Source: Acidobacteriaceae bacterium dw_441 (GTDB taxonomy: Bacteria; Acidobacteriota; Terriglobia; Terriglobales; Acidobacteriaceae). Taken from it: a stretch of DNA of 64,000 nt. Position numbers and translations under genes: made by a program. How positions within the stretch are numbered: the first letter of the stretch is position 1; the number at the start of each line of letters is the position of its first letter. The stretch lies in the NCBI GenBank assembly GCA_018449715.1, contig JAAVVA010000001.1, positions 1,116,001 through 1,180,000 of the forward strand, read 5' to 3'. Of the stretch, positions 1 to 64,000 are shown one piece after another. The notes below the pieces were generated by a model. The model did not search any database. It worked only from the letters and a program-made list of their open reading frames with translations, and was not told the origin of the DNA.

Positions 1-75
1 GGCTTCTTCGGGTTCACCTACGTCCTGCCGCGCCGCTTGTGGAGCCTGCATTGAGAGCCGCAGAAGCTGCAGCGA

Positions 76-609
76 TCAGCGGGGAGCGTACTCGGTGTTC
101 GGGGCGTCCTTCTGCGGCGGGTGCGCGGCAAACCATGTCTTCTGCTCTTCGACCAACCCGGTGGCCTGCTCGCGCAGGTCCTGCAGGGACTCGAGAGCGA
201 TCTTCCGCGAGACGTTGTAGACGCCGTTGTCGGGAGGGGTGCGAAGAATCGTGCCCCATCGCTCGGTCGCCTCGATCAGCTTGGGCAGGGCCTTGCGGAT
301 GTCGCGGTGGCGGGGGCCATAGTCTTCGAGATTGTCGCTCAGCTCATCCGCGAGCGAGGAAAACTGCTCGCAGAGGTCGTGTGTATCCTGCTCGCGGCCG
401 GGGCGGCGGGGCTTCGTGTACATCTCGCGCAGAGTGTTCAGGCGGGTATCGATGAGCTTAATGAAGACCATCACGCGGTCGTTGGCGATGTAGGCGGAAT
501 CGCGTATCTGTTCGATCTCGGCGTCGGTGAGCGGAGCCTCGCCGCGCTGGGCGTGCGCCGGGAAGATGAGGACGGCGAGTGCGAGCAGGGAGAGAGCGAA
601 GCGGCTCAT
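76..609 (-). CDS. Secreted hypothetical protein, 177 aa
   Basis: Function not recognised. The first 20 residues form a signal peptide ending in AHA-Q, so the product is probably exported. The rest is soluble, charged and helical, with no catalytic motif I can name. It lies 20 bp downstream of another small exported protein on the same strand (630-1088) and the two are probably co-transcribed. The ATG at 609 directly precedes the hydrophobic stretch, which supports this start. Family assignment is open; the gene call rests on the signal peptide and an intact frame. Confidence 0.7.
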   Translation of the reverse strand: MSRFALSLLALAVLIFPAHAQRGEAPLTDAEIEQIRDSAYIANDRVMVFIKLIDTRLNTLREMYTKPRRPGREQDTHDLCEQFSSLADELSDNLEDYGPRHRDIRKALPKLIEATERWGTILRTPPDNGVYNVSRKIALESLQDLREQATGLVEEQKTWFAAHPPQKDAPNTEYAPR

Positions 610-629
610 GCGGGTGATTGTAGCGCGCC

Positions 630-1088
630 TTAGTGGCTGAAGACCTGCGTCAGGATATCGCTCTGCACCTGGTTTAGCTGCTTGAGCGTGGCCTGAAGCG
701 TCGGGCGATCCTCGGTGGATGCGCTATGCAGGTACTCTGTCAGCCGGTAGGTGGTGCGATGCATCAACTGCTCGGCGTTCTTCAGGCGCTTCGTGTCGCG
801 GGTCAGCTTCACCTGGATCATCTTCGCGTACTGCGCGACCTTCTGCAGGGTTGCGCTGGCGCGGTCGGGGTCGCCGTCGCGCATCTGGCGTCCGGCGAGG
901 TCGGTCATGGCCGAGACCAGCTCGGTGTAAAGGAAGCACTGGTCGCGTGGGTTAGCCTGTTCGGCGCGCTGCTCCAGCTGGAGAAGCTGCTGCTCGTCAA
1001 GGATAAGGGTCTTGTCGGCAGCGTGGGCAGGCATGCAGGCGGGGACCAGGAGGAGAAGGAGAGCAAGGGGCCGGATGGTGAATCGCAT
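630..1088 (-). CDS. Secreted hypothetical protein, 152 aa
   Basis: Function not recognised. A signal peptide of about 23 residues ends in AHA, followed by a mostly alpha-helical mature part rich in Gln, Leu and Arg. A GAGGT Shine-Dalgarno-like sequence lies just upstream of the ATG at 1088. The adjacent gene at 76-609 is similar in size and is also exported and helical, so the pair may act together in the periplasm. That is inference from position only. Confidence 0.7.
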   Translation of the reverse strand: MRFTIRPLALLLLLVPACMPAHAADKTLILDEQQLLQLEQRAEQANPRDQCFLYTELVSAMTDLAGRQMRDGDPDRASATLQKVAQYAKMIQVKLTRDTKRLKNAEQLMHRTTYRLTEYLHSASTEDRPTLQATLKQLNQVQSDILTQVFSH

Positions 1089-1196
1089 AACGCACCTCGG
1101 TTCTTAGGAGCGTCTGGCTTCAGGAGTTTCTGGCTGCACGAGTTCCTGGGGTCGACGTTCGCTTTCCCGTGAAACTGCTTGTTCGCAACTGCTCAG

Positions 1197-2531
1197 TTAC
1201 TTCATGTGCTGCAAGGTAAGGAGGCGGTGTTTAGCTTCCCACTCTTCGTCGGGAAACTGACCCTTCGCCACCGAGAGGAACTGTTTGTACAGGTCAGATG
1301 CCTCCTTGACCTGGTGGAGCTTGTCTCGTGCCGCCGCCTCAAGAAAGAGGGTGGACGGAGTTGGTGCCAGAACTTTAGCACGCAACTCGAGCGCCCGCAA
1401 GACGGTGGCGGGGTCGTTGTTGTTGGAGGCGGCAAAGGCGAGGTGGCTCGCGGCGACTCCGTAGGCTTCGGGAGTAGGGAAGGCTTTGGGGTCGACAAGG
1501 GCCTTCTGAAGCAATGCCTGGGCGTCGGCGGGGCGACGCAGGCGGATGAGGGTATCGGCGCGGTCGTCGAGCAGGGTGGGGTCGTTCGGAGCGGCGGTGG
1601 AGAGGGCCTCGTAGATCGGAAGTGCCTTCTCGTAGTTGCCGTTACGGACGTAGAGCCGGGCCAGAAGACGGGAAATCGATGCGTCCTGCGGGTTGCCGGT
1701 GTGGAGTGTTTCAACCAGGGGAATGGCTTTTTCGGGCTTGTTCTGTTGCTCGTAGAGCGAGGCGAGCTGCGAGCTGAGAGTAGGGTCGCCGGGGCTCTTC
1801 TGGAGCGCGGCGGTGAGGGTGGTTTCGGCCTGGTCGAGCTTGCGCTGCTGGATGAGGAGATGTACGAGGGCGGCGGTGGCCTGCGCGTTGTTCGCGTCGT
1901 AGCCGAGCAGGCGGCGATAGGCGGCCTCTGCGGCGGGAAGGTCGTTGTTGGCTTCGGCCAGTTCGCCGGTCAGAAGAATGTCGTCGGGGGTCTCGGGAGA
2001 AAGTTTGAGTGCGGCAAGCAGCTCGTCGCTGGCTCCTGAGGGATTTCCAGCTTGGTCGAGGCGGGCGAGAGCGCGGTAGGCGCGGGCGCGGAGGGAGTCG
2101 TCGCCGTTAGGGATGGCGGCTGCGGCGGCCAGTTCGGTGTGGGCATCGGAGGTCTTGCCTGTGCGGGCGAGCAGGAGTCCAAGAGCGAGGTGCGGTTCAA
2201 GCAGGTTGGGGCTGGCGGTGATGGCGCGGCGGTAAGCGGCTTCTGCCTCGGTCGATTGATCGAGGGCATCGTGGGCCAGTCCCAGGTTGTAGAGAACCTG
2301 TGCGTCCGAGGGATTCTTCTCCGCCAGGGCGGAGAGCAGCTTCGCGGCGGTGGCGTAGTCCTGCTTGCCAAGGGCATCGGCGGCCTGTGCGCGGAGGGGG
2401 TCCTGCTGGCGCTCCGAGGAGGCGTCGCGGGTTCCCGCAGGAAGCTGCGCATAGGCGGCAGGAACGATCAGAAGGGCAAGGGCCAGTGGGAGGAGGCGGT
2501 TCGCGCGCGAATTGTGGTGATTGCTGGACAT
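1197..2531 (-). CDS. Exported tetratricopeptide-repeat protein, 444 aa
   Basis: A signal peptide (hydrophobic run and AYA-Q cleavage site) is followed by about ten TPR units with the typical spacing of A, L, G, Y and P residues, for example YNLGLAHDAL and EAEAAYRRAI. TPR solenoids are protein-interaction scaffolds; a periplasmic or outer-membrane assembly role is plausible but unproven. The frame stays open upstream to 2849, but that extension runs through the intergenic palindrome at 2641-2775 and lacks coding character. I therefore place the start at the ATG at 2531, directly before the signal peptide. Confidence 0.8.
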   Translation of the reverse strand: MSSNHHNSRANRLLPLALALLIVPAAYAQLPAGTRDASSERQQDPLRAQAADALGKQDYATAAKLLSALAEKNPSDAQVLYNLGLAHDALDQSTEAEAAYRRAITASPNLLEPHLALGLLLARTGKTSDAHTELAAAAAIPNGDDSLRARAYRALARLDQAGNPSGASDELLAALKLSPETPDDILLTGELAEANNDLPAAEAAYRRLLGYDANNAQATAALVHLLIQQRKLDQAETTLTAALQKSPGDPTLSSQLASLYEQQNKPEKAIPLVETLHTGNPQDASISRLLARLYVRNGNYEKALPIYEALSTAAPNDPTLLDDRADTLIRLRRPADAQALLQKALVDPKAFPTPEAYGVAASHLAFAASNNNDPATVLRALELRAKVLAPTPSTLFLEAAARDKLHQVKEASDLYKQFLSVAKGQFPDEEWEAKHRLLTLQHMK

Positions 2532-2640
2532 CGTTATCTTTAGTTTAAATGCGAATGGCCCGACAGGAGCCGGACCGTTCGTTTTCTCCTGATTTAGATT
2601 TTCAGGATGACTGATAAGAGATATGGGTTGCAGGATGACA

Positions 2641-2775
2641 GGGTGCCCCATCCTTTCTGAAAGAAAGGGTGGGATGAATCCCTTTTGCACCAGCACAGTC
2701 TTTCGTCTTTTAAATTTCCAGCGTTGAAATCGTGCATCCCACCTTCGCGATGAAGCTGCGAAGGATGGGGCACCC
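2641..2775. repeat. Intergenic REP-like inverted repeat
   Basis: A perfect 15-bp inverted repeat (gggtgccccatcctt at 2641-2655 and its complement at 2761-2775) encloses a second perfect 9-bp inverted repeat (ggtgggatg at 2668-2676 and catcccacc at 2735-2743). The nested arms could fold into one long cruciform or hairpin between the TPR gene and the phosphatase gene. It resembles dispersed intergenic palindromes that I associate with Acidobacteriaceae genomes; copy number cannot be judged from one window. Confidence 0.6.
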
Positions 2776-2808
2776 GATCCTGTGTGGCGGGGCAGGGAGA
2801 GACGCGGA

Positions 2809-4347
2809 TTAACTTTCCTGATGGATGCCCGTCTTTCCCGCTTCGACAACGAAAGACGCTGTCTTTGCTAAGTGACCACCAGGAGCTTCAATCTCGTTTG
2901 TCGTCCACAACTGGCTCTCCATCGCCTTTGCGGTCAGCTCGCAGAGGAAGAAGCCGCGGCGCGAGTGGCTGTAGAGGATGTGCGGGTTTGCCTTCATCAG
3001 CATGTCCGAGACGGGGCGGTGATCGACGCCGTTGCGGCCGGAACTGATGGAAGTTCCAAGAATCTCACTGGCGACGATGGGCGACTTCGGATCGTCGAAG
3101 TTCCGCTTCAGGTCGCTCACCCATGTCTGATGAGCGTCACCCGTAATGTAGACGGGGTTGTTTGGCTTCCGTGTCGCGAGGAAGTCAAGCATACGCTTGC
3201 GGGCCGCGGGGTAGCCGTCCCACATATCCATCGCGTGCGTCTCGACGCCGTTCTGCGGAATGTCGAGCTGCGCGACCATGACCTGGTTCGCGATGATGTT
3301 CCAGGTGGTGGGCGAGGCCGAGAGTGTCTCGTTGAACCACTTCTCCTGCTCGAAGCCCATCATCGTCCCCTCGGGACGCTCGCGCTCTTCGCAGGTGGGC
3401 TTCACGCGGTCTCCGCAGGGCTGCGGCGTGCGGAACTGCCGGGTATCGAGCACGGTGAACTGTGCCATCTGCCCGTACTGCACCTTGCGGTACAGCCGCA
3501 GGCCCTTCGGTCCGAGATAGGTGCTGCGGCGAAGCGGCATGTTCTCGTAATACGCCTGCAGGGCCGCAGCGCGGCGTTGAAGGAAGTTCTCTTCAGGATG
3601 AGCGGGAGAGGTGGACATGCCCGCCCAGTTGTTCGTCACCTCGTGGTCGTCGAGGGTCACGATCCACGGATGCGCGGCGTGGCAGGCCTGAAGGTCGGGG
3701 TCGCGCTTGTACTGGGCGTAGTGGTGACGGTACTGCTCGAGCGTGACGACGAGGTCGACGTCGTGCTTGCGGGTGGGCGGATAGGTGACGTGGTGCTCGT
3801 AGATATAGTCGCCGAGGAAGATGACGGCGTCGAGGTCGGCGTTGGCCATCTCGCGATGCACGGTGTAGTAGCCATCCTCATAGTGCTGGCACGATGCGAA
3901 GCCGAAGCGCACATGGTCGGGATGGGCGTCGAAGGCGGGAGCGGTGCGGGTCTTGCCCACGCGGCTGGTCGATCCACCGCAGTGAAAGCGGTAGAAGTAG
4001 TCGCTGGAGGGCTTCAGCCCGGCGACTTCGACGTGAACGGAGTGTCCCAGCTCGGGCGTTGCGACGGCGCTGCCGTGCTGCACGATGTGGCGCATGGATT
4101 CGTCGGTCGCGACCTCCCACGAGACGGGAATGGCAACCTGCGGAATCTCGTTGACCCCGACGGGTGTGTCGGAGGTGAGGCGGGTCCAGAGCACCACTCC
4201 ATCGGGAGCGGGGTCGCCGGAGGCAACGCCCACGGTGAAGGGGTCGAACTTGAAGGCAGGCACGGTCTGCGCTTCGAGAGAGTTGCGCCGCATCGTCTCA
4301 TAGGCGATAAAACCGCCTACCGACGCCAGAAAATTTCTACGATTCAT
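2809..4347 (-). CDS. phoD: PhoD-like alkaline phosphatase, Tat-type leader
   Basis: Metallophosphoesterase of the PhoD family, which hydrolyses phosphate mono- or diesters outside the cytoplasm. The N-terminus MNRRNFLASVGGF carries a twin-arginine-like leader. An N-terminal PhoD domain (GVASGDP, VVLWTRL) is followed by the metal-binding core: SCQ, LGDYIYE, DDHEVTNNW and, near the C-terminus, TGDAHQTW. Length (512 aa) fits the family. The frame extends 13 codons further upstream, but the ATG at 4347 sits right before the RR motif and is preferred. It stands alone, apart from the convergent gene pair at 4523-5800. The exact substrate is not predictable. Confidence 0.9.
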   Translation of the reverse strand: MNRRNFLASVGGFIAYETMRRNSLEAQTVPAFKFDPFTVGVASGDPAPDGVVLWTRLTSDTPVGVNEIPQVAIPVSWEVATDESMRHIVQHGSAVATPELGHSVHVEVAGLKPSSDYFYRFHCGGSTSRVGKTRTAPAFDAHPDHVRFGFASCQHYEDGYYTVHREMANADLDAVIFLGDYIYEHHVTYPPTRKHDVDLVVTLEQYRHHYAQYKRDPDLQACHAAHPWIVTLDDHEVTNNWAGMSTSPAHPEENFLQRRAAALQAYYENMPLRRSTYLGPKGLRLYRKVQYGQMAQFTVLDTRQFRTPQPCGDRVKPTCEERERPEGTMMGFEQEKWFNETLSASPTTWNIIANQVMVAQLDIPQNGVETHAMDMWDGYPAARKRMLDFLATRKPNNPVYITGDAHQTWVSDLKRNFDDPKSPIVASEILGTSISSGRNGVDHRPVSDMLMKANPHILYSHSRRGFFLCELTAKAMESQLWTTNEIEAPGGHLAKTASFVVEAGKTGIHQES

Positions 4348-4522
4348 TTTGAGTTCCCACCTGTTCGTTCCGGGCGCTTCTCCCACCAGAGAAGTGCCGT
4401 AGAAGGATGACTTTAGAGGGGTCGCGTGAACCTCAGGTAAAGATTCAGGGCGCGGCGGGAGGGTTTCGAATCCACAGAATGTTAAAGTTGCCGGAACGTG
4501 AGTTTGCTAGGCTGTCGGCGCT

Positions 4523-4930
4523 ATGAAAAGACGACTCTCCCTGCTGTTGTTCGTTCTTGTCCTGGTGGGCAGCATTCCTGCTCCGGCGCAGTCGGCCATG
4601 CTGCTGTCGAATGTGCGCCGCATCTACATCGAGAAGATGGCCGATCATCTCGATCAATATCTGGCCTCTTCGATCTCCGAAAAGTTTCATGGAGCGGTGA
4701 CGGTGGTGCTGGACCGCAAGGATGCCGATGCGGTGCTGCGCGGCGTCAACATCGGCGCGCAGACGACCGAGAAGGCGACCGTGCAGCTGGTTGATCCAGC
4801 GGAGCGGCAGGTGTTGTGGTCGGGGACGGCGGGCGACCGCAAGATAATGACCCTCGACATCGGTCACGGAGGGCAGGAGAAGATCGCCGATAATATCGTG
4901 GGCCAGCTGCGGAAGGCGATGCAGCGGTAG
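4523..4930 (+). CDS. Secreted hypothetical protein, 135 aa
   Basis: Function not recognised. A clear signal peptide (KRR, hydrophobic run, PAPAQ) precedes a domain of about 110 residues with alternating strands and helices (ADAVLRGVNIG, ERQVLWSGTAGDRK, ADNIVGQLRKAM). That pattern resembles small periplasmic proteins in which one domain is predicted to bind another component, but no family can be named. It converges with the alpha/beta hydrolase gene, with a hairpin between the two stops. Confidence 0.7.
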   Translation: MKRRLSLLLFVLVLVGSIPAPAQSAMLLSNVRRIYIEKMADHLDQYLASSISEKFHGAVTVVLDRKDADAVLRGVNIGAQTTEKATVQLVDPAERQVLWSGTAGDRKIMTLDIGHGGQEKIADNIVGQLRKAMQR

Positions 4931-4938
4931 AGAGTAGG

Positions 4939-4970
4939 TTGTCGGCGAACCCTGTTGAGTCCGCCGACAA
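4939..4970. terminator. Hairpin between convergent genes
   Basis: A perfect 9-bp stem (ttgtcggcg at 4939-4947 and cgccgacaa at 4962-4970) lies between two convergent stop codons, at 4930 and 4979. There is no T-tract on either strand, so it is terminator-like rather than a textbook intrinsic terminator. Confidence 0.45.
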
Positions 4971-4978
4971 AGAGGCGG

Positions 4979-5800
4979 TTAGCTGCGGATGAACTCCAGC
5001 AGGTCGGGGTTGAGGACGTCGGCGTGGACGGTCAGCATGCCGTGCGGATAGCCGGGGTAGATCTTCAGTTTGGCGTTCTTGATGATCTTGGCTGAAAGGA
5101 CTCCGGCGTCGGCGTAGGGCACGATCTGGTCGTCGTCGCCATGCAGGACGAGGGTGGGGACGTCGATGGCTTCGAGGTCGGAGTTGAAGTCGGTTTCGGA
5201 GAAGGCCTTGATGCACTCATAGTGCGCGTTGGCTGCGCCGATCATGCCCTGACGCCACCAGTTGTCGACAATGCCTTCGATCACCTTGGCTCCGGGGCGA
5301 TTGAAGCCGTAGAACGGAAGCGGAACTTCGCGGTAGAACTGCGCGCGGTTAGCGGCGAGCTGTTTGCGGAGATCGTCGAAGACCTCGATGGGAAGACCGC
5401 CGGGGTTCTTCTCGGTCTTGAGCATGATGGGAGGAACGGAGCTGACGAGGACGACCTTAGCGATGCGGCCTTTACCGTGGCGAGCGACGTAGCGGGCGAC
5501 CTCGCCGCCTCCGGTGGAGTGGCCGATGTGAACGGCGTCCTTGAGGTCGAGTGCGGAGGTCAGTTCGGCGACATCGGAGGCATAGGTATCCATCTCGTGG
5601 CCGGTGGAGGTTTGCGTGGAGCGGCCGTGGCCGCGGCGGTCATGCGCGATGACGCGGTATCCATGCTGGAGGAAGAAGAGCATCTGGTTGTCCCAGTCGT
5701 CGGCGGACAGGGGCCAGCCGTGATGGAAGACGATGGGCTGTCCGGTGCCCCAGTCCTTGTAGAAGATCTGGGTTCCGTCTTTGGTTGTGATGAATGGCAT
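4979..5800 (-). CDS. Alpha/beta hydrolase, non-haem chloroperoxidase/esterase type
   Basis: Serine hydrolase of the alpha/beta-fold group that includes cofactor-free haloperoxidases and arylesterases; it probably cleaves small esters. The catalytic triad is visible: Ser95 in the nucleophile elbow GHSTGG, Asp224 in GDDDQIVP and His253 in YPGYPHGM. The oxyanion-hole segment [11 protein letters not shown] is at residues 26-36. There is no signal peptide, so it is cytoplasmic. Length (273 aa) matches the family. The 'chloroperoxidase' name reflects homology only; true substrate unknown. Confidence 0.88.
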
Positions 5801-5889
5801 CGATATTCTCCTTGTGTCGCAGGGTAAGGTGTGTCGGTGAAGAGGCCGAAGTCCGGTTGCATCATCGGACGCCGACGGATGCGATCAGG

Positions 5890-6876
5890 TTACGGGAGAA
5901 TCTTTACGGTTGCGTGGAAGAGCTGGTATTTCGAGTAGCGATGCAGCTCTCCGCCTTCGGCCTGCGTGGTCTGCCAGAGGATCTCGACCTGCTTCGTAAG
6001 CCAGAGAGGCTCGGGGAACTGCTCGATGGTGACCTTGCTGTAGTCGATGGTCGAGGTGATGCGCTTGAGGTTCAGCTCGGGTAGTGGAGCGCGCAGATCG
6101 GTGCGAAGCCGGAGGATGTGGAAGTTTTCGGCGTCGACCCAGGCGAAGCCTTGATAAAGAAGCGGGATCGTTCCGGCGCCGATGTTTAGCTGGGCAGGCT
6201 TGCGGACCTTGTCGGGAATCTGCGCGAAGGCGATAACGTGGGTGGCGCGGCCATCGAGCTTCTGCGTTCCGAGATAGCGAAAGGTGGACTCGGACCGATT
6301 GCCGGCAGCGAAGATTGTCCAGAGGGAGGCAAAGCCGGTCCCGTGAGGCGCTTGCTTTTGAGCGGTGGGCGCGGTGCCCTCACGTGTTTCTTCGAGGGTG
6401 ATGCTGCCGTCGTCTTCTTTCGTGCTGTGGATGATGTACTCGTAGCGGCGCCAGTCGCCGCGGACGAACTTGCTGGTGGCGACGGCAGGGCTTTGCAGGG
6501 TGCTGCCGCCGCGTGAGTCGGTGTTGGCTCCGATGCCCGCGACACGGACGGAGGTGACGGTGGTATTGGTGGGCTGGGTCTCCTCGGCGATCTCTTCGCG
6601 ACAAAGAAGGTTGGGAACACGCGGAAGCTGAGCGCTGATGGTCTCGCCGGTGTTCTGGAGGATGGTGTCGAGCTGAGCGGCGTCTTCGGGCTCGAGCTTG
6701 AGGCCGTTCAGCTCTTTGACGGACTTAATGAGCTGAGCCGGAGGAAGATCGATATAAGGTGTGGTGCGGAGATACTGCTGCATGGCGATGGCCTGTGCGG
6801 GCGTGGTCTGCTGGGCGTGGGCCGTGATGGGCGCGAGCAGGAAAAGGATTGCCGCATGTTGGAGGGGGCTTCGCAT
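5890..6876 (-). CDS. Exported hypothetical protein, 328 aa
   Basis: No named family. A signal peptide (start MRSPLQHAAILFLLAP, cleavage after AHA) is followed by a mainly beta domain in the C-terminal half, with phrases such as YQGFAWVDAENFHILRL and IEQFPEPLWLTKQVE. These resemble lipoprotein-sorting (LolA/LolB-like) or outer-membrane-associated folds of acidobacterial hypotheticals; this is a loose resemblance. The frame extends upstream to 6954, but the ATG at 6876 is chosen because it immediately precedes the signal peptide. It is divergent from the MFS gene at 6989. Confidence 0.7.
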   Translation of the reverse strand: MRSPLQHAAILFLLAPITAHAQQTTPAQAIAMQQYLRTTPYIDLPPAQLIKSVKELNGLKLEPEDAAQLDTILQNTGETISAQLPRVPNLLCREEIAEETQPTNTTVTSVRVAGIGANTDSRGGSTLQSPAVATSKFVRGDWRRYEYIIHSTKEDDGSITLEETREGTAPTAQKQAPHGTGFASLWTIFAAGNRSESTFRYLGTQKLDGRATHVIAFAQIPDKVRKPAQLNIGAGTIPLLYQGFAWVDAENFHILRLRTDLRAPLPELNLKRITSTIDYSKVTIEQFPEPLWLTKQVEILWQTTQAEGGELHRYSKYQLFHATVKILP

Positions 6877-6988
6877 AGCCGGAGAATCGTATGAGGGACA
6901 CGTGGGGAAAGTCAATGAAGATGCGTTGCTTCGGAGCTTCTGACGAGATTTCATCGCGTATAGACCGTGACAGGCGTTTAATAGTCTT

Positions 6989-8155
6989 ATGGGGATTCAG
7001 TGGCCCAAATGGGCGCTTGCTGTACTTTTTCTTGCAGATGGAACGGGGTTCGGGCTGTGGGCGGCGCATGTTCCGGTGTTCAAGCAGAACCTGCATTTGA
7101 CGAACGGCGCGTTGAGCGCGGTGTTGCTGGCGCTGGTGGGCGGGGCGATCGTTACGATGCCGGTGATGGGGCAGATGATCTCGCACTTCGGCAGCCGGAA
7201 GGTCGTGCGGGTGATCTCGCTGGTCTATGTGGCGATGCTGTCCTGTATTGCTCAGGCGAACTCGTACACGATGCTGGTGGTGTGCGCGGGTCTGTTCGGC
7301 GGGGCGAAGGGAGCGTTCGATGTCGCGGTGAACGCGCAGGCGGTGGCGCTGGAGAGGCACTATGGCCGGTCGAGCCAGAGTTTGTTGCAGGGGTGCTGGA
7401 GTTTAGGCGGACTGTTTGGCGCGGGGGTGACGAGTCTGCTGCTGAAGCATGGGCAGACGCTGCGGTTCAACCTTTCGACGGCGTCGGTGGTGCTGGCAGT
7501 GGCTGTGCTCGCGGTGCTGCCGATGCTGGTGACGGAAGAAGAACGGCATCGTGAGGCGGAGAAAAAGAAGGGCTTCATGCTGCCGGATGCTCCTCTGCTG
7601 CGGCTGGCGACGATTGCCTTCTTCGGGCTGTTTGCCGAGGGAGCGATTGGCGACTGGGCTGCCGTGTATCTGCGGTCGAATATGAGTGCGAGCCTTTCGC
7701 TCGCTGCCGCCGGGTATGCCTCGTATGCGATTGCGATGGCGTCCGCGAGGTTCGCGGGAGACTGGCTGGTGCGGAGGCTCAGCCATGGGGCGATTCTTAC
7801 AGGAAGCGGCGCGTTGATAGCCTTCGGGTTCGGATGCACGCTGCTGTCGCCGTCGATTCCGGTGGCGGTCTTCGGCCTGGTGCTGACGGGCATGGGGATT
7901 GCGAATATTTTTCCAGTGATCGTGACTCTGGTGGGGAGGAGCACGAAGATGGCGACCGGGCCGGCGATCTCCGCGCTGTCGACGATTGGCTACTTCGGGT
8001 TTCTTGCCGGGCCTCCGCTGATCGGCTGGCTGGCTGTGATGGTGGGGCTTGAACGTGCGCTGGGAATGGTGGTGCTGGCGGGCGTGGTGGTCGCGGCGGG
8101 ACCGGTGCTGCTGGCGAGGAACAATCGTGAGGCTCAGGTGGAGGCCGGGGTATGA
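6989..8155 (+). CDS. MFS transporter, YbjJ-like, 12 TM
   Basis: Major facilitator superfamily permease of 388 aa with twelve predicted membrane helices in two halves. The family loop motif appears between TM2 and TM3 as GQMISHFGSRKV and is echoed in the second half by ARFAGDWLVRRL. The overall pattern recalls E. coli YbjJ-type exporters. Substrate unknown. Its stop overlaps the start of the SMR gene (ATGA at 8152-8155), so the two membrane transporters are translationally coupled and could share an export role. Confidence 0.88.
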   Translation: MGIQWPKWALAVLFLADGTGFGLWAAHVPVFKQNLHLTNGALSAVLLALVGGAIVTMPVMGQMISHFGSRKVVRVISLVYVAMLSCIAQANSYTMLVVCAGLFGGAKGAFDVAVNAQAVALERHYGRSSQSLLQGCWSLGGLFGAGVTSLLLKHGQTLRFNLSTASVVLAVAVLAVLPMLVTEEERHREAEKKKGFMLPDAPLLRLATIAFFGLFAEGAIGDWAAVYLRSNMSASLSLAAAGYASYAIAMASARFAGDWLVRRLSHGAILTGSGALIAFGFGCTLLSPSIPVAVFGLVLTGMGIANIFPVIVTLVGRSTKMATGPAISALSTIGYFGFLAGPPLIGWLAVMVGLERALGMVVLAGVVVAAGPVLLARNNREAQVEAGV

Positions 8156-8487
8156 GGCTCGACGCGCTGTGGCTGGCGGCGGCGATTTTGAGCGAGGTGA
8201 TTGCTACCTCGTCGCTGAAGGCCTCGAATGGATTTACGAGGCTGTGGTCCTCGGTGGCAGTGGTCGCGGGGTATGGTGCGGCGTTCTACTTTCTTTCGCA
8301 GACGCTGAGGACAATTCCGGTGGGGATCGTGTATGCGATCTGGTCGGGCGTGGGGACGGTGCTGATTGCGCTGGTGGGGTTCGTGATCTACAAACAGACG
8401 CTCGATCGTGCGGCGTTGCTCGGGATGGCTCTGATTATCGCGGGCGTGCTGGTGATGAATCTACTTTCGAAGTCTGCGGCACACTAG
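8152..8487 (+). CDS. Small multidrug resistance (SMR) family exporter
   Basis: Four-helix transporter of 111 aa from the EmrE/SugE family, which exchanges protons for cationic drugs or guanidinium compounds as a dimer. The essential membrane glutamate is Glu15 (in ILSEVIATSSLK), and the family motif GIVYAIWSGVG is in TM3. It is translationally coupled to the upstream MFS gene. It is the last chromosomal gene before the integrated element. EmrE-like sequence (SLKAS, YAIWSG) favours a drug-type over a guanidinium-type exporter, but not decisively. Confidence 0.9.
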   Translation: MRLDALWLAAAILSEVIATSSLKASNGFTRLWSSVAVVAGYGAAFYFLSQTLRTIPVGIVYAIWSGVGTVLIALVGFVIYKQTLDRAALLGMALIIAGVLVMNLLSKSAAH

Positions 8488-8521
8488 GTGCTGGTGGCGC
8501 GCTGGACGGAGTTGATCGCAG

Positions 8522-8548
8522 ATCCTTCGGCTTCGCTCAGGATGACAA
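8522..8548 (+). repeat. Partial interspersed repeat containing putative attL
   Basis: The stretch ending in ttcgctcaggatgacaa looks like an interspersed acidobacterial intergenic repeat, with 5-bp inverted arms atcct/aggat at 8522-8526 and 8539-8543. Its last 12 bp (8537-8548) recur exactly at 40759-40770, at the far edge of the mobile element. Confidence 0.45.
8537..8548 (+). other. Putative attL core (12-bp direct repeat)
   Basis: tcaggatgacaa, identical to 40759-40770. It lies 60 bp from the first CTGCACAG motif (8608), mirroring the right end, where the gap from the last arm-like motif is also about 60 bp. Confidence 0.5.
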
Positions 8549-8607
8549 ATATAACCTAAATAATTATAAACAAACAAGATAATTTCTTGATATTATCTGT
8601 ACGAGTC

Positions 8608-8665
8608 CTGCACAGCTACGGGGATTCAATGACTTGCGAGAAAAGTCTGCACGGAATCTGCACAG
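8608..8665 (+). promoter_or_regulatory. Putative integrase arm-type sites, left end
   Basis: Three direct copies of an 8-bp motif: ctgcacag at 8608-8615, ctgcacgg at 8647-8654 and ctgcacag at 8658-8665. They lie between the putative attL core and the integrase start. The same motif recurs at the right end. Binding by the integrase is inferred. Confidence 0.45.
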
Positions 8666-8680
8666 AACCGGGAGGCGGAC

Positions 8681-10108
8681 ATGGCGTTTGTCACCGAAAA
8701 AGAGGAACTAAAGCCGGGCCTCATCATCTTCCGGCGTGGCGATGTGGAGCATCGCATGTGGTATTGCCGCATGAAGATGCCGAAGGCCGACCGCTACAAG
8801 ACAGTTTCGCTCAAAACCTCGGATAAAGAATCGGCGCGGGAACGCGCCTTCGATCAGGACGCAGACATACGGTTTCGCATCAAGCATGATGTTCCTGTGT
8901 TCAATCGCCCCTTCCGCGAGGTGGGGAGAGAGTACCTGTTGACCCAGGAGGCGCGGGCGCAACGCGGGGAGATCAGCAAGGCGCGGCCCAAGAAGGTCCG
9001 CGCCATCATTGAAGGTGCTTTAGACAAATATGTAGGCTCTACTCAGGTCCACCTTATAGGTGATGAGCTTTGGGGTGGTTATCCGGCATGGCGGCGGGTG
9101 AACGGCGCGGGGCGCAACAAGCGCAATGGCGTTCGGGAGGTCAGCGACGAGATGGCCCAAGCCTTCGCTGACCATGAAGCCGAGCGCCGCACCAAAGTTC
9201 AGCACACCCTTGGCATCCGGGTTTTGAAACCGATTGAGGTCAAACGTTCCGAAGAGAGAACGGTTCCCTTTATCAGCGATTCCACCATCCGCTTTGAGAT
9301 GTCCATCTTCGGCGCCGTGATGAACTTCGCCATCAAGAAGCGTTATGTTCCTGCAAGCCAGCGTTTCGATGAGCGCCCGAAGCTCAAGACGATGCGGCGC
9401 GACGAGTTCACGCTGGAGGAATACCGCAAGCTCCACACCGTAGGCCGCAAGTGGATCGGTGAGGCGGATAAGCCTTCGAGCATTTGGTATCGCACCGTCA
9501 CCTACAACATGATTCTGATTGCCTGCAATACAGGCATGAGGCCAGCGGAGATGAAGAATCTCCGCTGGCGTGACATTATGCTAGCAAAAGACCGTGAGGG
9601 ACGTGAGATTGTTGTTCTGTTTGTGCAAGGCAAGGGCAAATCCCGCAAGCTGGTTGCGCCCAAGAGTGTTGGAGATTATCTGGAACGCATCCGCGCCATC
9701 TCCAAAGGCACGGAACCGGAAGATAGAGTCTTTACCAACATTACGGGCAAGCCTGCAAAATCTCTTTATACCAGTCTGATTGCCGATCTTCTGAACGAGG
9801 CAAATTTGCGCGAAGGCACGCAGGGCGTGCCGCGCTCCACTTATTGCTTCCGGCATACCTACGCCACGCTCCGTTTGCAGGAAGGCGTGGACGTGTATTT
9901 CCTTGCCGAACAGATGGGAACTTCCGTACACATGATCGAGGAACACTATGGGCATGTGAACACCATCAAGCACGCCGACCGCGTATTGCAGGGCATGGCG
10001 GGATGGGAAATGCCGCACCCGGAACTGGATGTTACCAGAGCTAAAGCGTCAAAAGCAGCGGAGACGCACGATAAATCCAAGAGAGGTCAGCACCGCAGGA
10101 TAGGCTGA
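8681..10108 (+). CDS. int: Tyrosine integrase of the IME
   Basis: Site-specific recombinase (phage integrase family), 475 aa, expected to integrate and excise the element. Catalytic residues: Arg287 (NTGMRPAEM), Arg391 (in CFRHTYATLR) and nucleophile Tyr423 followed by Gly-His (EEHYGHVN). The first residue of the usual H-x-x-R box is Tyr here. A long N-terminal region of about 230 residues should hold the arm- and core-binding domains. A GGAGG sequence precedes the ATG at 8681. Its position right inside the left boundary and the CTGCACAG repeats in its leader fit an integrase that controls its own element. Confidence 0.9.
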   Translation: MAFVTEKEELKPGLIIFRRGDVEHRMWYCRMKMPKADRYKTVSLKTSDKESARERAFDQDADIRFRIKHDVPVFNRPFREVGREYLLTQEARAQRGEISKARPKKVRAIIEGALDKYVGSTQVHLIGDELWGGYPAWRRVNGAGRNKRNGVREVSDEMAQAFADHEAERRTKVQHTLGIRVLKPIEVKRSEERTVPFISDSTIRFEMSIFGAVMNFAIKKRYVPASQRFDERPKLKTMRRDEFTLEEYRKLHTVGRKWIGEADKPSSIWYRTVTYNMILIACNTGMRPAEMKNLRWRDIMLAKDREGREIVVLFVQGKGKSRKLVAPKSVGDYLERIRAISKGTEPEDRVFTNITGKPAKSLYTSLIADLLNEANLREGTQGVPRSTYCFRHTYATLRLQEGVDVYFLAEQMGTSVHMIEEHYGHVNTIKHADRVLQGMAGWEMPHPELDVTRAKASKAAETHDKSKRGQHRRIG

Positions 10109-10306
10109 CCCTGAATCTCCCGAAGCCGTTTTGTGCCGGAGCCGTGGCGGAGGCTGGCGCAGGGAGTTCGAGATTCCGATTCTCAGACGGATATTCGTCC
10201 TGATTTGCCGCAGCCCCGCCGGGGCGTTCTTAGCGGCAATTTTCGCGCACGTGCCGCCGCTGGCGGCTGTCTTCGTGCGCTTTGTCAGTTCCTGGCGGAT
10301 TCTTAC

Positions 10307-12190
10307 CTACGGCCCCGGCCAAATCTCTAACGCATGCTGGCACAATTCATCTGCACGTGACTGAATGCTGTCTTCGTCCCATGTCGAAGCGGTCATCATC
10401 GCGCGGTTAAGGTGCAGATTGGAGTGTTTCAAGAACAGGTCCTTCTTTAAAGTAAACTCTCTGTTCTTTGCAGCCCTATTGGTCCCATAATGCAGAAGCG
10501 TTAGGTTTCCAAATGTCGGAATCATAACGTCACGCGCAAGCAGGGACTTCTGACGTTCCGTCAACGTCTTGTCGTCGACCATTTCGGCAAGTTGCGCCTG
10601 GCCTAGTTCCTGTGACGTTGCGATGGTCCCATCTATCAACGGCCAGTGCGGGGGCCAATCCTGCGGCATCATGTGGTCGATATCCAGATTCGCCAGCATA
10701 GGGGCGACAGGCTCCTCCGTTCGTTCGGTCCGTAGGGCGTTTTCCAACTCCACGAGAATTGAACGCACTTTCGGCGCATCCAAGCGACCAGGATACATGG
10801 GACCGCGCAGGAAAGACGCGCGAAATTCATCGTCTTTGGGCCAGCGTGCGGCTTCTCCTGAAAGCGTCGCGAGGCCTTCGCGGAAGCGCGCTGTCGTGAG
10901 TGGACTTTCTTTTAAGCTCTTCAGAATTTGGAGGAAGACCTTGTTGTAATTTTTGTTCGTAAGATCGCAGACCGCTCGTCGCACGATGTAAGACCCAAGG
11001 ATGTTAAACATCGCATCTTGCTCTGCCTCGGTCACTCCGCTTTTTGCAATCGCGAGGGCCAAGACATACGTCGTGCTCGCTTCCCACGCCCCATATCGCT
11101 TTCCAAACCGCCCGATCGATGTGTTGCTCTCCGCATCCAGCATCGACTGATAGGCTTCCGCATAGCTCGCAAGAGTCGCTAGTTGTGCTTCGGCTCCCAA
11201 ATTGGATTTGCGGGCATAACGCTGATACTCGGCATAGATTCGACCTTGATCGATGTCGTCACGCATCTCAGCTTGCAGAACAGTTTGGATGAACCACTCA
11301 ATACGAGGTCTCAGGAGACGGCCACGGCGCTCGGGCTGCTTCCACCCATCGCTTTCATATCTCCGCCACTGTTCGTTGTATAGCGTCGCCGCATCCGCAT
11401 CCTCTGACTCAGCTCGAAGAAAAATATAGTTGCGAATCAAATCTGTCGCGGTTAGTTCTACGCCGTGCCCGTTGAGAGTCTCGAATATCACTTGTGCATC
11501 ATCTTCGTCGTCCAGTGTGATCGAAATGACAACAAGGTCTTCGAGGATCGCCGACGCCAGTGCTTCGGCGGATTCAGGGCCGGGCTTCCCTGTTTTCGGC
11601 AGCCAGGCGTTCATTTGTTCCGCGAAGTACCAAATCGCACCTAGCGCGGGTGGATGCCTAATCCCTATCTTTTTAAGAGTTCCAATCTGTGTGAAATGTT
11701 CAGGGAATTTGAGTCGAAGTTCGTTGAGCTTCGTACAGAGAATCGCTTTCTTGTATGCGTCGCGATCATAGAATGTGGGCCACACTTTGAACGCATCGAC
11801 AGCCTTGTTACGCATGTTCCGTTCATCGGAGTTGCGAAGACATGCTTCCACCACGGAGAGAACTTCTGTATGCCCCCATGTCCTCAACATGATTGAAAGC
11901 GCGGCTAGGGCAAACTGAATGGTCGTGAAACGTTGCTGGCCGTCGATAATATGAATCGTCTCGACGCCGATGAGCTTTTTGCGATCTTGAGGGTCAAGTA
12001 CAACGGCACCCATGAAATGCGGTGTCGCAGGTAATCCAGAAAGCCGCGCTTCAGCTTTTTCCTGTATGTCGGACCAGAGCCGTGACCATTGGTCCGACTG
12101 ATTCCACACGTACGCTCTCTGGTAGAAAGGAACGCAATACTGCCGCTCAGGTTTGAACAGTTCGATGACAGAGCTTCGCTCTGAGTCCAT
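10307..12190 (-). CDS. DUF262/DUF1524 protein, GmrSD-like
   Basis: Single-chain 627-aa protein with an N-terminal DUF262 (ParB/Srx-like) domain containing DGQQRFTT at residues 83-90, and a C-terminal DUF1524 HNH-type nuclease domain (IDHMMPQDW near 504, GNLTLL with a following Asn near 561). Members of this architecture include GmrSD, a type IV enzyme that uses nucleotides and cuts modified phage DNA, and related defence proteins. Its place beside the integrase at the IME edge fits a defence cargo gene. Both signature motifs appear intact. Specificity for modified DNA cannot be inferred from sequence. Confidence 0.85.
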   Translation of the reverse strand: MDSERSSVIELFKPERQYCVPFYQRAYVWNQSDQWSRLWSDIQEKAEARLSGLPATPHFMGAVVLDPQDRKKLIGVETIHIIDGQQRFTTIQFALAALSIMLRTWGHTEVLSVVEACLRNSDERNMRNKAVDAFKVWPTFYDRDAYKKAILCTKLNELRLKFPEHFTQIGTLKKIGIRHPPALGAIWYFAEQMNAWLPKTGKPGPESAEALASAILEDLVVISITLDDEDDAQVIFETLNGHGVELTATDLIRNYIFLRAESEDADAATLYNEQWRRYESDGWKQPERRGRLLRPRIEWFIQTVLQAEMRDDIDQGRIYAEYQRYARKSNLGAEAQLATLASYAEAYQSMLDAESNTSIGRFGKRYGAWEASTTYVLALAIAKSGVTEAEQDAMFNILGSYIVRRAVCDLTNKNYNKVFLQILKSLKESPLTTARFREGLATLSGEAARWPKDDEFRASFLRGPMYPGRLDAPKVRSILVELENALRTERTEEPVAPMLANLDIDHMMPQDWPPHWPLIDGTIATSQELGQAQLAEMVDDKTLTERQKSLLARDVMIPTFGNLTLLHYGTNRAAKNREFTLKKDLFLKHSNLHLNRAMMTASTWDEDSIQSRADELCQHALEIWPGP

Positions 12191-12657
12191 TTTTCGTCTC
12201 CCTCTCTGGACATGCCGCGACCAACAATCCCTCGTAGCCGGTACTTATACGTGTCTCAATCCACAAGTCTACCCTCTGCGCTCGAAGGAACTGAGCGCGT
12301 TAAGGCCTGACGCCTGCATCTCTCTGTTGTTTTCTGGCACGACTCTGTGCAGGCCTGCTCCTGCTGGTACGAGCCTCTGAAAAGCGATGCGGAAGTAGAC
12401 CGAAATTTCTTCTTTCATCACGCGCCCGCGCTTCATGCGGCTTTATGTCAGAGCCGGTCGGAACCCGTCAAGGGTGTTCGCTGACGCTCCATAAACGCGC
12501 AGAGTGCGCGCCCTTGACCGAACCCGCCTCGCCCCTGCCCGCCGCACAAGACATGAAGCGGGGGCACTCAACAAAAGAAATTTGGTTGAGAGCCAAAGGC
12601 GAAATGCCCTCCTTCACAATCTCGCCCCACGCGGGGCAGCACAGGAGAGCAAACGTC
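12191..12657. other. Leader region upstream of ardC, with inverted repeats
   Basis: This 467-bp gap between divergent genes has no convincing gene. It contains an 8-bp inverted repeat (gtcaaggg at 12467-12474, cccttgac at 12511-12518) flanking a smaller one (gcgca/tgcgc at about 12497-12509). A fold of this kind could act when the element is single-stranded, as known for promoters of some plasmid antirestriction genes; that role is speculative here. Confidence 0.3.
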
Positions 12658-13674
12658 ATGGCATACCGCAGCCACCGCAACGCAGCCAGCAGGCCAAGCA
12701 TCTATCAGACCGTTACCGACCGCATCATTTCCAGCCTCAAAGCAGGCGTGATTCCGTGGGAAAAGCCGTGGAAGACGCCGCACTATGCAGGCGGCCCATT
12801 CCCGCGCAACTTCTACACTGGCAAGCACTATCGTGGCATCAATGTCCTTTTGCTTTGGTCGAGCGAATACAACTCCCCGTTTTGGCTTACCTTCAAACAG
12901 GCCCAGGCATTGAAAGGCACGGTTCGCAAGGGTGAGCACGGAACGCAGATTATCTTTTACAAGCAGCTTCCCGACCATGCCGAAAAGGACGGGGAAGGCG
13001 CTGGCGAGGGGGATCGCGTTCCTTTTGTTCTCTGCCACTACACGGTTTTCAACGTGGAGCAGTGCGACGGCCTCACGCTTCCTGAAATCTCGCAGCCTGC
13101 CATCGCGCCCGAGATCGACGAAGACGAGGTTTGCGAAAGTATTGTCACCGGATGGGAGAATCGGCCCGCGCTCCATCTCAACAACCCCTCCGAGTACCGC
13201 GCTTACTACCGGCCATCGACCGATTCCGTACACATGCCGGCGCGCTCCCGCTTCGTGGATGCGCCGCACTATTACAGCACCTTATTCCATGAGCTGATTC
13301 ATAGCACTGGCCACGAAAGCCGTTTGCATCGCACCTTTGGCGACCGTTTCGGAGATGAGCTTTACAGCAACGAGGAATTAGTCGCAGAGATGGGAGCCGC
13401 TTTCCTTTGCGCCATCGCTGGCATTGCCAACGAGCACACGGACCGCAACACCACCGCATACATCCAGAATTGGATTGAAAAGCTGGAAGAGGATAACCGC
13501 CTCATTGTTCATGCCGCCGCCAACGCGCAGAGAGCCGTGGACCTGATTCTCGGTAGCACGTTTGGGGAAGAGGACGAGACAACCGAAAACGCCGGGGATG
13601 CCGCTGTCAGCGGCATCCCCGCAACTTTTGCGGCGAGTCCCATTCAGACGAATGCACTCTGTGCTCAGTTCTGA
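12658..13674 (+). CDS. ardC: ArdC-like antirestriction protein
   Basis: An N-terminal DUF1738 ssDNA-binding domain (YQTVTDRIISSLKAGVIPW, residues 15-33) is followed by a zincin-like metallopeptidase domain with HELIH at 211-215 (in FHELIHSTGHESRLH) and a downstream Glu in the NEELVAEMGA segment. ArdC proteins of mobile elements protect incoming single-stranded DNA against restriction. The frame is open from 12445, but the ATG at 12658 follows an AGGAGA ribosome site and starts at the conserved domain. The last 45 codons are repetitive and run into a hairpin; part of this end is duplicated at 18705-18830. Confidence 0.88.
   Translation: MAYRSHRNAASRPSIYQTVTDRIISSLKAGVIPWEKPWKTPHYAGGPFPRNFYTGKHYRGINVLLLWSSEYNSPFWLTFKQAQALKGTVRKGEHGTQIIFYKQLPDHAEKDGEGAGEGDRVPFVLCHYTVFNVEQCDGLTLPEISQPAIAPEIDEDEVCESIVTGWENRPALHLNNPSEYRAYYRPSTDSVHMPARSRFVDAPHYYSTLFHELIHSTGHESRLHRTFGDRFGDELYSNEELVAEMGAAFLCAIAGIANEHTDRNTTAYIQNWIEKLEEDNRLIVHAAANAQRAVDLILGSTFGEEDETTENAGDAAVSGIPATFAASPIQTNALCAQF
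13594..13620. repeat. Perfect 12-bp stem-loop inside the ardC 3' end
   Basis: ggggatgccgct (13594-13605) and its exact complement (13609-13620) are separated by 3 nt. It lies within the last codons of ardC, 74 bp before the end of the recombinase operon that converges on it. It has no T-tract, so it could be a recombination or replication structure rather than a terminator. Confidence 0.5.
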
Positions 13675-13693
13675 GTAATGGGCGGATGCCTTC

Positions 13694-14668
13694 TCAGAGG
13701 CTGTCAAGAAACCTCATTAGCTCGCTATCATCGCGCCACCGCTTTTTGCCTCGCTTTGGACTGAGTTTATCGAGCTGCGCCCGAAAACGCTCTGGAGTCA
13801 GACGTAGATAACGTTCCGATACGCTGAGATCATGCTGTCCCATATAGACCGAAAGCGCCGGAATCATTCGTCCCATGTCTGCGCCGTGCTTGAACCAAGC
13901 AGTCAATCGTTGAACGGCAAATGTATATCGCAGATCTTGCATTCGTGGCTGATAGCGGGCTCCGTCATTGCGGGCGATGCCCGCTTTCTTACGCACCTTC
14001 TGGAAAGTCTTGCTCGCCGTGCTTGCTTTTATCTGTGACCCATTCTTGGTTAGAAAGAATTGCGGATCTCTCACTGCCTCTTGTTGATGGTGCTCTCGAT
14101 GGTACTGCAGCAATATCTCGTACAGATCAGAGCCAATCGGAATCTCGCGCGTACAGCGTGCGACACTACTGTGAAGAGTGATTCGTCTCCTGCGAAAGTC
14201 CACGTCCCGGCGCTCCAGTTGAACTGCTTCGCTGAGGCCCGCACCAGTTCCATAGAGAAACAGAAGCAAGGTACGAAAGGTGCGAGGGCCGATCACAGAG
14301 TTCAAGTCTCGTTGAGTGATCCCGGCTGCTACCAGCAGCCGCCGGAGTTCCGTTCGCGAATAAACGTAGGGGACAAACGTCTGTGCGGGAAAACGCCGTG
14401 GCGGGGGAAGCGGTAACCCGTATATCTCATTACGGGCCTTCCAGTAGCAAAAGAACTGGCGCAGGACACAGTATTTGTTGTACCAAGTTGCAGCGGAGGT
14501 TAGAGGACCGTCGAGAAAAGGGGCAACCTGGCTGACGCGGATTCGATTCAGAGGCACATTCCCGAGGCTTCGGTATAGGGAACGCAGGTTTTGCGCACCT
14601 TTCATCCATGGCGCGCCTTCGGATTGCCTCGCCCCGATATAGACTTCGATTCCTTCCTGTAGCTTCAT
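13694..14668 (-). CDS. Tyrosine recombinase B2, first catalytic Arg missing
   Basis: Fourth and last gene of an overlapping recombinase operon, 324 aa. It starts at the ATG at 14668, coupled by an ATGA overlap to the gene before it, and begins MKLQEG, parallel to MKLNVA in copy B1 (15902-16987). It keeps DLR, SERYLRLT and the C-terminal RFRAQLDKLSP segment shared with B1. The first catalytic Arg is gone: where B1 has TGLRVGEA, B2 has TGAGLSEA. The usual His positions are also replaced (QDLRY, MGQHD). It is probably catalytically inactive and may serve as a structural partner in a multi-recombinase complex. Confidence 0.85.
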   Translation of the reverse strand: MKLQEGIEVYIGARQSEGAPWMKGAQNLRSLYRSLGNVPLNRIRVSQVAPFLDGPLTSAATWYNKYCVLRQFFCYWKARNEIYGLPLPPPRRFPAQTFVPYVYSRTELRRLLVAAGITQRDLNSVIGPRTFRTLLLFLYGTGAGLSEAVQLERRDVDFRRRRITLHSSVARCTREIPIGSDLYEILLQYHREHHQQEAVRDPQFFLTKNGSQIKASTASKTFQKVRKKAGIARNDGARYQPRMQDLRYTFAVQRLTAWFKHGADMGRMIPALSVYMGQHDLSVSERYLRLTPERFRAQLDKLSPKRGKKRWRDDSELMRFLDSL

Positions 14669-15912
14669 CTCAATCCGACCATGCGAAAAGCGGCAACCTT
14701 GCGAAGGGCGGCGATGTCGCACTTTGCATAGATACCAACAGATTTCGTGTTGCGGTGTCCCAGGAAGTCGGCGATCTCTTTAAGAGATGACCCTTTCTGA
14801 AGCAGCCGGGTTGCACATGCGTGACGTAAAGCGTGAGGCCCCTGATGACGGAGCTCTATTCCAAGTGCGTGCAACCGCCTCGATACAGTTCTCCACAGAG
14901 TGGTGTGTTGGAGTGGTCCCCAAGGGCGTCGTTCTCCAAGAAAGACGTGCCGATCATCGACACGCGGTCGGACATATCGAAGATATTTAAGAATTGCCTC
15001 CCCCACTTCGTATTGGATCGGATATTGCTGAGTGCCGCCATGCTTGGCGCGCCGAATGGTGAAGACTTCACTCTGCCAATCAAAATCCTCCAGACGCAGG
15101 TTGATGACCTCGCTCGCGCGCAATCCATAGACCGTGAACAGAAGTAGGAGCGCCCTGGCGCGAATATGCTCAGGGTCATTCCCTTCGGTCAGTTTTAGCA
15201 GCTGGCGGACCTGCGTCCACGTTGGTCCCGTGGGGCGCGGCTCGTTTTTGGGAATACGGGGAATCCGGATAGTGAGTGCGAGATTCTGCACACACCATCC
15301 ACGCATTTCAGCAAAGCGGAAGAAACTGCGCAACGCCTTGCATTCGTTGGCAATACCGCGGGGCCTGCATCCTTCTGTACGCTTCGCGACAACGAACTTG
15401 TCAATGTCGGCCAAGGAAACCGTTTCCATATTTCCACCTTGGGCCGCAAGCCAAGTCAAGAAGCCTTGTGCACGGTTCGAATAGCCGCGAGCCGTCACTG
15501 CGGCGAGGCCATAAGTAGATCGCAGGGCGTCGGAGAATGCGTGCGTCTGCTCGTGGAAAGGAGGAGCTGGTGACAGCGCCAATTTGCCATTAAACCGAAA
15601 CCATGCGCAGACATACTTGATAAAGGATCGTGGGGAGCCATATTGAGAGTGGCCGGGATCTCGAAATGGACCCCGATACTCCGCCCAGAATTCCGCCGCT
15701 TTTTCAATCTCATGCTTATGGACGACTCGAAGCTCACGCAAGCCGAGGATTTGAATGGCGTGGAGCATGTAACTCGCCGCACTGGTCAATGTGCGGTGGC
15801 TATAGCCCTCTTCGAGCATGTGCCTCAAATACTGCTCGCGCTCAGCACATAGAGGTGCGCAACAATGTTTTTCAATTATTTTCGACGATTTGTAGACCTG
15901 TTCAAAGATCAT
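14665..15912 (-). CDS. Tyrosine recombinase A2
   Basis: Third gene of the four-recombinase operon, 415 aa, a close structural match of A1 (16984-18228). The C-terminal catalytic domain has Arg I (VYGLRASEV), the full H-x-L-R-H box (GPHALRHACATRLL), the GHR motif (DFLGHRNTKSV) and the Tyr nucleophile (GIYAKCD). The N-terminal half holds a SAM-like core-binding domain. Start GTG/ATG choice follows the first in-frame methionine at 15912; it overlaps the end of B1 by 11 bp. Predicted role: DNA strand exchange within a dedicated recombinase set. Confidence 0.88.
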   Translation of the reverse strand: MIFEQVYKSSKIIEKHCCAPLCAEREQYLRHMLEEGYSHRTLTSAASYMLHAIQILGLRELRVVHKHEIEKAAEFWAEYRGPFRDPGHSQYGSPRSFIKYVCAWFRFNGKLALSPAPPFHEQTHAFSDALRSTYGLAAVTARGYSNRAQGFLTWLAAQGGNMETVSLADIDKFVVAKRTEGCRPRGIANECKALRSFFRFAEMRGWCVQNLALTIRIPRIPKNEPRPTGPTWTQVRQLLKLTEGNDPEHIRARALLLLFTVYGLRASEVINLRLEDFDWQSEVFTIRRAKHGGTQQYPIQYEVGEAILKYLRYVRPRVDDRHVFLGERRPWGPLQHTTLWRTVSRRLHALGIELRHQGPHALRHACATRLLQKGSSLKEIADFLGHRNTKSVGIYAKCDIAALRKVAAFRMVGLR

Positions 15913-16987
15913 TTCTCCGCCTTAAGTGGAGATGTCTTGGCATCGTTGTGGCCACACTCATTGGGTCGATTCGCGTAGAAGTGCTTTCATTCAGGCGATG
16001 ACGTTTGCCACTGTCGTCCGACAATTTAGAAAGAAACTTCATGAGTTCGGGATTGTCGCGCCATCTTTTCTTGCCGCGCTGGGGACTCAACTTGATGAGC
16101 TGAGCGCGGAAGCGCTCCGGCGTAAACGCGAGGTACTTTTCGGTCGATCTGAAGTCAGTCAAGCCCATATAGATCGCCAAAGCAGGCAACATGCGGTTCA
16201 GGTTTGCACCGTGTTTGATCCATTCGGCAATTCGATGCGTCGCAAATGTGTGTCGCAGATCATACATGCGAGGCTGATAGCAGCCATCGTCACGCCGTTG
16301 AATTTGAGATTTTCGGCGCAGCCTTCGAAACATCTGTTCAAGTTTGCTATAGCTCAGCCGTTCCCCTTTCTTGTCCTGGAAAAAGTAAGGATCGTTCGTC
16401 TCTTTCCGCCTCGAAGTCGTGTACACCTCTAGTACCTTCCTCAGGTCAGGGCCAATCGGAATGATTCTTGAACGATTGAAGCGATTGCCATGAATACTGA
16501 TAGCACCTTTTTCGAGGTCAACATCCTCTATCAGCAACCGAAGAGCTTCCCCGACTCGAAGACCTGTTCCATACAAGAAGATCAGAATAGTGCGTAAAGT
16601 TGCGGAGTCGATCTTGCTGCGTTTGACTTTCCGAGTATTGCGCGCTCCGTTCAACAGGAGCCGAATTTCCGAATGAGTGAAGATGTAAGGGAGAAAAGGC
16701 CGTTCACTGACTTTTCGCTTCACCGGCATGGGCAGAACATCGATCTCGCCCCGCGCTAACCAGAAGTCAAAGAAGCCCCGGAGCATGTGATACTTTTCGA
16801 GCCAAGTGCTCGGAGAAGTTTTGGGGCCTTCGAGAAATGTCGCGACCTCGCGACTGGTGATCTGGCTGAGTGAAACATCTCCTACCTGCCTGCACAAAGC
16901 CGCAAGATAGCCTGCGGGCCAGCTATAGGCAAGGCCCTCGTCTCGCTTTCTTTGGACATAAGTGTCTATTGCTACATTGAGCTTCAA
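15902..16987 (-). CDS. Tyrosine recombinase B1
   Basis: Second gene of the operon, 361 aa. Arg I is present (YGTGLRVGEALRL), the second box reads MYDLRHTFATHR (Tyr at the usual first His) and the nucleophile Tyr lies in STEKYLAFT. The usual GH motif before it is changed to MGLTD. Its ATG overlaps the stop of A1 (ATGA at 16984-16987). Compared with B2 it carries about 35 extra C-terminal residues. It belongs to a divergent recombinase branch typically found in tandem with XerC/D-like genes. Confidence 0.87.
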   Translation of the reverse strand: MKLNVAIDTYVQRKRDEGLAYSWPAGYLAALCRQVGDVSLSQITSREVATFLEGPKTSPSTWLEKYHMLRGFFDFWLARGEIDVLPMPVKRKVSERPFLPYIFTHSEIRLLLNGARNTRKVKRSKIDSATLRTILIFLYGTGLRVGEALRLLIEDVDLEKGAISIHGNRFNRSRIIPIGPDLRKVLEVYTTSRRKETNDPYFFQDKKGERLSYSKLEQMFRRLRRKSQIQRRDDGCYQPRMYDLRHTFATHRIAEWIKHGANLNRMLPALAIYMGLTDFRSTEKYLAFTPERFRAQLIKLSPQRGKKRWRDNPELMKFLSKLSDDSGKRHRLNESTSTRIDPMSVATTMPRHLHLRRRNDL

Positions 16988-18228
16988 AGTATCCCCGCCA
17001 GGCTGAAGGCTGCCACTTTTCGCAAAGATCGTCGGTCATATTTCGCATAGATGGCAACACATTGAGTGCTTCGATGTCCAAGAAAGTCTGCGATCTCCTT
17101 CAGTGAGCTGCCCTTTGTTAATAGGCGGGTAGCGCATGCGTGGCGTAGTGAATGGGGACCACGATGCTTTGATTGAATTCCCAGTCTACTGAATTGTCTT
17201 TGGACGACGCTGTATATCGCTCCCTTGGAGAGGGGACGATACGGAAGCTGTGCAGTTAAAAAGAGGCTCCGGCACGCGCAACTCGGACGTCCGTAGCGTA
17301 GATAGTCGAGGATGGCTTCACCCACTTCATACTGAATAGGAAACTGTTGGACTCCACCGCGTTTGGAGCGCTGGACGCAAAACGTCTCGCTCCGCCAATT
17401 GAAATCCTCCAAACGAAGACGTGCTACTTCGCTAACCCGTAGACCGTAGATCGCACAAAGGAGAAGCAAGGCACAAGTGCGCAAATCCCCGGAGGTCTTG
17501 TCCTGGGTCGAACGGATCAGGCGGCGCACATCGGCCCAACTCGGTCCTGCGGCAAGTTCTGTGTACATGGGGATACGTGGACCGACGATACCGCGCCAGA
17601 TACCGGGCGGAGTCCAGCCTCGCTCCTCCGCAAAGCGGAAGAATGCACGGAGCGCGATGCAGTGACCAGAAATCGTCAAAAGGTGGACGCGAGCGTCACG
17701 TTTGACGGCTAGAAAATCGTCCACATCATAGACCGAAACGAGAGATAGGTCGCTGCAACGCTCAGACAGCCATTGCAAGAAGTTCTCTGTTCGGGTGACG
17801 TAGGCATTTATTGTGGTGGACGCGAGCCGCCGCATTTCCAATGTGTTCTTGAATTCCGCAACCTGAATATCGAAATATCCGGTTGGCCGACCAGGTAAGT
17901 TCAAAACACCAAGAAAGCGCAGCCACTGGCGTGCAAATTTAGCAAAAGTGTCGGGAGAAGTCTCGGGGCGTTTGCCTACTCGTTCATCTCCGTCATCATT
18001 GGCCCAGCGCACTCCAGCTTGTTCGATTTCAGCAGGTTCAACGCACCGCAAACTGACAAGTTCCATCATGCGGACGATGTGGACGAGGTATGTTGCAACC
18101 TCTAGGACACGATGCGCACTCCAGCCGATTTGGAGTAGATGGGCGAGATATTGCTCTCGCTCTTTCAGGAGCGGTGCTGCGCGATGTCGTCGCTGAGTGC
18201 TTAACCTGCTAGAGAGACTCTCGATCAT
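16984..18228 (-). CDS. Tyrosine recombinase A1
   Basis: First gene of the operon, 414 aa. The canonical catalytic set is visible: YGLRVSEV (Arg I), GPHSLRHACATRLL (His-x-x-Arg-His), FLGHRSTQCV and the Tyr nucleophile in AIYAKYD. The N-terminal region resembles A2 (KEREQYLAHLLQ versus AEREQYLRHMLE), showing that A1 and A2 are paralogues. The operon order A1-B1-A2-B2 with 4- to 11-bp overlaps indicates duplication of an A-B pair. Comparable tandem recombinases are known from RIT (recombinase-in-trio) elements, which have three different genes; here there are two repeated types. Confidence 0.88.
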   Translation of the reverse strand: MIESLSSRLSTQRRHRAAPLLKEREQYLAHLLQIGWSAHRVLEVATYLVHIVRMMELVSLRCVEPAEIEQAGVRWANDDGDERVGKRPETSPDTFAKFARQWLRFLGVLNLPGRPTGYFDIQVAEFKNTLEMRRLASTTINAYVTRTENFLQWLSERCSDLSLVSVYDVDDFLAVKRDARVHLLTISGHCIALRAFFRFAEERGWTPPGIWRGIVGPRIPMYTELAAGPSWADVRRLIRSTQDKTSGDLRTCALLLLCAIYGLRVSEVARLRLEDFNWRSETFCVQRSKRGGVQQFPIQYEVGEAILDYLRYGRPSCACRSLFLTAQLPYRPLSKGAIYSVVQRQFSRLGIQSKHRGPHSLRHACATRLLTKGSSLKEIADFLGHRSTQCVAIYAKYDRRSLRKVAAFSLAGIL

Positions 18229-18366
18229 CTGGCCATCTCCTTGATGTCATCGGAGTTCCAGTTGGTCCCACAGAAAGTACGCTGAGCCCGGTGCAATGCG
18301 TTGTCGCGTGTGAACGGTCATCTCAAGTCAGAGGGCCGCCGCATAGCAGCATGTCATCTTACTGCT

Positions 18367-18564
18367 TCAATCCCAGTTTTGGATACTCCAGCCTTGGCTC
18401 GTTTCTTCTGCCGCTTTGATGAGGTTTCTCTTGATGAAATCTTGATGGCAGGAATCGCAGTAGGCCAAATGGATTTGCAGCAGAGCCCATTCCTCTTCTG
18501 ATAGCTCTCCGGAGAAAAAGCGGGAGCATAGCGCTGCCAACTCCTCGTGCAATTTTGCGGTCAT
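18367..18564 (-). CDS. Small zinc-finger (anti-sigma-like) protein, 65 aa
   Basis: Contains the HxxxCxxC pattern of the zf-HC2 zinc-binding domain (IHLAYCDSCHQDF, residues 31-43), preceded by an acidic helix (SGELSEEEWALLQ). This domain usually forms the N-terminus of anti-sigma factors, but here it stands alone without a membrane or partner domain. A strong AGGAGG lies 6 bp before the ATG at 18564. It lies between the recombinase operon and the ardC remnant. It may be a free-standing zinc-binding regulator; no sigma factor is nearby. Confidence 0.65.
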   Translation of the reverse strand: MTAKLHEELAALCSRFFSGELSEEEWALLQIHLAYCDSCHQDFIKRNLIKAAEETSQGWSIQNWD

Positions 18565-18704
18565 GGTTTGCCTCCTCTATCTGGTTACCCCAACCTCTCT
18601 TACAAATTTGCCTTTCAGGGTATTTGGAATCAATACAAAGATGCGAGTTTGGCCAAACTTACTCATAGGGAGCTGGTCAGGGAATTCAGGCGAGGTAAGC
18701 GGTT

Positions 18705-18830
18705 AGCCGACTCATTGTTGATGCCGCCGCCAACGCGCAGAGAGCCGGGGATTGCATCCTTGTCAACACCTTTGAGGAAGAGAACGAGATGACGGATGAT
18801 GCGGCAATGCAGCTTCTGGCGGCTTGCTGA
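18705..18830 (+). pseudogene. Remnant of a second ardC 3' end
   Basis: The frame reads SRLIVDAAANAQRAGD and continues through a FEEENE segment to a stop at 18828-18830. It parallels the C-terminal part of ArdC (NRLIVHAAANAQRAVD). At DNA level 18711-18747 matches 13501-13537 in 36 of 37 bases, same orientation. Similarity then weakens but continues. No start or upstream ArdC domains remain, and a stop (taa at 18696) precedes it in frame. The fragment shows that a second ardC copy was truncated, or that the recombinase cassette displaced the original gene end. Confidence 0.75.
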
Positions 18831-18956
18831 GACAACAGCATTCAGTTGGCCGCAGCCTGCGCAGCAAATAGTGGAGGTATTTATGACTTGCTGTTCAATG
18901 GGAGGAAGCCGTTTTATGGCGGGCACCGGCAGTCTTGCTGACACAGACCTGGGAAG

Positions 18957-19337
18957 TCACAAACTGCCAGTGCCCTTGGACGATCCTCTGTCGGAATCGC
19001 CCATCTCGGAGGTTTCCCCTCTCTCGTTGTTTATGAGCCAAGGGGCTGGTCCCACGCTTGCCTCAGTCATCTCGTCCACGCGTTTGTAGAACTGATGAAT
19101 CTCCATGACGCCGAAACCCAAAGCCTGAACCACTTGCATTTGAAGGCGCATTGAATAGTTCGTTGTTAGCTGGTTATCCTCAAACTTTCGGAGCCAGGCA
19201 ACGGAAATTCCTGTCTCCTTTGAAAAGTCCTCAAGACTCCAGCCCTTTTCGGTACGAAGCTGGCGAACTAGGACACCGCAACAACGGTGGTATTCCTCCC
19301 TGTAGCGCCGCATCGCGGGATCGCTCCGTGGCTTCAT
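18957..19337 (-). CDS. XRE-family helix-turn-helix regulator, 126 aa
   Basis: N-terminal Cro/C1-type HTH at about residues 25-70 (LRTEKGWSLEDFSKETGISV with the recognition helix following), then a helical segment and an acidic tail. It is probably a DNA-binding repressor. It is the last gene of four coupled by ATGA overlaps (20852 to 18957). The wording KFEDNQLTTNYS after the HTH is typical of phage-repressor-like regulators. The target is presumably the operator at 20870-20890 or element genes nearby. Confidence 0.8.
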   Translation of the reverse strand: MKPRSDPAMRRYREEYHRCCGVLVRQLRTEKGWSLEDFSKETGISVAWLRKFEDNQLTTNYSMRLQMQVVQALGFGVMEIHQFYKRVDEMTEASVGPAPWLINNERGETSEMGDSDRGSSKGTGSL

Positions 19338-19678
19338 TTCCTAGACCTCTTCCCAGGCTTTCGCTGTTTCGGTGGTTGCTGAATCTGGTCGTATTGGGGA
19401 TAGCACTCTGGATGATCCGGTAAGAACATCTGTCCGCTTTCGGCAATGGGGTCGTCTTCGATGGAGACAAAGTGCGACACCCTTGCTGTCGGCAGGGAAA
19501 AAGACTCGATAGAGATGGACCACTCGGTGCGATCAGCAAACACCACGGTCACATAGACTATGCTGCGCTCCGCTTGAGAAAACCTTATGTGATCGACCTT
19601 CTTTCCCTTCACGCTGTAATCGAAGAGAGTGCCGTGCTTATGCTCTAGGCGAATCGTCTTCACCCGTGCTTTGCTCAT
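19334..19678 (-). CDS. Hypothetical protein in regulatory operon, 114 aa
   Basis: No recognised family. The middle reads as a small beta-rich domain (VDHIRFSQAERSIVYVTVVF), and the C-terminus is basic (PPKQRKPGKRSRK). It overlaps both neighbours by ATGA and so is translated with two HTH proteins. A role as an accessory or toxin/antitoxin-like partner of the regulators is possible but nothing in the sequence shows it. Confidence 0.65.
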   Translation of the reverse strand: MSKARVKTIRLEHKHGTLFDYSVKGKKVDHIRFSQAERSIVYVTVVFADRTEWSISIESFSLPTARVSHFVSIEDDPIAESGQMFLPDHPECYPQYDQIQQPPKQRKPGKRSRK

Positions 19679-20094
19679 GATTGTTCCCTCTCTCCGTTGG
19701 CTTCGTTCTCCAGAAGCGCTTCATCGGGAATATCCGATAGCTCTTCAGCCCGGTGCGCAAATTCCGCAAAAGAGAGATTGAAACCGATGCTGAGGCAGTA
19801 GAGAAAATAAAAGTCGGGATTAGGGTCTTTTCCAGCTTCGAGATCACGCACGAATTCAAGCGGCACCTGGCTACGCTTTGCCAGCTCTTCCTGCGTCAGA
19901 CCCTGCTCGTTCCGCAAAATGATAGAAAGAGCGGCATGAGCAGCAACAGCGCGTGTGCCCCGCTCTTGCCTCTCAACTTCGGGAATGGCGTTGATGCCCT
20001 CCGCCACCTCTGCCTGCGAAAAACCACGTTCTACGCGCAAAGCACTCAGAGCTGCCCCTATGGCTTGGTTGAACTCCTCACGGCTGATCCTCAT
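19675..20094 (-). CDS. HTH regulator, possible double HTH, 139 aa
   Basis: Two helix-turn-helix-like segments are visible: LRVERGFSQAEVAEGINAI near residue 22 and LRNEQGLTQEELAKRSQV near residue 60, the second the stronger XRE match with a following recognition helix (EFVRDLEAGKDPNP). The frame extends to 20136, but the ATG at 20094 overlaps the stop of the upstream gene (ATGA) and starts the domain, so I prefer it. Predicted transcriptional regulator of the element. Confidence 0.78.
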   Translation of the reverse strand: MRISREEFNQAIGAALSALRVERGFSQAEVAEGINAIPEVERQERGTRAVAAHAALSIILRNEQGLTQEELAKRSQVPLEFVRDLEAGKDPNPDFYFLYCLSIGFNLSFAEFAHRAEELSDIPDEALLENEANGEREQS

Positions 20095-20852
20095 ATTCCC
20101 TCGGTTTCCAGCTCGGTGAACTGTCGTTCCGCACAAAACTTCAATCCAACGTAGAGGTTCTTCACCAGCTTGGCGTCATTCTTGAACGGCACCGACCTGT
20201 CACCAATCAGGTCAATACCTGCTTTCCTGGCCCATGCGTAGGCCGCCGAGACCATCAACTGCCTCGCGCGCTCTCCGCTGATGCCGTGCATGGCTCCGAT
20301 GGTCCTTTGCGATTCGCCGTCATGAACGAACTGCACGAGCATCCGGTAAGCCCGCGCGAACTGCTGCCTTCCCTCCGGCGTAGACTTAGGGATGCTGTGG
20401 GAACCAAAACTGAGGCGCGGTGCTTTACGAGGGAGTATGTCTGCATACTTCTCACGGATGATGGTCATAGGAGAGGGGTCAGGGGGAACTCGATTGGCTG
20501 GAAGCCGCGCAATCCGAGAACGTTGCCGCCAGTGGCAGTACGCTCGTTGCCTGATCCACTCCACAGCGTCTTTGTCAGACAGGCGTGGCGGCACTCGCAG
20601 GCCACACGCAACAGCCCATTGTTCGGCCAGAATTCGCGGACAAATGCTGAGGGCTTTGGCAAGCTGATAGAAGTCGCGCTCCATCAAATGAACCTTGCCA
20701 GCAACATATCGAGCGAGATAGCGTTCCGTTACGTCTCCCAGTTTCTTGCTTAGCTGTTCGTGGGAAATGTCGCCACGCAATAGTTCAATCTGCGTGAGCA
20801 GATGAAGGCTGAAATCGCCTCGGATACGCGGAGGATGTTGAGAGCCTCGCAT
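20091..20852 (-). CDS. Putative DNA-binding regulator, 253 aa
   Basis: First gene of the four-gene operon. N-terminal region has a HTH-like stretch (DISHEQLSKKLGDVTERYLARYVAGK); near the C-terminus, GESQRTIGAMHGISGERARQLM resembles the sigma-factor region-4 type HTH. No catalytic motif. The frame is open to 20888 but I start at the ATG at 20852, because the upstream part overlaps the palindromic operator at 20870-20890. It may be a master regulator of the IME; alternative roles cannot be excluded. Confidence 0.7.
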   Translation of the reverse strand: MRGSQHPPRIRGDFSLHLLTQIELLRGDISHEQLSKKLGDVTERYLARYVAGKVHLMERDFYQLAKALSICPRILAEQWAVACGLRVPPRLSDKDAVEWIRQRAYCHWRQRSRIARLPANRVPPDPSPMTIIREKYADILPRKAPRLSFGSHSIPKSTPEGRQQFARAYRMLVQFVHDGESQRTIGAMHGISGERARQLMVSAAYAWARKAGIDLIGDRSVPFKNDAKLVKNLYVGLKFCAERQFTELETEGI

Positions 20853-20869
20853 GTCTAGAATAATCGCAT

Positions 20870-20890
20870 AGTTGGTTATGATAATCAACT
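20870..20890. promoter_or_regulatory. 21-bp near-palindromic operator in divergent promoter
   Basis: Halves agttg-g-ttat and ataa-t-caact pair around a central base with a single mismatched pair out of ten. It lies between the divergent genes starting at 20852 (minus) and 20953 (plus), in an AT-rich stretch. It is a natural site for one of the adjoining XRE proteins. Confidence 0.55.
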
Positions 20891-20952
20891 ACTTGCATAT
20901 AGTATTCATATATTTGGGCTTATGCCGCTGCGCGTGTTAGCTTTCCCTTGTT

Positions 20953-21198
20953 TTGATTATCACGGGAAGACAATTACGGGCTGCACGCGCTCTGCTTGGC
21001 ATGGAGCAGATTGAACTGGCAAAGCGCTCGCGCGTGGCGGTAGGAACCATCCGAAGGATGGAGTCGTTTGATGAAGAAGTTGGTGCGCGCACGTCAACGC
21101 TCTCTCAAGTACAGAAGGCATTGGAGAAGGCTGGAGTCGAGTTCCTAAACGACGGACAACCGGGTGTACGGTTGAAACGCTCTTCCGGGAAGGTGTAG
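20953..21198 (+). CDS. Small XRE regulator, 81 aa, TTG start
   Basis: Compact Cro/C1-type HTH (RQLRAARALLGMEQIELAKRS, residues 6-26, with recognition helix RVAVGTIRRME) and little else. The TTG at 20953-20955 is the likely start, as no ATG precedes the domain. It is divergent from the regulatory operon and lies 50 bp upstream of hsdM, so it may act as the control (C) protein of the type I operon, delaying restriction after transfer. That is inference from position and size; it is similar in length to known C proteins. Confidence 0.78.
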   Translation: MIITGRQLRAARALLGMEQIELAKRSRVAVGTIRRMESFDEEVGARTSTLSQVQKALEKAGVEFLNDGQPGVRLKRSSGKV

Positions 21199-21248
21199 AC
21201 CCAAGGTCACCGTGACGTGGATACAGCCGAACGCGGTAACATTCGAGG

Positions 21249-22982
21249 ATGAATCTTTCCTCTTTCATTTGGGCCGTGGCGGACTTGCTGCGTGGCAAGT
21301 ACAAGCCCCACGAATACGGCCAAGTGATTCTGCCATTTACGGTTCTGCGTCGTATGGACTGCGTTCTTGAGTCTACGAAGAAGGCCGTACTTAAGGAAGC
21401 GGCGAAGCGCGAGTTCTCTGCTGCCAGCGTCAATCCGTTTCTGACCCGTGCTTCAGGTGCCACGTTCTACAACACCTCGCCAATGGATTTAAAGGCCATC
21501 ATCGGCGACCAGGACAATATCGCCGCCAATCTAGCGGCCTACCTGCACAGTTTTTCGCCTAACGTCAAAGACATCTTCGCCCGTTTCAAGCTGGAAGCGC
21601 AGATCGACCGGCTCGCCAACGCCGACCTACTCTACCTCGTCACCGAGAAGTTCAGCAAGATCGACCTGCACCCCGACAAGGTCAGCAACGCGGACATGGG
21701 CACTATCTTCGAGGAATTGATCCGCAAGTTTGCCGAACTGTCCAATGAGACCGCTGGCGAGCACTTCACGCCGCGCGAGGTCATCCGGCTCATGGTCAAC
21801 CTTATCTTTGCAGAGGATGACGACGTTCTTTCCAAACCGGGTGTCGTTAGGACTATTTACGACCCGACAGCAGGTACGGGGGGAATGCTTTCGGTGGCAG
21901 GGGAATGGGTGCATGAGCACAACCCGAAGGCACGGCTCACCGTATCCGGCCAGGAGCTGAATGACGAGTCCTACGCAATCTGCAAAGCGGACATGCTCAT
22001 TAAGGGGCAGGATGTGGCGAATATCAAACCGGGCGATACGCTCGCCAACGACGGCCATGCGCATCAGGTGTTCGACTACATGCTTTCTAATCCGCCGTTC
22101 GGTGTTGAGTGGAAGCAGTCCGAGAAGGCCGTCCGCAAGGAGTATGAGGAGCAGGGTTTCAACGGACGCTTCGGACCGGGGTTGCCTCGCATCTCCGATG
22201 GCTCGCTGCTCTTCATGCTGCATTTGGTGAAGAAAATGCGCCCGCTCGCCGATGGTGGGGCACGGTTCTGTATCGTCCAGAATGGTTCGCCGCTGTTTAC
22301 GGGTGGCGCTGGTTCGGGAGAGAGCAATATCCGGCAGTATCTCTTGGAGAGTGATCTAGTAGAGGCCATCGTCGCGTTGCCAACGGAGATGTTCTACAAC
22401 ACTGGCATCTCGACATATCTGTGGGTTGTAACAAACCATAAGCTTCCTCACCGCAAGGGCAAGCTGCAGTTGATCGACGCCTCCGGCTTCTGGCAGCGGA
22501 TGCGAAAGAGCTTAGGGGACAAGCGCAAAGAGCTTAGCCCGGAGCACATCGACGAGATCACGCGCATCTTCTGCCAGTTCAAGGAAGTTCAGCGCGATGG
22601 GGCTCCCATATCGCTCATCTTCCCGAATGAGAGCTTCGGTTACCGGACGATTACGGTCGAGCGCCCCTTGCGCGATGCTAAGGGCAAGGTCGTCTTCGGC
22701 ACCAAGGGCAAGATGAAGGGGAAGCCGATGCCCGATGCCGACCTACGCGATACCGAGAATGTGCCGCTCAGCGAGGATGTGGAGGTCTACTTCGAGCGCG
22801 AGGTGTTGCCTCATGCGCCGGACGCTTGGATTGACCATGAAAAGACGAAGGTGGGGTATGAAATCCCGTTCAACCGGCATTTCTATGTCTTCAAACCGCC
22901 ACGGGAGCTTGCTGAGATCGACGCCGACCTCAAGGTCGTCACCGACCGTATCCTGACGATGATTGCGGGGTTGAGTGCATGA
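21249..22982 (+). CDS. hsdM: Type I restriction-modification methyltransferase subunit
   Basis: N6-adenine DNA methyltransferase, 577 aa. An N-terminal HsdM_N helical domain is followed by the SAM-binding motif DPTAGTGGM (205-213) and the catalytic NPPF (281-284), the standard order of gamma-type MTases. It forms the M2S complex with HsdS and, with HsdR, a restriction enzyme. It is the first gene of an operon with overlapping stops and starts; its TGA overlaps the next ATG (22979-22982). Confidence 0.95.
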   Translation: MNLSSFIWAVADLLRGKYKPHEYGQVILPFTVLRRMDCVLESTKKAVLKEAAKREFSAASVNPFLTRASGATFYNTSPMDLKAIIGDQDNIAANLAAYLHSFSPNVKDIFARFKLEAQIDRLANADLLYLVTEKFSKIDLHPDKVSNADMGTIFEELIRKFAELSNETAGEHFTPREVIRLMVNLIFAEDDDVLSKPGVVRTIYDPTAGTGGMLSVAGEWVHEHNPKARLTVSGQELNDESYAICKADMLIKGQDVANIKPGDTLANDGHAHQVFDYMLSNPPFGVEWKQSEKAVRKEYEEQGFNGRFGPGLPRISDGSLLFMLHLVKKMRPLADGGARFCIVQNGSPLFTGGAGSGESNIRQYLLESDLVEAIVALPTEMFYNTGISTYLWVVTNHKLPHRKGKLQLIDASGFWQRMRKSLGDKRKELSPEHIDEITRIFCQFKEVQRDGAPISLIFPNESFGYRTITVERPLRDAKGKVVFGTKGKMKGKPMPDADLRDTENVPLSEDVEVYFEREVLPHAPDAWIDHEKTKVGYEIPFNRHFYVFKPPRELAEIDADLKVVTDRILTMIAGLSA

Positions 22983-24001
22983 GCACCAAACTCGTGTTGA
23001 AACACTCTGAGTTCTCGGAAGTGCTCGCCATCATTCGGACTGGCCGCGCCAAAGCATATGAGGCCGTCAATGTAGCTTTGATTGAGACCTACTGGGCAGT
23101 TGGTGCACATCTGTCCCACAAGGTAGCGGAGGCAGGCTGGGGCAAAGGTGTCGTGAAGGAGTTGTCCGCTTGGCTTTTGGCGCAGGCTCCAGATTTAAAG
23201 GGCTTTTCTGCCTCTAACCTATGGCGAATGAAGCAGTTCTACGAACTGTATGCCGACAGCCCAAAACTCGCAACGCTGTTGCGAGTTTTGTCGTGGACCA
23301 AGCACCAGTTGCTGGTTCAGTGCAAATCCGCTGAAGAACGGGAGTTTTACTTGATAGCGGCGACTCGCGGCCACTGGTCTCACCGTGAGCTGGCGCGCCA
23401 GATTCAGAGTTCGGCCTTCGAGCGGACGATGCTCGCTGATCGAAAACTCGCAACACCGTCGCGAGTTTTGCCGCAGGACGCCACGGGCGTCTTCAAGGAC
23501 AGCTACCTGCTCGACTTTCTGGATCTACCGCAGCGCCATAGCGAGACGGATCTGCAAACATCGCTGCTGCGCAATCTCCGTCAGTTTTTGATGGAGTTGG
23601 GCGACGGCTTCGCTTTTGTCGGCGAGAAAGTGCGCGTCCAGGTGGGTAATCAGGACTTCGAGTTGGACCTGCTCTTCTACCATCGTGACCTGCAATGCCT
23701 CGTCGCGTTCGAGCTGAAGACAGGCCGATTCGAGCCAGAGCACATGGGCAAACTGGCGTTTTATCTGGAGGCTCTTGATCGCGACCGAAAGCGCCCGCAT
23801 GAGAACCCGAGCATTGGCGTTCTGCTTTGCCGCACGAAGGATGATGAGGTTGTGGAATACGCGATGAGCCGCCATCTCTCGCCCGCGCTCGTCGCGCAGT
23901 ACGAAACCCAGATGATTCCGAAGACTGTCCTCCAGCAGAAGCTCCACGAATGGAGCCAGATGCTCCAAGCTCCCGAATCGTCAGATGAGGACGAGCTATG
24001 A
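22979..24001 (+). CDS. DUF1016/PDDEXK nuclease-domain protein (YhcG-like)
   Basis: An N-terminal DUF1016 helical domain (residues 1-180, including ISW-like LSWTKHQLL and EREFYLIAAT) is followed by a C-terminal PDDEXK nuclease fold with the Asp of FELDLLFYH and the ExK of AFELKTGRF. It is inserted between hsdM and hsdS with ATGA overlaps on both sides, so it is made together with the restriction enzyme. Such genes recur in type I loci, but their function is not established. The coding DNA holds two copies of a 27-bp palindrome (23263-23289, 23443-23469). Confidence 0.88.
   Translation: MSTKLVLKHSEFSEVLAIIRTGRAKAYEAVNVALIETYWAVGAHLSHKVAEAGWGKGVVKELSAWLLAQAPDLKGFSASNLWRMKQFYELYADSPKLATLLRVLSWTKHQLLVQCKSAEEREFYLIAATRGHWSHRELARQIQSSAFERTMLADRKLATPSRVLPQDATGVFKDSYLLDFLDLPQRHSETDLQTSLLRNLRQFLMELGDGFAFVGEKVRVQVGNQDFELDLLFYHRDLQCLVAFELKTGRFEPEHMGKLAFYLEALDRDRKRPHENPSIGVLLCRTKDDEVVEYAMSRHLSPALVAQYETQMIPKTVLQQKLHEWSQMLQAPESSDEDEL
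23263..23289. repeat. 27-bp intragenic palindrome, copy 1
   Basis: Perfect 12-bp stem aaaactcgcaac (23263-23274) with complement at 23278-23289 around a 3-nt loop, inside the DUF1016 gene, encoding KLATLLRVL. A second copy lies exactly 180 bp downstream in the same frame. Confidence 0.65.
23443..23469. repeat. 27-bp intragenic palindrome, copy 2
   Basis: Same 12-bp left arm (23443-23454) and 3-nt loop; the right arm (23458-23469) differs by one base. It encodes KLATPSRVL, so the reading frame is the same as copy 1. Confidence 0.6.
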
Positions 24002-25998
24002 GCTTTCCCCATTACGAGCGGTACAAAGACAGTGGCATGGAATGGTTGGGTGAGGTGCCGGAGCACTGGCAGGTAAACCGTCTCAAGCAGATTGCAGACG
24101 TGTTTCCAAGCAATGTAGACAAGAAGGAGTATGCAGACGAAGTTCCGGTACGGCTCTGTAATTACACCGACGTTTATTACAACGATGTAATCACGGCAGA
24201 TATGGAATTGATGAAGGCGACAGCCTCGCAAGAACAGGTTGACAAATTTACCCTGCGATCTGGCGACACCATTCTGACCAAAGACTCCGAAACTGCCGAC
24301 GACATTGCCATATCAGCATATGTCCCCAATGATCTTCCGGGTGTTGTATGCGGATACCATCTTTCCATTGCTCGCCCCAAGCCTGACGCCGTTGGCGCGT
24401 TCATTAAAAGAGTATTCGACGCTGCCTATATAAGAGCACAGGCAGAGGTGGCAGCTAATGGGCTCACCAGGGTTGGGCTGTCGCAGTACGCTCTGGACAA
24501 TCTGCTAGTAGCGTATCCAAATCGGAATGAACAATCTCAGATAGCGCAATTCTTAGATCGAGAGACGTTGAAGATCGACGCGCTGATTGAGGAGCAACAA
24601 CGGCTGATCGAGTTTCTGAAAGAGAAGCGCCAGGCGGCCATATTCCACGCCGTAACGAAAGGCCTCAATTCAAATACTCAGATGGTGGATTCCGAGATCG
24701 GGTGGATCGGCCTAATCCCTTCGCACTGGAGAATCGTCCGCCTTCGTCTGCTTGCAGATGTTCGTGGCGGAGTCGCAAAAGGGCGTAACTTCGGCGAAGC
24801 TGAAACTGTTCAGGTGCCATACCTGCGAGTTGCAAATGTTCAAGCCGGGTATCTCGATTTGGGAGATGTAACGGAGATAGAGATTGAACCCCATGAACTT
24901 GAACGATACAGGCTATTACCTGGCGATGTCTTGATGAACGAGGGTGGGGACTTCGACAAGCTCGGGAGGGGCGCCATCTGGCGAGGACAGATTGAAGACT
25001 GCATCCATCAAAATCATGTCTTCTCCGTGAGGCTGCATGATGTCGAGCCGGAGTGGGTGACTCTGGTTAGTTCATCGGACTGCGGGCGCTTTTACTTCAT
25101 GACCCGATCTAAGCAAAGCACCAATCTTGCATCGATATCTTCTTCGAACCTACGCGAGTTACCAGTACCATTGCCACCAAAGAATGAGCGTAGAGCCATC
25201 ATCGAAAAGGTGACTGCACATAACAAAGCTGTAGATGCACTCATAGAAGATACCGCCCGTGCAATAGAACTCATGCAGGAACGCCGCAATGCTCTCATAT
25301 CCGCAGCCGTGACAGGCAAGATCGACGTTCGCGCTTCCATGGAAAAGCCAATAATGAGCGCGACGCAATACAGTTCTGGTTTCGCGCATCAGTTGCTCGC
25401 CGCGGAAATTCTTGACCGCTGCAATAGCCAGCGTATGGGCCGAATTAAGCTACAGAAGCTCATTCACCTTTGCGAATATCATGGCCAGGTGAGCGAGGTG
25501 CAAGGGGACTACAGCCGCAAAGCGGCAGGTCCGTTTGATGCGAAGGCCATGGCCGGTATCAGCAAAAACCTCAAAAAGCAGAAGTGGTTTGAAGAGGTCA
25601 AGGAAGGCGAACGCTATGTGTATCGACCCTTGGAAAAACGGGGCGAACACAAGAAGTATCTTGCCCATTGGCAGGCCGAGATGCCACGGATTGACGAAGT
25701 CCTCAGTTTGCTTGGGAACTTCAGAACCAGAGAATGCGAGATCGTTTCGACTCTCTATGCGGCATGGAACGACTTGCTGATCGATGGTGGACTAGCCGAT
25801 GATGCCACCATCTTGCATGAGGCTTCTAGCGCAGAACGTTGGCACAAGAGCAAAGAGCAGATAGCCCCGGAAAGATGGAAGAAGGCGCTGCAATGGATGA
25901 AGGACAAGGGATTGGTTCCGGTAGGCTATGGCAAGCACACACGACATACCGCCGTACAGATCGGAACCGCCCCTGAGGTAGCCCATGAGCCTGCATAA
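23998..25998 (+). CDS. hsdS: Type I specificity subunit with extra C-terminal domain
   Basis: Two target-recognition domains (about residues 1-185 and 230-400), each followed by a helical spacer (ALIEEQQRLIEFLKEKRQAA near 200; ALIEDTARAIELMQERRNAL near 415), the normal HsdS plan ending at about residue 445. It then continues for some 220 residues, giving 666 aa against a usual 400-450. This tail contains IKLQKLIHLCEYHG and AGPFDAKAM, reminiscent of the Panacea (SocA-like, DUF4065) domain. It overlaps hsdR by 14 bp. The tail could recruit a partner or act as an antitoxin-like module. Confidence 0.9.
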   Translation: MSFPHYERYKDSGMEWLGEVPEHWQVNRLKQIADVFPSNVDKKEYADEVPVRLCNYTDVYYNDVITADMELMKATASQEQVDKFTLRSGDTILTKDSETADDIAISAYVPNDLPGVVCGYHLSIARPKPDAVGAFIKRVFDAAYIRAQAEVAANGLTRVGLSQYALDNLLVAYPNRNEQSQIAQFLDRETLKIDALIEEQQRLIEFLKEKRQAAIFHAVTKGLNSNTQMVDSEIGWIGLIPSHWRIVRLRLLADVRGGVAKGRNFGEAETVQVPYLRVANVQAGYLDLGDVTEIEIEPHELERYRLLPGDVLMNEGGDFDKLGRGAIWRGQIEDCIHQNHVFSVRLHDVEPEWVTLVSSSDCGRFYFMTRSKQSTNLASISSSNLRELPVPLPPKNERRAIIEKVTAHNKAVDALIEDTARAIELMQERRNALISAAVTGKIDVRASMEKPIMSATQYSSGFAHQLLAAEILDRCNSQRMGRIKLQKLIHLCEYHGQVSEVQGDYSRKAAGPFDAKAMAGISKNLKKQKWFEEVKEGERYVYRPLEKRGEHKKYLAHWQAEMPRIDEVLSLLGNFRTRECEIVSTLYAAWNDLLIDGGLADDATILHEASSAERWHKSKEQIAPERWKKALQWMKDKGLVPVGYGKHTRHTAVQIGTAPEVAHEPA

Positions 25999-28900
25999 AG
26001 AGATTCACTTCGAGGTAGAGATCGCCGAGCACCTCGGGCAGCATGGTTGGGTATATGAAGAAGGCGTCTCAGCGCAGTACGACAGAGCGCGGGCGTTGTT
26101 TCCGGAGGATGTGATTGCGTGGGTGCAGGAGGCTCAACCGGAGGCTTGGCAGGCGCTCGCCAAAGGACACGGTCTTGCCGCCGATACACGACTACTCGAC
26201 CAACTCCGCCAGAATCTGGACACACGAGGAACCCTAGACGTACTGCGGAACGGTATCGAGCTATTCCCTGTAAAGAGCAAGATTGCCCTGGCGCAGTTTC
26301 GTCCTGCCTCAGGCATCAATGCCGCGATCATGACCAGGTACACGGCCAACCGTCTGCGCGTCGTCCGGCAGGTTCGTTACTCCGAAGGCAATGAGAACTG
26401 CCTTGACCTCGTCTTCTTTTTGAATGGCCTGCCCGTCGCCACGGTAGAACTGAAATCGGACTTTACCCAGAGCGTCAAGGACGCGGTAGACCAATACCGG
26501 TTCGACCGGCATCCGCAGCCAAAGGGCCAGAAGGCCGAGTCACTGTTGAGCTTTCCCGGTGGTGCGTTGGTTCACTTCGCCGTCAGTAACTCCGAGGCTC
26601 AGATGACGACCAGGCTGGCAGGGCCAGCGACTCGCTTTCTACCATTCAACAAAGGAGACGACGGCGGGGCTGGCAATCCGCCATCTTCGTCAGGCCATCG
26701 AACTAGTTATCTATGGGAGGAAGTCTGGGAGCGTGAGAGCTTTCTCGACATCCTGGGGCGTTACCTCGTCACCGAGAAGGACGACAAGAAGAAGCTGACC
26801 CGGTATCTGTTCCCGCGCTACCACCAGCTTGACGCGACTCGGAAACTGCTGAAAGCCGTAAAGACGGAAGGTGCGGGCGGCAAGTACCTGATCCAGCATT
26901 CGGCAGGTTCGGGTAAAACAAACTCGATTGCGTGGACGGCACACTTCTTCGCAGACCTGCATGATAGCGAGCACAAAAAAGTCTTCGACTCGGTCATTGT
27001 CGTCAGCGACCGCAATGTGATTGACCAGCAATTGCAGGATGCCATCTTTGACTTCCAGCGCACCACCGGCGTCGTGACGAGCATCAAGGGCGTCAGCGGC
27101 AGCAAGAGCAAGGAACTTGCCGAGGCGCTCTCGGGTGATAAGAAGATCGTCGTTTGCACCATCCAGACCTTCCCGTTCGCCCTGGAGAAGGTCCGTGAGC
27201 TTGCAGCTTCGGAAGGCAAGCGCTTCGCCGTAATCGCGGATGAGGCGCATAGTTCGCAGACAGGCGAAGCAGCCGCAAAGTTGAAGCAAGTGCTCAGTGC
27301 CGAAGAGTGGCAGGAGATCGAGGACGGTGGCGAAGTTGGCTTCGACGACGTGCTACGGGCGCAGATGACCGCCCGTACAGCCGACAAAGGTATCACTTAC
27401 GTTGCGTTCACGGCGACACCCAAGGCGAAGACGCTGGAGTTGTTTGGACGAAGGCCGGAGCCAAATCAGCCAGCCGAGCCGACGAACTTACCCGAGGCAT
27501 TCCATGTGTACAGCATGAGGCAGGCAATCGAGGAGGGCTTCATCCTTGATGTGCTGGAAAATTACACGACCTATAAGCTTGCTTTCAAGCTGGCGCATGA
27601 CGGCAAGGAGTACGACGAGACCGAGGTGGAACGCTCCACTGCGATGAAGGGCATCATGCGATGGGTGCGCTTGCATCCGTACAACATCTCGCAGAAGGTA
27701 CAAGTAGTCGTCGAACACTACCTGGAAAATGTGCAACCGCTGCTTGCAGGTCACGCCAAGGCGATGGTCGTAGTCGGCAGCAGGTTGGAGGCAGTACGCT
27801 GGCAACTCGCGATGCAGAAGTACATTCAGTCGCGGGGCTATCGCTTGAGTGCGTTGGTCGCGTTCTCCGGCGAGGTGATCGATAAGGCTTCTGGCGAAGA
27901 CCCGTTTACCGAGAACAGCAAGGTGTTGAACCCAAACCTTCGGGGGAGAGACATCCGGGAAGCCTTCAAGACGGACGAATACCAAATCCTGCTTGTAGCC
28001 AACAAGTTCCAAACTGGCTTCGACCAGCCGCTGTTATGTGGGATGTATGTAGATAAACGGCTCGGCGGTATTCAAGCAGTACAGACGCTATCGCGTTTGA
28101 ACCGCTCCTACTCCGGCGCATTCGGTATCAAAGACACGACATTCGTCTTGGATTTTGTGAATGAGGCCGAAGATGTATTGGAGGCCTTCCGCACCTACTA
28201 CACGACCGCAACGCTGGAGGATGTGACCGATCCGAACCTCGTTTATAACCTTCGCGCCAAGTTGGATGCGGCGGGACACTATGACGAGTTTGAAGTTGAC
28301 CGGGTTGCGACTGTCGAGTTGAACCCAGACTCGAAACAGGGCGATCTTGTTCGCGCTCTGGAGCCGGTCGCCGATAGACTGGTACGCCAGTTCAAGGCAG
28401 CGCATGACCGGTGGAAGGCTGCGAAGACTGCATCGAATGATGGTGCAGTCGAAGACGCTCACGCCGAGATGGAAACGCTGATGCTCTTCAAGCGTGACAT
28501 GGGCAGCTTTGGTCATGCCTATACTTTCCTGTCACAAATCTTCGACTATGGGAATACCGGACTGGAGAAGCGAGCTATCTTCTACAAGCGGCTGATGCCG
28601 CTGTTGGAGTTTGGTCGCGAGCGCGACGGTGTCGATCTTTCGCAGGTGGTGCTGACGCACCATATTCTGCGTGATCGTGGCAACCGGACATTGCCGCTTG
28701 GCGAAGGAGACTCGCCTACGCTAAAGCCACTGACAGACGCCGGCTCCGGCTCGGTGCAGGAGAAGGAAAAGGCGCGTTTGGGGGAGATTATCGCCAAGGT
28801 CAATGACCTTTTCGGAGCGGACACTACCGAGGGTGACAAACTCGTTTATGTGAACGATGTCATCAAGGGCAAGTTGATGGAGTCCGACACTCTGAGGCAA

Positions 28901-29119
28901 CAAGCGGTGAGCAACAGCAAAGAACAGTTCGCTAATTCACCCGATCTGAATCACGAACTTATCAATGCCATTATGGATGCTTCTTCGGCGTTGTCTTCTC
29001 TCAGTAAACAGGCACTTGAGTCTGAGCATATACGGAGCGGTCTCAAGGAGGTCCTTCTAGGACCAGCACAGCTTTATGAGGCACTGAGGGCACGAGATTC
29101 GGCAGTCGGTATTGAGTAA
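25985..29119 (+). CDS. hsdR: Type I restriction endonuclease subunit
   Basis: Motor and nuclease subunit, 1,044 aa. The PDDEXK nuclease is at the N-terminus: Asp141, Glu155 and Lys157 (ATVELKSDF). Helicase motifs follow: Walker A SAGSGKT (about 305-311), DEAH at 419-422, TATPKAK, and the motif VI region with QTLSRLNRS. A C-terminal helical domain contacts the M2S core. All key residues appear intact, so an active restriction system is likely. Its stop lies 91 bp from the convergent TIGR04141 gene. Confidence 0.95.
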   Translation: MSLHKEIHFEVEIAEHLGQHGWVYEEGVSAQYDRARALFPEDVIAWVQEAQPEAWQALAKGHGLAADTRLLDQLRQNLDTRGTLDVLRNGIELFPVKSKIALAQFRPASGINAAIMTRYTANRLRVVRQVRYSEGNENCLDLVFFLNGLPVATVELKSDFTQSVKDAVDQYRFDRHPQPKGQKAESLLSFPGGALVHFAVSNSEAQMTTRLAGPATRFLPFNKGDDGGAGNPPSSSGHRTSYLWEEVWERESFLDILGRYLVTEKDDKKKLTRYLFPRYHQLDATRKLLKAVKTEGAGGKYLIQHSAGSGKTNSIAWTAHFFADLHDSEHKKVFDSVIVVSDRNVIDQQLQDAIFDFQRTTGVVTSIKGVSGSKSKELAEALSGDKKIVVCTIQTFPFALEKVRELAASEGKRFAVIADEAHSSQTGEAAAKLKQVLSAEEWQEIEDGGEVGFDDVLRAQMTARTADKGITYVAFTATPKAKTLELFGRRPEPNQPAEPTNLPEAFHVYSMRQAIEEGFILDVLENYTTYKLAFKLAHDGKEYDETEVERSTAMKGIMRWVRLHPYNISQKVQVVVEHYLENVQPLLAGHAKAMVVVGSRLEAVRWQLAMQKYIQSRGYRLSALVAFSGEVIDKASGEDPFTENSKVLNPNLRGRDIREAFKTDEYQILLVANKFQTGFDQPLLCGMYVDKRLGGIQAVQTLSRLNRSYSGAFGIKDTTFVLDFVNEAEDVLEAFRTYYTTATLEDVTDPNLVYNLRAKLDAAGHYDEFEVDRVATVELNPDSKQGDLVRALEPVADRLVRQFKAAHDRWKAAKTASNDGAVEDAHAEMETLMLFKRDMGSFGHAYTFLSQIFDYGNTGLEKRAIFYKRLMPLLEFGRERDGVDLSQVVLTHHILRDRGNRTLPLGEGDSPTLKPLTDAGSGSVQEKEKARLGEIIAKVNDLFGADTTEGDKLVYVNDVIKGKLMESDTLRQQAVSNSKEQFANSPDLNHELINAIMDASSALSSLSKQALESEHIRSGLKEVLLGPAQLYEALRARDSAVGIE

Positions 29120-29210
29120 TCTCGCCCCTACAATCAGCCAATATCTATGGTCCATGAGGTAGGTGCAAGCTCTGTATTTGACTGGGCCCACTCCGGATGC
29201 TGCTCCAAGC

Positions 29211-30788
29211 CTAAACGTCAATATAAGAGACTGTGTGCCCTTGCTCCGCCAGCTCTTTGCAAGTCCTAGAAAGTCCGCACTTGGCGAAGAACGGGAGTTC
29301 ATCGGCCCTTTTGCCTAGAGATACCATACAGAAATTCCAGTCGCCATTTCTGGGGCGTGTCTGAAGCCAAGTAGTATCAAACTGGGGATAGTGAGTCGCG
29401 AATAGTTTGATAAGCTTCTGCCTGTAAGCACCGTCAGCGCTGAACAGCAACTGTGCCGTTCGCCGAACCTGCTCTGTCAGGTGGCTCATTCCACTTGACT
29501 TCGAAACGATTTTCGCGAACATCAGGGTTTTTGTGTTGGGGTCCAGCATGTCGCAGAATTCAAGCTGAGATCGGCCACCGCCGAAGAAAATGTTCTTGGC
29601 ATCACAATTTAGAAATCCATGATTCTCTGAGCAAACTTTGTTGTACTCTCCTTCGGAGTGGGCTCCGTTCCATGCAGTTAGCGCGAAGGGCGGAAGCGAT
29701 ACCCTGGCGATGGAGTCAGTGACATTCTGGACGAAGTCTATTGAAACTTCATACCAAGCGCCGGAAGACAAAACGTAAACCCGCGTCCCGTCGGAATATT
29801 CATAGCCGAAACAATCAAAGACAGAGACATCTCGCGGTGTCCCACCGGAGTCATCGAATGCGTGGACGCGGGACTGTTTTGCTACCTCTAAGGATGGGAC
29901 GAGGCCACTTCGCGAGAGGCTATTGATCCAGCCCTCCATCGTTAGGTAGGGAGATGATGCAGGATTCTTACCGAGCCTTCCGTAGACATACGAATCCGCG
30001 ATAAACATCTCTCCTTTCCTCTGCGAAGGAGTGAACATCGCAATCTTGCTTCTTGCATTAGCATCGCTTAGATCGATTCCGAGCTGTTCCTCCAATAGAT
30101 AAATGGTCTCTTCATCCTTCAATGGACTGATGTTGTCCATCTCAGGCCAGTCTTTTTTATAATCAGCGCTTCCGAACCGGTCTAAAGCGATATCGAAGAC
30201 GTTCACCAAGGCCGAAATGGGAAGGGTGACTTTCAGGCTCGTACTACCTCTGATGGTCTTTCCTAGTGAAGGACTGATACTTGGAACACCTTCCAACACA
30301 GCGACCAAGTCACGGTCGAAGTCGACCCCAAATTCCTCGACAGAGGATGCGCGTGGCGCTCGTTCACTGGCCAGATGCCATTTTGCGAATACCTGCTCAG
30401 CTCGGATCTCGACGAGTTCTTTTCTTGGAATCACATTTAGGGCGACCCGAAGTCCAAAATCCCGCTCAAGCCAGCTATCATCAAGCTTCTGCCAAGCGTG
30501 ACCGAAAGTCACAACAAAGGTTCTTCCCGAGTGACGAAGAACAAGCAATCCTCCGGGAGCCTTTGCTTCCATATCCGTTCCAATTGGCTGTGCAAGCAAT
30601 GATCCGACAGGTGCTACCCAGACCGGAGCTGCGTCATTAGCCGCAGGAAGGGGTATGAAAAACCCGTCAAGTGGCTCAGATACGGGAATCGCCAACTCGC
30701 GAAGGGGGCCGATCAACTCATCCTCAAAAGCACCAAGTTTCTTGTCTTTCAGAAGAAAGATTGTGAGGCCTATCTTCCGGTCAGACAT
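29211..30788 (-). CDS. TIGR04141/DUF6119 family sporadically distributed protein
   Basis: 525 aa with the family N-terminus (IGLTIFLLKD) and the GRTFVVTFGHAWQKL segment near 108-122, a region shared by this patchily distributed family. Function is unknown; members are often found next to restriction-modification or other defence genes. It converges on hsdR. Neither signal peptide nor membrane helix is present. I recognise the family from these segments but cannot assign a reaction. Confidence 0.75.
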   Translation of the reverse strand: MSDRKIGLTIFLLKDKKLGAFEDELIGPLRELAIPVSEPLDGFFIPLPAANDAAPVWVAPVGSLLAQPIGTDMEAKAPGGLLVLRHSGRTFVVTFGHAWQKLDDSWLERDFGLRVALNVIPRKELVEIRAEQVFAKWHLASERAPRASSVEEFGVDFDRDLVAVLEGVPSISPSLGKTIRGSTSLKVTLPISALVNVFDIALDRFGSADYKKDWPEMDNISPLKDEETIYLLEEQLGIDLSDANARSKIAMFTPSQRKGEMFIADSYVYGRLGKNPASSPYLTMEGWINSLSRSGLVPSLEVAKQSRVHAFDDSGGTPRDVSVFDCFGYEYSDGTRVYVLSSGAWYEVSIDFVQNVTDSIARVSLPPFALTAWNGAHSEGEYNKVCSENHGFLNCDAKNIFFGGGRSQLEFCDMLDPNTKTLMFAKIVSKSSGMSHLTEQVRRTAQLLFSADGAYRQKLIKLFATHYPQFDTTWLQTRPRNGDWNFCMVSLGKRADELPFFAKCGLSRTCKELAEQGHTVSYIDV

Positions 30789-31276
30789 CGCTGATAATCT
30801 CCTTTGGCCAAACAGCCTTGAGGCCTGCAGCTATCAAGTTGCATGAAAGTGATTGTGGAAACTGCGTACCACTGTACATGAGTGACATGGGCATACCCGC
30901 TGGTGCATGGACCTCAGATCATTGACTTGACGACTCGGTTCGAGATGAGATGGTGGCGGGAAAGGTAAGTCTCCGCAAAGCCACTGCAAGGGCGTTACGC
31001 TGCTTCGCAGCGGGTGTAAGGCTGACACGTCACCCCCAAATGGGATGCTGCCGGTAAACCGACCCTTTGGTTTGGCTCGTAATCGTTAACGCGCTTTGAA
31101 TCAGACGTTTGACGATTTACAACTCCGACACGGCGGCGATGCGTTTACGCGCGTAAACGCGCGAGCAGTCCAGAGCGTGCGGCGTGTAAACGCGCTGATA
31201 GGCAAGGGCTTTCAGCAATCGAGTGCTTGACGGCCAAAATCGCAGGGTGCAAGCTGGTTTTGAGGCGGGCTTTCCT
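30789..31276. other. Candidate oriT/operator region upstream of mobilization genes
   Basis: 488 bp without a convincing gene. It contains a perfect 20-bp palindrome at 31141-31160 (arm gcgtttacgc), a further gtaaacgcg copy at 31176-31184 and an imperfect inverted repeat aatcgt/acgatt (31081-31086 and 31112-31117). This position, directly before an RHH protein and a coupling protein, suits an origin of transfer and/or an autoregulatory operator. The nick site cannot be identified from sequence alone. Confidence 0.5.
31141..31160. promoter_or_regulatory. Perfect 20-bp palindrome upstream of RHH gene
   Basis: Two arms gcgtttacgc and gcgtaaacgc meet without a loop; the half-site gtaaacgcg recurs at 31176-31184. 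RHH proteins typically bind such repeated half-sites. Confidence 0.5.
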
Positions 31277-31702
31277 ATGAGCACTCCCCGCATCCCGGCT
31301 CCGTTGCAGTCTCCAGCCTCGCCGAGTGGCGAAGCGCGTCCGGTTCTTCGTGCCAAAACCATTGCAACCAGGGTTACGCCGGAGGAGCTAGCCGAGGTGG
31401 AAACCGCCGCCGAAGGCTCGGGGAAAACCTTGGCCGAATGGCTGCGCGAGTTGGCTCTGAAAGCCGCGCGGGAGCGTCCGGCAGACCCCACGGAGTTGAT
31501 GCTGGCCGAGGTTTCGGCGCTGCGATACATGCTCCTGAATCTCTTCCACGCGACGGCCCAGGCGAACGCCGAAGGCAAGCATCTGCTACCCGATTCCGTG
31601 ATCAAAATCCGTGACCAGGCCAACCTGCGGAAGCTTACCGACGCCCGGAAACTTCTCGCTGAGTTTCTGTCCCAGGAGGGACCGGACGGGGGCAAGCAGT
31701 GA
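31277..31702 (+). CDS. RHH mobilization accessory protein (MobC/TrwA-like)
   Basis: 141 aa. A ribbon-helix-helix segment is visible at residues about 26-60 (AKTIATRVTPEELAEVETAA followed by a second helix SGKTLAEWLRELALKA). Such proteins bind oriT, recruit the relaxase and repress their own operon. The frame extends to 31223; I use the ATG at 31277, directly before the N-terminal linker. It overlaps the next gene (31699-31702), so it is coupled to the coupling protein, as in trwA-trwB systems. Confidence 0.78.
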   Translation: MSTPRIPAPLQSPASPSGEARPVLRAKTIATRVTPEELAEVETAAEGSGKTLAEWLRELALKAARERPADPTELMLAEVSALRYMLLNLFHATAQANAEGKHLLPDSVIKIRDQANLRKLTDARKLLAEFLSQEGPDGGKQ

Positions 31703-33681
31703 GCCGCCCCATGCGTTTTCCAAGCCGGACGGGACGGCTGTTCTGGTTCCTTTTCTGGCTTGCGGTCGGGCCGCTGGTGCTCATCTTCCCGGCTTCGGCT
31801 TGGCTCGCGTGGACCCTTGCACCGCTCCAAAAGGTCTACCTTACGACCTATGCCGCCAGCTCCGTAGGGGCCGGGATGCCGCACAGCGAATTGACGATCC
31901 GATGGGTGATGAAGACCGCGCCCAGGCGGAAGCCGATACCCGCTTCCGCCGAGGATGTAGTCTCCGGCCCGGACCCGAAACTGCCCGTCATACTCTCGCC
32001 CAAAGCCATCGCGGAGGGTTGGCGTGGAGTGGCCTATAGCGCCCCGGAGAAAGTGCCCGCAAATGCGCTTGCCAAGGGATTGCAGGAGTATGTCTACGAT
32101 GGCGTGAGCGTATGGTGGTTGTTTGGCAGGCCCATGCTGAACAGCCTTGCCGTGCTGATGCTGCTTTATGTGTTCCGGCTTTGGATCAAGCAGGGTTTTG
32201 GGCAGCGGCGAGAGCAGGAGGAACGCCACGGACGCAGAACCAAAGGCCCGGAGCTGGCATCGGTTTTCCGGTGGCGCAGCACAAAGACGGACGGCATCCG
32301 TTTCCGTCTGCGCTTCGAGAATCGCCTTTTGCAGTGGCTTCCCTTTGGCCCAACCTACTGCATCCCGAAGCGTCTTGAAGCCAGCCACATTCTGATGATG
32401 GGCGACACCGGCGCGGGTAAGTCGAACGCCATCCGGCAGCTACTTCGCCAGGTGCGGGAGCGTGGGGAGAGCGCCATCATCTACGACCCGGCAATGGACT
32501 TTGTGAGCGAATTTTACTCGCCCGCGCGGGGCGATTTGATTCTCAATCCGCTGGACCAGCGTTGTCCGTATTGGAGTCTAGGAAACGAGATGGACCGCGA
32601 CGAAACGGCTACGACGATCGCCGCCGCGTTCCTGCCGGAAAAGGAGTACGAGAAAGAGTTTTTTACCGATGGGCCGCGCCGGATACTTGCCCATCTACTC
32701 AAGCGGCAGCCGCAGCCCAGGGACATTTTGAGCATGATGGCCGAGCCGTCGCGGATCGAGTTTGCGGTGAAAGGAACGCCGCTGGCCGCGCTGCTCGATG
32801 CGGGAGCGCCCGCACAGCGGGCGGGTGTGCTGGCGAGCTTAAACATGGTAGCCGACAGCCTGGAATTGTTGCCGGAGTGGGAGCATACGAGGCCGACGTT
32901 TGCAACGGCGGAGTGGTACACCGCGCGTAAGCGTTGGGTGTTTCTGACTTCCACTCCTGCCTACCGCGCGAAGATTCTGCCGCTTCACTCCGTGTGGCTC
33001 GATTTATTCATCCTCCGCATAATGGGCTACTGCGAAGACCAGACGGCGAAGCCGGTATGGTTCGTGCTGGACGAGCTGGCAAGCCTCAACAAGCTCCCAC
33101 AGCTCCACACTGCCGTCACGGAAAACCGCAAGTATGGGAACCCTGTTGTGTTGGGCTTTCAGGGACGCAGCCAGCTTGAAAAACGATACGGCCAGGATGC
33201 CGAGGCCATGCTTTCGCAGCCCGCAACCAAGCTGTTTTTCAAGACCACCGAGCCACGTGCGGCCAAGTGGATTTCCGATGCCATTGGAGAGATCGAGGTC
33301 GAACGGTTGAAGGAATCGCGCAGCATGAGGCTGTTCGGCAGCAGGAAATCGTATGCGATGGAGATTGCGACCAAGCCGCTTGTCATGGCTTCGGAAATCT
33401 CCGGCTTGGAGCCATTGCACGGCTTCATCAAGCAGGAAAACCACGTTTTGCCGGTTTACTTCCAGTTCGCAAAGAAGCACGGCAGACAACCGGAGTTCAT
33501 CGAACGTAAGTTGCCGGAGATTGCGCCCAGGTCGTCATCGCCGACGCAGGTAGTTCGCACCGAGCAATCCAAATCATCGGCGGTCCAAACCACGCTTCCA
33601 CTTTTCGATGCGTCCGCCGACCAGCCCACCGACAAACCCAAAGAGGCGTTTGTGTGGGATGAGTCCAAGGGGATTGAGTGA
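31699..33681 (+). CDS. Type IV coupling protein (TraD/VirD4/TrwB-like)
   Basis: Membrane-anchored hexameric ATPase that docks the relaxase-DNA complex at a type IV secretion channel. Two N-terminal membrane helices (about residues 11-37 and 145-161) precede the ATPase: Walker A GDTGAGKS at 235-242 and Walker B FVLDELASL near 453. A gln-rich RecA-like motif follows at NPVVLGFQGRSQLE. Length (660 aa) fits. No mating-pore gene is in the element, so it probably uses a partner's channel. Confidence 0.9.
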   Translation: MSRPMRFPSRTGRLFWFLFWLAVGPLVLIFPASAWLAWTLAPLQKVYLTTYAASSVGAGMPHSELTIRWVMKTAPRRKPIPASAEDVVSGPDPKLPVILSPKAIAEGWRGVAYSAPEKVPANALAKGLQEYVYDGVSVWWLFGRPMLNSLAVLMLLYVFRLWIKQGFGQRREQEERHGRRTKGPELASVFRWRSTKTDGIRFRLRFENRLLQWLPFGPTYCIPKRLEASHILMMGDTGAGKSNAIRQLLRQVRERGESAIIYDPAMDFVSEFYSPARGDLILNPLDQRCPYWSLGNEMDRDETATTIAAAFLPEKEYEKEFFTDGPRRILAHLLKRQPQPRDILSMMAEPSRIEFAVKGTPLAALLDAGAPAQRAGVLASLNMVADSLELLPEWEHTRPTFATAEWYTARKRWVFLTSTPAYRAKILPLHSVWLDLFILRIMGYCEDQTAKPVWFVLDELASLNKLPQLHTAVTENRKYGNPVVLGFQGRSQLEKRYGQDAEAMLSQPATKLFFKTTEPRAAKWISDAIGEIEVERLKESRSMRLFGSRKSYAMEIATKPLVMASEISGLEPLHGFIKQENHVLPVYFQFAKKHGRQPEFIERKLPEIAPRSSSPTQVVRTEQSKSSAVQTTLPLFDASADQPTDKPKEAFVWDESKGIE

Positions 33682-33733
33682 GGCAAAGCGCGTTCATCAG
33701 AAGCTAGGCAAATGCTCGCGGATTTGAATGGCG

Positions 33734-35023
33734 CTATTGGAAGATGGAGAGATCAATTTCATCAGCCATCTTCTCGTAGCCCGCATCGTTAGGGTGTAAA
33801 TGATCGTCAGATGCCAAATTCGGAATCAGTCTGCCTGGGTGTCTAGGGTCGCGCATTACGACATCAAAATCGATCACCCCGTCGAACCCTTTGCTAGTCC
33901 TGATCCAATCATTGACGGCTTGCCGCGTTCGTTCTTTCGCCTCGGTATGGTAGTTGGCGATAGTGGCTCCCTCGGTTGGCATGATCGTGCAGCCAATTAT
34001 GCGGATTCCGCGCGCGTGCGACAACTGAATAAGTTTCTTATATCCAGCGACAATCTCGTCCGTTGTCGGCGCATCGACCGCTGGTGCAAGAAGCAGATCA
34101 CCAAGCCGCGCTCCTGGAAATCCGATGTCGTTTGTTCCTTCCAGCAGAACGATTTCAGAAACGCCGGGCACTCCCAGAGCATCTCGTTCAAAACGGGCCA
34201 CGCCGGAGACACCCAGACTTTTGAAGGGGCCGTCATTTAAGAGACGGTTTCCTGCCACGCCTTCATTGACCACGGCAAATGCCAGCTTGTCATCTGTTCG
34301 CTGCAAACGGCGAAAAAGATCACTCGGCCAGGTACGGTCTGCTTCAGGAGTGCTTTTGTCGCCATCGACAATGGAGTCACCGAACGCGACAATCACTCTG
34401 CGTCCGGGCCGACTGGCAACCAGTACCCTGCTCAAGAAGACCAAGCTGTCGGAAGTCTTCTCACTCTTCACAACAAAGTCCCGCGTGTGATCGCCCTTTT
34501 GCGTGATGACGGACTTTTTCAGCGCCAATGAGTGCCAGGTGATTGACTTGATCTGCTTTGGCACATACACGCTGATGGCGAGTTCTGAGCCGTTCGATAC
34601 AGATAGAGCGACGGGGTCGCTTATGAGGTCCGCCCCAGCAGGAATTGTGATTGTGTCGCTTCCAGCGAATGTCACCTTGCGCAGTGAACTCGGAACTACA
34701 TCCGTATTGCTCCGAGCGATTCCAACACTCACACCGCCCAGCAGAAGTGGCGAGTTTCCATATTCATTAGAAAACTGAAGGCGAATCTGCGAACCGCCGA
34801 GGCTGATTCGGACGCGTTCCCTCACCGTCTGTCCCCTAAGGTTCAGCAGCTCCTCATCCGGGTCTGGATCGGCGGCCTCGGGACTGGAGGCCCAAGTGGC
34901 GATCCACTGCGGCTGCTGACTGAGGATAGGGAGCGGCAGCATCCACAGGCACGCTGCGAAGGCTGCTTTGAGCCAGACGTGCGCACGGCACGAGAGAAGC
35001 CATTCGCGTCTTCCGGTCCTCAT
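33734..35023 (-). CDS. Exported SGNH/GDSL hydrolase
   Basis: 429 aa with a hydrophobic leader. The SGNH catalytic residues are Ser217 in VAFGDSIVDGD (block I), Gly/Asn in EGTNDIGF (block III) and Asp407-x-x-His410 in SDDHLHPNDAGY (block V). Members are esterases or lipases on lipids, polysaccharide acyl groups or xylan acetyls. It overlaps the NIPSNAP gene (35020-35023) and lies inverted inside the mobilization region; its base composition is visibly lower in GC than the genes on both sides, suggesting separate arrival. Confidence 0.88.
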   Translation of the reverse strand: MRTGRREWLLSCRAHVWLKAAFAACLWMLPLPILSQQPQWIATWASSPEAADPDPDEELLNLRGQTVRERVRISLGGSQIRLQFSNEYGNSPLLLGGVSVGIARSNTDVVPSSLRKVTFAGSDTITIPAGADLISDPVALSVSNGSELAISVYVPKQIKSITWHSLALKKSVITQKGDHTRDFVVKSEKTSDSLVFLSRVLVASRPGRRVIVAFGDSIVDGDKSTPEADRTWPSDLFRRLQRTDDKLAFAVVNEGVAGNRLLNDGPFKSLGVSGVARFERDALGVPGVSEIVLLEGTNDIGFPGARLGDLLLAPAVDAPTTDEIVAGYKKLIQLSHARGIRIIGCTIMPTEGATIANYHTEAKERTRQAVNDWIRTSKGFDGVIDFDVVMRDPRHPGRLIPNLASDDHLHPNDAGYEKMADEIDLSIFQ

Positions 35024-35502
35024 TTGGCATCCGAATACACGGTAGGGCTCATATAGACTTCGTCCACTAAGTAGTCTCCGTTTTTTTGCTGAATCAATGG
35101 TGCTGCGGCGTCTCGGAACCGCTTAAAGGCCGGATCGGCATGGAGAGCGTTCCAGTTTTTCTCCGCAGATGGGCGGTCGGCATGGGCCAGTAGATATACA
35201 AACGTATCCTGCCACGCAGGATCGTTGTCTTTGGGAACCCAGTCCCCTATCGGATGAAGACCGTGTTTGGCTTGCAGAGGGGAGACATCTCGAAATATAG
35301 ACTCCAAGGCTGGTGCTTCGCCGGAACGCGCGTGATAAATCATCAGTTCATACAGGTGATCGGATGCCGCTTCGACAGGGCTGGGGCGCAAGCGGCTTTG
35401 CTGGAACACCATCCCTGCAAGAAAGCACACACAGGCCAGAAACAAGAAACGGAGCAAGCTAAAGACCCTGTGATCGTTAGCGGCGACTTCTCGACTTCTC
35501 AC
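35020..35502 (-). CDS. NIPSNAP-family protein with membrane anchor
   Basis: A hydrophobic N-terminal segment (RFLFLACVCFLAGMVF) is followed by a NIPSNAP dimeric alpha-beta barrel (YELMIYHARSGEAPALESIF, WQDTFVYLLAHADRPSAEKNW). NIPSNAP domains have no agreed reaction; some act as monooxygenase-like or protein-interaction folds. It is the first gene of a two-gene unit with the SGNH hydrolase, reading away from the relaxase. Possibly an exported enzyme pair of a lipid or polyketide pathway; this is speculation. Confidence 0.82.
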   Translation of the reverse strand: MRSREVAANDHRVFSLLRFLFLACVCFLAGMVFQQSRLRPSPVEAASDHLYELMIYHARSGEAPALESIFRDVSPLQAKHGLHPIGDWVPKDNDPAWQDTFVYLLAHADRPSAEKNWNALHADPAFKRFRDAAAPLIQQKNGDYLVDEVYMSPTVYSDAK

Positions 35503-35635
35503 GTGATCTCCTCTCGAACTGCTTCCATAGCATTGAGTCTAGCGGTAATTAGTGTTGATTATGTGGCCACAAGTTTACAGGGCGAGCCAGACTCCCGTGA
35601 AGTCGCTTATGTTTACTCAGGCATAGAATCTTCCT

Positions 35636-38410
35636 ATGCTGACGATCTCCAAACCGCTGTCAGCTTCACAGGTACGGACGTACCATGAGCGGGAGTTTGC
35701 GTCGGAGCGGCAAAACTATTGGAGCCGCGACCAGCAGGGATATAGTGAGTGGCAAGGCAAGCTGGCCGAGCGGTGGGGCTTGGAAGGTGCGGTTGTCAAT
35801 GAGCACTTCGCCAGGCTGACCGAAGGCCAGCACCCGCACACGGAAGCCCAGCTTGTTCGCCATCAGGTTTCCAAAACCTATGAGGGAAAATTCGGTAAGG
35901 ACGTAACGAGCGTGGAGCACCGCGCCGGGTGGGATGCTACTTTCTCCGCGCCAAAGTCGGTTTCTCTCACGGCCCTTGTGGGAGGCGACGAGCGCGTAAG
36001 AAAGGCGCATCGGGAAAGTGTACGTGTTGCCCTCGGAGAGCTGGAAAAGTACACGCAGGCCCGCATCGGCAACGTCCATGCGCCGGAGACAACTGGCAAA
36101 TTCGTTGCGGCTACCTTCGAGCACGATACCGCGCGGCCTGTGGACGGCTACGCCGCGCCGCAGCTTCACACCCATGCTGTGATCTTCAACGTCACCGAGC
36201 GCGACAACGGACAAACCCGCGCCTTGCAGCCGCAGGAGCTATTCGCGTCGCAGCGCGTCGCTACCAGCCTGTACCGTTCTGAGCTGGCGATGCGGTTGCA
36301 GGGCTTGGGCTATGAGCTGGAGCGCGGCAAGCATGGACAACCGGAGATCAAGGGCTACACGAAAGAGTATCTGGAGGCCAGCAGTCCGCGCCGGGAGCAG
36401 ATTAAAGACCATTTGCGCGAGATGGGAATAGACGGAGCGGGAGCCGCGCAGGTGGCCGCGCACCGGACGCGGGATAGCAAAGAATTGCTATCGCCGGAAC
36501 AGGTATTAGAGAGACATCGGAATCTCGCCGCGCAGTATGGACATCAGGCCGATAAAGTTGTGGCCGAGGCGCGGGAGCGCGGCCAGAGTCACGTACACGA
36601 ACCCGAATTGAATCGAAGTGCAGTGACCGCGCAGCAGGCCGTCACGTATGCCCGCGATCATCTTTTCGAGCGTTCCGCCGTGCTGGACCGGCGCGAACTT
36701 CTGGAAGCGGCGCTCAATCGCGGCATGGGAGAAACAACGTATGCCCATATCCGGCAGGAGTTCGCGCAGCGGGCCGCGCGAGGCGAGTTCCGCACGGTCG
36801 ATCATGCCGGAGCAGGCCAGCAATACACCACCGCTGCCATGCTTCGCATGGAACGCGAGATTGTTGCAAAGATGCAGGAAGGCAATCAGCGCGGGATGAG
36901 TGACCCGATGCTGGTTGATGGACGTATACGCATTGCAACGGAAGACCGCCACCCGGAACTGAATACTTCGCAGCGCCAAGTGGTCGATGATGTGTTTCTC
37001 TCCCGCGAAAAGATAGTGGGGCTGGATGGCGTCGCTGGGGCTGGCAAGACAACGACACTGGCCGTCATTCGTGAAGGCGCAGAAGCACAAGGGTACAAGG
37101 TCGAAGGTTTCGCGCCTACGTCCCGCGCGGCGCAAAAGCTGGCCGACGCTGGTATGGAAACATCCACGTTGCAAAGGCATCTTGCGCGTGGACAGCAGCC
37201 GGACACCGGAGAGCGCCGTCTGTATGTGCTCGATGAATCCTCGCTTGCGTCCACCAAACAGATGCACGAGTTTGTGAATCGCCTGCATCCCAATGACCGC
37301 GTTTTATTGGTGGGCGACCGAAGGCAGCATGAGTCGGTAGAGGCCGGGCGTCCCTTCGCGCAGCTTCAGGACGCGGGCATGAAGACAGTCAAACTTGAAG
37401 AGATTGTCCGCCAGAAAGACCCGGAGCTGAAACAAGTAGTCGAGCAACTGGCGCGTGGCGAGGTGCGCGAAGCCGTGCAGGGTTTAGAGCGGCAGGGCCG
37501 CGTTCATGAGATTGCAGGACATGAAGAACGCATCACGGCCATAGCGAACGAATATGCGAAGTCACCGGAGGGGACGCTGGTTGTCTCGCCCGATAATCGC
37601 TCCCGCGTGGAGATCAATCTGGCGATTCGTGCCGAGATGCAGGAGCGCGATTTAGTTAGTAAAGACGAACATCGCATCCATGCGCTTGTGCCGCGCCAAG
37701 ACCTTACCGGGCCGGAGCGCACATGGGCCGCGCGGTACGAGTTCAACGACGTAGTACGCTATGCCCGCGCGTCGAAAGAGACGGGCATGGAGCACGGCGA
37801 ATACGCGCGGGTCAAGAGCGTTGACGCTGACAAGAACCTGTTAACCGTGGTGCGGGCCGATGGCTCCGAGCTGACCTATGATCCTCGCAGGCAGCAGGGC
37901 GTCTCCGTATACCGCGAGGAACCGCGCAGCTTTGCTGTGGGCGACCGCATCCAGTTCACCGCCCCCGCAAACGATTTGAAGATTGCCAACCGCGAATTAG
38001 GGACGGTCGAGGCTATCAGCCAGGATGGGCGTCTCTCTCTCAAGTTGGACGGAGGTCGTGCCGTACAACTCGATCCGCATGAACATCCGCATCTCGATCA
38101 CGGTTATGCGGTGACGAGCCATTCCAGCCAGGGGCAGACTGCCGAGCGGGTATTGATTCACGTTGATACCGGGTTGGCCGCGAAAGACTTGCTCAACAGC
38201 CGCATGGCTTACGTTGCCGTCTCACGCGGAGCCGAAGACGCGCAGCTCTACACCAACGACCGTGCGAAACTGCCGGAGGCGTTAGGGCATGACGTTTCCC
38301 ACAAGAGCGCCCACACACCGACGATCAAACCAGAGCACGCCATCACGCCGAAGCAGCCGGAAATTGCGCCCGTTATAGAACACGGCATGGGCTTGGGGCA
38401 TAGCCTCTAA
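35636..38410 (+). CDS. MobF-family relaxase/helicase (TrwC/TraI-like)
   Basis: 924 aa, nicks oriT and unwinds plasmid-type DNA. The N-terminal relaxase domain has a Tyr near position 16 (in SQVRTYHERE) and further Tyr at about 28, the three-His metal site in LHTHAVIFN (about residues 178-186) and the segment WDATFSAPKSVSL. The C-terminal part is a RecD-like helicase: Walker A GVAGAGKTTT near 464-473, Walker B YVLDESSL and SHSSQGQT. It completes a trwABC-like set with the RHH and coupling-protein genes, from which it is separated by the inserted pair at 33734-35502. Confidence 0.93.
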   Translation: MLTISKPLSASQVRTYHEREFASERQNYWSRDQQGYSEWQGKLAERWGLEGAVVNEHFARLTEGQHPHTEAQLVRHQVSKTYEGKFGKDVTSVEHRAGWDATFSAPKSVSLTALVGGDERVRKAHRESVRVALGELEKYTQARIGNVHAPETTGKFVAATFEHDTARPVDGYAAPQLHTHAVIFNVTERDNGQTRALQPQELFASQRVATSLYRSELAMRLQGLGYELERGKHGQPEIKGYTKEYLEASSPRREQIKDHLREMGIDGAGAAQVAAHRTRDSKELLSPEQVLERHRNLAAQYGHQADKVVAEARERGQSHVHEPELNRSAVTAQQAVTYARDHLFERSAVLDRRELLEAALNRGMGETTYAHIRQEFAQRAARGEFRTVDHAGAGQQYTTAAMLRMEREIVAKMQEGNQRGMSDPMLVDGRIRIATEDRHPELNTSQRQVVDDVFLSREKIVGLDGVAGAGKTTTLAVIREGAEAQGYKVEGFAPTSRAAQKLADAGMETSTLQRHLARGQQPDTGERRLYVLDESSLASTKQMHEFVNRLHPNDRVLLVGDRRQHESVEAGRPFAQLQDAGMKTVKLEEIVRQKDPELKQVVEQLARGEVREAVQGLERQGRVHEIAGHEERITAIANEYAKSPEGTLVVSPDNRSRVEINLAIRAEMQERDLVSKDEHRIHALVPRQDLTGPERTWAARYEFNDVVRYARASKETGMEHGEYARVKSVDADKNLLTVVRADGSELTYDPRRQQGVSVYREEPRSFAVGDRIQFTAPANDLKIANRELGTVEAISQDGRLSLKLDGGRAVQLDPHEHPHLDHGYAVTSHSSQGQTAERVLIHVDTGLAAKDLLNSRMAYVAVSRGAEDAQLYTNDRAKLPEALGHDVSHKSAHTPTIKPEHAITPKQPEIAPVIEHGMGLGHSL

Positions 38411-38414
38411 TGAA

Positions 38415-39440
38415 TCAAACGAAATCACCGTAGCTGACCTCACGAGCGTCCGTAGCCGCAAGGATATGAGGATAAGTGCTCTCATACGCATTCGTTTCTG
38501 AGTCGTGTTCCGAAAGCATTGAGAGGTAAGGCAGCCGAAACAGCGTCGCCTTCATCGCGTGCAGAATGTCGAGACTGATGTAGCTGAGAAGCGGCATTGG
38601 AATGGGAGTCATGGGAGGCTTCATCTCAAGCTCAGTAAGAACCTCGATTGCCTTGATATGTTTCGCCCGATCTTCCAACAGCAAATCGCAGAACTGACCA
38701 ACGATGATGCGGGCCGCAGCGATTTTCTCCCGCTCCATTGCATCGGCATCTTTGGGATACTCTTCGCCTTCCGCTCCGTCGAGCCTCGCTTCGTTTTTCC
38801 ATTGCGGCAGACAGAGTTTGACGGCGTGGACGAACAGCCAGTCGTAATCTTCATTGGCACCTTTTTTTCCCGTTAGAAGAGATTGCAGAAGGTCGAAACC
38901 GATTTGAAAATGTGCCTGCCGTACATAGCCGTGAGCCGGAATGTCGATCCGGCAGGGCATTTCAAGTAAGGCGAGATGTCTCTCGCCTTCGCTCCTAAAC
39001 TCGATTGGGTCATTGCAGGTTTTGCCGCAAACGTCCGCCGACATCTCTCTGTGCCACCGGCTCAGCCAGCGCATCGCTCCGCTCGCGCGGAGCTTTCCTA
39101 AGATCACTTCCGTGTCGTCTTCATAGTTCGCCAGCGGGTCTTTGCCCAGCAGCGGGATCAGGAAATCCCAGCGGATCATTTCTGTGCGTTTGTTTCGGGC
39201 AGAAAGATTCTGTTGCTCTCTTTGTTCCAGCGTGAGATCAGCAACCGGGCCGTCGCATCGAAAAGCAGGATCGTCAAAGAACGGTTGAACATGCGCCAGT
39301 GAACGATGCCCGTTGACTTCAAGCAGACTGACAGGCTGTTTACATGCAGGGCAGCAGACTTTCAGCAAGCCGCAGTCGTTAGGCTCCAACCTGTTAGCAT
39401 CGACATATTCGTTGAGTGCGAGGCTATATCCGAAGAGCAT
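38415..39440 (-). CDS. Hypothetical protein with CPxC...H zinc-like N-terminus
   Basis: 341 aa. The N-terminus reads CGLLKVCCPACKQPV, followed by HRSLAHVQ at the expected distance for a C2H2-type zinc site, a pattern resembling the CoiA competence-protein N-terminal domain. A long helical body follows, and no nuclease motif is obvious. It converges with the relaxase and sits immediately upstream of an IS30-type element. Start: ATG at 39440 rather than further upstream, since the earlier codons do not look like coding sequence. Confidence 0.68.
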   Translation of the reverse strand: MLFGYSLALNEYVDANRLEPNDCGLLKVCCPACKQPVSLLEVNGHRSLAHVQPFFDDPAFRCDGPVADLTLEQREQQNLSARNKRTEMIRWDFLIPLLGKDPLANYEDDTEVILGKLRASGAMRWLSRWHREMSADVCGKTCNDPIEFRSEGERHLALLEMPCRIDIPAHGYVRQAHFQIGFDLLQSLLTGKKGANEDYDWLFVHAVKLCLPQWKNEARLDGAEGEEYPKDADAMEREKIAAARIIVGQFCDLLLEDRAKHIKAIEVLTELEMKPPMTPIPMPLLSYISLDILHAMKATLFRLPYLSMLSEHDSETNAYESTYPHILAATDAREVSYGDFV

Positions 39441-39575
39441 GGCCCAATCCTCCGCATGGTGCCATGATGCTCCGGTTTGTGCCGAAGAGCAATGCGAAGG
39501 CTCAATAGGAAAGGGCAATGCTCACTTGTTTGCAAGATGCTATGGAACGCAGATTGAGTGAAAATGCAGCCCCAT

Positions 39576-40574
39576 TTAGGTGGCCAGTGCAACAGGCTTG
39601 AGAAGCTGAGGATTGGAGAAGACCTCCAGTGGTGTCCTGAAGGCTAGCACGGCGCGTGGCCGGTTGTTAAGAAGTTGTTCCACTCGATGCACTTCGTCCT
39701 GGGAGATTGCAGTGAAGTCCGTGGACTTCGGGAAGTATTCGCGGACAAGGCCATTGGTGTGTTCGTTGAGTCCACGTTCCCACGCGTGATAGGGCTTGGC
39801 GAAGAACGTATCTGCATCCAGCGCCGCACCGAAGATCTTGTGCCGTGCGAACTCAGCTCCGTTGTCCATGGTCAGCGTAAGAACCTTGTCGATGTCTTTG
39901 GAGAGACGTGCTTCGATGACATTTGCCACAACATCGGATTTTGATTCAGCAACGAGAGCGAGACGAACGAACTTCGATCCGCGTTCCACCATGCTGACCA
40001 GCGCCCCTTTGCGCTGGCTGCCGACGATGGTATCCAGCTCCCAGTCGCCAACACGTGACTTTTCTTCCACGATGGATGGCCGCTGACCGATGTCCACGCG
40101 CCCGGCAACTGGCGCTTTTCTGCGTGTGAAGTCGAACCGTGAGCCGAAGCGGCGATAGCGGCGACCGCCACGACGAAGCTGTCGGTAGAGATGGCCACCA
40201 TCGATCTTATTGCGCCAGACGTGCCAGTAGATGCGCTCATAACTGACAGACGCCAGCTCTGTCTGTCGATGTTTGAGCCAGCCGCCGATCTGCTCCGGAC
40301 TCCAGCCCAGGTGCAGCTTCTCTTCCACGAAGGCGATCATCGCAGGCGTCAGCTTTGAAGGACGCCGTTTGCGATCTCGCTGACGCTTCTCCGCGCAGGC
40401 CTGCGCCTGGTGGTAGTAATACTTGCCGTCCACCTTGTTTCGTCGCCGCTCCCGCCCGACGGTAGAACGGTGAACCTTCAGGTCACGAGCGATCTCCGCG
40501 TCCGAGATGCCCCGTTTCGTGAGGACTTGAATTTGTATCCGGTCATCGAGACCCAGGTGTCGGTATGCCGCCAA
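39576..40574 (-). CDS. IS30-family transposase
   Basis: 332 aa DDE transposase: N-terminal HTH (RGISDAEIARDLKVHRSTVGRE), then the Asp of WELDTIVG, the Asp of MDNGAEFA and the Glu of ERGLNEHTNGL, spaced as in IS30. A TTG at 40572-40574 is the apparent start; no ATG is available before the domain. The left terminal repeat is not clear. It interrupts nothing obvious and lies at the IME's right edge. Confidence 0.85.
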   Translation of the reverse strand: MAAYRHLGLDDRIQIQVLTKRGISDAEIARDLKVHRSTVGRERRRNKVDGKYYYHQAQACAEKRQRDRKRRPSKLTPAMIAFVEEKLHLGWSPEQIGGWLKHRQTELASVSYERIYWHVWRNKIDGGHLYRQLRRGGRRYRRFGSRFDFTRRKAPVAGRVDIGQRPSIVEEKSRVGDWELDTIVGSQRKGALVSMVERGSKFVRLALVAESKSDVVANVIEARLSKDIDKVLTLTMDNGAEFARHKIFGAALDADTFFAKPYHAWERGLNEHTNGLVREYFPKSTDFTAISQDEVHRVEQLLNNRPRAVLAFRTPLEVFSNPQLLKPVALAT

Positions 40575-40613
40575 AATGCACCTCCAGTGGCTTAAGCCAC
40601 TGGAGGTGCATTT
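40574..40613. repeat. Perfect 40-bp palindrome at the transposase start
   Basis: A flawless 20-bp arm (aaatgcacctccagtggctt) meets its complement without a spacer, touching the TTG start of the IS30 transposase. Partial similarity of its arm (gccactgg...) to the left side of the IS at about 39583 (ggccagtgc) suggests it holds an IS end, perhaps two abutted ends as in an IS30 joint, though the left end is too diverged to prove this. Confidence 0.6.
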
Positions 40614-40678
40614 ACCCCAATTCCTTGTGCTTTTTACGACCTTGTTGCACTATGAACTTGAAGAGGCGGCACAAAACC

Positions 40679-40698
40679 CCTGCACAGTTCCTACACAG
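40679..40698 (+). promoter_or_regulatory. Putative integrase arm-type sites, right end
   Basis: cctgcacag at 40679-40687 and the near copy cctacacag at 40690-40698. The distance to the 12-bp core at 40759 (about 61 bp) matches that at the left end. Confidence 0.45.
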
Positions 40699-40758
40699 CC
40701 AAAAACAGGCTATTTATCTCTCCATAAATCAGGGATTTCCAAAAATCAACTCACCCGA

Positions 40759-40770
40759 TCAGGATGACAA
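40759..40770 (+). other. Putative attR core (12-bp direct repeat)
   Basis: tcaggatgacaa, identical to 8537-8548. The sequence to the right of it up to pdxS should be original chromosome. Confidence 0.5.
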
Positions 40771-40867
40771 TTCTGAACGGAGCCTCATCTGAAAGGGTGA
40801 TTTTTAGAGCGGAACGCTCCTGACGAAATGCTATCGGCATCCCGAGCGGGCTTTTTTGCGGCCAGCG

Positions 40868-41821
40868 TTACCAGCCCCGGGTCTGGAGAAGCTGGGACTC
40901 TTCGAGAGCAGCGGCGGCGAGGCCCTTCATGGTTCCGGTGACCTGCTCGCTGGCTTCGGCAACGATCTTGGGATCGTTGTAGTGCGTCGTCGCGATGACG
41001 ATGGCCTTGGCACGCGAGACGGCCTCGGCGCGCTCCTTCGGGTCGTTCTCGACATCGAGCGGAGTAGCGCGCTCCTTCATGAAGATTCCCGATCCGACAA
41101 AGACGGCCTCGGCTCCGAGCTGCATCATCAGGGCCGCATCGGCAGGGGTGGCGATGCCGCCGGCGGAGAAGTTCGGCACGGGCAGCTTGCCGGTCTTGGC
41201 GATGATGCGGATCAGCTCGTAGGGCGCCTGGTGGACCTTCGCGGCGTTATACAGCTCGGACTCGTCGAGGACGGTCAGGGCCTTCATCTCGCGGGCGATC
41301 TGGCGCATGTGCTGGACGGCGTGGACCACATCGCCGGTTCCAGCCTCGCCTTTGGTGCGGATCATAGCCGCGCCTTCCGCGATACGGCGACAGGCTTCGC
41401 CGAGGTTACGCGCGCCGCAGACAAAGGGTGTGGAGAAGGCGTGCTTGTCGATGTGGTAGACCTCGTCGGCGGGGGTCAGAACCTCGGACTCGTCGATGAA
41501 GTCGACGCCCAACTCCTGCAGGACCTGCGCCTCGGCGAAGTGGCCGATGCGGGCCTTGGCCATGACGGGAACGGAGACGGCCTCGATAATCTCCTTGATG
41601 AGCTTGGGGTTAGCCATGCGGGCGACGCCGCCCTCGGCGCGGATCATGGCCGGAACGCGCTCGAGCGCCATGACGGAGGTGGCTCCCGCCTCTTCGGCGA
41701 TGCGCGCCTGCTCGACGTTCATGACGTCCATGATGACTCCACCCTTGAGCATCTCGGCCAAGCCGGTCTTGAGGCGGAGGGATGAGGAGGCGAGGTTGCC
41801 GTTCGAGGTGTGGTCTGCCAT
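40868..41821 (-). CDS. pdxS: Pyridoxal 5'-phosphate synthase subunit PdxS
   Basis: Synthase subunit of the DXP-independent vitamin B6 pathway; it condenses ribose 5-phosphate, glyceraldehyde 3-phosphate and ammonia. The signature [21 protein letters not shown], the catalytic lysine region [10 protein letters not shown] and the second lysine in [13 protein letters not shown] are present; 317 aa is normal. The glutaminase partner PdxT supplies the ammonia, usually from an adjacent gene, but none is seen here: the region after pdxS holds the IME's right edge. Confidence 0.97.
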
Positions 41822-42066
41822 GACGAAGTTCTCCTTGGGAGCCGCGGCGGTTGATGATTTTGAGTTTCCGCGAGAGTTTCAGTTTAGCAGTTTGTTTCTG
41901 CGGTATGAAGAGAGAGGGGTTTCCGCGAAATAGAACGACCGCAAACCATTAACCAGAGGGTGCCGCATCGCGGAGTTTTTGCAGGATTTTCAAAAAATAT
42001 TCACGTCACAGACGAAAGAGGAGTACAAACTTCGCAGATGGGGTACGTGTGCGCCCCGGAGGATGA

Positions 42067-42789
42067 ATGAGCGCAGAGCTGACGATTGTGATTCCGGCAA
42101 AGAATGAAGTAGAGATGCTGCCAAGGTTGCTGGAGTCATTGACCCGGCAGGACTACGAAGGAATGGCGCAGACCCGGGTGATCGTGGCGGATGCGGGTTC
42201 TACTGACGGGACGGTCGAGGTGGCGCTTAGCTTTCGGGACCGTCTGATGGTCGAGGTGATTGAGGGTGGGCTGCCTTCGGTGGGACGTAATGCGGGAGCG
42301 AAGATCGCCACGACTCCTTACGTGCTCTTCATGGATGCGGACGTCGAGCTGACGGAGCCTACGCTGCTGCGGCGCGCTCTCTGGAGGATGCGGCGCAGGA
42401 AGCTGCACCTTGTGACGACGAGCATCGGATGCAGGGAAGGCGGCTTCTTCGACAACGCGCTGTACGCGGGCAACAATTTCATGCAGTACATCGGTTCGTT
42501 CCTGAAGCCGTTTGCGACGGGGATGTTCATGTTGTTCGACCGCGAGGCCTTCTGGGCGCTGGGCGGCTTCAACGAGCGCGCCCTGTTCGCCGAAGACTAC
42601 CTGCTGTCGAAGGGGGTGGCGCGGACGCGCTTCCGCATCGTGCGCGGCAAGATCCTGACGACCAACCGCAGGTTCCAGAAGCTCGGACATGGGCGTATGG
42701 TCTGGATGTTCTTCAAGACCATGATGCACAGCTGGAACGACAACTACTTCCTCCGCGACCAGGGGTACTGGGAGGAGCCGGGGGTTTAA
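42067..42789 (+). CDS. Family 2 glycosyltransferase
   Basis: GT-A fold inverting glycosyltransferase, 240 aa. The nucleotide-binding N-terminus LTIVIPAKNEVEMLPRLLESL, the DAGSTDGT segment and the metal-binding DxD (FMDADVEL) are in order. No long membrane segment is present, so it is cytosolic or peripheral. A GGAGG precedes the ATG closely. It is monocistronic, with the acceptor unknown. Confidence 0.9.
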   Translation: MSAELTIVIPAKNEVEMLPRLLESLTRQDYEGMAQTRVIVADAGSTDGTVEVALSFRDRLMVEVIEGGLPSVGRNAGAKIATTPYVLFMDADVELTEPTLLRRALWRMRRRKLHLVTTSIGCREGGFFDNALYAGNNFMQYIGSFLKPFATGMFMLFDREAFWALGGFNERALFAEDYLLSKGVARTRFRIVRGKILTTNRRFQKLGHGRMVWMFFKTMMHSWNDNYFLRDQGYWEEPGV

Positions 42790-42794
42790 CGGCT

Positions 42795-43307
42795 CTACTC
42801 CTTCGGTCGAGTCAGTCCCACCTGCTCCAGCATTGCCGGATCAACTCGTACAAACAGCGCTTTACCGCGGGCATGTACGGTCCCATCGGGCGAGAGAATC
42901 TCAGCCTGCTGGAAGTACTTGCGTCCTTCGTGCCGAAGATGGCGGCTGGTGACGCGCATCGGCTGGCCGAGCGGCACCGGGCGAAGATAATCGATCTCCA
43001 TGTGGCGCGTGACGGCGAGGACGCCGAGCGGGCGGTTGAGCTTGCTCATGGCCTCATCGAGTAGCGTGGCGACGATGCCGCCGTGGACGTATCCGGGAGG
43101 ACCTTCGTAGCGCTGGTCGAGCTGGAAGTGAGCAGTCGCGGTGGGATAGCCGGGCTCGCTGGCGTCGATGGTGAAGGTGAGGTGCAGGCCCTCGGGATTG
43201 GACGCGCCGCAGCCGAAACAGTGGTTCGTGCGCTCGTCGATTGTGGGGTTGCTGGAGGCGGTGCGGGTTTTCTCTGCTGTAACCATCAGTATTTCTGATG
43301 CGGGCAT
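42795..43307 (-). CDS. PaaI-type hotdog thioesterase
   Basis: Acyl-CoA thioesterase of the hotdog fold. The N-terminal NHCFGCGASNPEGLHL segment is followed by the typical HGGIVATLLDEAM (His, Gly-Gly and Asp) and a VTRHMEIDYLRPVP strand. It probably hydrolyses an aromatic or medium-chain acyl-CoA. The start is uncertain: a GTG at 43331 and ATGs at 43307 and 43286 are all possible; none has a strong ribosome site. It is transcribed after recQ, whose stop is at 43321. Confidence 0.85.
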   Translation of the reverse strand: MPASEILMVTAEKTRTASSNPTIDERTNHCFGCGASNPEGLHLTFTIDASEPGYPTATAHFQLDQRYEGPPGYVHGGIVATLLDEAMSKLNRPLGVLAVTRHMEIDYLRPVPLGQPMRVTSRHLRHEGRKYFQQAEILSPDGTVHARGKALFVRVDPAMLEQVGLTRPKE

Positions 43308-43320
43308 AGCGCGGGAGGAC

Positions 43321-45765
43321 TCAACCCGCACAGGCAGCGAGGATGCCTGCGCCGAAGCGGTCGAGCTTTTCGAGGCTCATGCCCTGGATGGATTTGAGTT
43401 CTGCAAGCGTCTTGGGGCGGGCAAGCACGATGCTGTGCAGGGTGCTCGTGCCGAGAATGAAGAACTGCGGCAACCCCAGGCGCTCGGCCTCGGAGTTGCG
43501 CCAGTCGCGAAGGCGCTGGTCGAGAATCTGTTGCTCGGGAGTGAGGGCGGCGGCAGGCTCGGGACGTGACACTACGGGGCGGGTGAGTGGCTCGAGGCGT
43601 GGCTGCTCGGCACGGGGCTGAGGTTTTCCCGTAGAGGCGGGTTTACTCGCTGAGGGCGCTGTGGGCTTTGTGGCCGCAGGTTTGGTCGCGGAGACGGGCG
43701 AGGGTTTTGCCGCGGGGGCCTCGGTATTGCGGCAGAAGGCGATGATCTCGGCACCGAAGCGGTCAGCCTTCTCCTGGCCGATGCCGGGGACGCGGAGAAG
43801 CTCCGCGACGGTCTGGGGGCAGGCTTCGACGATGGCATTGAGGACGGAGTCGCCGAAGACAATGAAGGCGGGCTTGCGGGTCTTCGCGGCCTCCTCCTTG
43901 CGCCACTCGCGGAGGCTTTGCTCAAGGGCTTTCTGCGCTCCCGTAAACACCGGGGGAGCTTCGCGCGACGAACGGGAACTACGAGAAGTGCCCGTCTGCG
44001 AAGGCGAACTCTCCCGTTTCGAGCGCGAAGATTTGCGCGTGGGGGCGGTGTGGTCCTCCGAGGGCAGGACGACGCCGAGGTCGTCGCCTTCGTCGCGGTT
44101 GCGTCCCTCGTGGGTGAGGGACGCGCGCTTGTAGGAGATGACGTTGCCTTCGGGATTGGTGAAGGTGTCGCTGGTCAGCGTGACCAGACCGGCGCGGGTG
44201 AGGGCGTTGAGGTAGCCGTCGAACTGGCGGCGGTCGATGCCGAGGGCGAGCTCGGTGTGCAGGCGACCCGTGGCCTTCGGAGGCGCTCCGTCGAGAGCGC
44301 GAAGGATCGAGCGGAGCTGGCGTTCTTCCGAGCCGGTGGGCTCACGGAAGTTCTGGGCCTGCGCTCCCTCGGGCGAGCAGAAGTCGCAGTGGCCGCAAGG
44401 GCGGTGGCCGTCGGCGGTGTCTCCAAAGTGGCGGATCAGCGCGGTCATGCGGCACTGCGGAGTCTCGGCGAAGCGGGCCATGTGCTCGATCTGCGAGCGG
44501 CGGAAGGCAAGCTGCGACTCATACCCCGAGCGCCAGTTATTCTGCCCGGTCGTGCGCAGGCTGCCGGAGATGTCGATTGCCGCTGCTCCCTGCGCGATCA
44601 GTTTTTCGGCGGTGCGCTGGAAGGTTTCGAGGTCGAGCTTTGTCTTTTTGCGAAGCTCTTCGGGGTCCTGAAACTCGGGCGTGAGCGCGCGGGCCAGCCG
44701 GTCCAGTTCGCTCGCGGGAGGGTAGTCGCGCTCGAGGAAGAAGTCGTGCATCTTGCGATCGGCGAAGGAGTGCAGGAGCACGGTGCGTGAGGGCAGACCA
44801 TCGCGGCCGGCGCGGCCGATCTCCTGGTAGTAGCCCTCGACCGAGCCGGGCAGCGCAATGTGGATGACGGTGCGGACATTGGGCTTGTCGATGCCCATGC
44901 CGAAGGCGATAGTGGCGACGACGGTCTCAAGCTGTCCAGCGAGGAAGTGGCGCTGGACGCGCTCGCGGGTTGCCGGGTCGAGCCCCGCGTGATAAGCGGC
45001 GGCGCGTCCTCCGAGCTTCGAGGCCAGCTCTTCCGCCGCCTTGCGCGACGGCGCGTAGACGATGGCGGGGCGGCTCTCGGCGGGCTTCAGCAGGTCGACG
45101 ACGAACTGGCTGCGACGCGGCTTCGACATCTCGACGACCTCGATGGCGAGGTTGTGGCGGCGGAAGCCGTGGATGAAGAGTGCGGGGTCCTGAAGCTGGA
45201 GTTGGGTGGCGATGTCACGCTGCACCGTCGGGGTCGCGGTGGCGGTGAGGGCGACGATGGGCGCGGGGCGAAGCGAGGGGAGATAGTCGCCGAGGGTGCG
45301 GTAGTCGGGGCGAAAATCGTGTCCCCATTGCGAGATGCAGTGCGCCTCGTCGATGGCGATCAGCGCGGGTTTGCGCTTGGCGAGCATCTCGGGGAAGCCG
45401 GGGACGCGCATCCGCTCGGGGGCGATGAAGAGAAACTGGAGGGTGCCGTCGAGGTAATCGCGGCAGGCCTGGCGCGACTCGTCGCGGGAGAGGCCGGAGT
45501 GGATGCGAGCGGTCTTCAGACCCAGTTGTGCAAGCTTCGAGGACTGGTCATCCATGAGGGCGATCAGCGGCGAGATGACGAGCGCGGTTCCTCCGCGGGC
45601 GAGCGCGGGGAGCTGGTAGCAGAGGCTCTTGCCTGCTCCCGTGGGCATGACGAGCAGCACGTCACGCCCGTCAGTGGCGGCGCGGCAGACGGCCTCCTGG
45701 TTGGCGCGAAAGCCGGAGAAGCCGAAGGTCCTGTGGAGGAGATCTGAGAGTGCCTTGGAATCCAT
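43321..45765 (-). CDS. recQ: ATP-dependent DNA helicase RecQ with two HRDC domains
   Basis: 3'-5' DNA helicase for repair and fork processing, 814 aa. Walker A PTGAGKS at 41-47, DEAH at 139-142, a RQC zinc site with four cysteines (CRMTALIRHF and CGHCDFC) and a winged helix follow. Two HRDC domains end the protein (about 605-680 and 735-814) joined by an Ala/Pro/Lys/Ser-rich linker, giving a length well beyond the usual 600. It also reads into the thioesterase gene. Confidence 0.95.
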   Translation of the reverse strand: MDSKALSDLLHRTFGFSGFRANQEAVCRAATDGRDVLLVMPTGAGKSLCYQLPALARGGTALVISPLIALMDDQSSKLAQLGLKTARIHSGLSRDESRQACRDYLDGTLQFLFIAPERMRVPGFPEMLAKRKPALIAIDEAHCISQWGHDFRPDYRTLGDYLPSLRPAPIVALTATATPTVQRDIATQLQLQDPALFIHGFRRHNLAIEVVEMSKPRRSQFVVDLLKPAESRPAIVYAPSRKAAEELASKLGGRAAAYHAGLDPATRERVQRHFLAGQLETVVATIAFGMGIDKPNVRTVIHIALPGSVEGYYQEIGRAGRDGLPSRTVLLHSFADRKMHDFFLERDYPPASELDRLARALTPEFQDPEELRKKTKLDLETFQRTAEKLIAQGAAAIDISGSLRTTGQNNWRSGYESQLAFRRSQIEHMARFAETPQCRMTALIRHFGDTADGHRPCGHCDFCSPEGAQAQNFREPTGSEERQLRSILRALDGAPPKATGRLHTELALGIDRRQFDGYLNALTRAGLVTLTSDTFTNPEGNVISYKRASLTHEGRNRDEGDDLGVVLPSEDHTAPTRKSSRSKRESSPSQTGTSRSSRSSREAPPVFTGAQKALEQSLREWRKEEAAKTRKPAFIVFGDSVLNAIVEACPQTVAELLRVPGIGQEKADRFGAEIIAFCRNTEAPAAKPSPVSATKPAATKPTAPSASKPASTGKPQPRAEQPRLEPLTRPVVSRPEPAAALTPEQQILDQRLRDWRNSEAERLGLPQFFILGTSTLHSIVLARPKTLAELKSIQGMSLEKLDRFGAGILAACAG

Positions 45766-45851
45766 TGCCCTCTGTCATCTTCGCATATTGTTTGCCTTGC
45801 GAGGGGATTGCAGGGTGCCAGCGGAGATACCGGACCGCTATACTTCGGGCA

Positions 45852-46115
45852 ATGAACTGGAAGCGATCCCTGCTGCGCCTGCTGATGACGGTAACGATGG
45901 TTGCCGTTGTCGTGGGTCTGCTTGCGCTTCTGCTGCACATGGGGCAGCCGCAGGTGGGAGTGGTGGCTTTCGTGCTGTTGCTACCGGACCTGCTATTTGG
46001 TTTAGTCGATGTTCCGGCTTCGCTGTGGACGGTGGAGGCTGCTTCGTCTGGGCTGCTTCCAGAGACTCCGGCTCCGAAGGCGCTGTTTCAGCGTCCCCCT
46101 CCTTCTCTCGTATAG
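45852..46115 (+). CDS. Small membrane protein, 87 aa
   Basis: Two predicted membrane helices (LLMTVTMVAVVVGLLALLL and VGVVAFVLLLPDLLFGLV) and a Pro-rich tail. Function not recognised. The start at 45852 (MNWKRSLLRLL) is preferred over the upstream frame, which overlaps the divergent recQ start and does not look coding. Confidence 0.6.
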   Translation: MNWKRSLLRLLMTVTMVAVVVGLLALLLHMGQPQVGVVAFVLLLPDLLFGLVDVPASLWTVEAASSGLLPETPAPKALFQRPPPSLV

Positions 46116-46205
46116 ATCACGAAAATCCTGATGCGCACAGCTTTTGTGGCTGCGTGTCTTCGTGCGTGATGTATGGCCGGACCTGCGAATGGTCCCGGGA
46201 GAACG

Positions 46206-46538
46206 ATGGATATCTTCGATGCACTGTTTCTGTCCTCGCTGCTGGGGGTAAGTGTTGTCTTCGGCAGTATCTTTTGCCTGACGCGTCTTCGGGCGCGGAT
46301 GCGAGGGCGTGGGTTTTATCCGAGTACGACGGAGTTGGGGAATGCTCTCCACCAGCTTCAGAGAATTGCTCAGCCACAGGTGCGGTATGTGCTGGAGGAG
46401 AAGCTGGACGAACATGAAGACGAGGATGATGAGGCCGGGCCGGACGACCCTGCGGCGCATCTGAAGCGGCAGCTTCGGAGGATCAGGAATGGGGAAGAGG
46501 TGGAACGACTTACGATCTTCAGAAGATTCGGACGCTGA
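46206..46538 (+). CDS. Single-span membrane protein, 110 aa
   Basis: One N-terminal membrane helix (LFLSSLLGVSVVFGSIFCL) followed by a basic stretch and an acidic segment (KLDEHEDEDDEAGPDD). Function unknown. The ATG at 46206 follows a GGGAGAACG ribosome site, better than the frame's first codon at 46173. It runs into the 3' end of a convergent gene with a 20-bp overlap. Confidence 0.6.
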   Translation: MDIFDALFLSSLLGVSVVFGSIFCLTRLRARMRGRGFYPSTTELGNALHQLQRIAQPQVRYVLEEKLDEHEDEDDEAGPDDPAAHLKRQLRRIRNGEEVERLTIFRRFGR

Positions 46539-46959
46539 CTTCTATATTGATTTTGACGGATACAGGCCTGCGATTCAGCGTAGCTGGCTCGAATCGGTAC
46601 TGATTGACCGCCTCGATGCATTTCTGGTCGATAAGCGTGGCCACGTCCGCATCTTTGGATTTCATGGTTTCGAGGCTCGATTTGATGACATGAGCCTCCT
46701 GAACCTGACCATTCGTATCGACTGTGAGCTGAACTGTAGTGATGGTCTTCCCCCACTTTATCCGTTTGGCTTCCTCCTTGGAGAAATGTGGTTTTACGGA
46801 ATAAATGAGTTCGGGAGGAGTTCTGTCGTCTTTCACAGAACTTGGTTTGGGATGATCAGTTGTCCCATTTGTCTCCGGAGCCTGCTGTGGCGTCTGACTC
46901 AAGGCAGAGCAAGAAAGCACGAGGCAGAGAAGGATTTTTGGGAAGATCGAGACAGCCAT
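46519..46959 (-). CDS. TonB C-terminal-domain protein
   Basis: 146 aa. A signal peptide (MAVSIFPKILLCLVLSCSALSQ) is followed by a TonB-like C-terminal domain (TVDTNGQVQEAHVIKSS, IEAVNQYRFEPATLNRRPVSVKINIEVS), the VNQYRFEPA segment being typical. It lacks the N-terminal membrane anchor and Pro-rich spacer of a full TonB, so it is a periplasmic module rather than an energy transducer. Start: ATG at 46959; the frame upstream to 47208 does not appear coding. Confidence 0.82.
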   Translation of the reverse strand: MAVSIFPKILLCLVLSCSALSQTPQQAPETNGTTDHPKPSSVKDDRTPPELIYSVKPHFSKEEAKRIKWGKTITTVQLTVDTNGQVQEAHVIKSSLETMKSKDADVATLIDQKCIEAVNQYRFEPATLNRRPVSVKINIEVSVRIF

Positions 46960-47095
46960 AGTGTTAGAAAGATACCGCAGATACTTCAACTTCGCTGTGC
47001 TCCATCCAGAAGGGCAAGATAGGGAATCCAATGCGGTTGCTGGAGAATCTGAAACATAGCTCTTCAGATTTTGGAGTAGTAAAGGAGCGAGCCAG

Positions 47096-47554
47096 ATGCT
47101 GTATGCAAGTGCGGTGACGGCGATGGTGGTTGCGGCCCTGGGTGTCGTCGGGGGCGTGTGGTGGTGGCTGCGTGTTCGCCGCAGGCACGAGATCGAGCAG
47201 TATGCCATCGACGCGGAGGAGTTGCGCAGCCTCTTGGAGACGGAGTCGAAGGTGCTGCTATTCGACGTGAGGCTGCCGCTGGACCTGCTGGCCTACTCGG
47301 AGATGATTCCGGGGGCGAAGAGAATCGCTCCGAAAGAGATTCTGGCCGACCCCACGCTGATCCCCGCCGACGTGGATGCCGTGGTGTACTGCACCTGCGC
47401 GTCGGAAGAGACCAGTCGCGAGATCATTCGGCGGGCGCTGTCGATGGGCTTTCGGAGGATGAAGCTGCTGCGCGGGGGGCTGGAGGGGTGGAAGGCCAAG
47501 GGGTATCCCGTGGAGCCGTACAAAGAGTCGTTTCGTCTGGATACGTCGGTTTGA
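47096..47554 (+). CDS. Membrane-anchored rhodanese-like protein
   Basis: 152 aa with an N-terminal membrane helix (AVTAMVVAALGVVGGVWWWL) and a rhodanese domain containing FDVRLPLDLLAYSEMIPGA and the active-site loop YCTCASEETSRE, whose catalytic Cys is present. It probably handles persulphide sulphur on the cytoplasmic or periplasmic face. The divergent TonB-like gene starts 136 bp upstream. Confidence 0.85.
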   Translation: MLYASAVTAMVVAALGVVGGVWWWLRVRRRHEIEQYAIDAEELRSLLETESKVLLFDVRLPLDLLAYSEMIPGAKRIAPKEILADPTLIPADVDAVVYCTCASEETSREIIRRALSMGFRRMKLLRGGLEGWKAKGYPVEPYKESFRLDTSV

Positions 47555-47912
47555 GAGGCGGGGAAAGAGGCAAGACTTGAACCTCCAATGTATAAATTCT
47601 CTATATCTTATTGATAAAAAATAATTTGATCTTCCAGGGGCTATGAAAGTGGTTCAGAATTGGCAAATAGCCGCAATCCTGAACCGCGAGTTCATTGCAG
47701 TGGGATGACGGATCAATAAATAACGCGATTCGCCTCGGAAGCAGTGCAGTAACTGAGGCAGTAAAAGGGGTTGCCGCGAGTAGCCGCAGAGGGGCAAAAT
47801 CCTTGATTTACGGGCATAAATGCCGTAAAATGTGAAATGTGGTCTGTTTTCCTTCAGCCAGACGCTGAGGGAAGACTTATGCACATCCCACCAGAAGAGG
47901 TATCTGTCCAAT
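47555..47912. other. Intergenic region with promoter for the next small gene
   Basis: 358 bp, AT-rich in part, without a gene that I can support. The only element I can name is the promoter at 47803-47831. Confidence 0.4.
47803..47831 (+). promoter_or_regulatory. Sigma-70-like promoter, TTGATT-17-TAAAAT
   Basis: -35 hexamer ttgatt at 47803-47808, 17-bp spacer, -10 hexamer taaaat at 47826-47831. The spacer holds a small inverted repeat (ggcat/atgcc) that could serve as a repressor site. It lies 82 bp upstream of the next ATG. Confidence 0.45.
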
Positions 47913-48140
47913 ATGGCAAAGCGTCGTGGAAATCCGAACTGGGGCAAGCCGGAGCCGATCGGTCCCGTCGTCCCAACGGTAACATCTTTTGAGCAGGTCG
48001 TAAAAGAGTTCAAGCTGACGCCCGACCAGTACATTCGGTCGACCCGGTTGCGGGAATGGGCGCGCCGGAACAAGAACTCCAAGTACATCCCGGAAGCCCT
48101 GCTGGAGGCCTGGGGCTTCGAGATCGAATCGACCCTCTAA
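47913..48140 (+). CDS. Small conserved-type hypothetical protein, 75 aa
   Basis: Function not recognised. Basic start AKRRGNPNWGKPEP and a helical end (KYIPEALLEAWGFEIES). An upstream promoter (47803-47831) and a downstream terminator (48165-48199) make it a compact single-gene unit, and the ATG at 47913 is preceded by AGAGG. I regard it as a real gene; the earlier frame start at 47832 lies inside or near the promoter. Confidence 0.72.
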   Translation: MAKRRGNPNWGKPEPIGPVVPTVTSFEQVVKEFKLTPDQYIRSTRLREWARRNKNSKYIPEALLEAWGFEIESTL

Positions 48141-48164
48141 GCTGTACCGCATAAGTTGAAGTAA

Positions 48165-48199
48165 GGACGCCGCCCAACTCGGGCGGCGTTCTCATTTTT
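48165..48199 (+). terminator. Intrinsic terminator after the 75-aa gene
   Basis: 9-bp stem acgccgccc/gggcggcgt (48167-48175, 48181-48189) with a 5-nt loop, followed by tctcattttt. Confidence 0.75.
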
Positions 48200-48298
48200 G
48201 CGTCGAACGTATGATGGAATGAGTCGAAAGATAAGCGACAGGTGAAGTCGAAGTATTCGACTGGGAAGAAGAAGTTCGACAGGGAGAAGGAGAACGAA

Positions 48299-49444
48299 AT
48301 GTTTGCCGAGGTCAGCGAAGCGGTTGCGGAGATACGCGCGGGCAGGATGGTGGTGGTGGTCGATGACGAGGACCGCGAGAACGAGGGCGACCTGACGCTG
48401 GCCGCCGAGTTCGTGACCCCCGAGGCGATCAACTTCATGGCGAAGTACGGTCGCGGTCTGATCTGCCTGACCCTGACCGAGGAGCGTGCCGACTACCTGC
48501 GTCTGGGGCCGATGACGCAGGAGAATACCTCGCGCTTCGGGACGGCTTTCACGGAGAGCATCGAAGCACGCGAGGGTGTGAGCACGGGAATCTCGGCGGC
48601 GGACCGCGCCCATACGATCCGCGTGGCGGTAGATCCGTCTTCGACGGCGCAGGATCTTGCCCGTCCCGGACACGTGTTTCCCCTGCGGGCTCGCAAAGGT
48701 GGAGTGCTGGTACGGGCGGGGCAGACCGAGGCCTCCGTCGATCTGGCCCGGATGGCTGGGCTGGTTCCTGCGGGCGTGATCTGCGAGATCATGAACGATG
48801 ACGGCACGATGGCCCGCGTGCCCGACCTAGTGAAGTTCTGCGAGGAGCATGGCCTGAAGATGGTCACGGTGGCCGACCTGATCCGCTACCGGCTGCAGAA
48901 CGAGCGTTACATCCATCGTGTGGCGGAGTCGGTGATGCCGACGCAGCACGGCGAATTCCGCACGATTGCGTATGAGAGCGAGGTCGAGGGTGGGGAGTCG
49001 CATGTGGCGCTGGTGTACGGCGACGTCCGCGACGACGAGCCTGTGCTGGTGCGGGTCCACACGCACTGTATGGCGGGGGATGTCTTCGGGACGACGCTGT
49101 GCGATTGCCGTGCGGTCGTCGAGAACTCGCTGCGTATGATCGCGGAAGCGGGGCGCGGGGCGTTTATCTACCTGCACAACGGCGGTCCGGGCTTCGGGAT
49201 CGACCGGGGCGTGACGCCGCATCGCGTGATCTTCCACCGCGACCATCGCTCCCGTGAGCGCAGCGAAGACCGCGCACAGAGGACGCTGCGCCAGGTAGGG
49301 CTCGGCGGACAGATTCTTTCGGACCTCGGGGTTCACAAGATTCGACTGCTCACCAACACACCGACGCACGTTCCCGCGCTGCAGGGCTTCGGAATCGAGA
49401 TCGTCGAGCAGGTTCCGGTCGAGGTCGTGCTTACGGAGCGGTAA
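48299..49444 (+). CDS. ribBA: RibBA: DHBP synthase with degenerate GTP cyclohydrolase II domain
   Basis: The N-terminal domain is a typical 3,4-dihydroxy-2-butanone-4-phosphate synthase ([32 protein letters not shown]-type region), making the four-carbon riboflavin precursor. The C-terminal domain resembles GTP cyclohydrolase II: it keeps the zinc cysteines ([15 protein letters not shown]) and the RLLTN segment, but the usual RQEGRGIGL motif is replaced by [10 protein letters not shown] and the D-x-R-D pattern by TLRQ. GTP cyclohydrolase activity is doubtful. The start at 48299 follows GGAGAA and fits RibB homologues; the frame extends to 48242. The stop overlaps the convergent gene. Confidence 0.9.
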
Positions 49445-52400
49445 CGGTCAGGTTGAGCGTGACGGCGTGGCTGATGGGTTGACCGGCGGCGCTGGTGGCA
49501 GTGACCTGGTACTGATAGGTTCCGGGCGGGGTGGAGTTCTGTCCCGGTGGTGGCGGCTGTTCGGAGCGGCTGCTGACGGAGGCGCTGCCGCCGCATCCAG
49601 ACACGAAGGCCGTCGCACACGCAATCAGAACAATCGAAAGCAGCCTGTGCCTGCGTCGCAGGAAGGCGGTTCCAAAAGTTCCAAGGGGGAGGAGGCAGAG
49701 GGCGGTTTCAAAGCCTCTGCTGACTCCCCCTATGTAGTTTCTGGGAGAGAGGCTGGCCTGCGCGCTTCCCGCGGTGCTGAGGGTGACTGTGGAAGTTTGC
49801 CCGGCACTGTTTATCTGGACGCTTGCGGGCAACAGGGAGCAACTGGCGTACTGGGCCGCCTGAACCGGAGCGCAGCTCAGAAGAATGGTCCCGGTGTATT
49901 CGTTCAGCGGAGTCACGATGAGGTGGTAGCTTGCGGTCTGGCCGCTCTTGAGCGTGGCGGTCGAGGAGGAGCCTCCATCGACCGTCAGAGTGAAGTCCGC
50001 AGGCTGAGAAGGAGTGCTGGGGACGCCGTTGCCGGTAAGCGAGATGATGGTTGGCGATCCGGGGTCGGTGCTGGCGATGGTCAGTGTGCCGGTGCGCGTG
50101 CCTGCCTGCGTGGGCCGGAAGGTGACCTGGAGGGTGCAGGAGGAGTTCACGAGTTGCGAGGAGGCGGAGGGGCAGTCTCCCGCAGTGGTGTAGTCGCCCG
50201 TGGCGGTGATGCTGGTGAGGGTCGTGGGGGACTGGCTGGTGTTGGTGATCTGGACGGGCAGTGTGGCCGAGCCTCCGACAGGGACGAAGCCGAAGTCGAG
50301 GGTGCGGGGAGAGATCGTCAGAGCGGGTGGGGGCGCTGTCGTCGTCATTGCGAAGAGGCTGACGAACTCGAGCGAGGTGCTGGAGTCGGAGGCGATCTCA
50401 AGCGAGCCGATCACGGGGACGGTGCTTTGTGCGGCCTGCTGGGTGAGCGCGACCTGTAAGTTGCAGGAGTCCCCGGGGACGAGGAGCCCGCAGCTGCCGG
50501 TCACAGCGAACTCCGGGGCGGTCGTCAGTCTAGCGATGTGGAGGACCCGCGTGCCGGTGTTAAGCAGCGTGACAGTGCGAGGTTCGGAGGCGTTACCAGC
50601 CGCGAGGGGGAAGGTGAGTGAGCCCTGCGAGAGCGTGAAAGAGGCGATTGGCACGGCGTTGGACGGCACGGTGACCTCGGAGGGAGTGACGGTGCCTGTG
50701 AGGTCGATGATGTCGGGCGCGGTCTCGGCGTCGCTTTCGAGGACGAGGCTTCCGTTATCGGTGTTGAACGGAGAGGTGATTCCTCCGGTAGTGACCTGGT
50801 TCAGCGGGGAGTAGGTCAGGGTGACCGCGCAGGACGCGTTGACGGCGAGCGTGGTCCCGCAGGTGGTGGAGGAGAGGAAGGGCCACTCGCTGGTAACGCG
50901 TCGGATGGTCAAGGGGCCGGTCCCTGTGTTTGTCATGGTGAGGGGGCGAGTGGCGGTCTGGCCGGAGGGAACCTGGTGGAAGTCGACGACGCGACCGGGG
51001 GAGAGGTCGCCGGTGACGGTGAGGACTCCCGTGCCTTTGCCGAAGCCCTTCAGGTAACCGAGGCCGCTGAAGGGCGCGCCGCCGTCAGTGGGAGTCGCCT
51101 GCACGAGGACGGTTCCGGTGATAGCTCCGTTGGTGATAGGGAGGAAGGCAACGGAGAAGGAGCAGCCTGCTCCGGGAGCCAGTGTGACGCAGGGCGGATC
51201 GGTGAGGACGAACTGGCGCGGCATCGAGAGTGCGAGCGTGACGGTCTTCGACGAGAGGTTGTTGACGAGGATGCGCCTCGCAGGGGTGGCAGCGCCGACC
51301 GGGGCAGGGCCAAAGTCGGCTTCGCTGGGGAGGATCTGGAGGCCGGTGTCCTCGGTGGTGTATGCGCCGGAGAGCGGGACGCTGTCGGTCGTCTGCGGCC
51401 CACCGGGAGCGGAGCTGGTGACCGGGATCGAGAGTGTCGCTGTGGTCGTGGCGTTTGTTGGGGCAAAGGTGACCGTGGTAGAGCAGGAGGCTCCAGGGGC
51501 GAGGGAGGAGCAGGTGGTCGCGGGCTGGAAACTGGAGCTGTCAGAGGACGGGGTGCCGATCTGGAGACTGTAGAGGCCGGTGTTGGTCAGAGTGATGCTC
51601 TGGACGGTAGCGGAGTCGTCCGGGACATTGCGGAAGACGAGCGCGGTGGGGCTCAGTGAGAGGCCGGGGTCGGGTGCTCCGAAGCCGCTGAGCGCAGCGG
51701 TCGCGGTAATTGCGGAGGAGGTGAAGGTGAGGGTTCCGCTGTGCTGGCCGGTCGAAGTAGGGGCAAAGACAATCGGCAGGAAGCAGGAGGCTCCGGGGTC
51801 AAGAGAGGCAAGGCAGACCGGGCCTCCGGTGACGGTATCGCTGACGGCGAAGCCGGGGGTGAGGGCGCGGTTGTCGAGGTTGATGGTGGAGGCGGTCAGG
51901 TTCGTGAGGGTGAAAATCGTGGACGCGCTGGTGCTGTGCAGGGTGATGGGGCCGAAATCCTGCTGTGAGGGCGTGAGCAGGAGGCCGGAGAGCGGGACCG
52001 CTGTGCCTGTGAGGGTGAGGGGGTAGGGCGCGCCTCCGCTGGCCGTGGCGAGAGAGAGGGACGTGCTCTGCGGCCCGGCGGCAGAGGAAAGGAACTGGAT
52101 TCCCAGCCAGCAGTTGAGGCAGGTGCCGGTCGCGGATGGGGCGAAGGCCGAGGGAGAGGCCTGCCCGTGGCCATAGCCGATGTCCTCGACCAGGACGACG
52201 CCGAAGGCTCCCGTAACGGAGGCTGTGAGTTGGCTGAGCGGCTGGGTGATTTTGTACCACGCGACGATGGGCTGACCGACGGGAGTGCTTCCGAGATCGA
52301 GGGTTCCGTTGTTCGCGTCAAGGATGCCCGTGGAGGTGCCGCTGAGGTTGACGTAGACGGGCGTGGAACCGCTGCCGGAGGAAACGGCAAGGAGCCCCTG

Positions 52401-54422
52401 GTTGGTTCCGGGCTGCGAGGGGGTGAAGTAGATGATGACTGAGCAGGAGGCTCCCCCAGCGAGGGTGGAACCGCAGTTTGTGTCGTCGGCGAAGTCTCCG
52501 GTCAGGCTGAGGGAGAGGGGGAAGGGCTGGGTTCCGGTGTTGCTGACGGCGACGGTGTGGATCTCCGAGGAGATGCCTGTGACGACGACAGCGTTGGGGA
52601 AGTCGAGGGTGGTGGGCGTGACGGAGAGGTTGGGGTTCACACTGGAGCCGTCGGCTCCGGGCTGCGGAATAGTGCGGCCTGTGACCTCGATGCTCTTGCC
52701 CTGGTCGAGCGTGAGGGTGACGGCGTCGGAGGAGGGCACGGGCGAGAGGTAGTCGATGCGAAGCTGGCAGACGGTATGAGGCCCCAGCAGCGTGGGGCAG
52801 GCATCGGCGACGGTGAAAGGTGAAGAGGATGGCAGGGCGACTGGAGTGTGCTGGATTGCCGCGGAGGTGTGGTTCGAGAGATAGAGGTAGCGCGGCAGGC
52901 GTAGCCCGTTGAGGAACTGCGTTCCAAAGCTGACGGCGCTGGAGGAGAGGCTGAGGCCGTCGACCTGCACTAAGGCCGTAAGAACAAGCGAGGTGTTTCC
53001 GGAGCTGAAGCTGGAGGAGAAGGCGGCTCCTCCGGTTGCGCCCTGAGGCACCGACCCGGTGACGATGAGATGGCAGCTCGCTCCAGGGGCGAGGGGCGTC
53101 TGGATGGGAGCGACGAGAGGGCAGTCGCCGGTGGTGTTGATGGTGACAGAGGTATTTCCAAAGGAGACGAAGGGGCGGGGAACGATCTGGGGAGACTGGC
53201 TGAGGTTGGTGACGGTGATCGTCCGTGTGACGGGCGCGGTCGAGGGAGTGAGGACGCCGAGGTCGATCTCGTGGGGCGAATAGCCGAGGGGAGCCGATGG
53301 CGCCGCGGTCGCGGGGAGAGCGATGGTCTGCGACGAGACGCCGTCCGCCTGCACTGTGACGGTGCCGGGACCTCCACCGGACAGCACGAGGTTGCACTCC
53401 GCTGAGGGAGCGAGCTGCGCTGGGCAATCGTGTGTGAGGGTGAAGCCGGAGGCCGAAATCTGAAGGCCGGTCGCGGTGGCCGAACCGAGGTTGCGGAGGA
53501 CCAGGTTGGGAGAGGTGTCGGTCGAGAGCGCGAGCGCGGGGCCGGAGGTCAGGCTGAGTCCGGCAAGGTAGCCTGCGGTGCCGGTGCAGAGGCTTCCGCA
53601 GTTGGAGCCCACGGGCGGCACGGCGTCTCGCAGGGTGGAGGGAAGCGCCTCGGTGGGGGTGTTCAGAAGAGGCAGGTCGAAGGTGAGGGTTGCGAGCTGG
53701 TTTGAGGGCGTATTGGTGGAGACGCTGCCCGCAAAGATGGGTCGCCCGGTATCGTCGACTGCGATGGAAGCAATGTTGGTGGCTGCTCCGGGAGCGAAGA
53801 AGGAGCCTGTGCCACCGAGGCGCGTGCTGCGGTCGATCTGGTTTTGCGCGGTGATGCGGAAGGCCGCCGTATTGCCCATGCCGGGGATAGCGTCGAGAGG
53901 AAGCACCGGAGTGGTGAGCGGCAAGGCCGTCCAAATGGCTCCATCGGGAGCAGGGGCGACGACCGACTGCGAGCCGGGGGCCAGAAGCACGGAGCTGGCG
54001 ACGCTGCTGCCGTCGAGAGGCATCCGCACGACGCTCTGGTAATTGATCGAGGCCACGGGAGCCGTGACGGTGGCGATGGGAAATGCACCCGGTGCGATGT
54101 CACCCGAGAAGAGCAGGGTGTGGGTGGCGTCGTCGATGGTGAGCGAGGTGATGCCGCGGCCGGGAATGAAGGTGGAGAAGGCGATACCGTCGCCCGCGGG
54201 GGTGAGCTTCGTGAGAAAACCGGAGCCGCTGGGGTTGTTCGAGCCGTCTGGTGCGATGATCTCAGGCACGACTGCCGCGACGGTGGGGTAGCCGGTGGAG
54301 GTGGTGTATCCGGCGACGTAGGCGTTGCCGGAGGAGTCGGCGGCGATGCTGGAGGGGCTGGTCTCTCCGTAGATAGGTAGCGTAGAGAAGCTGGGTTCCG
54401 TCGGCGCTGAAGCACTCCACAA
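49431..54422 (-). CDS. Giant choice-of-anchor-D surface protein, main part (frameshifted)
   Basis: 1,663-residue open frame, the large 3' portion of a gene that begins at 55005. It opens in the middle of SBBP-type propeller repeats (SSGNAYVAGYTTSTGYPT), then has about ten or more choice-of-anchor D (ASPM-SPD-2-Hydin-like) Ig repeats with recurring LxFGxVxxG, VxLTNTG and C-x-x-L-x-PGxSC segments. Near the C-terminus it has a membrane-type stretch and a GCGGS sequence. Presumed exported adhesin or surface scaffold. The 5' part (54262-55005) is in another frame, joined near 54365-54385. The gene ends 14 bp inside the convergent ribBA end. Confidence 0.82.
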   Translation of the reverse strand: MWSASAPTEPSFSTLPIYGETSPSSIAADSSGNAYVAGYTTSTGYPTVAAVVPEIIAPDGSNNPSGSGFLTKLTPAGDGIAFSTFIPGRGITSLTIDDATHTLLFSGDIAPGAFPIATVTAPVASINYQSVVRMPLDGSSVASSVLLAPGSQSVVAPAPDGAIWTALPLTTPVLPLDAIPGMGNTAAFRITAQNQIDRSTRLGGTGSFFAPGAATNIASIAVDDTGRPIFAGSVSTNTPSNQLATLTFDLPLLNTPTEALPSTLRDAVPPVGSNCGSLCTGTAGYLAGLSLTSGPALALSTDTSPNLVLRNLGSATATGLQISASGFTLTHDCPAQLAPSAECNLVLSGGGPGTVTVQADGVSSQTIALPATAAPSAPLGYSPHEIDLGVLTPSTAPVTRTITVTNLSQSPQIVPRPFVSFGNTSVTINTTGDCPLVAPIQTPLAPGASCHLIVTGSVPQGATGGAAFSSSFSSGNTSLVLTALVQVDGLSLSSSAVSFGTQFLNGLRLPRYLYLSNHTSAAIQHTPVALPSSSPFTVADACPTLLGPHTVCQLRIDYLSPVPSSDAVTLTLDQGKSIEVTGRTIPQPGADGSSVNPNLSVTPTTLDFPNAVVVTGISSEIHTVAVSNTGTQPFPLSLSLTGDFADDTNCGSTLAGGASCSVIIYFTPSQPGTNQGLLAVSSGSGSTPVYVNLSGTSTGILDANNGTLDLGSTPVGQPIVAWYKITQPLSQLTASVTGAFGVVLVEDIGYGHGQASPSAFAPSATGTCLNCWLGIQFLSSAAGPQSTSLSLATASGGAPYPLTLTGTAVPLSGLLLTPSQQDFGPITLHSTSASTIFTLTNLTASTINLDNRALTPGFAVSDTVTGGPVCLASLDPGASCFLPIVFAPTSTGQHSGTLTFTSSAITATAALSGFGAPDPGLSLSPTALVFRNVPDDSATVQSITLTNTGLYSLQIGTPSSDSSSFQPATTCSSLAPGASCSTTVTFAPTNATTTATLSIPVTSSAPGGPQTTDSVPLSGAYTTEDTGLQILPSEADFGPAPVGAATPARRILVNNLSSKTVTLALSMPRQFVLTDPPCVTLAPGAGCSFSVAFLPITNGAITGTVLVQATPTDGGAPFSGLGYLKGFGKGTGVLTVTGDLSPGRVVDFHQVPSGQTATRPLTMTNTGTGPLTIRRVTSEWPFLSSTTCGTTLAVNASCAVTLTYSPLNQVTTGGITSPFNTDNGSLVLESDAETAPDIIDLTGTVTPSEVTVPSNAVPIASFTLSQGSLTFPLAAGNASEPRTVTLLNTGTRVLHIARLTTAPEFAVTGSCGLLVPGDSCNLQVALTQQAAQSTVPVIGSLEIASDSSTSLEFVSLFAMTTTAPPPALTISPRTLDFGFVPVGGSATLPVQITNTSQSPTTLTSITATGDYTTAGDCPSASSQLVNSSCTLQVTFRPTQAGTRTGTLTIASTDPGSPTIISLTGNGVPSTPSQPADFTLTVDGGSSSTATLKSGQTASYHLIVTPLNEYTGTILLSCAPVQAAQYASCSLLPASVQINSAGQTSTVTLSTAGSAQASLSPRNYIGGVSRGFETALCLLPLGTFGTAFLRRRHRLLSIVLIACATAFVSGCGGSASVSSRSEQPPPPGQNSTPPGTYQYQVTATSAAGQPISHAVTLNLTVTAP

Positions 54423-55005
54423 AGCCGTTTCCCCCGGTGCTTCCTGAGGAGGGGACCTGCAGGATCGCCGAGGGAGTGACGGGAAGTGTCGGGGTGTAGA
54501 TGCCTCCGGTGAGGAAGACGCGACCGTTGGCTACGGCGATTCCGGTGGCAGACATGCGACCGCTTCCCGCGTAGGTGACGAAGACGGTGTGAAAGCCGGA
54601 GTCGAAGCGAGCGACAAAGGCGTTGAGGGAGGCGTCGGCGGCGGTGGGAAAGGGGACTCCCGAGGTGGTGGGAAGCGACTGCGAGTAGCTGTTTCCGGCG
54701 ACGAAGACGTTGCCTGCCGCATCGAGCGCGAGGGCGACCCCGGTGTCTCCCGCAGCACCGATGCGAGTCTCAGCAAGAACGTGGCTGGCCAAGGCGTCGG
54801 TCTTGAGCAGCCGCACGCCATCCTTCTGGTCGTACAGAAGATAGAGATTGCCCGCCGCGTCTCTTTTAACAGAGAGGAACTGGCCCTTGCCCTCGAAGGA
54901 GCGAAGCCCTGCGAAGGCAAGCTGCTGCGTGTTCTGCGCGAGAACCGGTACGAGCGCTCCGCAGAGCACGGCAAGGGAGAAGAAGAGCCGGAAGAGTCGC
55001 TTCAT
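54262..55005 (-). CDS. Giant surface protein, 5' part with signal peptide
   Basis: Opens with a signal peptide (LFRLFFSLAVLCGALVPVLAQ) and beta-propeller-like repeats (DAAGNLYLLYDQKDGV, ALDAAGNVFVAGNSYSQS). The normal reading runs through ADGTQLLYATYL; after that, residues become Arg/His-rich and shadow-like. The gene continues in the other frame as PIYGETSPSS (49431-54422). It is therefore one gene of about 1,850 codons with a single-base frame change at about 54365-54385 (a pseudogene mutation, phase variation or a sequencing error). Confidence 0.8.
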   Translation of the reverse strand: MKRLFRLFFSLAVLCGALVPVLAQNTQQLAFAGLRSFEGKGQFLSVKRDAAGNLYLLYDQKDGVRLLKTDALASHVLAETRIGAAGDTGVALALDAAGNVFVAGNSYSQSLPTTSGVPFPTAADASLNAFVARFDSGFHTVFVTYAGSGRMSATGIAVANGRVFLTGGIYTPTLPVTPSAILQVPSSGSTGGNGFVECFSADGTQLLYATYLRRDQPLQHRRRLLRQRLRRRIHHLHRLPHRRGSRA

Positions 55006-55105
55006 GGTAGTCGTGGCTGCGGTGACATCTCGGGTTGCAGCCTGCCCCTGACCTTATGGATACATGCAACTTGAGTGATTCGTCCGGTTGAACTGGCACG
55101 AAGGT

Positions 55106-55136
55106 AACGTGGATTCCCAAAACGGGAATCCACGTT
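55106..55136. repeat. Perfect 13-bp hairpin upstream of the giant gene
   Basis: aacgtggattccc (55106-55118) and complement (55124-55136), 5-nt loop; outer arms ggtaacgt (55103-55110) and acgttacc (55146-55153) add a second nested pairing. It lies within the leader of the minus-strand giant gene, about 100 bp before its start. Confidence 0.55.
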
Positions 55137-55164
55137 CGCGAAGTCACGTTACCGCGTCGTGATT

Positions 55165-55193
55165 AGGGGCCATAAACAGCGTCTATGGCCCCT
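55165..55193 (-). terminator. Terminator-like hairpin after the HAD gene
   Basis: 10-bp stem aggggccata/tatggcccct (55165-55174, 55184-55193), 24 bp past the stop of the minus-strand HAD gene. No T-run follows on that strand. Confidence 0.5.
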
Positions 55194-55216
55194 GGCTTGC
55201 TTGAAGATTAAGAGCT

Positions 55217-55846
55217 TTAAAGTCTCAGAAGACCGGCAAGACCGCGCTGCTCCATCTCCTGTACGAAGGAGTCGTGGCCGAGGTACTGGATAGCCTGCAT
55301 TCCGACGGCGCGGGCGGCTTCGATGTTCTCGATCTTGTCGTCGAGGAAGAGGATGTTTTCGGGCGGGGTCTCAAGGCCTCTGGCGGCGGAGTGGTAGATG
55401 GCCGCCTCGGGCTTGGCCACGCGCAGCCGGTAGGACCAGGTGTGGTGGTGGAAGCCGTTGAGCCAGTCGAATTTTTTGAGCAGACCATCGGTCATGGCGT
55501 CGCCGATGTTGGAGAGGATGCCGGTGCGGATGCCTGCGCGTTGAAGGCTCTGCGCCCAGTCGAGCATGGGGGCGTTGAGGCGGGTCCAGAGATCGACGTC
55601 GGCGACGATGAGAGCCTGCACCTGCTCGGGGGTGAACGCGGTTGCGGCGCTGGCGGCGACCTGCTCCCAGTAGTCGAGACCGTTGAGGTCTCCGCGGTCG
55701 TAGGCGTGGCGGAAGGTCCAGTAGCCGTAGTGCAGGACTTCTTCAGAGAAGCCGGTGATCTCGCGCATGCGCTGCCAGGCTGCGGGATCGGGGGGAGCCG
55801 AGAGGACCATGCCGTAATCGAAGAGGACTGCCTGAATAGATTTCAT
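55217..55846 (-). CDS. HAD-superfamily hydrolase (HAD-IA)
   Basis: 209 aa phosphatase-like protein. Motif I VLFDYGMVL (nucleophile Asp, with Tyr-Gly after it rather than D-x-D), motif II ILSNIG, motif III Lys in RVAKPEAAIY, motif IV LFLDDKIENIEAARAVGM. The D-x-G first motif resembles the epoxide-hydrolase-like and YihX-type branch. Substrate unknown. Confidence 0.88.
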   Translation of the reverse strand: MKSIQAVLFDYGMVLSAPPDPAAWQRMREITGFSEEVLHYGYWTFRHAYDRGDLNGLDYWEQVAASAATAFTPEQVQALIVADVDLWTRLNAPMLDWAQSLQRAGIRTGILSNIGDAMTDGLLKKFDWLNGFHHHTWSYRLRVAKPEAAIYHSAARGLETPPENILFLDDKIENIEAARAVGMQAIQYLGHDSFVQEMEQRGLAGLLRL

Positions 55847-55921
55847 GGGTGAAGCTATTGTAGGGGAGAGGCTTCTACAGAACCATTAATCCAGGATTGG
55901 GAAGCCGGTAACATAGTCAGT

Positions 55922-57067
55922 GTGAGTCAGCGTTTTTCATTGCGTACGGGATGGGACCTCGGAGAGAGCCCCTTTGCTGAGGAGATTCGACGGGCGCGCA
56001 CCGAGGGCCGCAAGCTGCTGGACCTGACGGTCTCGAATCCGACGGCGTGCGGGTTTCAGTACGATGCGGAGGCGATCCTTGCTCCTTTGAGCGACCCGAG
56101 AGCGCTGGTGTACGACCCGGATCCGAGGGGGATGCGTCCACCGCGTGAGGCTGTCGCGGCCTACTACGCGGACCACGGGGCCGAGGTCGACCCCGACGCG
56201 CTGATCCTGACGACGAGCACGAGCGAGGGGTACGGCTACCTCTTTCGTCTGCTGTGCGACGCGGGCGACGAGGTTCTGGTGGCGCAGCCGAGCTATCCGC
56301 TGTTCGAGTTTCTGGCGGAGCTGGAGGACGTAAGACTGCGGGCATATCCGCTGTTTTACGACTACGGTTGGTGGATCGACTTCAGCGAGTTGGAGCGGAG
56401 GATCACCTCGCGCACGAAGGCGATTGTGCTGGTGCATCCGAACAACCCGACGGGACACGGGACTGGCGATGCGGAGAGGCGGCGGCTGGAGGATATCTGT
56501 CGCAGGCACGGGCTGGCGCTGATCGTGGACGAGGTCTTTCTGGATTACCCGCTGGGCGAGGAGCCGCTGCGAAGCTTTGCCAGCGGGCCGCATCCTGTGC
56601 CGACCTTCGTGCTGAGCGGCATGAGCAAGATCGCGGGGCTACCGCAGATGAAGGTGGGTTGGATTGCAGTCTTCGGCGAGGGTGAGGAACGCGGCGAGGC
56701 GCTGGCTCGGCTGGAGGTCATCGCCGATACTTTTCTTTCAATGAACGCCCCGGCGCAGTTCGCGTTGCCGCACTGGCTCAAGGCGCGCGGCGGGATTCAG
56801 CGACAGATTGTGGCGCGGGCTACGGCGAATCTCGAACGCGTAAAGGCCAGTGGACTGGAGCCCTTGCAGGCCGATGCGGGATGGAGTGCGGTGATTCGTC
56901 TGCCACGGGTGGGCGTGGGTGCGATGGAGCTGCTCGAGGAGGGAGTCGTCGTCCATCCGGGCGTGTTCTACGGGATGCCGGAGATGGGAAGGATCGTCGT
57001 TAGCCTGATCGTTCCTGCGGAGACATTTGCCGCGGGGATTGGGCGGATTGCAGAGCTGGCTGGTTAA
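55922..57067 (+). CDS. PLP-dependent class I/II aminotransferase
   Basis: Fold-type I aminotransferase, 381 aa, with GTG start at 55922. The PLP lysine is in SGMSKIAGLPQMKVGW; HPNNPTGHG and IVDEVFLDYP are the usual asparagine and aspartate motifs. It probably transfers an amino group between an aspartate/aromatic-like donor and a 2-oxoacid; substrate not determined. It reads toward ctaD, whose leader begins after its stop. Confidence 0.9.
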   Translation: MSQRFSLRTGWDLGESPFAEEIRRARTEGRKLLDLTVSNPTACGFQYDAEAILAPLSDPRALVYDPDPRGMRPPREAVAAYYADHGAEVDPDALILTTSTSEGYGYLFRLLCDAGDEVLVAQPSYPLFEFLAELEDVRLRAYPLFYDYGWWIDFSELERRITSRTKAIVLVHPNNPTGHGTGDAERRRLEDICRRHGLALIVDEVFLDYPLGEEPLRSFASGPHPVPTFVLSGMSKIAGLPQMKVGWIAVFGEGEERGEALARLEVIADTFLSMNAPAQFALPHWLKARGGIQRQIVARATANLERVKASGLEPLQADAGWSAVIRLPRVGVGAMELLEEGVVVHPGVFYGMPEMGRIVVSLIVPAETFAAGIGRIAELAG

Positions 57068-57114
57068 CTCGACTGTCTAAGTTCTTGTTCCCAATACAAA
57101 AATGTGACAGTGCG

Positions 57115-57130
57115 TGTGACCACCATCACA
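57115..57130 (+). promoter_or_regulatory. CRP-family binding site TGTGA-N6-TCACA
   Basis: An exact match to the CRP consensus: tgtga at 57115-57119 and tcaca at 57126-57130, with a further tgtga half-site at 57103-57107. It lies about 280 bp upstream of ctaD and 1.7 kb from the Crp/Fnr gene at 59177-59878, whose recognition helix has the residues that read TGTGA. Confidence 0.6.
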
Positions 57131-57181
57131 GAGTTTTCGTTTTCGCTGCCTGATGCTTTCGGCATAGGGAGCGAAGATCGA

Positions 57182-57412
57182 ATGCCACTCAGAGTTCTTC
57201 AATCGTCCAGTTGCTCGGGAAGCTGCTCAAACTGCCCCAATTCAGATCGGAATCGCCCGTCGTGCGAAGGCGCGAAGACGGTGTGCCGCGGCTATGGAAG
57301 CAGCGTGAACTGTCCGCCGCTGATCGTCATGGCTGTGATCGAGTACACGCGGGTCGCGCTGGCCGCCGCCCGTCTTCCCCAGTTCGGCAGCATGAGGAGA
57401 GTCTACGCGTGA
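57182..57412 (+). CDS. Possible small Cys-rich ORF coupled to ctaD
   Basis: 76-aa frame (ATG at 57182; the frame itself opens at 57104) with [20 protein letters not shown] and a hydrophobic C-terminal half ([19 protein letters not shown]). Its stop overlaps the ctaD GTG start (GTGA), which would give translational coupling, and its second half shows high GC at codon position 3, unlike the ctaD-frame extension. Family unknown. It could equally be a non-coding leader. Confidence 0.35.
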
Positions 57413-59067
57413 GCACCACACTACCTTCCGTCAATCAACAGCAACAGGCCGTGGCTCCTCCGGTGACGAACTACCTGAATGCGGAGCATGGGCTGAAGAG
57501 CTGGCTCCTGACCGTCGACCATAAGCGCATCGCCCTGCTGTACCTGCTGGGCGTTACCTTCTTCTTCATCGTGGGAGGAGTGCTCGCCTTCATCCTTCGC
57601 CTGGAGCTTCTGACGCCAAGCTCTGACCTGATGGCGATGGACACCTATAACAAGGTCTTCACTATGCACGGCGTGGTGATGGTCTTCTTCGTGTTGATCC
57701 CGGCGGTCCCGGCGGTGCTCGGAAACTTTCTGATTCCGCTGATGGTGGGGGCGAGAGATCTAGCCTTTCCAAAATTGAACCTGTTGAGCTGGTACTGCTT
57801 CGTCGTTGCGGGATTGTTGCTGCTTTACACCGTGGTGATGGGCGGCGTCGATACGGGTTGGACCTTTACGACTCCGTTGAGCACGCGATTTCTGAATACC
57901 AATGTCATCTCTGCTGGACTAGCTGCCTTCGTGGCCGGGTTCTCCTCGATCTTTACCGGCCTCAACTTCATCGTGACGGTGCATCGCATGAGGGCTCCGG
58001 GGCTGAGCTGGTTCCGCCTGCCGCTCTTCGTGTGGGCGCACTATGCGGCCTCGATCGTGATGGTTCTGGGAACTCCTGTGGTGGCGATCGCGATTGTTCT
58101 GGTCGCACTGGAGAGGCTGATCGGCATCGGCATCTTCGACCCGGCCATCGGCGGCGATCCGCTGCTGTTCCAGCACCTGTTCTGGTTCTACTCGCACCCG
58201 GCGGTGTACATCATGCTGCTGCCGTCGATGGGTGTTATCTCGGAGATCATCGCGTGCTTCTCGCGCAAGCGCATCTTCGGCTATAGTGCGGTCGCCTTCT
58301 CGTCGGTGGCCATCGCGGTCTTCGGCTTTCTCGTGTGGGAGCACCATATGTTCATCATGGGCGTCAGCCAGTACTCGGCGCTGGTGTTCTCGATGCTGAC
58401 GATGCTGGTGGCCGTGCCCTCGGCGATCAAGGTCTTCAACTGGACGTCGACGCTTTATCGCGGCTCGATCAGCTTCGATGCGCCGATGGTTTACGCACTG
58501 TGCTTTCTTGGGCTGTTCGTTATCGGCGGATGCACGGGCGTCTTCCTCGGCTCGCTGGGCATGGACGTTCACCTGACGGAGACGTACTTCATCGTCGCGC
58601 ACTTCCATTTCGTGATGGTGGGCTCGGTCATCATGGGCTATCTCGGCGGGCTGCACTTCTGGTGGCCGAAGATCACGGGCCGCATGTATCCCGAAGGTCC
58701 GGCGAAGATTGCAGCGGTCACGATCTTCATCGGCTTCTTCTTCACCTTCGGGCCGCAGTTCATGCTCGGCTACCTTGGCATGCCGCGGCGCTATGCGGCG
58801 TATCCGCCAGAGTGGCAGATTCTCAATGTGCTCTCGACTGCGGGAGCGTCCGTAATGGGGCTCGGCTACCTGATGACGATGGTGTACCTGGTCTGGTCGC
58901 TGTATGCGGGCAAGGTGGCGGGAGCGAATCCGTGGAGGGCTTACGGCCTGGAGTGGACGATCCCTTCGCCTCCTCCGACGGAAAACTTCACCGAGCTTCC
59001 AATTGTGACTCACGAGGCCTATGACTACGCCTCGATCGACATGCCGGAACACCTTCCGGCTGCATAA
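57409..59067 (+). CDS. ctaD: Cytochrome c oxidase subunit I
   Basis: Haem-copper oxidase catalytic subunit, 552 aa from the GTG at 57409, which follows GAGGAGA. Visible ligands: HGVVM (haem a), SHPAVYIM (CuB His and cross-linked Tyr), WEHHMF (CuB His pair) and AHFHFVM (haem a and a3). It is a proton-pumping oxygen reductase. Subunits II and III and assembly genes are not beside it: upstream is an aminotransferase and downstream a Crp/Fnr gene. The frame stays open to 57211, but that region lacks coding character. Confidence 0.93.
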
Positions 59068-59072
59068 CAGGG

Positions 59073-59108
59073 GAGGGCCGGTTTTGGGAGAAGCCGGTCC
59101 TCTTTCTG
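59073..59108 (+). terminator. Terminator after ctaD
   Basis: Imperfect 12-bp stem starting gagggccgg (59073) and ending ccggtcctc (59102) with two G-U pairs, followed by tttctgtt. Confidence 0.65.
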
Positions 59109-59176
59109 TTAGAACGGTTTATCCGCAGAGCTTATGCCGGAGAGGTAGCCGCAGAGTTTTTGCTGGAGCATTGAGG

Positions 59177-59878
59177 CTAAGAGCAGAGAGCTTCGAGACC
59201 ATTGGGAGAGAGAAGGATCATCTGTTCGCCCTTCTGCTCGACCAGTCGCTCGCTGCGGAATTTTGCGAGCAAGCGCGTGACGGTCTCGCGAGAGATTCCG
59301 GCCATGCTTCCCAGCTCTTCGTGCGTGAGGGGCATACGGAACTCCATCGCCTTGTCGCCAGCGATGTGGCCCATGCGGCCCCAGTCCAGAAGGACACTGG
59401 CGAGCTTTCCCGCTGCCGAGCTTGAGAGAGCGAGACGGCGCGCGCTGAGAAGAGCGTTTTCGTACTCCAGGGCCACGGAGACAACGGCATTGCGTCCCGC
59501 GTCGTTGAAGTGCTCCATGAAGCGGAGGAACTCGTTGCGTTCGATGGATTTGACTTCGCAGGGCTCAAGCGCTTCGGCGGAGATGTTCTGGTGCCGGTCC
59601 TTGAGCGCGGCGGCCAGGCCGAGGAGGTCGCCGGGGCCAGCGAGCCGCACGATCAGGAGGCGGCCGTCGGGCGAGGAGGCTGTGAGTTTGGCGCGTCCGG
59701 AGCAGATGACGTAGACGCTTTCGGAGGTGTGTCCTTCGTGGAGAAGGCGTTCGCCCTCGTCGAAGTGAAGGTTGCGTCCGGCGGAGCGCAGCTCGAGGAG
59801 AGCCTCGTTCGTCAGGCTGCAGAAGCAGTCTGTCTTGCTGGCCGTGCAGTCGAGGCAGTTTCTCCGAGCCGGAACCAT
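59177..59878 (-). CDS. Crp/Fnr-family regulator with N-terminal Cys cluster
   Basis: 233 aa. A cyclic-nucleotide-type beta-roll (residues 25-140, LLHEGHTSESVYVICSGRAKL) and a C-terminal winged helix. The N-terminus carries Cys8-x2-Cys11-x6-Cys18-x-Cys20, as in FNR-type proteins that hold an iron-sulphur cluster. The recognition helix reads ISRETVTRLLAKF; R-E-x-x-x-R is the CRP pattern that recognises TGTGA, and an exact such site lies at 57115-57130 upstream of ctaD. It may therefore sense oxygen or redox state and control the oxidase. Cluster binding is inferred. Confidence 0.88.
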   Translation of the reverse strand: MVPARRNCLDCTASKTDCFCSLTNEALLELRSAGRNLHFDEGERLLHEGHTSESVYVICSGRAKLTASSPDGRLLIVRLAGPGDLLGLAAALKDRHQNISAEALEPCEVKSIERNEFLRFMEHFNDAGRNAVVSVALEYENALLSARRLALSSSAAGKLASVLLDWGRMGHIAGDKAMEFRMPLTHEELGSMAGISRETVTRLLAKFRSERLVEQKGEQMILLSPNGLEALCS

Positions 59879-60042
59879 GAAGGATCTCCTGTTTTTATCC
59901 TACCCCCTCGCCTGCTTTTCGGGAGAAAAAGGCTTCTCCACAGGCTTTTGAGACAACGATCGTTTCCGCGGGGGAATCTCACCGTGCTAACTCGAACTGG
60001 AAACCTGCGCGAGTTTACGGTTTCCGGGCGGTGGAGGTGGAT

Positions 60043-60633
60043 ATGGCAAATATCGATAACTTCAGTCTGAAGGGGCGCCGGATTGCAATTCTGGCAACGA
60101 AAGGCGTTGAAGAGGTTGAGCTGACTAAACCGAAGAAGGCTCTTGAGGATGCGGGCGCGGAGGTCGATGTGATTGCGCCGCAATCCGGAATGAAGAACGG
60201 GAAGATCAGAGCGTGGGACATGACGGACTGGGGAGAAGAGATTCCGGTCAAAGTCGTACTCTCGTCGGCGAAGAGCGGGGACTACGATGCGCTGCACCTG
60301 CCAGGTGGCGTGATGAACCCCGACTATCTTCGACTGGAGCCGCAGGCGATTGAGTTTGTCCGCAGCTTTCTACGCGACGGGAAACCTGTTGCGGCGATCT
60401 GTCATGCGCCCTGGATGCTCATCAACGCTGGTGGCGTTCAAGGACGTATGCTGACTTCGTGGCCTTCGCTTCAAACGGATCTGCGGAACGCGGGAGCCGA
60501 GTGGGTGGACCGTGAGGTCGTGGAAGACAGGGGGCTTGTTACGAGCCGTAAGCCGGACGATATCCCGGCGTACAACAAGACCATGATCGAATTTTTCAGC
60601 CGGGAGACTGCTCACCAGTTCGCCGCAGCCTGA
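60043..60633 (+). CDS. PfpI/DJ-1-type glutamine-amidotransferase-like protein
   Basis: 196 aa of the DJ-1/PfpI superfamily: IAILATKGVEEVEL start, the nucleophile Cys in AAICHAPWML, and the ALHLPGGVMNPD strand. Members act as peptidases or as deglycases/stress proteins (YhbO type). The start at 60043 follows GGAGGT; an upstream GTG at 60031 is less likely. It has a strong bidirectional terminator after it. Confidence 0.88.
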   Translation: MANIDNFSLKGRRIAILATKGVEEVELTKPKKALEDAGAEVDVIAPQSGMKNGKIRAWDMTDWGEEIPVKVVLSSAKSGDYDALHLPGGVMNPDYLRLEPQAIEFVRSFLRDGKPVAAICHAPWMLINAGGVQGRMLTSWPSLQTDLRNAGAEWVDREVVEDRGLVTSRKPDDIPAYNKTMIEFFSRETAHQFAAA

Positions 60634-60644
60634 CACTTATCTCA

Positions 60645-60676
60645 AAAGGAACCCGGCTCGCTGGCCGGGTTCCTTT
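60645..60676. terminator. Bidirectional intrinsic terminator
   Basis: Perfect 13-bp stem aaaggaacccggc/gccgggttccttt with a 6-nt loop between convergent stops at 60633 and 60694. Confidence 0.82.
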
Positions 60677-60693
60677 GTTATTGCTGAAAAGCT

Positions 60694-62250
60694 TTACGCC
60701 GAGTATGACCGGACCCACTCGAGGATAGAACGCACGGCGACACCGCTTGGACCCTTGGGATGCCAGGGCTTGACCTCTTCGTTCCAGGCGCAGCCTGCAA
60801 TGTCGAGGTGAATCCACGGTGTCTCCCCGGCGAACTCCTTGAGGAACATCGCGGCGGAGATGGCCCCGCCCCAGCGCGAGCCGCCGGTGTTCATGATGTC
60901 GGCGATCTGGCTGCGGATCTGGTCCTTGTAGTCGTCGGTGCAGGGAAGCCGCCAGAACTTCTCCCCGGAGATCTGCGTGGCCTTCGCGAACTTCTCGTAG
61001 GTCTCATCATCGTTCGAGAAGATACCGGCGTTGATTATTCCCAGAGCGACGACGCAGGCTCCGGTGAGAGTGGCGGCGTTGATGAGATGCGTGCAACCGA
61101 GCGTCTTCGCATAGTGCAGACCGTCAGCGAGCACGAGGCGGCCTTCCGCGTCGGTATTCAGGATTTCGATGGTCTTGCCCGACATCGCCGTGACCACGTC
61201 GCCCGGCTTGTAGGCGGTTCCGCTGGGCATGTTCTCGGCAGAGCACACCACGCTGACCACCTTGACCGCTGGCTTCAGGCGGGCGATGGCATGCATCGCG
61301 CCGATCATGGCGGCGGCTCCGGACATGTCGTACTTCATCTTCTCCATGCCCTCGGCGGACTTCAGAGAAATGCCGCCCGTGTCGAAGGTGATGCCCTTGC
61401 CGACCAGTCCAAGAACAGGGGCGTCGGCGGGAAGCGTCTTCCCCTTTTCGAGCTTCGGCTCGTAGGTCATGACGATCAGGGCCGGAGGCTGTACCGAGCC
61501 CTGGGCGACCGCCGCGAAGGCTCCCATCTTCAGCTCTTCGAGCTTCGCCGTGGAGTAGACCTCGCACTTGAGGCCAGCCTCGACGCACATGGCCGCGGCG
61601 CGTTTGCCCAACTCGGTCGGGGTGAGCACGTTACCCGGCTCGTTCACCAGGGCGCGGGCGAAGTTCTGAGCCTCTGCGACAATCTGTCCCTCATCGAAGC
61701 CGAGCTGAATCTCGTGCGTGGTGGTCTCTTCGCTCTCGGGGGAGATGACGACCAGCTCTTCGAGCGAGCGGTCCACGCGGTCGCTCTTGTAGGTGTCCCA
61801 GTCCTTCTCGGAAATAAGAGCGCCTTCAGTCAGGGCGCGGCTGAGCAGGGTGCAGGGAAGGTTGTCGAGGTGCTCGTCGGAGAGCGCGCGGTCTTCAGGG
61901 AAGGCCAGAGCAATTTTACGAATGCCGCGTGTCTTGATGGCGCGAACCGCCGCTCCAGCTCCTTTGCGGACCTCGTCCACGGACAGGGACTTTGCCTTGC
62001 CCAGGCCCACCAGCAGCAGGCGCTCGGCCTTCAGGCCGTCGGGAGCGTGCAGGAGAAGCTGCTCGCCCAACGTGGCCTTGAACTCGTTCGAGGCGATGAC
62101 CTCGGCGGCGGCCTTGGTAACGGCATCCGAGGTTGTTAACAGAGCGACCAGCGGCTCCGCATCTTTTCCTGTCGCGATGTCCACTGCGAACACCGCCAGC
62201 AGCGGGGTCGCAAACCCGGCCACGTCCTGAAACAGAAGCTTCGTATCCAT
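60694..62250 (-). CDS. pepA: Leucyl aminopeptidase (M17)
   Basis: Zinc/manganese exopeptidase that removes N-terminal residues and aids protein turnover. The active-site region VGKGITFDTGGISLK, the MKYDMSGAAA metal segment and the NTDAEGRL signature are intact; 518 aa is normal. ATGs at 62280, 62259 and 62250 are all possible; 62250 (MDTKLLFQ) is chosen as closest to the conserved start. Active as a hexamer in homologues. No operon partner is evident. Confidence 0.93.
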   Translation of the reverse strand: MDTKLLFQDVAGFATPLLAVFAVDIATGKDAEPLVALLTTSDAVTKAAAEVIASNEFKATLGEQLLLHAPDGLKAERLLLVGLGKAKSLSVDEVRKGAGAAVRAIKTRGIRKIALAFPEDRALSDEHLDNLPCTLLSRALTEGALISEKDWDTYKSDRVDRSLEELVVISPESEETTTHEIQLGFDEGQIVAEAQNFARALVNEPGNVLTPTELGKRAAAMCVEAGLKCEVYSTAKLEELKMGAFAAVAQGSVQPPALIVMTYEPKLEKGKTLPADAPVLGLVGKGITFDTGGISLKSAEGMEKMKYDMSGAAAMIGAMHAIARLKPAVKVVSVVCSAENMPSGTAYKPGDVVTAMSGKTIEILNTDAEGRLVLADGLHYAKTLGCTHLINAATLTGACVVALGIINAGIFSNDDETYEKFAKATQISGEKFWRLPCTDDYKDQIRSQIADIMNTGGSRWGGAISAAMFLKEFAGETPWIHLDIAGCAWNEEVKPWHPKGPSGVAVRSILEWVRSYSA

Positions 62251-62353
62251 ATACGACATCGTAGCGCGACCGGAAGTCACATTCCTACAACAGAAAGGTC
62301 AAAATGTTGCCAATTGCACGCAGGAGGTTGCACAAAGAGGAGGGAGTGGGGAC

Positions 62354-62896
62354 TTAGCTGCGCTGGTTTCGCGCCATTGCGGCCCGGGCATCGCGGTCAG
62401 CCTCACGGCGGCGCTCCGTCTCGCGCTTGTCCCAGTCCTGCTTGCCCTTGGCAAGGGCGATCTCACACTTCACGCGCCCGTTGCGGAAGTAGAGCCGCGT
62501 GGGGATGAGGGTGTAGCCCTTCTGTTTCGTAAGGCTCTCCAGCTTGCGGATCTCCTTCTGGTGCAGCAGCAGCTTCCGCGTGCGCAGGGATTCGTGGTTC
62601 ATGCTGTTTCCGTGAGAAAACGGCCCGATGTGGGCGTTCAGCAGGAAGCACTCGCCGTCCTTGAGCAGGCCGTAGGAGTCCTTGAGGTTGGCCTTGCCCT
62701 CGCGGATGGATTTAACCTCGGTTCCGCGCAGGGCTACTCCCGCCTCGAAGCGGTCGGTCAGGAAGTAGTTATGGCTCGCCGCCCGGTTGAACGAGGCGTC
62801 GCGCTGTCCTGCGGCGACCGGGTCGCGGTCCTTCGGCTTCGCGGCGGAGGTCTTCGGCTGATAGGCCGCAGTCGGATTGGAGAGCGAGCGAGACAT
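62354..62896 (-). CDS. smpB: SsrA-binding protein SmpB
   Basis: tmRNA partner in rescue of stalled ribosomes. The core NYFLTDRFEAGVALRGTEVKSIREG is present, as are HGNSMNHESLRTRKLLLH and the C-terminal basic tail (KGKQDWDKRETERRREADRDA) that enters the ribosomal A site. Length (180 aa) exceeds the usual 150-160 because of about 40 extra N-terminal residues. The tmRNA gene was not seen in this window. Confidence 0.96.
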   Translation of the reverse strand: MSRSLSNPTAAYQPKTSAAKPKDRDPVAAGQRDASFNRAASHNYFLTDRFEAGVALRGTEVKSIREGKANLKDSYGLLKDGECFLLNAHIGPFSHGNSMNHESLRTRKLLLHQKEIRKLESLTKQKGYTLIPTRLYFRNGRVKCEIALAKGKQDWDKRETERRREADRDARAAMARNQRS

Positions 62897-63206
62897 GAAC
62901 TACTTATTTTAACATGTAGAAGAGGATGTCTCACCGCTTGCCTTTCAGCTTCGTCTAACGCCTGAAGACCTTCCATGCGTTCTCTTTTCGCAGCGCGATG
63001 CGGCCCAAAAAGGGACAGCCGGGATTGGCTGTTCTATATAGATAAATAAGGAATTGTTCGTCTGAATGCTATACTCACCCGAGCGCAACAGCCTGGCAGG
63101 TAACGCCTCCACAGGCAGCGTCCTCCCCTGCGAGAGTCGAGGGGCAGGCGTGTACTCCGGCAAACGCCTCACTTTCGATGGTGTAAAGGACGCAGAAGAA
63201 CGCAGC
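62897..63206. other. Intergenic region before the secretin gene
   Basis: 310 bp, mostly AT-rich near 63030-63070, without a gene. An extended -10 element (TG-c-TATACT, 63067-63075) lies 130 bp upstream of the next ATG; no clear -35 is seen. No known riboswitch fold was recognised. Confidence 0.35.
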
Positions 63207-64000
63207 ATGAGTCGCGGTCGCGGTAAGAGCTCACTTCATTTCAGGCTAATCTCGCGCATGGCGCAGGCGCTTCCAGCGCTTCTGGTGGTCATGATTCTGC
63301 TTGGCGGCACGACGGCCCGGGCGCAGTCGGCCAAGACGTGGGACAAGCGCGGCCAGGATGCCGAGGCTCGTCACGACTACGACACCGCCTACGAAGATTA
63401 CCTCAAGGCACTTCAGAAGAAGCCCCAAGACGTTCGTTTCAAAGCTCACCTTGAGCTGATGCGTTTTCAAGCGGCGGTCAGCCACGTCGATCGCGGACGC
63501 GTGCTTCGCCAGAACGGCGACCTGCAGGGAGCCTCGGCGGAGTTTACCCGTGCGCTCTCCATCGACCCCGGCAACCAGACCGCGCAGCAGGAGTTGGACC
63601 AGGTTACGAAGGAGATCGCGAACCAGGGAACGGCTGTGGTTCCCCCAGAGGGGCAGCCGACAAGCGTTGATGCCGCCAGCGCCATCAGCACAGTGGCCGG
63701 TCCCATCGATCTGAAGCCCGTCTCGAACGACCCGATTACGCTGCACATGGTCGAGGACGTCAAGAACATCTACCAGGCCATCGGCAAACTGGCGGGCCTG
63801 AACGTGATCTTCGACCCGGACTATACCTCGAAGCGTATTCCCATCGACCTGACCGGAGTCGCGTTGGCGGATGCTCTGCGCATCGTCGGGACGCAGTCGG
63901 GAACCTTCTACAAGCCGGTTACGGCGAACACGATCTTCGTCGCGCAAAACAATCCGACGAAGCGCCGCGACCTCGACGAACTGGCGGTGCAGACCTTTTA
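63207..64000 (+). CDS. Secretin N-terminal part (PilQ/GspD-like), cut by window end
   Basis: Frame from the ATG at 63207 runs uninterrupted to the end of the window (264 codons plus two bases). It starts with a basic N-terminus, a hydrophobic stretch (ALPALLVVMILLGGTTARAQ) acting as signal peptide, TPR-like repeats (EARHDYDTAYEDYLKALQKKP, GDLQGASAEFTRALSIDP) and, from about residue 170, a STN/N0-type secretin domain (ITLHMVEDVKNIYQAIGKLAG, GLNVIFDPDYTSKRIPIDLTGV). The whole pattern suggests an outer-membrane channel of a type II secretion or type IV pilus system, the rest lying beyond 64000. Confidence 0.85.
   Translation, partial: MSRGRGKSSLHFRLISRMAQALPALLVVMILLGGTTARAQSAKTWDKRGQDAEARHDYDTAYEDYLKALQKKPQDVRFKAHLELMRFQAAVSHVDRGRVLRQNGDLQGASAEFTRALSIDPGNQTAQQELDQVTKEIANQGTAVVPPEGQPTSVDAASAISTVAGPIDLKPVSNDPITLHMVEDVKNIYQAIGKLAGLNVIFDPDYTSKRIPIDLTGVALADALRIVGTQSGTFYKPVTANTIFVAQNNPTKRRDLDELAVQTF

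Follow-up and report, generated by a model that had tools for sequence, protein, structure and literature searches.

The locus described here lies in a 64,000-nucleotide stretch (the window) of the genome of Acidobacteriaceae bacterium dw_441. Its core is an ordinary type I restriction-modification (R-M) system, predicted from its genes and located inside a conjugative-type element (Table 1). The gene content is that of a type I enzyme, with an HsdM methyltransferase (TAGTGG and NPPF motifs in the translation), a two-TRD HsdS, and an HsdR that combines a nuclease with a translocase (ELK, GSGKT, and DEAH motifs). Long open frames, strong family matches, and intact motifs indicate that the locus is not a chance finding. 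The initial annotation described an expanded type I operon, whose four genes overlap by 4 to 14 bp and on whose hsdR a DUF6119 gene converges. This layout holds: all genes have family matches, the rechecked codons and frames give overlaps of 4 bp (hsdM/DUF1016), 4 bp (DUF1016/hsdS), and 14 bp (hsdS/hsdR), and the DUF6119 gene is found on the opposite strand, 91 bp past hsdR. The small HTH ORF, which ends 50 bp before the start of hsdM, was absent from the list of that annotation.

Table 1. Features of the locus (window coordinates)
Feature	Position	Strand	Length (aa)	Evidence
Small XRE-type HTH ORF, possible operon regulator, TTG start	20953..21198	+	81	HTH_3 E 1e-4, 22.7 bits, slightly below the 23-bit cut-off
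hsdM, type I N6-adenine methyltransferase	21249..22982	+	577	HsdM_N 1.9e-25, N6_Mtase 2.4e-57; PADLOC MTase_I 6e-266
DUF1016/YhcG-type PD-(D/E)XK nuclease gene	22979..24001	+	340	DUF1016_N 2.8e-41, YhcG_C 3.8e-55; PADLOC candidate PDC-S02 1.1e-123
hsdS, specificity subunit with C-terminal extra domain	23998..25998	+	666	Methylase_S 6.6e-12, two stretches
Linker from HsdS core to extra domain, residues 449-456	25342..25365	+		pLDDT <50 in full-length model
DarG C-terminal-domain-like extra domain of HsdS, stretch modeled	25363..25995	+		Fold and profile comparison
hsdR, motor and nuclease subunit	25985..29119	+	1044	HSDR_N 1.4e-15, SWI2_SNF2 1.5e-21, T1R_D3-like 3.6e-10
TIGR04141/DUF6119 gene, convergent with hsdR	29211..30788	-		TIGR04141 2.3e-101, DUF6119 9.9e-89

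The window shares hsdM, an hsdS with the two-TRD fold, and hsdR with systems of the EcoKI and EcoR124I type but adds an extra HsdS domain and a DUF1016 gene between hsdM and hsdS. An accessory gene inside a type I operon is also present in EcoprrI/PrrC, where a toxin encoded between hsdS and hsdR is held silent by the type I complex; the comparison concerns gene arrangement alone. Among MADS components, the MAD2 and MAD5 models stay below their cut-offs (46.8 versus 720 bits and 29.7 versus 400 bits, respectively). The DUF1016 protein combines DUF1016_N and YhcG_C with a D...ELK motif, which fits the DUF1016/YhcG family, and no difference was found from PADLOC PDC-S02, itself a candidate family only. 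The motif may be compared with the E-D-E(I/L/V)K of PMC1189080. Searches of this protein against solved sequences gave no match.

The HsdS tail is homologous to the C-terminal domain of DarG

The 464-aa HsdS of EcoKI aligns to residues 92 to 461 of the window HsdS, so the C-terminal tail lies beyond a full-length HsdS. Residues 24 to 439 match solved HsdS structures, with Z scores of up to 26.4 (AlphaFold model m43d09930e702). In the full-length model, a low-confidence linker is followed by a well-folded domain at residues ~457 to 650; the pTM of the whole protein is 0.59, and the model does not fix the placement of the tail on the core. The C-terminal extension, originally put at 220 residues, adds ~210 residues to the usual HsdS and constitutes a genuine domain that recurs elsewhere. 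Pfam has no family for it, and the stretch is already covered by the PADLOC specificity models PDLC03088 and PDLC03196 and the methyltransferase model PDLC03039.

The extra domain is a homolog of the C-terminal domain with which the antitoxin DarG binds DarT. Modeled alone (pLDDT 93.3, pTM 0.88), the tail has as its best solved match the DarG C-terminal domain 7yk3_B, from the DarTG complex, with Z 15.5 and rmsd 3.4 over 165 aligned residues; the next row has Z 7.1. Foldseek gives 1.8e-4 for the DarG domain and 0.16 for the next entry, and residues 458 to 637 of the full-length model again match the DarG domain (Z 15.0). The rows after 7yk3 align 73 to 108 of 211 residues with middling Z scores; they include winged-helix proteins, mostly regulators, that match the first half of the tail at Z ~6.

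Profile comparisons agree with the fold. Searches with hhalign match the tail to DarG domain profiles over 170 columns (97.9%, E 3.5e-13). The DarG set comprises ten domains, of which L114 was retrieved by the tail profile itself and L037 belongs to a tail locus; without these two, the match persists (97.1%, E 7e-11). The DarG-type locus L200, which contains a stop codon, was excluded. The controls, Panacea and DUF6119, give 3.4% and 0.2%, respectively. A DarG-domain profile run against 4348 ORFs finds only DarG or tail-bearing ORFs among its 26 best rows, and the PADLOC DarG model matches the window tail at positions 166 to 327 of 329 (3.4e-7). An alignment of 42 diverse tails, including the window and omitting the short fragments L047, L049, L051, and L056 of the 45 tail loci, has 13 invariant residues. 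Residues constant in both groups (tail/DarG positions) are Lys32/46, Gly-Pro 56-57/68-69, Glu126/141, Trp160/168, and Lys164/172; they are kept in 42/42 tails and 10/10 DarG domains, except for the last Lys (9/10 in DarG). The tail profile finds chance-level rows only among solved sequences, and there is no tail match at E <= 0.001 among viral structures. A Panacea/SocA assignment appears less likely and was set aside: the hhalign control above used a four-sequence profile, and Pfam reports the domain in a single tail of the 42, at E 0.05.

The likeness in fold to DarG extends over nearly the whole domain. The window protein differs in being fused to HsdS, in its basic charge, and in having no macro domain (N-terminal in DarG) according to Pfam; the DarG proteins of loci L037 and L048 do carry one. 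The domain that recurs unnamed on HsdS in many phyla can thereby be given an identity, as a relative of the toxin-binding part of DarG. None of the literature matches listed describes a DarG-type domain on HsdS; most subscription papers lie outside that search, which does not prove absence. DarG-type systems are already known to insert into type I operons. In enteropathogenic Escherichia coli (EPEC), DarTG2 is situated between hsdS and hsdR (PMC12255303). As described there, this RRDM island resembles the window in combining a type I operon, a DarG-type domain, a small upstream regulator, and extra genes inside the operon; in EPEC, the domain belongs to a separate DarG, whereas the window has it within HsdS, with no DarT found.

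Tailed HsdS proteins are encoded beside several classes of HsdM and in many phyla. Of the 45 tail loci, 38 have the tail fused to HsdS; in L007 and L052 it stands without any detected HsdS. The 21 HsdM proteins compared include five groups whose representatives are 22 to 31% identical in local alignments. Searches with the single tail sequence reached 1 plasmid record and 5 of 396 Acidobacteriota genomes, with no PDB match, no phage record, and no confirmed locus in the genome contig collection; the alignment reached many more. Two of four weaker matches were inspected, and the wider regions L116 to L119 were left out. A contig from a viral collection has the order DUF1016-hsdS-hsdR, with a tailed hsdS and the same 4- and 14-bp overlaps. 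Other tail-bearing type I operons hold genes for RhuM, Abi_2, Schlafen-AlbA_2, GmrSD_N, RES, KilA-N, or DarTG (8 of 51 intervening ORFs identified), and in L037 and L048 darTG is found directly downstream of the tailed hsdS.

Possible roles of the tail

The best explanation as a whole, with a probability of about 0.6, is a type I operon in which the DarG-type tail would act as a docking or regulatory module, with DUF1016 as an accessory. The HsdM2S complex would modify DNA and HsdR2M2S would cut it. The DarG-type domain, borne by HsdS on a predicted flexible linker, might keep a DNA-acting protein, or DNA itself, tethered at the restriction complex through a binding face presumably inherited from the DarG-type ancestor. 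The DUF1016 protein would be an accessory nuclease that is expressed along with the operon and can be exchanged for others; in related operons, genes for RhuM, Abi, DarTG, or DUF6119 seem to play the same part. As for what the tail does, protein docking is a tentative first choice, at somewhat less than even odds. The C-terminal domain of DarG is described as occluding DarT (PMC11481870).

Binding of DNA is possible but rather doubtful. Here, the tail would be a winged-helix-like clamp that either helps the restriction complex to hold its DNA more tightly or recognizes modified or single-stranded DNA close to the target. Its basic composition (mean pI 8.4, with 2 of 42 tails below 6, versus a mean of 6.9 and 3 of 10 below 6 in DarG domains) and the second-tier winged-helix matches are consistent with a clamp, but those matches cover at most about half of the domain, and the protein-binding domain of DarG aligns far better. 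This basic charge gives no support to the idea of an acidic DNA mimic.

It is improbable that the tail derives from an antitoxin by capture and still neutralizes DarT-like toxins from phages or neighboring elements, or that it is, more broadly, a decoy for such a toxin or for an anti-restriction protein; any other role appears about equally improbable. Homology to a DarT-binding domain, the darTG genes that follow tailed hsdS in two loci, and the occurrence of DarTG inside type I operons (PMC5179494, PMC12255303) would all suit an antitoxin. However, DarT (PF14487) has no match at E <= 0.001 in the genome of the window, given as 99.99% complete, and of 43 genomes with a tail (from 40 of the 45 loci, plus three further genomes, most without a completeness value) only 3 contain it, which argues against a general role of the tail as antitoxin to a DarT of the same genome. 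Its charge, too, differs from that expected of an acidic mimic and weakens this candidate.

The finding poses a testable question that links restriction to abortive defense: what does the DarG-type domain hold on the restriction enzyme? A bolder version, which we regard as a long shot, is that in many type I complexes HsdS bears a DarG-type clamp, which keeps a toxic DNA-acting effector silent until a phage blocks or breaks up the complex and so releases the effector. If so, the restriction enzyme would act as a first-line defense while also guarding a suicide system, with the various genes for nucleases, Abi proteins, and ADP-ribosyltransferases in such operons as its clients.

DUF1016 and DUF6119 genes

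The initial annotation suggested a compound defense system. The type I operon with extras and the real HsdS tail stand; a single system of three linked extras is not supported. Among the loci read, DUF1016, extended HsdS, and TIGR04141 co-occur in the window only. A four-gene operon that forms a dedicated compound system, with the DUF1016 nuclease loaded onto the restriction complex via the HsdS tail, seems quite unlikely. The 4-bp overlaps on both sides of DUF1016 in the window would fit it. So would the DUF1016 genes that neighbor a tailed hsdS in 8 of 45 loci and in L057, in two gene orders, and the one located 2.5 kb from the tail fragment in L047. However, clustering reduces the count to 3 of 35 at 90% identity (window included) and 3 of 28 at 70%, a rate comparable to that of DUF1016 near HsdM in general (9 of 115 HsdM_N rows from 160 of 396 genomes, matched by coordinates within 6 kb). 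The extra genes were to be considered unrelated cargo if they were dispensable for restriction and occurred mostly without hsd genes, and for DUF1016 the second part largely holds: no hsd gene is seen in 52 of 77 Acidobacteriota neighborhoods (79 of 113 rows read, window included), some of them clipped by contig ends and all searched with models that were seeded from tail loci and may miss distant hsd genes. The tail is absent from all 76 of these neighborhoods outside the window. On these counts a special link between DUF1016 and the tail was rejected, and DUF1016 looks like modular, interchangeable cargo.

In reading such loci, the HsdS tail is the conserved novelty, and the adjoining nuclease appears to be the interchangeable part. 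That the tail simply belongs to the normal make-up of certain HsdS families, without a separate function, is very unlikely: the PADLOC models do include the stretch, but its invariant residues, its presence beside HsdM groups no more than 31% identical between representatives, and its occurrence apart from detected HsdS all speak against this.

The convergent gene is a clear member of its families (339.8 bits versus a cut-off of 35 for TIGR04141 and 298.8 versus 27 for DUF6119); against solved structures, the DUF6119 profile gives chance-level rows only. The 15 other DUF6119 loci showed no tail and no DUF1016. DUF6119 is truly hsd-associated, though not exclusively, and is better linked than DUF1016. 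In Acidobacteriota, 5 of 11 DUF6119 neighborhoods contain hsd genes, and on plasmids, 3 of the 5 loci inspected (out of 23 records) have DUF6119 between hsdS and hsdR, with overlaps of 1 to 4 bp.

Operon architecture and genomic setting

The genes hsdM, DUF1016, hsdS and hsdR form an operon whose successive reading frames overlap by 4, 4 and 14 bp, as the initial annotation had it (4-14 bp); family searches concur with the gene names that it gave. The type I core is ordinary, and DUF1016 and TIGR04141 are families already known; the new element is a DarG-type domain as part of HsdS, for which no earlier report was found among the literature matches listed. This hsdS is the sole Methylase_S match found in the genome (4.92 Mb, completeness given as 99.99 %; the contig is 2.08 Mb). 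The HTH ORF preceding hsdM, missing from the initial annotation of the operon, is a possible regulator, by analogy with RptR, the regulator of the EPEC type I locus (PMC12255303).

Because genes for recombinases and for ArdC-type, NikA-like, TrwB-type and TrwC proteins flank the operon, it looks like the cargo of a conjugative element. An anti-restriction-type gene (ArdC) thus apparently shares one element with a restriction operon. The most similar plasmid-borne DUF1016 piece comes from Granulicella (77 % over 62 % of the protein).

Features of the window and of the loci read for comparison
Sequence	Feature	Position	Strand	Remark
Window	ArdC N-terminal domain and zincin-like peptidase gene	12445-13674	+	
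Window	Four tyrosine recombinase genes	13694-18228	-	Tandem, overlapping
Window	Three HTH-type genes and a fourth small ORF	18957-20888	-	Divergent from hsdM; two HTH genes with weak sigma-70 region 4 matches
Window	HTH ORF, 81 aa	20953-21198	+	50 bp upstream of hsdM
Window	hsdM	21249-22982	+	Family searches
Window	DUF1016/YhcG-type gene	22979-24001	+	Family searches
Window	hsdS	23998-25998	+	Family searches
Window	hsdR	25985-29119	+	Family searches
Window	TIGR04141/DUF6119 gene	29211-30788	-	Convergent with hsdR; family searches
Window	NikA-like protein, TrwB-type coupling protein, TrwC relaxase-helicase	31223-38410		Conjugative-element genes
L037, Candidatus Syntrophoarchaeum	Tailed hsdS end, darT, darG, hsdR	1-5049		Consecutive
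L048, Moraxellaceae MAG	Tailed hsdS, darT, darG	7120-11283		
L057, viral-collection contig	hsdM, DUF1016, tailed hsdS, hsdR	4237-12580		
L052, Paracoccus	Stand-alone tail domain, 231 aa, with hsdR	8845-12638		
L007, Tunicatimonas plasmid	Stand-alone tail domain, 268 aa	7740-8546		
L056, Pseudorhodoferax	ORF of 158 aa	8605-9081		

DUF1016 is matched in 67 of 396 Acidobacteriota genomes. Among 77 neighbourhoods read there, hsd genes were seen in 25 but not in the other 52, and the window alone has the HsdS tail. Of 115 HsdM_N rows (160 genomes), 9 have DUF1016 no more than 6 kb away, and it occurs in 8 of 45 tail loci (with the window, 3 of 35 clusters at 90 % identity). In some type I operons it is a genuine accessory gene and frequently sits between hsdM and hsdS; these counts show it to be neither type I-specific nor visibly tied to the tail, which speaks against its proposed part in a compound system. 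DUF6119 is found in 11 of the 396 genomes, 5 times with hsd genes nearby. A linked occurrence of DUF1016, extended HsdS and TIGR04141 is not supported: neither a tail nor a DUF1016 gene was found in 15 other DUF6119 loci. In another locus (L069), DUF6119 sits co-directionally between hsdR and hsdS, and, with overlaps of 1-4 bp, it lies between hsdS and hsdR on plasmids of Mameliella, Actibacterium and Paracoccus albus; in two further plasmid records it lies elsewhere.

Kinship of the HsdS tail with the DarG C-terminal domain

EcoKI HsdS aligns to residues 92-461 of the window's HsdS, which leaves the final 210 residues as an extension, close to the 220 initially estimated. In the model of the whole protein, a core (residues 24-439) resembling HsdS subunits of known structure (Z up to 26.4) is followed by a linker (449-456, pLDDT below 50) and a folded domain. 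Pfam, NCBIfam and PADLOC (best 25 of 106 matches) give HsdS names for the whole protein, and a Pfam search of 42 tails, including the window's, found no family that matches three or more of them (best E 0.0023). Two PADLOC models for HsdS and one for a type I methyltransferase already contain the tail stretch without naming it. In the last of these (PDLC03039) it occupies positions 519-700, at the end, and fusions of the domain to HsdM therefore seem to exist as well.

Both fold and sequence establish that the tail is homologous to the C-terminal domain of DarG. Modelled alone with 41 relatives (pLDDT 93.3, pTM 0.88), it matches the DarG C-terminal domain of the DarTG complex in the PDB (7yk3) with Z 15.5 over 165 residues at 3.4 A, the row after it having Z 7.1; Foldseek gives E 1.8e-4 for 7yk3 and 0.16 for the following entry. 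In hhalign, the 42 tails match ten DarG domains at 97.9 % (E 3.5e-13, 170 columns) and eight plasmid DarG domains alone at 97.1 % (E 7e-11), versus 3.4 % for the Panacea and 0.2 % for the DUF6119 control. The best 26 rows of a DarG-domain profile run against 4348 ORFs are all DarG or tail-bearing ORFs. Among 6302 sequences, the tail profile ranks the window first and then 8 of the 10 DarG domains ahead of other ORFs (E 1.6e-11 to 0.067), the other two being missed or lower-ranked. The PADLOC DarG model matches the window's tail with E 3.4e-7. A Lys, a Gly-Pro, a Glu, a Trp and a second Lys are constant in all 42 tails and all ten DarG domains (9 of 10 for the last Lys).

Possible role of the tail

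The DarG C-terminal domain mimics single-stranded DNA and thereby blocks the active site of DarT (PMC11481870, crediting Deep 2023). In EPEC, DarTG2 lies between hsdS and hsdR, and darTG2 occurs in 12 of 54 type I loci linked to RptR (PMC12255303). Similarly, darTG directly follows the tailed hsdS in two tail loci (L037 and L048). This gene order suggests how hsdS could have acquired a DarG domain, or how the transfer could have run the other way.

We infer that the tail would serve as a docking or regulatory module of the restriction complex; the main rival reading is that it binds DNA. The inference draws on what speaks against a plain antitoxin for DarT: no DarT was found in the window's genome, a DarT occurs in 3 of the 43 genomes that bear a tail, and the tails are basic. 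PrrC is a toxin held silent by a type I complex; by analogy, though this is a less likely reading, the restriction complex might guard a silenced toxin here.

Spread of the tail

The tail recurs in at least 45 loci in a collection of 84,980 species with one genome each, a figure from a pattern scan with a tail alignment that is surely incomplete. In 38 of them it ends an ORF that also matches HsdS; three loci are interrupted by contig ends and four (L038, L047, L052, L056) show no HsdS fusion. Hosts include Acidobacteria, Planctomycetes, Proteobacteria, Bacteroidetes, Spirochaetes, Fibrobacter, Nitrospinota and one archaeon. The nearest tail in a search of genome contigs belongs to an Acidobacteria MAG; within the 396 Acidobacteriota genomes, the tail profile yields four clear cases, including the window, and four weaker ones, of which the two read are a DarG (L114) and a lone domain (L112). 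The viral-collection contig (L057) shares overlaps of 4 and 14 bp with the window.

Among the 21 HsdM proteins compared are five groups, 22-31 % identical to one another's representatives. Tail similarity does not follow HsdM similarity (66 % for HsdM and 31 % for the tail in L045 versus the window, 29 % and 42 % in L017), which suggests that tails may have been exchanged between systems.

The stand-alone domain of Paracoccus lies immediately upstream of hsdR; neither hsdS nor hsdM was detected in its vicinity. The ORF of Pseudorhodoferax joins an HsdM start to a tail piece and may be what is left of a deleted operon. On the Tunicatimonas plasmid, the stand-alone domain lies by methyltransferase and helicase genes and a multiubiquitin-ThiF cluster.
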